A model generated the notes under the pieces. That model had not been told where the DNA came from and made no database searches. It worked only from the letters and a program-made list of their open reading frames with translations. A DNA stretch of 23,171 nt from a virus, in IMG/VR virus record IMGVR_UViG_3300038834_000134, positions 10,482-33,652 of that record; one strand, 5' to 3'. Shown piece after piece: positions 1 through 23,171 of the stretch. Position 1 is the first letter of the stretch; each line of letters starts with the position of its first letter. A program made the translations under genes and the position numbers.

Positions 1-89
1 ACATAAGGTTGATTAAATACCTTATTCTCTTTAGTTAATTTAGCTAATTCAACAAGTGTTGGATTAGAACGAAATTTTAAAGTTGCCAT
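1..89 (-). CDS. Partial hypothetical protein, N-terminal end only
   Basis: Only the first 29 codons are in the window; the gene runs off the left edge. The peptide starts MATLKFRSNPTLVELAKLTK and is lysine-rich and probably helical; I do not recognise it. The ATG at 87-89 is chosen because it lies 12 nt after the conserved leader motif (hairpin plus ACCAACCTC) that also precedes the starts at 1142 and 2213. It is divergent from the plus-strand operon that begins at 236, so it is the first gene of a leftward transcription unit. Its function cannot be stated from this much sequence. Confidence 0.7.
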   Translation of the reverse strand, partial: MATLKFRSNPTLVELAKLTKENKVFNQPY

Positions 90-101
90 TTTTAATAGTT
101 T

Positions 102-123
102 GAGGTTGGTGGGATCTCTCCCA
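102..123 (-). ncRNA. Leader RNA motif copy A (GAGA hairpin plus ACCAACCTC)
   Basis: Reading the minus strand, GGGA-GAGA-TCCC (122 down to 111) forms a 4-bp stem, or 5 bp counting the flanking T-A pair, closed by a GAGA loop. ACCAACCTC follows immediately, then a 12-nt A/T-rich spacer, then the ATG at 89. A -10-like TATATT lies 8 nt upstream of the stem, so the hairpin would be at or near the 5' end of the mRNA. Two more copies occur at 1111-1132 and 2184-2203. The stem bases differ between copies but pairing is kept. The GAG of the loop could also pair with the downstream CTC as a small pseudoknot. Not matched by me to any known RNA family. Confidence 0.6.
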
Positions 124-130
124 TATATTC

Positions 131-176
131 AATATAACTGGTATTTTCCCCAAGTTGCCCTATTAATGTTCGGTAT
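131..176 (-). promoter_or_regulatory. Putative promoter with upstream element for the leftward gene
   Basis: On the minus strand, TATATT (136 to 131) is a 5/6 match to a sigma70 -10. The -35 position 17 bp upstream (159 to 154) reads GGCAAC, a poor match. Just upstream, 176 to 165, is ATACCGAACATT, which recurs at 1056-1067 in the same orientation and at the same distance from the leader hairpin. The weak -35 plus a shared upstream block suggests an activator-dependent promoter. Inferred from spacing only. Confidence 0.45.
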
Positions 177-235
177 CTGTACTGGTGCATACCCTGTTTT
201 TTCCAGGGGTTATCTGATATATATGAAAATAAACC

Positions 236-421
236 ATGAACAAGGAAGTAGCCGAGTATGTAAATGTCTTACTGGCAAACCGACAGTACTTATTAGAAGA
301 AAGAGAAAATGCATCTGATTATAATAAAGACAAAGAACTACAAGAGATGACAGAGAGTGAACAATCACTTATATATAAAGCTCAAAAGGCAATGGATTAT
401 ATAATTGAGGAAAGTAATTGA
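236..421 (+). CDS. Small acidic early protein, unknown
   Basis: 61 aa, beginning MNKEVAEYVNVLLANRQYLL. It is rich in Glu, Lys, Asn and Tyr and predicted mostly helical, with no motif I recognise. It is the first gene of the rightward early operon. The ATG at 236 is the first in frame and follows a CCCTG/CAGGG hairpin (192-208) and an AT-rich stretch, with no Shine-Dalgarno. Its stop overlaps the TTG start of the methyltransferase-like gene by 4 nt (TTGA), so the two are probably translationally coupled. Confidence 0.6.
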   Translation: MNKEVAEYVNVLLANRQYLLEERENASDYNKDKELQEMTESEQSLIYKAQKAMDYIIEESN

Positions 422-1044
422 GAATACTGGTTGCTTGTGAGTATTCGGGTATTGTAAGAGATGCCTTTGCAGCCAAAGGACATGATGCTTGGTCTTGTGA
501 TATTTTAGAAACAGAAGCCCCTGGAAATCATTTGAAAGGCGATGTCTTAAATTTTTTAGACATGAACTGGGATTTAATGGTGGCGCATCCACCCTGTACA
601 CATCTGTCTGTTTCGGGCGCAAGATGGTTTACTGAGGGCAAGAAGCCAATGCATTTAAGAAAGAAAGCACTTGAGTTTGTACAAAGACTTATGGATGCAC
701 CGATAGATCGAATATGTATTGAGAACCCTGTTTCGGTTATTTCTTCCCATATAAGAGAGGCAGACCAGCTTATAAATCCTTACCAGTTTGGCGATATGGA
801 ATACAAAAGGACTTGTTTATGGTTAAAGAATCTACCAAGATTAAAAGACACTGATAATGTACTTGAAGAGACAAAAAAGCTTCCAGAGAAAGAATCCAAG
901 AGGATTTGGTGGCTTGGTAGTGGTAAGGGTAAGGAGCGCAGTAAGTTTTATAAAGGTATAGCAAAAGCGATGGCAGAACAGTGGGGTGATGAGAGTAAAC
1001 TACCCGAACCAATAGAACAGCTAAGTATATTCAGCCTTTTGTAA
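418..1044 (+). CDS. C5-cytosine DNA methyltransferase-like protein
   Basis: 208 aa. The N-terminal VACEYSGIVRDAFAAKGHDA (5-24) looks like the SAM-binding motif I of class I methyltransferases. HPPC at 57-60 is the Pro-Cys motif IV with C60 as candidate nucleophile. IENP at 101-104 matches motif VI. The tail RSKFYKGIAKAMAEQW (174-189) resembles the last conserved block. It is shorter than typical C5 methyltransferases (300-400 aa) and has little room for a target recognition domain, as in many phage versions. No restriction endonuclease is nearby, so self-protection or pyrimidine modification of phage DNA is more likely than a complete restriction system. The TTG start at 418 overlaps the preceding stop and is needed to include motif I; no ATG is available nearby. 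Confidence 0.75.
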   Translation: MRILVACEYSGIVRDAFAAKGHDAWSCDILETEAPGNHLKGDVLNFLDMNWDLMVAHPPCTHLSVSGARWFTEGKKPMHLRKKALEFVQRLMDAPIDRICIENPVSVISSHIREADQLINPYQFGDMEYKRTCLWLKNLPRLKDTDNVLEETKKLPEKESKRIWWLGSGKGKERSKFYKGIAKAMAEQWGDESKLPEPIEQLSIFSLL

Positions 1045-1055
1045 CACCAATGTTA

Positions 1056-1101
1056 ATACCGAACATTGACCCTGTACATACACTGACCATAGATATATTA
1101 T
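1056..1101 (+). promoter_or_regulatory. Putative promoter with upstream element before the 1142 gene
   Basis: ATACCGAACATT (1056-1067) is followed 5 nt later by TGTACA (1073-1078, 4/6 to -35), a 17-bp spacer and TATTAT (1096-1101, 5/6 to -10). The leader hairpin starts 9 nt after the -10. Upstream block, -35 position, -10 and hairpin have the same spacing, to within 1 nt, as the leftward promoter at 131-176. This is the only sizeable gap (97 bp) in the first part of the early operon. Confidence 0.5.
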
Positions 1102-1110
1102 TGATTTACA

Positions 1111-1132
1111 GGGCAGAGATGCCCACAACCTC
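1111..1132 (+). ncRNA. Leader RNA motif copy B (GAGA hairpin plus ACAACCTC)
   Basis: GGGCA-GAGA-TGCCC (1111-1124) makes a 5-bp stem with a GAGA loop; ACAACCTC (1125-1132) follows directly. Nine nt separate the CTC from the ATG at 1142. The same GGG (1111-1113) could instead pair, as TACAGGG (1107-1113), with CCCTGTA at 1070-1076. AGAG (1115-1118) could pair with CTCT (1130-1133). The leader has no Shine-Dalgarno; its place is taken by the ACCTC. Confidence 0.65.
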
Positions 1133-1141
1133 TTAAAACTA

Positions 1142-1495
1142 ATGGCAGAACAAACACTTACAGTTCTCAACCAGGATGAACTGGTCAGTAAACAAGCACA
1201 GCTTTATTGCGATAAGCTTAATCAACTAGCTTTCGATAAAGGACAAGAAAGAGACTTTATCATTATGCAGGGTACAAAGTTTCTTAAAGTAACAAGAAAC
1301 GAGACAGAAGCTTTTGCTTTTATTGATAAAAAAACTGGTGAAGTATATAAACCAAAGAGTTGGAGAAAAGCTGCAAAGGGTGTTAGATATAATCTTTTAG
1401 AAAAAGCAAGTATTGAAAAACTTTTCAGCAATCTAGACTTATATGGTGAACATCTTTACCAATACGCTGTCAACTTTATCAATAAAAAACAATGA
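1142..1495 (+). CDS. Conserved phage hypothetical protein
   Basis: 117 aa. The central part, FIDKKTGEVYKPKSW (60-74) followed by KGVRYNLLE, is a pattern I remember from small conserved proteins of cyanophages and other marine phages; the function is unknown. It is mixed alpha/beta without membrane segments. It is the first gene after an internal promoter and the leader motif at 1111-1132, so its expression is probably set separately from the methyltransferase upstream. The stop overlaps the next start as ATGA. A nucleic-acid-related role is possible given the neighbours but is not shown. Confidence 0.75.
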   Translation: MAEQTLTVLNQDELVSKQAQLYCDKLNQLAFDKGQERDFIIMQGTKFLKVTRNETEAFAFIDKKTGEVYKPKSWRKAAKGVRYNLLEKASIEKLFSNLDLYGEHLYQYAVNFINKKQ

Positions 1496-1674
1496 GAAAA
1501 TATATGACCAAAGCAGAAGCACTTATTACTTTTAGACAACTTTGGAAAATGACCAATTGGTCTAGAAGTGATACCACCGCCAAAAGAGAGATGTGGAACA
1601 ACTACACAGACTCACTTTGTAAAAGTGGTGATATATCACTCAGTCAATACGAAAACTGGGGTCAACCTTTCTAA
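1492..1674 (+). CDS. Conserved small phage protein
   Basis: 60 aa, MRKYMTKAEALITFRQLW at the start and SQYENWGQPF at the end. The pattern (K-E/A-A-L-x-x-F ... W-x-x-Y-T/F-D-x-L-C-K-x-G-x-I ... Q-Y-x-x-W-x-x-P-F) resembles a small helical protein I recall from many phage early regions, with no assigned function. The start overlaps the previous stop (ATGA) and the stop overlaps the next ATG (TAATG), so it sits inside a translationally coupled run. Confidence 0.7.
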   Translation: MRKYMTKAEALITFRQLWKMTNWSRSDTTAKREMWNNYTDSLCKSGDISLSQYENWGQPF

Positions 1675-1820
1675 TGACTAAAAAAGATTACGACGAAGCA
1701 ATGAGTTGGTTAAATGATCGGTATATGTTTGAGCAAGACATGACCAATGAAGTTTACCTTTTACTTCGTAAAACAATAGAAACAACTTACTTAAAATCAA
1801 TTTACAACAAAAAAAAATGA
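1674..1820 (+). CDS. Very small hypothetical protein
   Basis: 48 aa, MTKKDYDEAMSWLNDRYMFE at the start. It is charged and probably helical, with no motif recognised. Support for being real comes from context: the ATG overlaps the previous TAA by one nt (TAATG), the stop overlaps the DUF2958 start (ATGA), and without it there would be an unexplained 142-nt gap in an otherwise gapless operon. Confidence 0.6.
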   Translation: MTKKDYDEAMSWLNDRYMFEQDMTNEVYLLLRKTIETTYLKSIYNKKK

Positions 1821-2143
1821 AACTTTTAACAAAAGAAATTCTAAAAAAACTACCAAAACTCTATTCTTCTGCAGCACATGAAGATACTGAAAAAGAGTTA
1901 ACTTTTCATTTAAAACTATTCTGTCCATGGTCTTTTTGGACTTGGTATATAGCAGAATACGACCCAGAAACTGGCATTGCATTTGGATACACCATTGGTT
2001 TTGAAAACGAATATGGGTCTATTGATGTTAAAGAATTAGAAACAGTTACTGGACCTCTTGGTCTTAAAATTGAAAGAGATATTACCTTTCAATCTATAGG
2101 GCAAAAAGCTTTGATGGAAAAGATAAAAAAGAATGGTCAATAA
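1817..2143 (+). CDS. DUF2958 domain protein
   Basis: 108 aa, about the size of the single-domain family. Diagnostic pieces are MKLLTKEILKKLPKLY (1-16), the Trp-rich LFCPWSFWTWYIAEYDP (34-50), GIAFGYTIGFENEYGSI (53-69) and ELETVTGPLGLKIERD (73-88). DUF2958 proteins are frequent on plasmids, integrative elements and phages; their biochemical role is not established. The gene is coupled to the preceding 48-aa gene by ATGA and ends just before the sigma70-like promoter at 2147-2175. An 11-codon reading frame starting on its stop (2143-2178) runs through that promoter and is probably not a gene. Confidence 0.85.
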   Translation: MKLLTKEILKKLPKLYSSAAHEDTEKELTFHLKLFCPWSFWTWYIAEYDPETGIAFGYTIGFENEYGSIDVKELETVTGPLGLKIERDITFQSIGQKALMEKIKKNGQ

Positions 2144-2146
2144 TGG

Positions 2147-2175
2147 TAGACAAAGGGGAAAATCTAGACTATAAT
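2147..2175 (+). promoter_or_regulatory. Sigma70-type promoter before the 2213 gene
   Basis: TAGACA (2147-2152, 5/6 to TTGACA) and TATAAT (2170-2175, perfect) are separated by 17 bp, the best promoter in the window. The leader hairpin starts 9 nt after the -10, so transcription probably begins at its base. The upstream ATACCGAACATT block of the other two promoters is not present at the expected place; AATGGTCAATAA at 2132-2143 is at most a weak relative. The better core elements fit a promoter that needs no activator. Confidence 0.7.
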
Positions 2176-2183
2176 TGAAGTAA

Positions 2184-2203
2184 GGGCGAGAGCCTACAAC
2201 CTC
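2184..2203 (+). ncRNA. Leader RNA motif copy C (GAGA hairpin plus ACAACCTC)
   Basis: GGGC-GAGA-GCCT (2184-2195) forms a stem with three Watson-Crick pairs and a terminal G-U pair around a GAGA loop. ACAACCTC (2196-2203) follows directly, and 9 nt lie between the CTC and the ATG at 2213, as in copy B. GAG (2188-2190) can pair with CTC (2201-2203). Confidence 0.65.
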
Positions 2204-2212
2204 AAAAAATTC

Positions 2213-2392
2213 ATGAACAACGATTTACAAAGAGAGATAGACGACATCAAGTCTAAACTCCAAGAAGCACAGAATGGTTACGCTTACTGCTGTGCGACTG
2301 CCGATTGGACAGACTTAAGTAAGCACAAAAAAAATGTTTCTAAGTACACTAAGATGCTTTCTGCACTACTAAGACAGAGGGCAAGAGTATGA
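2213..2392 (+). CDS. Small hypothetical protein, leader-motif controlled
   Basis: 59 aa, MNNDLQREIDDIKSKLQEAQ at the start, then an aromatic/Cys patch NGYAYCCATADWTDLSKHKK and a basic helical end (ALLRQRARV). The first 20 residues have a coiled-coil-like heptad pattern. It is the first gene after the strong promoter at 2147-2175 and leader copy C. The stop overlaps the next ATG (ATGA). No family recognised. Confidence 0.65.
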   Translation: MNNDLQREIDDIKSKLQEAQNGYAYCCATADWTDLSKHKKNVSKYTKMLSALLRQRARV

Positions 2393-2523
2393 AACATTTA
2401 TTCTTGTATCTAGCGGTGGGCAGTATTCTGTTTACCGCTTTTGATTCGTCTCTTAAAGACATGACCAGAATCGACTGCAATGCTGGCATTGAGCTTGCTT
2501 GCAAAGAGGTGGCCAAGTGGTAA
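2389..2523 (+). CDS. Small exported or membrane-anchored protein
   Basis: 44 aa. MKHLFLYLAVGSILFTAFDS is a short basic start followed by a hydrophobic stretch (4-18), i.e. a signal peptide or single membrane anchor, followed by about 25 polar residues with two Cys (30 and 38). It overlaps the upstream gene by ATGA. There is no lipobox in the usual place, so a lipoprotein is unlikely. Function unknown; a small inner-membrane anchored protein made early could act in superinfection exclusion, but nothing shows this. Confidence 0.55.
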   Translation: MKHLFLYLAVGSILFTAFDSSLKDMTRIDCNAGIELACKEVAKW

Positions 2524-2528
2524 GAGAT

Positions 2529-2780
2529 ATGCAAAAGATTCTCGAAACTTTACGAGAACATGAAAAAAAGCAACAGACCAATAAGGTTGAACTTGTACAA
2601 GGTTGCTTAGAACTTACAAAAATTGTACAAGAACTTGGCGAAAAAACAGGTATTACTTGTAATGCTTTAGATGAAAAAACAAACATCATCAAAGACTTTA
2701 TCGTCAAGCAAGCAGAAAAAATTACCATGCTTGAACTTCGTATTGCAAACCTAGAAGAAAAACTTAATGCAAAAAACTAA
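2529..2780 (+). CDS. Coiled-coil hypothetical protein
   Basis: 83 aa from the ATG at 2529, 5 nt after the preceding stop. The frame stays open upstream to a TTG at 2499 and a GTG at 2517, but the ATG gives the usual tight spacing. Nearly all helical: MQKILETLREHEKKQQ at the start, and a leucine/isoleucine heptad run at the end (KITMLELRIANLEEKL, about 65-80), typical of a coiled coil. It overlaps the exonuclease start by 14 nt, so the two are likely co-translated. It may be a recombination accessory or scaffold, inferred from position only. Confidence 0.65.
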   Translation: MQKILETLREHEKKQQTNKVELVQGCLELTKIVQELGEKTGITCNALDEKTNIIKDFIVKQAEKITMLELRIANLEEKLNAKN

Positions 2781-3567
2781 AAAAGAATATATACCAGCAG
2801 AGGTATATCATGCAGACCCAGCTTATTCTGCATCGGATTGTAAGCTGTATAAAAAGACTTGTCCTAAAGTTTTCTATGAATCTAAGTATGGCGAACAAAA
2901 GTTAGAACACGAACCAGCTTTGAAAAAAGCTTTTCGTACTGGCGAACTTTGTCATGCTTTTACATTAGAACCTGACCGTGCAAAAACCGCATATGGTGTC
3001 TGTCTTAACAGATCAACAAAAGCTGGTAAGGCACAGGCAGAGGAGATGGCAGCAAAAGGTATAGAACCTATTACTTCTGCTGAATATGAACTTGCATCTA
3101 ATGTTGCTAATGCTGTATGGGAACACCCATTGGCAAAGAAACTTCTTGCCAAAGGTCATGCAGAACAAAGCTTTTGGCGTGATGACAAAGAAACTGGTCT
3201 TACTTGCAAGGCAAGATGTGACTTTATAAATGGCGATACAATTATCGACCTTAAGACAACTGGCGAGGGTAACAGCCATCCCGATAAATTTATTAAATCG
3301 GTTGCTTCATACCTTTACCATTTACAAGCTGCTCATTACTTAGAAGTAATTGGTGCAAAGCGATTTGTATTTATAGCAGTTGAAAAAGTCTACCCATATG
3401 CCATAAGCATTACCGAGCTAGACGAAGAAGCACTTGCCGAAGGCAAACGTCTTAGACAAGCTGCCTTAAAACAAATTTCTAAATGCCATACAGATGCTTA
3501 TTGGCATGGGTATGCAGAAGAAATCCAAACACTCAGCCTACCAAGTTGGGCTTACAAAACAAACTAA
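2767..3567 (+). CDS. PD-(D/E)XK exonuclease, RecE/exonuclease VIII-like
   Basis: 266 aa. Expected to resect DNA ends 5' to 3' for phage recombination. The order of motifs fits the PDDEXK-like family found in RecE/ExoVIII-type phage nucleases: YHADPAYSASDCKLY (14-28), FRTGELCHAFTLEP (56-69) with H63, a Glu in HAEQSFW (131-137), CDF with D152, the catalytic IIDLKTT (159-165) with D161 and K163, and YLYHLQAAHY (182-191) matching the QxxxY motif. The next gene is an ERF annealing protein, the standard partner. The ATG at 2767 overlaps the upstream coiled-coil gene by 14 nt. Confidence 0.88.
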   Translation: MQKTKKEYIPAEVYHADPAYSASDCKLYKKTCPKVFYESKYGEQKLEHEPALKKAFRTGELCHAFTLEPDRAKTAYGVCLNRSTKAGKAQAEEMAAKGIEPITSAEYELASNVANAVWEHPLAKKLLAKGHAEQSFWRDDKETGLTCKARCDFINGDTIIDLKTTGEGNSHPDKFIKSVASYLYHLQAAHYLEVIGAKRFVFIAVEKVYPYAISITELDEEALAEGKRLRQAALKQISKCHTDAYWHGYAEEIQTLSLPSWAYKTN

Positions 3568-3571
3568 AAAA

Positions 3572-4249
3572 ATGTCAGAAACAAACCCACACGCTGCACT
3601 TGCAGTAGCTTTACAAAAAGCACAAGCAGAATTTCCATCAATGGGTAAGACCAAACAAGTTGGTGTAGGTTCTTATGGTTACAGCTATCTACCTTTGGAA
3701 CAAATGCTGTCTTTGGTTACACCTGTTCTTCTTAAGAATGGTCTATGTTTAACACAGGGCTTTGGCTGTAGTGCTACAGGCGAAACACTTATAGTTACAA
3801 GACTTATTCATAAAGATGGTGGTGTTATTAAAAGCGAACTGCCAATATTTTTATCTGAAAGAGATATGGCAAACCCTAAGAAAAACCAAACCCATAACTG
3901 GGGTGGTGCAGTTACATATCAAAGAAGATACAGCATTAAGTTGATCTTAGGTCTTGAGACAGATATGGACTTTAATATGGAAGAGGAAGAAAAAGTTGAA
4001 GATAAACAAATTAATAAAGGCGAAGTTATAGAGACTTTACGAGAACAAGTAAAGGAAATTTCTAATAATTCTGATACAGAGAAAACTTACCAGCTTGCCA
4101 AAGGTGCGATAAATACAGCCAAGTCTGTAGAACAGTTAACAGATTTTAAGAAAAACATTGCAATTCGTTTTGCAAAGGGTAAACTAACTCTTACACAGAA
4201 AGAGGAATTGGAAACTCTTATTGTTAACAAGAAAAAGGTGCTTGAATAA
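3572..4249 (+). CDS. erf: ERF family single-strand DNA annealing protein
   Basis: 225 aa from the ATG at 3572, 4 nt after the nuclease stop; the open frame continues further upstream inside the nuclease gene but has no reason to be used. The N-terminal two thirds (HAALAVALQKAQAEFPSMGK, YSYLPLEQMLSLVTPVLLKN, then GGAVTYQRRYSIKLILGL) carry the ERF signature, in particular the A-x-T-Y-x-x-R-Y-x-x-x-x-x-L-G block at about residues 115-130. An acidic linker (MEEEEKVEDK) separates a helical C-terminal domain. ERF proteins anneal complementary single strands; with the nuclease it forms a two-component recombination system. Confidence 0.88.
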   Translation: MSETNPHAALAVALQKAQAEFPSMGKTKQVGVGSYGYSYLPLEQMLSLVTPVLLKNGLCLTQGFGCSATGETLIVTRLIHKDGGVIKSELPIFLSERDMANPKKNQTHNWGGAVTYQRRYSIKLILGLETDMDFNMEEEEKVEDKQINKGEVIETLREQVKEISNNSDTEKTYQLAKGAINTAKSVEQLTDFKKNIAIRFAKGKLTLTQKEELETLIVNKKKVLE

Positions 4250-4486
4250 ATGGACCAAGACCAGCCTTATCTATCAACCAAAGACCTCGCCGAACGATAC
4301 GGGATTACTCAAAGAACCATAAAAAAATGGCGAACAAGTACAAGAAGAGGTAAACAAGAAGGTCCCGAGTGGTATACAGTTCCACGAACTGCAACCGCTT
4401 TGGGTTCTCCTCTAATCAGATACCCACTTCCACAGGTTCTTGCCTGGGAAGAAACAAATTCAATCATTCCAATTAAATCTTTCTAA
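4250..4486 (+). CDS. Excisionase/MerR-like helix-turn-helix protein
   Basis: 78 aa. LSTKDLAERYGITQRTIKKW (8-27) is a clear helix-turn-helix of the HTH_17/excisionase type, followed by an Arg-rich stretch (RTSTRRGK) and a wing-like segment ending in IRYPLPQVLAWEE, the usual R-Y-x-x-x-x-V-x-x-W end of such domains. It starts immediately after the erf stop. It could be an operon regulator, for example of the leader-motif promoters, or a recombination directionality factor. No integrase is visible, so a regulator is preferred. The odd feature is the 20-residue insertion between recognition helix and wing. Confidence 0.75.
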   Translation: MDQDQPYLSTKDLAERYGITQRTIKKWRTSTRRGKQEGPEWYTVPRTATALGSPLIRYPLPQVLAWEETNSIIPIKSF

Positions 4487-4488
4487 TT

Positions 4489-4773
4489 ATGGCCTACGAA
4501 AATTTATTTACAGGGCGTTTAGTCCTTTTTAATAATTCACAGAAAAAATCTGAAAAGTCCCCTGACCTTGGTGGCAACATTGAGTTTAGTCTGCAAGATG
4601 CCATGGCATTGGCAGAATGGATTACAGGACAAGAAGGCGAGGACAATTATGCTGGCGAAAAGGTAGTCAAAGTACCTGTAAGTGCTTGGCATAGAGAATC
4701 TAAAAATGGTACCTCTTTTGTATCGGGTTCTATGTCAGTAGCAAAAACCTCTACAGAGGAAATACCTTTCTAA
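4489..4773 (+). CDS. Possible single-stranded DNA-binding protein (DUF736-like)
   Basis: 94 aa. FTGRLVLFNNSQKKSEKSPDLGG (7-29) and the later VSAWHRESKNGTSFVSGSMS (64-83) resemble the G-x-L-F-x-N-x-x-K-x-x-x-x-P-D-x-x-G and x-x-A-W-x-x-x-x-x-x-G-x-x-x-x-S-x-S-x blocks of DUF736-type small beta proteins. The intervening segment is more helical than usual. The acidic end TEEIPF resembles the acidic tail tip of SSB proteins (DDDIPF), which binds partners. Position two genes after erf supports an SSB-like role. The family assignment is inference from pattern memory. Confidence 0.55.
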   Translation: MAYENLFTGRLVLFNNSQKKSEKSPDLGGNIEFSLQDAMALAEWITGQEGEDNYAGEKVVKVPVSAWHRESKNGTSFVSGSMSVAKTSTEEIPF

Positions 4774-4775
4774 CT

Positions 4776-5135
4776 ATGGCAAAAGTACTAAAAAAAGTTA
4801 CTGACCCAAAACTACCTCTTAATGTCGCAATATTTCAAGACCATTTAGCACTTGGTCTTGAGTGTTTCGACCTTAACTGGTTTGATTTTAGGCCACATAC
4901 TTGCAGCAACAAAGAATATGGTGATGGCCTTCTTTTTTCTCAGTTAGATGATAGCCATAAAGAATGTTGCCAAGCAGAAAATTCTTTAATTGTTTCTAAT
5001 GAGGGTTTGCATTTGCCGAACAAAAAAATTATGCCTTTCACTAACGAACAACCCCCAACAAAGATGGCCTTGCTGGTCTTATCGGCAATGGTCACTGAAC
5101 AACCTTTACACTTTGAATGTCCCGAATGCGACTAG
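4776..5135 (+). CDS. Hypothetical protein with C-terminal CPxC
   Basis: 119 aa. No family recognised. It contains a Cys/His-rich middle (HTCSNKEYGD, HKECCQAENS) and ends HFECPECD, so metal binding is plausible with ligands spread over the chain. The last 19 nt overlap the next gene in another frame. Two nt separate it from the upstream possible SSB gene. No membrane segment or signal peptide. Confidence 0.65.
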   Translation: MAKVLKKVTDPKLPLNVAIFQDHLALGLECFDLNWFDFRPHTCSNKEYGDGLLFSQLDDSHKECCQAENSLIVSNEGLHLPNKKIMPFTNEQPPTKMALLVLSAMVTEQPLHFECPECD

Positions 5136-5476
5136 ATTTTACAAACAAAGCACTTGAAGAATGGATAAAACTTTGTCCTTTTCCAATAACAGTACAACAA
5201 GCGGTAACACAGCCAAAAGCTTGTAAACACATAACAATAGATGTAACTATTGAAGCAAGCAAGACAAAGCCTAATCCAGACTTTGTTGCATCAGATCAAC
5301 AACAGTTTCTTGAGTTGAGATATTACAACATTGATAAAAAACTCAAAGACCTTACAGCACAAAGATTTAAAGAGGATAATCCTCTTATACAAAGAAAAAT
5401 ATCAAAACAGATTCATGCTCTGTTTGATGAAAAATTTGAAATCGAAAAACAGTTAGATGTTCAAGAAAAATCGTAG
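5117..5476 (+). CDS. Hypothetical protein, helical C-terminus
   Basis: 119 aa from the ATG at 5117; a second in-frame ATG at 5126 is an equally possible start that would cut the overlap with the preceding gene from 19 to 10 nt. The N-terminal half looks beta-rich (KHITIDVTIEAS), and the C-terminal half is a long charged helix (LRYYNIDKKLKDLTAQRFKE onward, ending EKFEIEKQLDVQEKS) suggestive of a coiled coil. It overlaps the next gene by 20 nt. Function unknown. Confidence 0.6.
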   Translation: MSRMRLDFTNKALEEWIKLCPFPITVQQAVTQPKACKHITIDVTIEASKTKPNPDFVASDQQQFLELRYYNIDKKLKDLTAQRFKEDNPLIQRKISKQIHALFDEKFEIEKQLDVQEKS

Positions 5477-5840
5477 AAAACTTGTGGTCGATTATGCCGA
5501 CTTGATGGGTAAAACAGTTAAACGTACCTTTGATGGTGCGAAGTTTAAATGTGTAACCATTCAATATGCTAAAAATACAGAAATTTTGTATGTAAGCATC
5601 TTGCGATGTTATGACTTTGACCATATTGACAATGCTACTGAATATGCCAATGCAGTGGCAAACAAAGCTATTTTTATTGATTGGGATAACTTTTTCTTAA
5701 ATTATGAATTTTCTGAAAAAGATTGCGAAACAATCTCGGGTAACAACTTTTCAAACAATTTGATAAAGGCCAACTGGAACCAAATAAAAAAAGTATTTGT
5801 AAAAGATTTTAAAGAAGGCGCCCATGGGAAAAAGGATTGA
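5457..5840 (+). CDS. Hypothetical early protein
   Basis: 127 aa, with a basic N-terminus (MFKKNRRKLVVDYADL) and then an acidic, aromatic-rich body (ILRCYDFDHIDNATEY, AIFIDWDNFFLNYEF). No motif recognised. The first ATG overlaps the upstream gene by 20 nt, and the end overlaps the zinc-binding gene by 17 nt. Asn/Asp/Phe-rich composition fits the AT-rich genome. Confidence 0.6.
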   Translation: MFKKNRRKLVVDYADLMGKTVKRTFDGAKFKCVTIQYAKNTEILYVSILRCYDFDHIDNATEYANAVANKAIFIDWDNFFLNYEFSEKDCETISGNNFSNNLIKANWNQIKKVFVKDFKEGAHGKKD

Positions 5841-6117
5841 TTTAAAAGACTTACAACAGTACATTGATGATAAGGGATTTATCGTTCAAAACCACTGCTG
5901 GAAATGTCAAAAGATCAGTTACAGAAATGAAAAAGATGCCAAAACAGTTTCAGCAGATATGTTCAAACTTGGTAAAGGCCATACCTATGCATATGCCTGT
6001 CCTAAAGGTAATGGCTGGCATCTAACTTCTAAAAAACCAAGAAGTGCAAATTGCCCCAGGCAAAAAAAACAATGCAAAGCAACACGACAAAGTAAACCTG
6101 AAAGGAGGAGACAATGA
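5824..6117 (+). CDS. Small Zn-binding protein (CxxC ... C ... GWHLT)
   Basis: 97 aa. HCWKCQKISYRNEKDAK (24-40) and YAYACPKGNGWHLTS (55-69) match a small zinc-binding pattern seen in phage and actinobacterial proteins: C-x-x-C, a tyrosine-rich turn with an A/K helix, then Y-x-C-P-x-G-x-x-W-H-L-T. Ligand candidates are C25, C28, C59 and H66. The C-terminal 25 residues are very basic (KKPRSANCPRQKKQCKATRQ), fitting nucleic acid binding. Its stop overlaps the next start (ATGA). Role unknown. Confidence 0.65.
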   Translation: MGKRIDLKDLQQYIDDKGFIVQNHCWKCQKISYRNEKDAKTVSADMFKLGKGHTYAYACPKGNGWHLTSKKPRSANCPRQKKQCKATRQSKPERRRQ

Positions 6118-6392
6118 GTGATTCTTTGAAACTTAGAAGATTGAAGGAAATGCGTTTGGCAAACTTAGAGAAACAGTTGCTTGACGATACTTTAAAAGGC
6201 TATGACCATTATGTTTTTATAAACGAAAGGGGTAAAGCACAGGTTGTAACAGAACAAGGTCGTTGGGTTGCTGAACATATACGAACAGCAATTTTAAAAT
6301 TTAATTATCAAGTTGATGAAACTAAGAAAAAACTTGTTAAAGACTTTTCAGATGCAGAAATACAAGCTTATATAGATAAATACGATTCATAG
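6114..6392 (+). CDS. Hypothetical early protein with strong RBS
   Basis: 92 aa, MSDSLKLRRLKEMRLANLEK at the start; helical N-terminus, short beta segment (HYVFINERGKAQVVTEQGRW), helical C-terminus. No family recognised. AGGAGG at 6103-6108 lies 5 nt before the ATG, the clearest Shine-Dalgarno in the window, inside the end of the preceding gene. This suggests higher translation than its neighbours, most of which rely on overlap coupling. Confidence 0.65.
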   Translation: MSDSLKLRRLKEMRLANLEKQLLDDTLKGYDHYVFINERGKAQVVTEQGRWVAEHIRTAILKFNYQVDETKKKLVKDFSDAEIQAYIDKYDS

Positions 6393-6395
6393 ACT

Positions 6396-6515
6396 ATGCA
6401 AACAAGAGATAAAATTATTGCTGCCAAAAAGCGTATTAACGAACTTGAAACTCTTATAAGATATTGGTCAATGAAAAAAGTTATAGAAAAACAAAGACTT
6501 TACCAAATCACTTAA
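6396..6515 (+). CDS. Very small hypothetical protein at the end of the early operon
   Basis: 39 aa, MQTRDKIIAAKKRINELETL at the start, basic and helical (coiled-coil-like). It starts 3 nt after the previous stop, which supports it. Its last 8 nt overlap the end of the oppositely oriented gene 6508-6783, so the early operon ends here in a tail-to-tail overlap without an obvious terminator. Confidence 0.5.
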   Translation: MQTRDKIIAAKKRINELETLIRYWSMKKVIEKQRLYQIT

Positions 6516-6783
6516 ATAATCTTTTTTTTATTTTATTTATTATATTAGGTTTTTTTCTTATTTCTTTAACTACAAGATTTGCTTCAAGTTCAACTAATCT
6601 ACCAAGTAAAGATGCAAGAAAAACATCCTGGTGCATTTGATGTCGCACAAGATGTGTACAGTACCTTTTTATATTGTCATAATCTTCACTTTGCATAATT
6701 TCTCGACAACGCATTTCAACAGATAATTGCAACTCGGGTGGGGCTGGTTCTATCTCTATGTTGAGAAATTTTTTTACGTTCAT
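6508..6783 (-). CDS. Hypothetical protein, cyanophage-like
   Basis: 91 aa. The core PPELQLSVEMRCREIMQSE (14-32), then CTHLVRHQMHQDVFLASLLG and RLVELEANLV, is an all-helical pattern of a kind I recall from small cyanobacterial and cyanophage proteins (a helix with V-R-x-x-x-x-Q followed by R-x-x-E-L-E). The C-terminus is basic (KIKKRLFK). It is the second gene of a two-gene minus-strand unit whose upstream member ends in an ATGA overlap with its start, and it faces the end of the early operon. Function unknown. Confidence 0.65.
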   Translation of the reverse strand: MNVKKFLNIEIEPAPPELQLSVEMRCREIMQSEDYDNIKRYCTHLVRHQMHQDVFLASLLGRLVELEANLVVKEIRKKPNIINKIKKRLFK

Positions 6784-6941
6784 TTAACTGGAAATAATTT
6801 TTCTTCAATCATTTTTACAATGGCATCATCAACATCATTGTCACTTTTCTCTGCCAAATCTTTCAAAAGACTTACAGCAGCTTTGCGTAATGATTCAGAT
6901 TTACCAAACTTAATAAACAGACCGATTAAAAATTTAGACAT
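6780..6941 (-). CDS. Small hypothetical protein, first of a two-gene unit
   Basis: 53 aa, MSKFLIGLFIKFGKSESLRK at the start and ending KMIEEKLFPVK. The first 13 residues are amphipathic/hydrophobic, the rest helical and acidic. Its stop overlaps the start of the 91-aa gene by 4 nt (ATGA), which is the main support. It reads leftwards, divergent from the 7042 gene. No function can be assigned; the N-terminal amphipathic helix might bind membrane. Confidence 0.6.
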   Translation of the reverse strand: MSKFLIGLFIKFGKSESLRKAAVSLLKDLAEKSDNDVDDAIVKMIEEKLFPVK

Positions 6942-6991
6942 AATTTTGTGTGTTACTTTCCAAACATAACAGTATTTGCTAAATTTGGCAC

Positions 6992-7038
6992 ATACTACCC
7001 TAAAGCGGTGGTCATCCTGTCTTCATTTTGGGTAGTAT
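6992..7038 (+). repeat. Perfect 9-bp inverted repeat before the 7042 gene
   Basis: ATACTACCC (6992-7000) and GGGTAGTAT (7030-7038) pair perfectly around a 29-nt loop and end 3 nt before the ATG at 7042. As RNA this would bury the translation start region; as DNA it could be a two-site operator between the divergent genes at 6941 and 7042. I see no convincing sigma70 pair in this 100-bp intergenic region. Confidence 0.5.
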
Positions 7039-7041
7039 TTT

Positions 7042-7299
7042 ATGGCAGACGAACAAGAAGAAAAAGAAGGTACCGATTGGGGCGAAATCTTTGGTCATGC
7101 TGTCCGATTTATGATTCTTTGCTGGTCTTTAGCAATGATGACTCTCGGATATATGGACAAAATTCGTAATGATGGTGCGTTTTTGGCAGGCCTTACCTCA
7201 GGTGTCTTAGGCAGTTATGGTATAAGTGTAAACAAAAAGAAACCTACAAACGCTGCTAAGATAGTGGATAACAAGGACACTAACGTAGGAATTAAATGA
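7042..7299 (+). CDS. Small membrane protein, holin candidate
   Basis: 85 aa. An acidic N-terminus (MADEQEEKEGTDWGE) is followed by two hydrophobic stretches: about 18-37 (HAVRFMILCWSLAMMTLGYM) and 46-60 (FLAGLTSGVLGSYGI), then a basic polar tail. Two short membrane spans, small size and charged tail would fit a holin, and no other lysis gene is visible, but no family match is recalled. It overlaps the next gene (signal-peptide protein) by 4 nt, so it belongs to the cassette at 7042-8816. Confidence 0.7.
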   Translation: MADEQEEKEGTDWGEIFGHAVRFMILCWSLAMMTLGYMDKIRNDGAFLAGLTSGVLGSYGISVNKKKPTNAAKIVDNKDTNVGIK

Positions 7300-7811
7300 A
7301 AAAACTATTTGCATTGCTTTTATTTTTTCCATCTGCTGCCTTTGCAGATATTAAACAGGAATTTGTTACCTCTGCGCAGATAACTGTTGATATGCCATAT
7401 GTGGTTACGAATAAAGTTGGTACAACATATTCTTTAAGTGGTAATAATATTACACCATCTGTAACTGTAGGAGATACAACAACATCTGGAAAGATTGGTG
7501 GAATAAATGTTGGCAGTTTATCAAATGGTGTACCAGCAATGATTCAGACAGATACAGCCATAACAACTGCTGGTTCATCTTTCTCAAAAACAGAATCGGT
7601 AATTATGGGTGACGCCACACCTTCTGCGGTAACACCTAGTTCGGGTATTGCATCCTTACCAGTTTTAGGCGGACAAACAACAATAGGAAGCGGAGGCACA
7701 GCCGGATCGCTTGCGCTCACTTCTTTATCTAGCGGAGTTCACACTTGCACAGCAGGCGGTAGCGGCACAAGTTGTATAGGCTCTACAAAAGTTACTATAA
7801 CCATTGATTAA
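7296..7811 (+). CDS. Secreted cyanophage-type protein 1
   Basis: 171 aa. MKKLFALLLFFPSAAFA is a textbook signal peptide with cleavage expected after AFA (17). The mature part is Gly/Ser/Thr-rich and beta-like: ITVDMPYVVTNKVGTTYSLS (29-48), a GDATPS segment, and a C-terminal GGTAGSLALTSL followed by two Cys about ten residues apart. I recall similar proteins in marine cyanophage genomes in the same order with the next two genes; their function is not known to me. Export across the host inner membrane is implied. It overlaps the next gene by 8 nt. Confidence 0.8.
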   Translation: MKKLFALLLFFPSAAFADIKQEFVTSAQITVDMPYVVTNKVGTTYSLSGNNITPSVTVGDTTTSGKIGGINVGSLSNGVPAMIQTDTAITTAGSSFSKTESVIMGDATPSAVTPSSGIASLPVLGGQTTIGSGGTAGSLALTSLSSGVHTCTAGGSGTSCIGSTKVTITID

Positions 7812-8235
7812 ATTTTGGCTGTTAGTTATAATAATATATCCGCTAAGAACCCTTGCTACACCTGTGGTTCCACAATTTCGCTCAGGTTCGCAAACAACCT
7901 CTTCAACAAGTCAAAGTGTTATAAATGAAACGATTACATCATACCAATACAGAACTGGTTACTCATATGCAGCAAGTGGACATAATATCGAAGCTGAAAC
8001 AGGATATATCAACCCTACTGCTACGACACAAAGCACCCAAACAGTTGGAGGAGTAAATTTTAGTTGGACAAGTCCAAATCTCGAAGCAATCCCACGCTGG
8101 AAAATCGCAACAGATGGTGCAGCATTTTCGATACAAGAAACTCTCATAACACCAGGCCTAGATACAGTTACAAACATACAAAGAACCATAACAACTTCAA
8201 CAACTTCAGAAACCACAAGTACCTTTGGTCAATAA
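7804..8235 (+). CDS. Secreted cyanophage-type protein 2
   Basis: 143 aa from a TTG at 7804. The TTG is chosen because it alone gives a signal peptide (MIKFWLLVIIIYPLRTLA) and overlaps the upstream stop; the first in-frame ATG (about 7925) would remove it. The mature part is Ser/Thr-rich, with PVVPQFRSGSQTTS near the start and IQRTITTSTTSETTSTFGQ at the end, plus a GAAFSIQETLITPG segment. This matches the style of a protein I remember beside the other two in cyanophages. No cysteines, so no disulfides or lipid anchor. Confidence 0.75.
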   Translation: MIKFWLLVIIIYPLRTLATPVVPQFRSGSQTTSSTSQSVINETITSYQYRTGYSYAASGHNIEAETGYINPTATTQSTQTVGGVNFSWTSPNLEAIPRWKIATDGAAFSIQETLITPGLDTVTNIQRTITTSTTSETTSTFGQ

Positions 8236-8816
8236 TATTTTTACTTTTACCTATAAAGCCTTTAAATGCAAATACAACGGTTAGTAGTCCACAAAGTCAA
8301 AGTACAGGGGTAGTTAACAACAATGCGACTATGATAACGCCTTCAAGCCTTCCACAGAACCGCTACAGTCAAGGAATTGTTTGTACATCGCCAAGTCTTA
8401 CAATTACACCATATCTTACAGATGCTTGGTCATTTAACAGGCCTATTGAAACTGTAACCAGACAAGCAATTTATGATGAAGACACTGGCGAGATTAAATA
8501 TTACCAAGAGACACCACGTTTTGAAAAAGATAACTACAACTTAAATTATGGAATTAGTATGCAATTTAATATACCGCTAGGAAATGGTGGCAAACTCTGT
8601 AAAGAAGCAGCAAAGGTAAATATAGAAGCACAAAAACTTCTTATAAAAAAAACACAATATGAAATCAGCTTATTTAGGTTAGAGCAATGTGCCAAGCAAG
8701 CAAAACTTGGGGTAAGCTTTGTTGCTGGTAGCCCAAGTGCAGTTACTTGCCAAGATATTGTTATAACAGTACCGCCAAACCAAGTATTACCGCACAAACA
8801 TATCATCAAGAAGTAG
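8232..8816 (+). CDS. Secreted cyanophage-type protein 3, start codon unclear
   Basis: About 193 aa. A hydrophobic segment (IIFLLLPIKPLNA) ends in a good signal-peptidase site, and the mature protein begins NTTVSSPQSQSTG. Conserved-looking parts are NRYSQGIVCTSPSLTITPYL, ETPRFEKDNYNLNYGISMQF and KLCKEAAKVNI; at least four Cys are present. No ATG, GTG or TTG exists near the signal peptide. The only nearby candidates are ATA at 8232 or 8235, overlapping the upstream stop. A TTG at 8064 would add 56 residues before the signal peptide and is not credible. Either a rare start codon, reinitiation or a sequence error is involved. The stop lies just inside the convergent hairpin. Confidence 0.7.
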   Translation: MIFLLLPIKPLNANTTVSSPQSQSTGVVNNNATMITPSSLPQNRYSQGIVCTSPSLTITPYLTDAWSFNRPIETVTRQAIYDEDTGEIKYYQETPRFEKDNYNLNYGISMQFNIPLGNGGKLCKEAAKVNIEAQKLLIKKTQYEISLFRLEQCAKQAKLGVSFVAGSPSAVTCQDIVITVPPNQVLPHKHIIKK

Positions 8817-8844
8817 ACGAGCAACGGGTATTACACTCATCTAC
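8813..8844. terminator. Hairpin at the convergent gene junction, possible bidirectional terminator
   Basis: GTAGACGAG (8813-8821) pairs with CTCATCTAC (8836-8844) with one C/A mismatch, around a 14-nt loop. It lies in the 34-bp gap between the plus-strand stop at 8816 and the minus-strand stop at 8851. On the plus strand a T-rich stretch follows, but only after several bases; on the minus strand there is no good T-run. Position is stronger evidence than structure. Confidence 0.45.
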
Positions 8845-8850
8845 GGATAT

Positions 8851-9480
8851 TTATTTTACCTTATTTTTTTTCTTAGTCAATTTAGTAATAATCTGTTTCA
8901 CGAGAGGTTTTACAATATTAATAAGAATCGGAGTAGAAGCGGCAACCACAGCAATAGCAGCAGCATTAGTAATAGCAGGGACATTAGGTATGTACTGCTC
9001 GGTAAAGCTGGTGTCCTCATACAAAGTAATGCATTTACTTTTATCTTCGTTTAATTTATGTCCGACAACACGTTCTAGTCTTTTATCGTTACGAAAATCC
9101 CCAACACGTTGATCTTTTTCTGGATCTGGACATTTTATAAAAAACTCTGTTTCTTTCGCAACAGGCTTTTGTGTAACTGGTGGTTTTGTTTCAGGTATTT
9201 CAGGCTCACTAGATTGTATCGGTGTATCTTCTGACATTATCAAATTGTTTGGCTGATAATTCATTGGATTAAAACTTGGAAATGGCGCATCACAAACAGT
9301 AAATACACCATTAGGGTCATCCAGTAATAAATTTCTATTGCCAGTATTTTTTATATCTCTATGTTGATATGTACAGCCAGGAACATTTATTGTTAAAGGT
9401 ATTATGGTTACTGGTTTTGTAAAATCAAGTATTGGTTGTATTTGTACGTCGGGTATATTTATATCAGGTATTCCCATCAA
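8851..9480 (-). CDS. Cyanophage-type membrane-anchored hypothetical protein
   Basis: 209 aa. It begins MMGIPDINIPDVQIQP with a repetitive I-P-x-hydrophobic pattern, then VPGCTYQHRDIKNTG, DPNGVFTVCDAPFPSFNPMN, a Pro/Glu-rich linker (SSEPEIPETKPPVTQKPVAK), DQRVGDFRNDKRLERVVGHK, and a C-terminal hydrophobic span (about 170-190, ITNAAAIAVVAASTPILINI) followed by a strongly basic tail (KLTKKKNKVK). I recall proteins of this pattern in marine Synechococcus and Prochlorococcus phages, function unknown. It is the last gene of the leftward operon and is coupled to the 70-aa gene upstream by ATGA. Confidence 0.75.
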   Translation of the reverse strand: MMGIPDINIPDVQIQPILDFTKPVTIIPLTINVPGCTYQHRDIKNTGNRNLLLDDPNGVFTVCDAPFPSFNPMNYQPNNLIMSEDTPIQSSEPEIPETKPPVTQKPVAKETEFFIKCPDPEKDQRVGDFRNDKRLERVVGHKLNEDKSKCITLYEDTSFTEQYIPNVPAITNAAAIAVVAASTPILINIVKPLVKQIITKLTKKKNKVK

Positions 9481-9689
9481 AGAGGCATTGCAGGGAAAGT
9501 TTCTTTTGGCATTTGCAATGGTATTTCTTCCATCATTTTTTCTTTTAAATCACCCATAAGTTTGTTTTTTAAATCTCTTTCAAACTCGGGGCTTTGCATA
9601 TAGCGAATAGCTACAAAACCAAAGGCAGCCATTGACCCTGATAACAAAAGAGACAATAATGAGGCTACTTGACAAATTTTATTAAACAT
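9477..9689 (-). CDS. Small membrane protein with Pro-rich C-terminus
   Basis: 70 aa. One hydrophobic span, about 6-28 (CQVASLLSLLLSGSMAAFGF), then a charged helix and the end EEIPLQMPKETFPAMPL. The shape (one membrane span, charged helix, Pro/Met-rich end) resembles small cyanophage proteins I recall next to homologues of the 209-aa gene. The ATG at 9689 is back to back with the plus-strand ATG at 9690 (CATATG), so it has no promoter of its own right there and is probably reached by transcription from the right. Confidence 0.65.
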   Translation of the reverse strand: MFNKICQVASLLSLLLSGSMAAFGFVAIRYMQSPEFERDLKNKLMGDLKEKMMEEIPLQMPKETFPAMPL

Positions 9690-9821
9690 ATGTGGAAAGA
9701 AGCGTTTATAAAGGCATTAGCACCAATAAGTTTAATGGTGCTGTTTTTGATTGTTGGTTTGACTCCACTATATCTGATAGGTGGAATGATGACTAGACAA
9801 ATGCACGAAAAAATTAATTAA
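9690..9821 (+). CDS. Possible small plus-strand membrane protein inside the leftward operon
   Basis: 43 aa, MWKEAFIKALAPISLMVLFL at the start, one clear membrane span (12-31) and a polar end. Codon structure and hydrophobicity look protein-coding, and it fills the 124-bp gap between two minus-strand genes. It points against the surrounding operon and overlaps the end of the coiled-coil gene by 8 nt. No promoter or Shine-Dalgarno stands out. It may be a real antisense-oriented small gene or chance. Confidence 0.45.
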   Translation: MWKEAFIKALAPISLMVLFLIVGLTPLYLIGGMMTRQMHEKIN

Positions 9822-10017
9822 CTATTTCTGTTTTTGTTGTTATTTCTTCTTGGCCTTGTAATTCTTTTAGTCTTTCACTACAAGAAAAAGCTTTCATTTT
9901 TAAAGCATCACGAGCTATAACAAGTTCTTTGATTTTTTCTTGAATTTTATTAAATTCATCGACTGCGACTTGCATTTCAAGTTTGAGTTGGTCTATACGT
10001 TTTTGTGATTTTGTCAT
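9814..10017 (-). CDS. Small coiled-coil protein
   Basis: 67 aa from the ATG at 10017; the open frame extends upstream into the neighbouring gene, but this ATG is 2 nt from that gene's stop. MTKSQKRIDQLKLEMQVAVD at the start, then a run of heptads (FNKIQEKIKELVIARDALKM) and a Thr/Glu end. It is almost entirely coiled coil. Located just after tail-fibre region genes; function unknown. Confidence 0.65.
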   Translation of the reverse strand: MTKSQKRIDQLKLEMQVAVDEFNKIQEKIKELVIARDALKMKAFSCSERLKELQGQEEITTKTEIVN

Positions 10018-10019
10018 AA

Positions 10020-10361
10020 TTACTCGGTGTCCTGTGCAATAAGTTTTGTTCTCCAAGCTGCTTTTACTGTATCTGTCCAAAGAAGATTACACAATGCTTT
10101 CACTTCATCAGGTATAGCTGTAACACCATCAGGCTCTTTGTCCAAAGGATTGTTAACTAAATCTTGTGCATCATCAGCAGGGGTTACTCCATCAGCCTTG
10201 TAACCACCTTTAAGTCTTCCGCAGTCAAGAGAGTATCTTTCATATTTTTCTGAAATTTGTACACCATCTTCTTTAATAACAATTCTTTTCCTTACTTGAA
10301 TAATTTTATATTCAGTAACAATTTCAGTTTTGTCATAATGAATTTCTTTTGTGAGTGCCAT
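10020..10361 (-). CDS. Tail-fibre-adjacent hypothetical protein
   Basis: 113 aa, MALTKEIHYDKTEIVTEYKI at the start, then beta-rich VRKRIVIKEDGVQISEKYER and a helical second half (PDEVKALCNLLWTDTVKAAW). The start pattern (M-A-L-T-K-E-x ... D-K-x-E-I/V-V-x-x-Y-K-x-I/V-Q-V-R) is familiar from marine phage genes next to tail fibres. The function is not known; a fibre accessory or chaperone role is only a positional guess. A GGAG about 13 nt upstream of the ATG may serve as RBS. Confidence 0.7.
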   Translation of the reverse strand: MALTKEIHYDKTEIVTEYKIIQVRKRIVIKEDGVQISEKYERYSLDCGRLKGGYKADGVTPADDAQDLVNNPLDKEPDGVTAIPDEVKALCNLLWTDTVKAAWRTKLIAQDTE

Positions 10362-10397
10362 TAGGATTAATCTCCGATTAAAACAGGTTTAGGCTTA

Positions 10398-10423
10398 GTT
10401 TATAGACGTAGCTCGGTCTAAAC
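10398..10423 (-). other. Hairpin over the tail-fibre stop codon
   Basis: GTTTA(TA)GAC (10398-10407) pairs with GTCTAAAC (10416-10423), an 8-bp stem with a 2-nt bulge and 8-nt loop, overlapping the fibre gene stop and filling the 56-bp gap before the 10361 gene. No T-run follows on the minus strand, so it may be a weak terminator or an mRNA processing or stability element. Confidence 0.35.
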
Positions 10424-11812
10424 AGTAGTTTGATATGTAAACATGACATATAATTGTGTATTATTTACACAAGCAAGTGACGCATTTTGTGGGTTTTGAT
10501 CAGAAGTTCCGCTAAGTGCAACTATTCTACCTGATGTTGAGGCGTTATCTAGTCTGCCTTTGAATACATAAGGCTGTGATCCGTTCATGCCTGCTAACCC
10601 AGTTGAACTTAAACTTTGGGTCTGAACAGGAAATGGAAAACCTGCACCGCCAACACCTGTGCTAACATTTGTAAATGGAAGATTGGTAAATTCTATAGCA
10701 TGATTTGAAGACCTCTGATCTGGGTCGCCCGAATATTGACCGCCTCCAATAATATGAACTGTTTGTCCAATTTTTACATATCTTCCAACTCTTCCTGACA
10801 TACTAGCGTTGGTTCCTGATTCGCTCCTTAAGTGAAAAGTGAAATCGCCTTCTTCATAATCATGAAGTGTATTAGTATCAGCTGTGTCACTACCAAATCT
10901 TAATCCTTGTACTCTTATATCTCCATCATTATATATTTCTAATGTTGCTCCAGTTGTATTAAATCCTAATCTAAGATTTGAATTATTATGATCAGCAAAA
11001 ATATGTCCTGTTGATGCTCCATTTTTTGATTCTAGTTTTATTGCAGCATGAGAAAAATTGCTTCCATCATTTGTATTAAAAATTTGTAAGCCTGCGGGGT
11101 TTCCAGTTGAAGCAGCTTTTATTACATTAAAAACACTACCTGTAGTAATTGCTTCAGTTCCATTATGGTAAAGTTCAACTTGTCCATCATCTTTACATGA
11201 AATCATAGTTTCAGTTCCATGCAGAATATTTAAATCGCAATTTGCAGAATTTATGGTGTTTACATCTGTTCCTGAGGTGTCATGTTGAATTATTAAATCC
11301 TGACCTCCACCAAATTCTAATTTTGAATCGTCACCAAAGGAAAGTGTGTCTACTGATTTATCAAAAGTGATGTTTACATTTGCACCCGCAAAAGTTACAT
11401 CTTCATTAAAAGTACTTGTACCACTAGCAGTCACACCGCCAGTAACGTTAATTCCTGAAGAACTAACATTGAGTCTTACAGAACCGCCTGTTGCAATATC
11501 AAAATTATTAGCAGCACTTGAAAAAACCCCTGTGTCCAAATCGTCACGAAAAGCTAGTGCGGGAGCCGAATTTGAGCCATCTTCAAGAGTTAAAGTTCCG
11601 TCAAGTTGTAAAAGTTCCACCCAACCATCGTTTGCTGAGTTTCTTATTTTTAAAATGCCTGTTGTAGTATCAGCCCACCACATATAGGCTGCTGTTGTAC
11701 TTGGTGCAGAAGAACTGCTGTTATTTGTTAATATTGCTTGTAATACATTATTTATGTCACTACGAACGTTCGCACCTGTACTATTGTCTATAACATAATC
11801 GTGGGTAGCCAT
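10418..11812 (-). CDS. Tail fibre / receptor-binding protein
   Basis: 464 aa. The N-terminus (MATHDYVIDNSTGANVRSDI, then VLQAILTNNSSSSAPS and AAYMWWADTTTGILKIRNSA) is a common module of marine phage fibres. The middle is a series of beta-rich D-D-S-x-L-x-F-G and Y-N-D-G-D-I segments typical of trimeric fibre shafts. The C-terminal part (residues about 320-464, from HDYEEGDFTFHLRSESG through SGRVGRYVKIGQTVHIIGGG) is a globular tip domain often found at fibre ends. No Peptidase_S74 chaperone domain is seen. It lies directly downstream of the J homologue, as do lambda side-fibre genes, and is expected to decide host adsorption. Confidence 0.82.
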   Translation of the reverse strand: MATHDYVIDNSTGANVRSDINNVLQAILTNNSSSSAPSTTAAYMWWADTTTGILKIRNSANDGWVELLQLDGTLTLEDGSNSAPALAFRDDLDTGVFSSAANNFDIATGGSVRLNVSSSGINVTGGVTASGTSTFNEDVTFAGANVNITFDKSVDTLSFGDDSKLEFGGGQDLIIQHDTSGTDVNTINSANCDLNILHGTETMISCKDDGQVELYHNGTEAITTGSVFNVIKAASTGNPAGLQIFNTNDGSNFSHAAIKLESKNGASTGHIFADHNNSNLRLGFNTTGATLEIYNDGDIRVQGLRFGSDTADTNTLHDYEEGDFTFHLRSESGTNASMSGRVGRYVKIGQTVHIIGGGQYSGDPDQRSSNHAIEFTNLPFTNVSTGVGGAGFPFPVQTQSLSSTGLAGMNGSQPYVFKGRLDNASTSGRIVALSGTSDQNPQNASLACVNNTQLYVMFTYQTTV

Positions 11813-11845
11813 TTTACACTAATTTTTCTTTAAGGTTATCATAAT

Positions 11846-14800
11846 TTAAGAGCCTCGACCAAAACCAGTTGCACTATATTTAAATTCCCTATTTACATGA
11901 CTACTTCCATTTTTTATATCTATATTAAATCCACTGCCTGTTATGGAAGATAAAGCAAAGAAATCGCCGCTTTGTGCGTTTTCTATTGTTATCGCAATGC
12001 TAGGTAAAACAGAATTTGCTGCAACACTTGTACCAGATTGTCCTGTAAAAAATGAATTTGTAAAAGTCACTGATTTTTGAGAAGTACCAGAAGAAATAAT
12101 TCCACCACCTGTTGCCCCTGCATTACCGAGACTTGTTTCTGTTCTACTTTCCAGTTCTGCTGTATAACCTAGCTGGTCAATCTCAATACTTTGGGCTGGG
12201 TCGTCAGAATCCATTTCGCATCTAAATTTAAAACCACGACCAACATAAGTCCCGTTTACAAAAGGATTAAATCTAGTAAAGTTTGCTCCGTAAGTACAAG
12301 CTGTTCCAGAGGATATTGTTGCACTTGTAGCTGAAGTAACTGTAAAGGTGTTATCTGTTTTTGAGGTTATTTCGTAGTTACCATCTGTTGCGGAACCAGC
12401 TGTAAAATCAATTACAACAAAATCTCCTACTGAATAACCATGTGCAGTTTTTGTGATTGTAATAGTAGTACCACTTTGCCCATAAGTTGCTGATGTTGAC
12501 AAATCTGGGTCAAGATCAGTTACCGCAACTAATAACGAAGCACCAACATCAAATGCAGTAGCAGCGTCAAAGTCAGTCCAAGTATCAATATTGGCCGATC
12601 TCTTATCTATCAAATCATTTGGATAAAAACCTTGTGTAACAAAATGTCTGCGTAATCTCAAAGGTTGTTTACCACCTAAATCTAAAGTATTTGCAAACTC
12701 ATATGAACCGCCAGTAATATCAACAGCACCAAGAAAATCAAAGTCTGCAATAGAATCAAAGTCTGCTTCATCATCTAATGTGACTAGAGATCCAAGAACA
12801 AGACCATTTACATCATCACTAAAAAAACAATCAACTTTTGTACCAGCAAAAGGTGGTGAATCTGTATCCTCTCTATCTGTTAAAACTGTTAATTTAGGAA
12901 ATGGGTCAGGACTAGTAACTATTACAGAAGTTTCGCCTTCACTCAATCTACCACCGTCATCTCTAAATTTTAAAATATATTCACCATTTACAATATTAGG
13001 TACTATAGATTCACTGACATTACCAGGCAAAGCTGGTATAACATCTACAGAGTTTGTAAATGTTGCTGTACCATCTGCAAGGTTACTGGCACGTACAACT
13101 ACGTTACCTCCATGTGTTACATCAACATCTGTAGCTTTATCAAAACGGAGCCTTACAAATTGATCTGATATTGGTTCTATTCTTAAATTTGTAACATCTT
13201 GTGGTCTTGCGGTTTTACCAATAGCTTCAAAAGTAAGATCGTTTGATGTAGCAGAAAGTTGACCCTGCACGTTATAACTAAATACCTGTATTTCATATGT
13301 TCCAAGCTGACTGTTTTTTATTTCAAAATCAGGTCTTGAAACTTTTTCAGTAACAAAATTACTATTTTCAAAACGATAATTTACTTGATATTCAATAACA
13401 CCAACAATAGGTTGCCAACTTATAAATATTTTTGATACAGCTTGATTATTAATAGGAACTATTGTCTCAACAGCAGAAAGGTTAGAAGGTGGTGGTTTTA
13501 ATTCATTTAAAACAGATACACTTCTTGTTGGTAAGCTTGATCCATCTTCAATAAAAGCATATTTGCCTTCAACATATGAAAGTGCTGTAATTGAAAAATT
13601 TATTCCATCTTGCTCTTCAACAGTTATTACTCTAAACTTTTGTGCTTGTACTGTTGTATTTTGTAAAAGCCAAACAGTGTTTACATTTGGTGTTTGAGAA
13701 AAAGCAGAACTAACTGTAACAACACCACTAGAATCAATACTGGAAACATCTTTTGTCTCAACAGTTCCATCTGGTAAAACAACACTAAATGTAGGCGAAT
13801 TTGTTGTTGCTAAATCAGAAGCATTTGCATCATCTATTGTCATTACTGTTGTTGAAGCAACAGCAGATAATCTGCCACCTCTTCTAACACCAGCACGAAC
13901 AGGGTCATTTATATCAATAATTGCACCAGGCCTTACTACAGCACCAGCATCTATTGAAGTAGAAAAGCTAACCAGTTCTGATTCATTTTGCTCTGCAAAT
14001 AATATTGCTCTGCCTAATCTCGCAGCTTGTCCTCTTGATGTACAACCAAAAGCTTTTACTTGTTTTGTAATTATTCCAAACTTACTTTGTGCAGTACTAT
14101 CTTCTACAACCTCGAAATCTATTTCTTGACTGTCCATATTAAAATATGAAACAGCTACAGCAGTATGTCTTTGTTTTAAGCTGCTGCCAGAATAATTAAA
14201 ACCCTCAGATGTAACATTACTTAGATTAAAAAGATAACTTGCATCTTTTGGAGAATCTTGAGTAATAGTAATTGAACCAGCAGAAAAAATTGGCATACAT
14301 CTCATTACACCTGATAATTCATTAATTAAATCAAAAGCTTCAGATGATGTTTGAATATTTACATTGCAACTAAATCGTGCCTCTTGACCGCCAAAGCCAT
14401 CATCTACAAGAGTGTTTGCATATTTGCTTGCAGTAACAAAAGAAAATAAATCAAGATTGCTGTCTGTTATGTGATCTCCAAAACCATATCTAGTATTTGT
14501 TAAAAGGTCTAATAGAATCATTGCTGGACATGAAGTCCATACAGCAGCACCCATAACACCATTAAAAATATAACCCGAAGGGTAAACAATACGGCCTGTT
14601 GCAGTATCAACAGTCGGTGTTCCAGAACTAGATGCGCCTGCACCCGGTATTCTTACTTTTATTCCACGAATCCTAAATTTTCTTGATGGTATGGAACTAA
14701 ACTGCTGTGAATCTAATCTTATTGCGTTGTAAGCAGAGTTTGCATAAGTAGAAGCATCATCAATTATTTCTGTAAAACTTGTCCATTGAAAAGCATTTAT

Positions 14801-15490
14801 CGTACTGCTACTTGTACTGTCTGCTGTTATTCTTGTAACCCTTATATCAACAGGAAAAGAACCTGTAATTTTAACAGAAAAATCTTTTTGATAGGCGTCA
14901 GCAGTTCTTCCAGTAACAGTATCAGTATGTATATCTGTAAAACCACCAGAATTGTATTGAACAGAAATTTTAAATTGTACTGTATCTCCTAATAAATCCC
15001 CTTGCTCTGTAGCTATTTGTATCTGCGGAAATGTGATTGAAACTCTTATTCTATCTACATCTGTATTTGTAATTTGTCTTGTAACTGGACTTGCAGCAGT
15101 TACAGTTACACCTACAGGTATTGTAGATTGACTACTTTCTATTCCATCAATTTTTGTCTGGTTGGCAGTTCCGTGTCGTGAGTTAAATGTTACGTCTTGA
15201 AAGTTAAAATCAACATCTTGCGGGTCTGTTGATGATGCTGTTGATCTTAATATTGGTGTATCATTTAAAAATACGTCTTTAAGATACGCATTTTTGTATG
15301 CTGTAGATGTTTTATCAGTAATACCTTCTTTTGATGCAGATGCACTTCCTTCAATCTCTCCCTCACTTATCAGATCAAGAAAGGTTGCGAACTGTTTACT
15401 GTGTAAAGTATCAGGTGTCCTAGTAGGTTGTGGTGGTGGCGGAGGAGAACCACCTTTTGAACCACGAATAATTTTTCTTTTGTCGGTCAT
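11846..15490 (-). CDS. J: Tail tip host-specificity protein (lambda J-like)
   Basis: 1214 aa, close to lambda gpJ (1132). Gly/Pro-rich start (GSKGGSPPPPPQP), then FATFLDLISEGEIEG (about 34-48), the conserved start of the hub domain, LKDVFLNDTPIL, then LLDLLTNTRYGFGDHI (about 325-340), baseplate-hub-like ELSGVMRCMPIFSAGSITIT, and a fibronectin-like domain (about 680-770) including QVNYRFENSNF and YEIQVFSYNVQGQLS. The C-terminal third carries RFNPFVNGTYVGRGFKFR, interrupted before it by a 67-aa module (1001-1067) that also occurs in the M homologue. The start overlaps the I homologue by 4 nt. It forms the central tail tip and contacts the host receptor. Confidence 0.88.
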   Translation of the reverse strand: MTDKRKIIRGSKGGSPPPPPQPTRTPDTLHSKQFATFLDLISEGEIEGSASASKEGITDKTSTAYKNAYLKDVFLNDTPILRSTASSTDPQDVDFNFQDVTFNSRHGTANQTKIDGIESSQSTIPVGVTVTAASPVTRQITNTDVDRIRVSITFPQIQIATEQGDLLGDTVQFKISVQYNSGGFTDIHTDTVTGRTADAYQKDFSVKITGSFPVDIRVTRITADSTSSSTINAFQWTSFTEIIDDASTYANSAYNAIRLDSQQFSSIPSRKFRIRGIKVRIPGAGASSSGTPTVDTATGRIVYPSGYIFNGVMGAAVWTSCPAMILLDLLTNTRYGFGDHITDSNLDLFSFVTASKYANTLVDDGFGGQEARFSCNVNIQTSSEAFDLINELSGVMRCMPIFSAGSITITQDSPKDASYLFNLSNVTSEGFNYSGSSLKQRHTAVAVSYFNMDSQEIDFEVVEDSTAQSKFGIITKQVKAFGCTSRGQAARLGRAILFAEQNESELVSFSTSIDAGAVVRPGAIIDINDPVRAGVRRGGRLSAVASTTVMTIDDANASDLATTNSPTFSVVLPDGTVETKDVSSIDSSGVVTVSSAFSQTPNVNTVWLLQNTTVQAQKFRVITVEEQDGINFSITALSYVEGKYAFIEDGSSLPTRSVSVLNELKPPPSNLSAVETIVPINNQAVSKIFISWQPIVGVIEYQVNYRFENSNFVTEKVSRPDFEIKNSQLGTYEIQVFSYNVQGQLSATSNDLTFEAIGKTARPQDVTNLRIEPISDQFVRLRFDKATDVDVTHGGNVVVRASNLADGTATFTNSVDVIPALPGNVSESIVPNIVNGEYILKFRDDGGRLSEGETSVIVTSPDPFPKLTVLTDREDTDSPPFAGTKVDCFFSDDVNGLVLGSLVTLDDEADFDSIADFDFLGAVDITGGSYEFANTLDLGGKQPLRLRRHFVTQGFYPNDLIDKRSANIDTWTDFDAATAFDVGASLLVAVTDLDPDLSTSATYGQSGTTITITKTAHGYSVGDFVVIDFTAGSATDGNYEITSKTDNTFTVTSATSATISSGTACTYGANFTRFNPFVNGTYVGRGFKFRCEMDSDDPAQSIEIDQLGYTAELESRTETSLGNAGATGGGIISSGTSQKSVTFTNSFFTGQSGTSVAANSVLPSIAITIENAQSGDFFALSSITGSGFNIDIKNGSSHVNREFKYSATGFGRGS
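12290..12490 (-). repeat. Inserted beta module, copy in J (residues 1001-1067)
   Basis: Encodes ATYGQSGTTITITKTAHG ... VIDFTAGSATDGNYEIT ... NTFTVTSATSATIS. It matches residues 89-156 of the M homologue at roughly half of its positions, and the DNA around IDFTAGSATDG/LDFTTGSATDG differs at only 3 of about 31 bases. It resembles the small FCCH-like beta domain (H-G-x-x-x-G-D-x-V-x-x ... G-x-Y-x-V/I ... D-x-F-T-V) common in phage virion proteins. Confidence 0.75.
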
Positions 15491-16104
15491 ACTTGTACCT
15501 GTTCTGTATCTATGCCACCACTTATAACAACAGAGCCAGTTATTATTTCTCCATAAACAACAGGCACAGGCGTTCCAGCCCTGCCAGTTTGTTGTGTTCC
15601 ACTGAAGCTAAATGACAACCTTGGATCTTGCTCTGAAGTAAACTCAGGCATTTTAGGTACAGGAAACAACATACCACTTACACCAGTTAGAACTAATGCA
15701 GCACCAATACCAAAAGCAGCTTTGGCACCCATCCCAGCAGAAGCAAAACCAAAGAAGCCTTTTCCACCAATAGTCAAAGGATTTGTAAATAAACCACCAA
15801 CACCAAAGCTCATTGCAATTAAAGCACCACCTAAAAGTATTCTTCCTAAATTACCACCAGCACCAGATACTACAGGAACAAATTTAATATCAGATTGACC
15901 AATAGGAAAATGCAATTCATCAATCCCAACATCTTCTTTTTCTAATAACACTTGATAATACCTAGCAGCCATATGACTTTCTAACTGTGGAAAATTATTT
16001 ACGAGAAAGCTTACAGCTTGTGCTGTTGTATTTACAGCAACATCAAATTCTTTATGGCCAGTTATCTCAGCTAGTTCGCCATACAGTTTAAGTTTACGGA
16101 GCAT
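15487..16104 (-). CDS. I: Tail assembly protein (lambda I-like)
   Basis: 205 aa (lambda gpI 223). The N-terminal ubiquitin-like part MLRKLKLYGELAEITGHKEF (1-20) with NTTAQAVSFLVNNFPQLESH is the gpI signature, followed by FPIGQSDIKFVPVVSGAGG. A Gly/Ala-rich hydrophobic middle (about 84-145) and the end SFSGTQQTGRAGTPVPVVYGEIITGSVVISGG follow, the latter close to the matching segment of other tail-tip proteins of this family. It overlaps K by 11 nt and J by 4 nt. Needed for tail tip assembly, not retained in the lambda virion. Confidence 0.85.
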   Translation of the reverse strand: MLRKLKLYGELAEITGHKEFDVAVNTTAQAVSFLVNNFPQLESHMAARYYQVLLEKEDVGIDELHFPIGQSDIKFVPVVSGAGGNLGRILLGGALIAMSFGVGGLFTNPLTIGGKGFFGFASAGMGAKAAFGIGAALVLTGVSGMLFPVPKMPEFTSEQDPRLSFSFSGTQQTGRAGTPVPVVYGEIITGSVVISGGIDTEQVQV

Positions 16105-16795
16105 AGCGTAACCTCATGCCAGTACATTTTAACAACCATTCGTTGTATGGTTCTTTACAGCTTATTCTATCTGCTAAATGATGTAAAACATCACCATCTA
16201 TAAAAATCGCCACATGATTTAAACCTGTGGTCAAAATAGACATAAATAACAAATCGCCATTTTCAAGTTTTTCCTCAGGTCTTAATTGCCTAAAACCTGT
16301 ACGCCATGCACATCTTTCAAACATAGGGTCTGCAATAAATTCTTCGGGTGTAATTGGTCTTTCCCAGTCTCTTAAAATTATTCCTTTTGTTTCTTTGTAC
16401 CAATCTCTTACTAATGCCCAACAATCAGTAACACCCCAAACCCAATGTCTACCAATAAGAGGTGGTTTATAACCACTTGGTTCATAATATCCCCACTGTT
16501 CCGTTTTTGGATTAACTATATGCCATGGTAATTTTGAATCTTCGCAACTTATCATATCTGCTTGACTTGCAATAGGTTGTGTTGTTGGGTGGCTATGTAT
16601 AACAGCTAATATTTTTCCGGTATCCTCTGCTTTTGCATAATCAATAGGGTCAATAATAAAACATTGATTTGACCAATTTGATAAATTTTTACAAGCAAAA
16701 TATTTTTCTTTTCCTTTTATATCTATTAATAAACCACAAGACTCTTTTGGGTCTTGCTCTTTTGCATGAGCCAATGCAACATCTTTCCAACTCAT
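16094..16795 (-). CDS. K: Tail tip peptidase, JAB/MPN plus NlpC/P60 domains (lambda K-like)
   Basis: 233 aa. N-terminal JAMM metalloprotease domain: E18 in ESCGL, H67-S-H69-P in AVIHSHPTT, S77 and D80 in SQAD, all zinc-site and catalytic residues present. C-terminal NlpC/P60 endopeptidase: GVTDCWALVRDWY with C125 as nucleophile, NHVAIFIDG with H194, and VLHHLA supplying the last polar residue. So both domains look active, as in lambda gpK. The NlpC/P60 part probably cleaves peptidoglycan peptides during DNA entry; the JAMM part may act in tip maturation. The start overlaps L by 4 nt. Confidence 0.9.
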   Translation of the reverse strand: MSWKDVALAHAKEQDPKESCGLLIDIKGKEKYFACKNLSNWSNQCFIIDPIDYAKAEDTGKILAVIHSHPTTQPIASQADMISCEDSKLPWHIVNPKTEQWGYYEPSGYKPPLIGRHWVWGVTDCWALVRDWYKETKGIILRDWERPITPEEFIADPMFERCAWRTGFRQLRPEEKLENGDLLFMSILTTGLNHVAIFIDGDVLHHLADRISCKEPYNEWLLKCTGMRLRYAP

Positions 16796-17367
16796 ATTTT
16801 TATTCGGCCAATGCTAGGAAATTCTGCCCTTGTACATTGTCTTTTAGGCGCACGAACACCAGCAAGATCAATTGGTGCAGCAAGTTCAAAAGAAACAACC
16901 TCTCTTGTCTCTTGTGACTTTCTATCAATCGAATATATCTCTTGTGCAAATTCAGCGTTTGGGTCTGGTGTGCCGTAGGGATTTACATTACCAGCAAAAT
17001 TTACAGCATCAATAAATTTGGCAAGTGTTCGTATTCTTGTTAAGGTTGCACCTGTTAAATCATTACCAGTAGTTGTTTGATTAACAGTAAGTAAAATTGA
17101 AGTAATAGTTCCAAGAACATTACTAACAGTTAAAGTTGGTCTTGGTATTTGGCCTTTTTGGTATGCAAAACCTTCTACTTGTACAGGAAATCTTTGGTAA
17201 GTATTTCCAGCCCAAACAATCTCTCCATTAGCATTTAAACTTGAACCCGCATGAAATCTATATGTTGTTGCAGACCCATGCAAAGCTGCAGTAGTTGTAA
17301 GTGTAAATAATTCAATAATTGATGATGGATTTATTGATTGAATATCACTAATAACACTACTGCTCAT
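16792..17367 (-). CDS. L: Minor tail protein (lambda L-like) without the usual cysteine cluster
   Basis: 191 aa, against 232 in lambda. The N-terminal domain has the expected parts: INPSSIIELFTLTTT (12-26), GEIVWAGNTYQRFPVQVEGF (48-67) and RPTLTVSNVLGTI (76-88), then the central ARIRTL-like block LTRIRTLAKFIDAVNF and FELAAPIDLAGVRAPKRQC (160-178). In lambda-type gpL this is followed by a domain with further Cys that hold an iron-sulfur cluster. Here the chain jumps from RQCT to RAEFPSIGRIKI, so C178 is the only Cys of that region. The stop overlaps K (ATGA), so this is a normal gene end and not a frameshift. Confidence 0.85.
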   Translation of the reverse strand: MSSSVISDIQSINPSSIIELFTLTTTAALHGSATTYRFHAGSSLNANGEIVWAGNTYQRFPVQVEGFAYQKGQIPRPTLTVSNVLGTITSILLTVNQTTTGNDLTGATLTRIRTLAKFIDAVNFAGNVNPYGTPDPNAEFAQEIYSIDRKSQETREVVSFELAAPIDLAGVRAPKRQCTRAEFPSIGRIKI

Positions 17368-17933
17368 GGTTCAAATACCTCTCTAAATGTTGTGTTAATT
17401 CTGGCTCTATTATTGTAAGGTATTGTTTTTGTCCAGCTTTCGCAAACAAACTTTTTAGCACCAGAAACAGTAACAGATACATTACCACTGTTGGTAGCAC
17501 TTGAACCAGCAGTAACAGTGAAAGTATTTTGATCAGCAGAAGATGCAACAATAAATGTTCCGTCTGTTGCAGAACCAGTTGTAAAATCAAGAGTTACAGT
17601 TTCGCCAATAGCTATACCATGTTTGGTTACAGTGATTGTAACAGTGGTTCCTGATTGACTGTAAGTACCTGTTTTTGATACACCTTCTCCATGTGGTGTA
17701 AAAGTAAAGCTTGCTTGGTCATTAGCTCTACTATCTAAAAATGCCTCAATAACATCTGCATCTTCTTCAGATTCGTTGAACTCTAAATCATATACTTTTG
17801 GATTTTGATGACTAGCTAGTCCAAACAAAACCCTATGCTCGTAACCATCTGCAAAACGTACAAGTCTTTTTACTGGTTCTGATTTTTTTCTAAAACTAGA
17901 ATATGTTGGTGTGAATGATGGAAATGTGGCCAT
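17364..17933 (-). CDS. M: Minor tail protein (lambda M-like) with inserted module
   Basis: 189 aa. The first 84 residues (PTYSSFRKKSEPVKRLVRFA, DGYEHRVLFGLASHQNPKVY, FTFTPHGEG) and the last 30 (KKFVCESWTKTIPYNNRARI to REVFEP) together make a protein of about the size of lambda gpM (109 aa). Between them a 68-aa beta module (89-156) has been inserted, the same one found in J. It overlaps L by 4 nt and abuts the tape measure gene at a single shared base. gpM helps complete the tail tip around the tape measure C-terminus. Confidence 0.82.
   Translation of the reverse strand: MATFPSFTPTYSSFRKKSEPVKRLVRFADGYEHRVLFGLASHQNPKVYDLEFNESEEDADVIEAFLDSRANDQASFTFTPHGEGVSKTGTYSQSGTTVTITVTKHGIAIGETVTLDFTTGSATDGTFIVASSADQNTFTVTAGSSATNSGNVSVTVSGAKKFVCESWTKTIPYNNRARINTTFREVFEP
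17466..17669 (-). repeat. Inserted beta module, copy in M (residues 89-156)
   Basis: Encodes GTYSQSGTTVTITVTKHG ... VTLDFTTGSATDGTFIV ... NTFTVTAGSSATNS. It is the partner of the module at 12290-12490. It lies in the loop between the gpM beta-strand ending TFTPHG and the KKFVCESW segment, i.e. in a place that lets the host fold close around it. Confidence 0.75.
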
Positions 17934-19627
17934 TATGCAAGTAAACCTCCAGGTCGTTTTTCTTGTATTAGTTGTGCCTGTATTGCAGTAGAAAGAACAA
18001 GGCCAAGCTCTCTGCTTTGACCTTCATTACCTTCTACATTAGAACCTGATGCATCTACATTAACAACAATGTTATTTGTTACGCCACCACCTAAAGAATG
18101 ATTTGGAATAATTGTTCCAGCAGTAGAAGGTACAAACAATTCTGGACCTCTCTCCCCTACGATTGATGGTCTGCCTACAGGCGGTCTGCCACCATTAGCA
18201 AAAGTAGGTAAATTTGCAAATGGACCACCAAATCCAGCAAGAATTGTATTTATGCCAAGTTGTAAAAGTGATCGTGCGATCATATTTAAAATACCTCTTG
18301 CAGCTTCGCCTAATGTTCTTGCTTGTAATATTGCATCTGTAAGAGCATCAGATACACCCTGTGCAATACTATCGCCAATTTTTTTAAAGGCATCACTTAC
18401 ACCACCAGTGCTTTCTTCAATTTTTTTAACTTTTCTATCAGTACCATCAAGTAATAAATTTTTTCTAGCAGTAAGCTCATTGATTTTTTTTGTTAATGCT
18501 TCTTGTGTTGATAAAGATTGATTTATTTCTTCAAGACTTATTCTTCCACCCATCTGATTCATAAGTGTGTCTATTTGATTTTTTGTTCCTTGTAACTGAC
18601 TAATTCGTAAATCAAGTGCTTCTGTATCAAGACCTAAAGGTTGTATATTTTTTGTAAAATTTTCTATTTTTTTTAGGTCACTTAAAGTACCGCCTGGGAT
18701 TATTAAATTTGCTCTGAAACCAGATATTTGTCTTTGAAACTCACTTGAAAATAATCTATTAATTGAGCCTAATAGTTTGTTTGCAGTTTTTAAAGCACCC
18801 ATTAATGCTGGTTCTAATACTTCTCCAATAGTTCTTGCCAAAGTTTCTACATTATCTTGAAAAGTTGATAACTGACCATTTAATGTTTGGGATTGTTTTG
18901 TTGCTCCACCAAAAAATACACCACCCTCACTTGTAAGATTTATTAATGCTTGATTAACAAGGTCAGCACCAATTTTACCTTTACGCATTGCTGATTCAAA
19001 TTCATCACCCTGCAATCCTGTAATACGTTTTAATTCACTTGTAATATCAACACCTCTTTCCAATAACTGCAATTCTTCCTCTCTTTGCAGCTTACCCTTT
19101 GCTAAAATCTGACCGAAGGCTGTTGATATACCACTTAAATCTGCACCAGTGGCACCAGCAACATCTGATAATCTTTTTACAGTATCAACCAAATCTTCTG
19201 TTTCAAAGCCAAAAGCTTTTAATCGTTTTGATTGTTCTATTAATTCACTACTTGTAAATGGTGTAACATTACCAAAAGCTTGTAATTGGCTAATAATTTT
19301 ATTTGCAGAATCAACAGAGCCAGTGAGTTGTATAAGTGCTGTTCTCTGTGTTTGTAGTTCTGCTGTCCTGACAAATATAAATCTTGCTGTTGCTGCAACT
19401 GCTAGTGCTTTTAATAAGGGTGCTAATGATCTTGTTAATGTTTGTACTCCACCAGCAGCCACCTTTGCCGATCTTCCCTGCTCTCTAAATGAACGATTTG
19501 ATCTATCTAATCTGCCTTTTAATTTATCTGTATTTTTACTAAGTTGTCTTGTTATCTGGTCAGTACGCTGCAATGGTCTTATTGCATTTTGTGCATCAAC
19601 TATTAATCTGACAGTAGATTGTGCCAC
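17933..19627 (-). CDS. H: Tape measure protein
   Basis: 564 aa from a GTG at 19627. Long helical N-terminus (RLIVDAQNAIRPLQRTDQIT with many K/R heptads), then the conserved block FTSSELIEQSKRLKAFGFET to DVAGATGADLSGISTAFGQI and LQLLERGVDITSELKRI, typical of lambda-type tape measures. Hydrophobic patches at about 70-85 and 445-465. The C-terminal region ANGGRPPVGRPSIVGERGPE followed by LFVPSTAGTIIPN is the usual end motif. It sets tail length; at about 0.15 nm per residue the tail would be near 85 nm, shorter than lambda. Located directly after the GT frameshift gene, as expected. Confidence 0.9.
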   Translation of the reverse strand: MAQSTVRLIVDAQNAIRPLQRTDQITRQLSKNTDKLKGRLDRSNRSFREQGRSAKVAAGGVQTLTRSLAPLLKALAVAATARFIFVRTAELQTQRTALIQLTGSVDSANKIISQLQAFGNVTPFTSSELIEQSKRLKAFGFETEDLVDTVKRLSDVAGATGADLSGISTAFGQILAKGKLQREEELQLLERGVDITSELKRITGLQGDEFESAMRKGKIGADLVNQALINLTSEGGVFFGGATKQSQTLNGQLSTFQDNVETLARTIGEVLEPALMGALKTANKLLGSINRLFSSEFQRQISGFRANLIIPGGTLSDLKKIENFTKNIQPLGLDTEALDLRISQLQGTKNQIDTLMNQMGGRISLEEINQSLSTQEALTKKINELTARKNLLLDGTDRKVKKIEESTGGVSDAFKKIGDSIAQGVSDALTDAILQARTLGEAARGILNMIARSLLQLGINTILAGFGGPFANLPTFANGGRPPVGRPSIVGERGPELFVPSTAGTIIPNHSLGGGVTNNIVVNVDASGSNVEGNEGQSRELGLVLSTAIQAQLIQEKRPGGLLA

Positions 19628-19652
19628 AAACGCAAATAACCTTTATTATATA

Positions 19653-20179
19653 TTACCTTGTTTTGGCTTTTTGACGATTCATTTCTTGTTTTTCCCTTTC
19701 ATATTTAACTTCATAATAGGCAGCCCAATGAACCAACTCCTCTTCTGTTATAGCTTTTCTTAATTCAACTAATGTCTTACCAAGTTCTGTTGCGAGAAAA
19801 AACTCAAAATTTAACCAGTTGTCTCGCTTTATTCGTTTTTTGCTGCACCTAGATCAACATTTAAACCCATCATAAATATTTCTAGATCATTTAAAACTGT
19901 TTCAGGAAGAAACCTTTTAAGGTTTTCAGCATCAGCAGAAGCAAATGCTTTTGATCCATCTTCATTCTCTGCAAGCTGGCAAAGAAGTCTTGTTGATATT
20001 ACCAATCCTTCCTCAGAGCCAGCAGCAGCTTGTGCTTGTATTCTGTCGTGTCTAGTTAATGGTGGAAAATATAATTCTTTTAACAGTTCGCCATTTGGCT
20101 TTTTTAATTCATACTTTCTTCTGTTGCTCATTACCTCGCCAAAAGCTTCAGTAATAAGGTCGACATTTCTTTTTGCCAT
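19653..20179 (-). CDS. GT: Tail assembly chaperone GT fusion by -1 frameshift
   Basis: Frameshift product of about 175 aa. After the slippery A-AAA-AAC (19841 to 19835), the -1 frame continues for 60 codons, RIKRDNWLNFEFFLATELGK ... ending EREKQEMNRQKAKTR, and stops at 19653, 25 nt before the tape measure start. The T extension begins just before the zero-frame stop and has the expected length and Trp/Tyr/charged-helix composition of lambda-type T domains (ELVHWAAYYEVKYEREKQEM). The long form binds the tape measure while the short form G coats it during tube assembly. Confidence 0.85.
19829..20179 (-). CDS. G: Tail assembly chaperone G (zero-frame product)
   Basis: 116 aa. MAKRNVDLITEAFGEVMSNR at the start, then YELKKPNGELLKELYFPPLT (24-43), RLLCQLAENEDGSKAF and FLPETVLNDLEIFMMGLN. 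This arrangement fits the small acidic G-type chaperone found before the tape measure gene. It ends KNE* 4 codons after entry into the slippery site. A 6-bp hairpin in the 28-bp gap before it (20185-20204) separates it from the tail tube gene. Confidence 0.85.
   Translation of the reverse strand: MAKRNVDLITEAFGEVMSNRRKYELKKPNGELLKELYFPPLTRHDRIQAQAAAGSEEGLVISTRLLCQLAENEDGSKAFASADAENLKRFLPETVLNDLEIFMMGLNVDLGAAKNE
19835..19841 (-). other. -1 frameshift slippery heptamer A-AAA-AAC
   Basis: In the G frame the codons are GCA AAA AAC GAA TAA; the heptamer AAAAAAC fits the X-XXY-YYZ rule and lets both tRNAs re-pair one base back. The -1 frame is open for 60 codons from here. No strong downstream stem or pseudoknot is obvious, as in lambda G/T where none is essential. 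Confidence 0.85.
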
Positions 20180-20184
20180 AAATT

Positions 20185-20204
20185 ATTAGGTTGGTTATCC
20201 TAAT
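20185..20204 (-). other. Intergenic hairpin between tail tube and chaperone genes
   Basis: ATTAGG (20185-20190) and CCTAAT (20199-20204) pair around an 8-nt loop in the short gap after the major tail protein. There is no T-run on the minus strand. It may protect the tube mRNA 3' end or partly stop transcription so that tube protein is made in excess over chaperones. Confidence 0.4.
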
Positions 20205-20207
20205 GTA

Positions 20208-20624
20208 CTATATAGCTGAAGTTATGGCACCACTTGTGATAAAGGTTATATTTACCTCTTGTATCTCACCAAGTGTTGCACCATACTCTGCATTGGTGAC
20301 TATTCCAGAAAAACCAATTTTTTTAGCAGATTGCGCAGAGTCAGGGAACAACTCAAATAATGCGTCTGCAGCATCACCAGTTACAAGAACATCATCAATA
20401 AATGCTTGGTAATCTGAGTTACCAGATGGGTTGTAAAGAAGTGTTGCAGAACCTTCACCAGAAATTAGGCCACCAACAAAAGTTTTTGATGTGTCTCCCA
20501 TTTTTGTGGTTTCCATTGTGTCTTTAGTGACAGACAATGACCATGCTCTTAAATCACTTACATCTGCCTCAGTACCAGCAGCATTGTGGAACATAATTTT
20601 TCCAACATCACCTTTTACAGCCAT
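20208..20624 (-). CDS. V: Major tail tube protein
   Basis: 138 aa. MAVKGDVGKIMFHNAAGTEA at the start, then LRAWSLSVTKDTMETTKMGD (25-44), the tube signature in which a W-S-L/V-S-x-x-x-D-x-x-x-T-x-x-G-D/A-x-x stretch is followed by GGLISGEGSATLLYNPSG. The C-terminal half is beta-rich (IGFSGIVTNAEYGATLGEIQ, VNITFITSGAI). Length fits the short single-domain tail tube proteins without the lambda gpV Ig extension. Hexameric rings of it form the tail tube. It lies immediately before the chaperone pair, the standard place. Confidence 0.88.
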   Translation of the reverse strand: MAVKGDVGKIMFHNAAGTEADVSDLRAWSLSVTKDTMETTKMGDTSKTFVGGLISGEGSATLLYNPSGNSDYQAFIDDVLVTGDAADALFELFPDSAQSAKKIGFSGIVTNAEYGATLGEIQEVNITFITSGAITSAI

Positions 20625-20649
20625 AACAAAAAAAAGTATTTATTTTATA

Positions 20650-20802
20650 TTAACCTTTTTTAGTATTTTTCACATCTTTTTTGGCATTTTGTTGTGCCTC
20701 ATAATATTTTCTACATTCTGGGTCCCAATATTGTGACTCTCTTCTACCCTTTACTGCTTCGATTGCATCAAGCATATCTTCAGTAATTTCAAGCTTTGCC
20801 AT
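20650..20802 (-). CDS. Small hypothetical protein between tail terminator and tube genes
   Basis: 50 aa, MAKLEITEDMLDAIEAVKGR, then RESQYWDPECRKYYEAQQNA and a Lys-rich end. It is helical and charged. The ATG at 20802 lies 2 nt after the terminator gene stop; a 25-nt A/T-rich gap precedes the tube gene on its other side. The W-D-P-E-C-R-K-Y-Y pattern gives it the look of a real conserved small protein, but I cannot name a family. Confidence 0.6.
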   Translation of the reverse strand: MAKLEITEDMLDAIEAVKGRRESQYWDPECRKYYEAQQNAKKDVKNTKKG

Positions 20803-20804
20803 AG

Positions 20805-21212
20805 TTAAAGTTCCTCGTAAATCTCAAATGTTATTCTAAGTTGTGTTTGAAACTTGCCTTCTGGACTAGATGCCAAAACTTCTGGACCTACTGGCGAGTC
20901 AAAAATAACATCTGATACTGTCACTTTATTGTAAAGGTCACGCAACCTTTTGCCAATTGTAAAGTTTGCCCCAGGACCAATTCCTTCTTCTGTAAATATA
21001 TTAATTAGAACAAGGCCAACTAAAACATTTACACCACCAGCCAAGTATCTACCTGTTCCAAAACTTGTAAGACATTGAACAAAGGTATCTTCTGTTGTTG
21101 AATCAAAAGACATATTACCAAATACAACAGGTATAGCAGGGCTTGATGCTAACTCTGTTGCAAGTCTGCCTTCAATCGTTGATCTTACTGTGTTTAAATC
21201 TAATGCTGCCAT
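20805..21212 (-). CDS. U: Tail terminator protein (lambda U-like)
   Basis: 135 aa. MAALDLNTVRSTIEGRLATE at the start and the pattern PAIPVVFGNMSFDSTTEDTF (25-44), FGTGRYLAGGVNVLVGLVLI and ending FQTQLRITFEIYEEL match the compact alpha/beta tail terminator fold (N-terminal helix, E-x-x-F-V-x, G-x-x-x-R-x-x-G, F-x-x-x-I-x-F-x). The position between the gp10-like protein and the tube protein is the expected one. It caps the finished tube as a hexamer and joins it to the head. Shares one base with the upstream gene end. Confidence 0.82.
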   Translation of the reverse strand: MAALDLNTVRSTIEGRLATELASSPAIPVVFGNMSFDSTTEDTFVQCLTSFGTGRYLAGGVNVLVGLVLINIFTEEGIGPGANFTIGKRLRDLYNKVTVSDVIFDSPVGPEVLASSPEGKFQTQLRITFEIYEEL

Positions 21213-21553
21213 TATGCTCTCCTAAATTCATCTTCAATAAAACCTTCAAGCTGTTTGGCAATTAATTCAGGATAACCTTTAATTGTTTGTTGTCTTGTTC
21301 TATATTGACCACCCCAACTTGGTGGCAGACTTGTACCATAAGCAACTGGTTCAGCATATTCTATATCTGTAAAGACTTCCCCAACAAAAGGTTGTATATC
21401 ATTTTGCCATGATGCTCTTAAATTACCAGTTTCGCCAACTGGCGTTGCCTTTTTTACTTCTGCTTCCCATAACAAAGTTGCTTTTTTTACAGTACGAATT
21501 ACTTTATCTTCAAAGTGTTCGCCAATACCAGACAATCTTATTTCTCTTGCCAT
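21212..21553 (-). CDS. HK97 gp10-like tail completion protein
   Basis: 113 aa. The core AEVKKATPVGETGNLRASWQ (31-50) is the family hallmark (A/K-x-x-T-P-V-x-T-G-x-L-R-x-S-W), followed by EYAEPVAYGTSLPPSW, matching the Y-A-x-x-V-x-x-G-T segment. Similar to HK97 gp10 and lambda gpZ type proteins, which sit at the head-tail neck. Placed between stopper and terminator genes, as in other siphoviruses. Confidence 0.85.
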   Translation of the reverse strand: MAREIRLSGIGEHFEDKVIRTVKKATLLWEAEVKKATPVGETGNLRASWQNDIQPFVGEVFTDIEYAEPVAYGTSLPPSWGGQYRTRQQTIKGYPELIAKQLEGFIEDEFRRA

Positions 21554-21555
21554 AG

Positions 21556-21909
21556 TTACCTCAGTACAAGTTCAAAGCTAATTGGTGTATTATTCTGTTC
21601 ATTAACAGAAATACTAATAATTTTAAATTCAACACTACTTATGACAACCCTATCTTTTGTTGTAGGTACAAAGGTTATGTCATTTGCAGAAATAGTAAGA
21701 ATCTTATCTTGCGACTCAATGAGATCGTTTACTTCTGACCTTGAAACATTATCAAGTACACCTTTTATGGTTGTATCAGATGTTGTCTCTGTTATGGCAC
21801 CAGTGGTTGTATTGTAGCTGCCAGTACTAACTCGCCTTATAGTTACATCTCCACCAAGTTTACTTAGTGTCTTTGATGCAGCTTTTTTTAAGGCGTTTGC
21901 AAGGCTCAT
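21556..21909 (-). CDS. Head-tail stopper/joining protein
   Basis: 117 aa, MSLANALKKAASKTLSKLGG, then DVTIRRVSTGSYNTTTGAIT (21-40), TIKGVLDNVSRSEVNDLIES and VVISSVEFKIISISVNEQNN. A helix followed by a small beta-barrel with V-T-I-x-R-x-x-x-G-x-Y-x-x-x-T-G and I-x-G-V-x-D motifs is typical of head-tail joining proteins (SPP1 gp16 / HK97 gp9-like stoppers). It overlaps the next upstream gene by 4 nt. Confidence 0.78.
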   Translation of the reverse strand: MSLANALKKAASKTLSKLGGDVTIRRVSTGSYNTTTGAITETTSDTTIKGVLDNVSRSEVNDLIESQDKILTISANDITFVPTTKDRVVISSVEFKIISISVNEQNNTPISFELVLR

Positions 21910-22127
21910 ATTAGATAAGCAATAACAGTGCCACTATCAAGCTTGACACTTGTAATAACACCTTCAATGGCAGTATTAGATTTAAACTGCAGAGATGTTA
22001 AATCGCCTGTAATGTTTTCTGCTACAAGTGTATTAATAACAGAATCTTGTAATGCTTTTATACAGCCAAAACGACCTGTATGTGCAGCAGTATCATTAAT
22101 AATTTTGGCGGCTGGGTAGTAGCTCAT
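21906..22127 (-). CDS. Small conserved structural-region protein
   Basis: 73 aa, MSYYPAAKIINDTAAHTGRF, then GCIKALQDSVINTLVAENIT and IEGVITSVKLDSGTVIAYLI. The T-G-x-F-G-x-I-x-A-L-x-D-x-V-I and I-x-G-x-x-x-S-V/I-x-L-x-S-G-x-V-I-A-Y pattern is familiar from marine phage capsid/neck regions, where such short beta proteins are common; role unknown, maybe a virion component. GGAG lies just before the ATG. It is coupled to the stopper gene by ATGA. Confidence 0.7.
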   Translation of the reverse strand: MSYYPAAKIINDTAAHTGRFGCIKALQDSVINTLVAENITGDLTSLQFKSNTAIEGVITSVKLDSGTVIAYLI

Positions 22128-22129
22128 TG

Positions 22130-22690
22130 TTAACTCCTTTTGATTGCGACATTGCCTGGACCACTAATTCGTAAACCAGTAAAATACCGTTCAAATAGTG
22201 GTGGTACTCTATCAGCACCAACCGAACCATAAAAATTCGGTGTTGCATCTAGATTACCAATTTTTACATTTTTAAAATCTTCAAGACCACTCAATCCTAA
22301 ACCATTACGATTATTATTCAAGTAAACAGCAAGAATAACTTGCGCCTTCTTAACTTGCTCAGGTATCTCTGTCTCTGCGAAATAATCTGTTGATATTCTG
22401 AATGGAAAACCTATTGAATATGTATTTATGTAAGTGTCTGGTTTCCTTACACCCTGTCTAGGCCATTGTAATGCCTGTGTATTAGTTACTCTCGCGCCTA
22501 AAAATCTTTCTCGGTCAACTCTGATTGCAGCAGTAAATAAAGCTCTGTTTTTATTGTCAGTATTTGAACCATCCCATGCAGCCACATCATCATCTGCAAC
22601 AAGACCCTCTATTATTGCGTTTGCATCAGACAGTGTTATGTAACTGTTCGCTGATGCTCCTCCTACTGTTGCGTCTATCGAGATTGCCAT
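22130..22690 (-). CDS. Head-tail connector/adaptor protein (DnaT-like fold)
   Basis: 186 aa. ASANSYITLSDANAIIEGLV (13-32) with the following helices, RALFTAAIRVDRERFLGARV and LQWPRQGVRKPD (74-85), then IPEQVKKAQVILAVYL (109-124) match the phage head-tail adaptor group sometimes labelled DnaT-like ssDNA-binding (S-Y-x-x-x-x-x-A-x-x-Y/I ... L-x-W-P-R-x-G ... I-P-x-x-V-x-x-A). The first gene of the neck series; expected to form a ring on the portal. Its N-terminal codons overlap the 53-aa gene by 65 nt. Confidence 0.8.
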   Translation of the reverse strand: MAISIDATVGGASANSYITLSDANAIIEGLVADDDVAAWDGSNTDNKNRALFTAAIRVDRERFLGARVTNTQALQWPRQGVRKPDTYINTYSIGFPFRISTDYFAETEIPEQVKKAQVILAVYLNNNRNGLGLSGLEDFKNVKIGNLDATPNFYGSVGADRVPPLFERYFTGLRISGPGNVAIKRS

Positions 22691-22787
22691 TTTGTTTTAC
22701 TTTGGTTTTCTTTTTTTTAGAGGGAGCAGAGACTACCAATTTGGCAGCCTCTTGTTCTCTCATACGCTTAAAAGCGAACATTCCCAT
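22626..22787 (-). CDS. Small basic protein overlapping the connector gene
   Basis: 53 aa, MGMFAFKRMREQEAAKLVVS at the start, then APSKKKKTKVKQN and an Arg/Ser-rich end. The M-F-A-F-K-R-x-R-E-x-E-A-A-K start is a pattern I recall from small genes at this place in marine phages. The ATG overlaps the preceding stop (TAATG). The last 65 nt overlap the connector start in another frame. Without it there would be a 96-bp gap. Role unknown; the basic tail could bind nucleic acid. Confidence 0.6.
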   Translation of the reverse strand: MGMFAFKRMREQEAAKLVVSAPSKKKKTKVKQNGNLDRRNSRRSISEQLHNTV

Positions 22788-23152
22788 TAGCTTGAAGCAC
22801 CCTTGAGTGCAACAAAGCTAAGAACAATCGCTTCAGACTCAGATCCACTTGTCAAATTGGTAACAGATATTTTGAAAGATCCGTCAGCAATTAAGTTGGC
22901 TTGTGCCATATAAGCACCAGCAGTTCCACCAGAGCTATGGTTTACAAGAACAACATCAGTAGATGAAATTTTACTGTTAGTGACAGTGAAACTTACTTCT
23001 GCACCAGCACCTAAAGCAGCACCATTCATAGTGATTTGACCAGACTCTGCATTGAGAGTTACACCTGTTGATTTATTAGATGCTTGGGTTACTGTACCGC
23101 CTGTTGTTGGTCCAGTTAACTTACCAGCACTAACCTCGAATAAACTTGGCAT
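22787..23152 (-). CDS. Decoration-like capsid-region protein
   Basis: 121 aa, beta-rich and low in charge. GKLTGPTTGGTVTQASNKST (10-29), then GVTLNAESGQITMNGAALGA (30-49), EVSFTVTNSKISSTDVVLVN and SEAIVLSFVALKGA. This is a very recognisable type in marine phage metagenomes, often near the major capsid gene, and is probably a head decoration or other virion surface protein. The ATG at 23152 is 19 nt from the window edge; the major capsid gene probably lies just to the right. Confidence 0.7.
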   Translation of the reverse strand: MPSLFEVSAGKLTGPTTGGTVTQASNKSTGVTLNAESGQITMNGAALGAGAEVSFTVTNSKISSTDVVLVNHSSGGTAGAYMAQANLIADGSFKISVTNLTSGSESEAIVLSFVALKGASS

Positions 23153-23171
23153 GATTTAATTACCTTTAGTC

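Follow-up and report, generated by a model that had tools for sequence, protein, structure and literature searches.

A GAGA-loop RNA hairpin at the presumed 5' ends of probably early transcripts in contigs related to cyanosiphoviruses

Introduction

Of the cyanosiphoviruses related to those infecting Prochlorococcus and Synechococcus, little is known beyond their sequences. How such viruses seize host gene expression is a question for which a recognizable mark on their early messages offers a handle. The window analyzed here is a stretch of 23,171 nucleotides, bases 10482-33652 of a 33,652-base (33.7-kb) virus record, and three of its gene starts carry the same short hairpin with a GAGA loop. 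What is this hairpin, and what might it do? DNA and protein comparisons relate the record to MED4-117-type cyanosiphoviruses (MED4-117, MED4-184/P-HS2, S-H1 and KBS-S-2A).

Three leaders with one architecture

An earlier note on this DNA had described three leaders of shared architecture, and all three are present, as are the genes that they precede:

136-131, minus: leader A, -10-like hexamer TATATT, 8 nt ahead of the hairpin
122-111, minus: leader A, hairpin GGGA-GAGA-TCCC (covariance model, 27.6 bits)
110-102, minus: leader A, unpaired segment ACCAACCTC, followed by 12 nt and the ATG
89-87, minus: leader A, ATG
1..89, minus: start of the leftward gene that follows leader A, beginning MATLKFRSNPTLVELAK
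418-1044: gene for a DNA methyltransferase (phrog_757), flanked by the divergent leaders A and B
1096-1101, plus: leader B, -10-like hexamer TATTAT, 9 nt ahead of the hairpin
1111-1124, plus: leader B, hairpin GGGCA-GAGA-TGCCC (covariance model, 23.4 bits)
1125-1132, plus: leader B, unpaired segment ACAACCTC, followed by 9 nt and the ATG at 1142
1142..1495, plus: gene behind leader B, 117 aa, DUF7717 (PF24835) / phrog_818
2147-2175, plus: leader C, sigma-70-type promoter TAGACA-17-TATAAT, 11/12 consensus matches
2170-2175, plus: leader C, -10 hexamer TATAAT, 8 nt ahead of the hairpin
2184-2195, plus: leader C, hairpin GGGC-GAGA-GCCT with one G-U pair (covariance model, 25.2 bits)
2196-2203, plus: leader C, unpaired segment ACAACCTC, followed by 9 nt and the ATG at 2213
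2213..2392, plus: gene behind leader C, 59 aa, whose relatives keep the leader

The stem of leader A extends to 5 bp once the flanking T-A pair is counted, and the leader B hairpin has a folding energy of -9.2 kcal/mol (z -2.3). The leader C promoter is the best sigma-70-like promoter in positions 1-10500 of the window; in a stretch of a 56-kb relative, the best such promoter likewise bears a GAGA leader. The pattern GAGAN{1,5}CNMCAACCTC has 3 matches in the window, where 0.01 would be expected, and 3 in the whole 33,652-base record (0 in the reversed control). By this search the window's three leaders are the sole copies in the record, which extends the earlier statement that the window showed no further copy.

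The gene behind leader A runs on into L005, where its protein begins MATLKF, and the relative found in L017, of which 127 aa were translated, has a DUF3085 match; the proposal that the regulon takes in a leftward gene is supported. The 59-aa protein behind leader C had no match in Pfam or PHROG, and no relatives of the leader B protein were found when it was used as a query against viral_contigs. The methyltransferase gene between leaders A and B is probably cargo, since a close relative (93%) occurs only in G006 and one at 50% in G024.

Several other features surround these starts. A 23-nt inverted repeat (78%; 165-187 and 1045-1067) brackets the genes of 236-1044. Its right arm, close upstream of promoter B, contains AATGTT-N7-AACATT, which may be an operator, and immediately to the right of this arm lies TACCGAACATTGACCCTGTACAT, found only in this virus record. 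A conserved GGTAGNCAANNGGGGAA-like stretch, perhaps a regulator site, overlaps the -35 and spacer of leaders A and C (about 2143-2165) and of their relatives in one clade.

The motif in related viral contigs

To place the leaders in a wider context, relatives were gathered through the exonuclease-VIII gene (2767-3567), which yielded 80 related contigs with 43-94% protein identity. An unbiased scan, whose sole requirements were a -10-like hexamer, then a stem of 4 bp or more closed by 4-5 loop bases, and finally an ORF opening with ATG, returned 81 distinct hairpins, whose loops were GAGA in 55 cases, GAAGA in 4 and GATGA in 1; the next commonest loop occurred 3 times. Within about 1.02 Mb of related loci, 60/65 GAGA hairpins of at least 4 bp precede an ATG ORF, the contrary of the random intragenic placement that had been named as a test, and 47 of these 60 have a good -10 upstream. 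Sixteen other tetraloops occur behind a -10 0 or 1 times each in the same loci. Two stem-free patterns picked up further members in GC-rich contigs, some of which match Synechococcus phage S-H1 at 80% identity along part of the contig. Among the matches listed for these patterns, full-stem sites precede ORFs in 25/27 and 13/13 cases, and stemless sites resemble chance. A first strict DNA pattern gave a single match, which was intragenic and was discarded.

Altogether, the related viral contigs hold 103 distinct sites with one architecture, although these unique sequences share kinship and are not independent events: a host-type -10, a 4-12 bp hairpin with a GAGA (or GA-A/T-GA) loop, a G-poor unpaired leader, and an ATG. 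Each record carries about 3-6 copies, clustered in one short region on both strands and surrounding genes for recombination and replication in the manner of a lambda-like early region; the structural gene blocks and late operons of the same records carry none. Tandem units 260-400 bp apart each have their own GAGA leader. The proteins behind the leader number 97 distinct sequences in 41 unrelated families, so the leader belongs to the transcript and not to a single gene. Gene families with the same product retain the hairpin even where their stems differ.

Searches outside this group were negative. No match at gathering score was found in Rfam 15, including PhotoRC-II, manA and wcaG, and the sole product of a permissive Rfam search was an SraG match attributable to chance (E 8.2), at another place in the region. 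For the version found in the window's clade, 257 Gb of bacterial and archaeal genomes contained 38 pattern matches, including one in a Prochlorococcus contig, and none had a stem of at least 3 bp. Covariance-model scans found no member in S-LBS1, P-SS2, S-CBS4, S-SKS1, P-SSP7, MED4-117, MED4-184, S-CBS1, KBS-S-2A, S-H1 or S-CBS3. S-CBS2 does contain a scoring site (GU936714, 34676-34699, GGAGGGA-GAGA-TCCCTCC-TTTTTT), which was rejected as a terminator with six T directly before gp047. From their relatives, we infer that the host of the motif-bearing viruses is cyanobacterial.

A different hairpin stands at the corresponding gene start of MED4-117 (L088, 7103-7150) and MED4-184 (L087, 7120-7165). 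It has the loop TAAGTAC followed by six T, lies right behind a CATAAT -10, and precedes a gene starting MEQTLTL; it is terminator-like and sits at the presumed transcript start.

Stem pairing, loop and strand

The stem varies widely while the loop does not. Stems include GGGC/GCCC, GGGA/TCCC, GGCA/TGCC, GCCC/GGGC, GGGG/CCCC, GGCG/CGCC, GCGG/CCGC, CCGC/GCGG, GCCG/CGGC, GCCA/TGGC and GAAGC/GCTTC, as well as 10-12 bp forms. Among 29 dissimilar copies, all 4 pairs vary on both sides and double-changed cells number 42 against 13 after shuffling, in a table built from sites selected for pairing.

Three independent counts, pairing-free, hairpin-free and based on wobbles, give the same picture. With no stem requirement, at least 4 bp are formed at 40/73 GAGA sites and at 62/2349 controls (65 control 4-mer samples). 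When all 12 hairpin bases were left free, paired GAGA hairpins made up 11/14 and 12/12 of the pattern matches. Finally, where three of the four pairs are Watson-Crick, the remaining one is G-U 22 times and A-C 2 times, which indicates that it is the coding-strand RNA that is under selection. The earlier suggestion of selection on RNA structure is supported: the stems covary, and pairing is kept while bases change. Hairpin, stem covariation, loop invariance, strand, -10 spacing, gene turnover and restriction to viral contigs were all computed, and in structure and as a family we have hardly any doubt that the GAGA leader is a real, apparently undescribed RNA element.

Position and leader anatomy

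The element is anchored to the presumed transcript start and not to the start codon, because its spacing to the -10 is fixed and its spacing to the ATG is not. Over the 103 sites the distance from the -10 to the loop is 12.7 +/- 1.5 nt regardless of stem length, and that from the loop to the ATG is 24 +/- 4.8 nt (range 18-35). Stems begin 8-10 nt after the -10, about where transcription is expected to start; this fixed spacing supports the placement at presumed transcript starts made for the window's three copies.

Downstream of the hairpin, folding leaves the remaining leader unpaired, so that each leader holds one hairpin of 12-16 nt. Between stem and ATG the G content is 7.4%, compared with 17.6% ahead of other ORFs, and Shine-Dalgarno-like 4-mers occur in 12/103 GAGA leaders against 42/197. 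The AACCTC that had been described as part of the architecture is present in the window, but family-wide it is one clade's version only; elsewhere the segment is ACAACCCC, ACCACACACA, GTACCTTG or CTTCGCT. Two pairing partners were considered and dropped on such grounds: the Yfr1/Yfr2 sRNAs, prompted by CCUC/CACAC leader segments, since these segments differ between clades, and the 16S tail, since CAACC is not kept in other clades. One leader is peculiar: in L235 (2605-2650) a hairpin resembling an intrinsic terminator (CCGGCAAGACGCCGG TTTTT) stands between the GAGA leader (2609), which it follows directly, and the ATG; no other leader showed this arrangement.

A proposed role: a 5'-terminal hairpin read through its loop

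Since the stem is free, the loop fixed and the position at the transcript end fixed, the data point to a 5'-terminal structure recognized via its loop. The reading that we favor, tentatively, is that of a module at the mRNA end through which early messages stay intact and translatable, and which is read by a factor probably of host origin. What we infer in it is the transcription start, the early timing, the host, the binding factor and protection as the output. The hairpin would stand at the very 5' end of probably early transcripts made by the host RNA polymerase in a cyanosiphovirus group. The stem would need only to pair, and the GAGA loop, of the GNRA type, would be read sequence-specifically by a putative factor. 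With the stem near the presumed transcription start, the mRNA 5' end would be nearly paired, and the hairpin, bare or protein-bound, could shield it from end-dependent decay (RppH/RNase E). The unstructured, G-poor leader would then admit ribosomes, and the small early gene behind it would be well expressed.

The idea of a protein reader is suggested by the GA[AT]GA variants, which carry one extra base between loop positions 2 and 3. An equivalent insertion occurs in the P22 boxB GACAA, which folds GNRA-like with its extra base touching the N peptide (PMC12550061). The putative factor is more likely host- than phage-encoded, because no phage gene is present in all motif-bearing contigs and absent from their motif-free relatives; this argument is weakened by the incompleteness of several contigs and by the ease with which small ARM proteins escape notice.

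Protection of the 5' end has precedent. RppH and RNase E require single-stranded 5' ends, and an added 5' hairpin stabilizes mRNA (PMC3997798). In cyanobacteria RNase E is without its C-terminal half, and RNase E increases as the podovirus P-SSP7 infects Prochlorococcus MED4 (PMC9692554). Stems that start 8-10 nt behind the -10 could leave 1-3 bases unpaired at the 5' end, and these might still admit RppH. Moreover, protection alone does not explain the invariant loop, as GAAA, GCAA or UUCG should suffice. The lack of any copy in the late operons also counts against this reading. It is conceivable, though we would not press it, that the leaders represent a kind of phage RNA signal that has not been described before: a hairpin of minimal size at the 5' terminus, which a host factor reads solely via its GAGA loop and which marks every early promoter for mRNA survival, translation or polymerase processivity, regardless of the gene behind.

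The GAGA leader predicts transcription starts and defines an early regulon in unannotated contigs, and the hairpin provides a 16-nt bait for capturing the putative host factor. If a cyanobacterial protein does read the loop, this would point to a host RNA-binding activity that has so far gone undescribed and would offer a tool for building expression vectors for cyanobacteria.

Alternative explanations

We regard a boxB- or put-like antitermination signal, in which the hairpin, while still nascent, recruits a factor or contacts RNA polymerase itself and makes early transcription terminator-resistant, as unlikely. The leaders do lie at early promoters that point both ways, as do lambda nutL/nutR and HK022 putL, their loop is of the GNRA type with the P22-like insertion (PMC12550061), and the L235 leader at 2609 directly precedes a terminator-like hairpin. 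Yet no boxA-like box is common to them and, among contigs of which several are partial, no N-like gene tracks the motif. Terminator-like sites are not enriched in positions 1-10500 of the window (4 against 6.2 expected), each closely spaced tandem unit has its own copy, and put is a far larger structure.

A translational operator or enhancer, with a protein on the GAGA hairpin or the ribosome itself setting translation of the early regulon, is likewise improbable in our judgment. An invariant loop on a free stem is what protein-bound mRNA operators such as that of T4 gene 43 display (PMC3014915), and the scarcity of G and of Shine-Dalgarno-like 4-mers fits this idea. It is opposed by the spacing, which is fixed to the -10 and varies to the ATG, by the sharing of one leader among 41 unrelated gene families, and by gene presence/absence, which revealed no common phage regulator.

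The earlier note had also offered a pseudoknot switch in which the loop GAG pairs with the downstream CTC, and this we consider highly improbable. CTC does occur in 42/103 leaders against a shuffled mean of 24, but this excess is the AACCTC conserved in one clade, and the loop pairing is not conserved: 61/103 leaders lack CTC, with CCC or CAC instead in others, sister leaders with the same loop have CCC or ACCACACACA in its place, and a GNRA loop gives no linker for such a helix. A DNA operator, for which adjacency to promoters and the GGTAGNCAANNGGGGAA-like stretch upstream in one clade might speak, is already refuted for the hairpin itself, as stem bases vary freely with pairing kept and wobbles are G-U on the coding strand only, and with 0.01 copies expected chance resemblance is equally negligible.

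Comparison with known systems

The GAGA leader shares features with several known systems. Lambdoid nut sites (boxB of lambda, P22 and phi21) likewise place a short GNRA-type hairpin in early phage leaders in both directions, and the GNRA fold of boxB is matched by the GAGA or GA[AT]GA loop at 103 sites, as predicted from sequence. In the GAGA leaders, however, the stem is unconstrained even within a genome and the hairpin starts at the presumed transcript end. Beside the hairpin no boxA is shared among the 103 sites, where the downstream segment is clade-specific and nothing upstream within the transcript is common.

HK022 putL, just behind PL and with its first pairs within a few bases of +1 (PMC9378689), likewise gives an early phage transcript a structured 5' end, but put comprises about 70 nt and two stem-loops whereas the GAGA leader is one hairpin of 12-16 nt. 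The T4 gene 43 mRNA operator is also a conserved-loop hairpin upstream of a start codon; it is autogenous, serves one gene and lies about 40 bases upstream of the ATG, whereas GAGA leaders precede dozens of genes. PhotoRC-II, manA and wcaG are leader RNAs of cyanophages (PMC2864571), but they belong to T4-like or other marine phages, stand before photosynthesis or metabolic genes, and have no Rfam match here.

In layout, 5'-terminal stabilizing hairpins, as in bla with an added hairpin, likewise combine a 5'-end hairpin with an open leader; the T7 phi10 leader is built in the same way. Such hairpins start near +1, and the distance of 12.7 +/- 1.5 nt from -10 to loop would put the GAGA hairpin near a predicted +1. 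Known stabilizing hairpins have no set loop sequence, whereas in the GAGA leaders the loop is invariant over dozens of stems.
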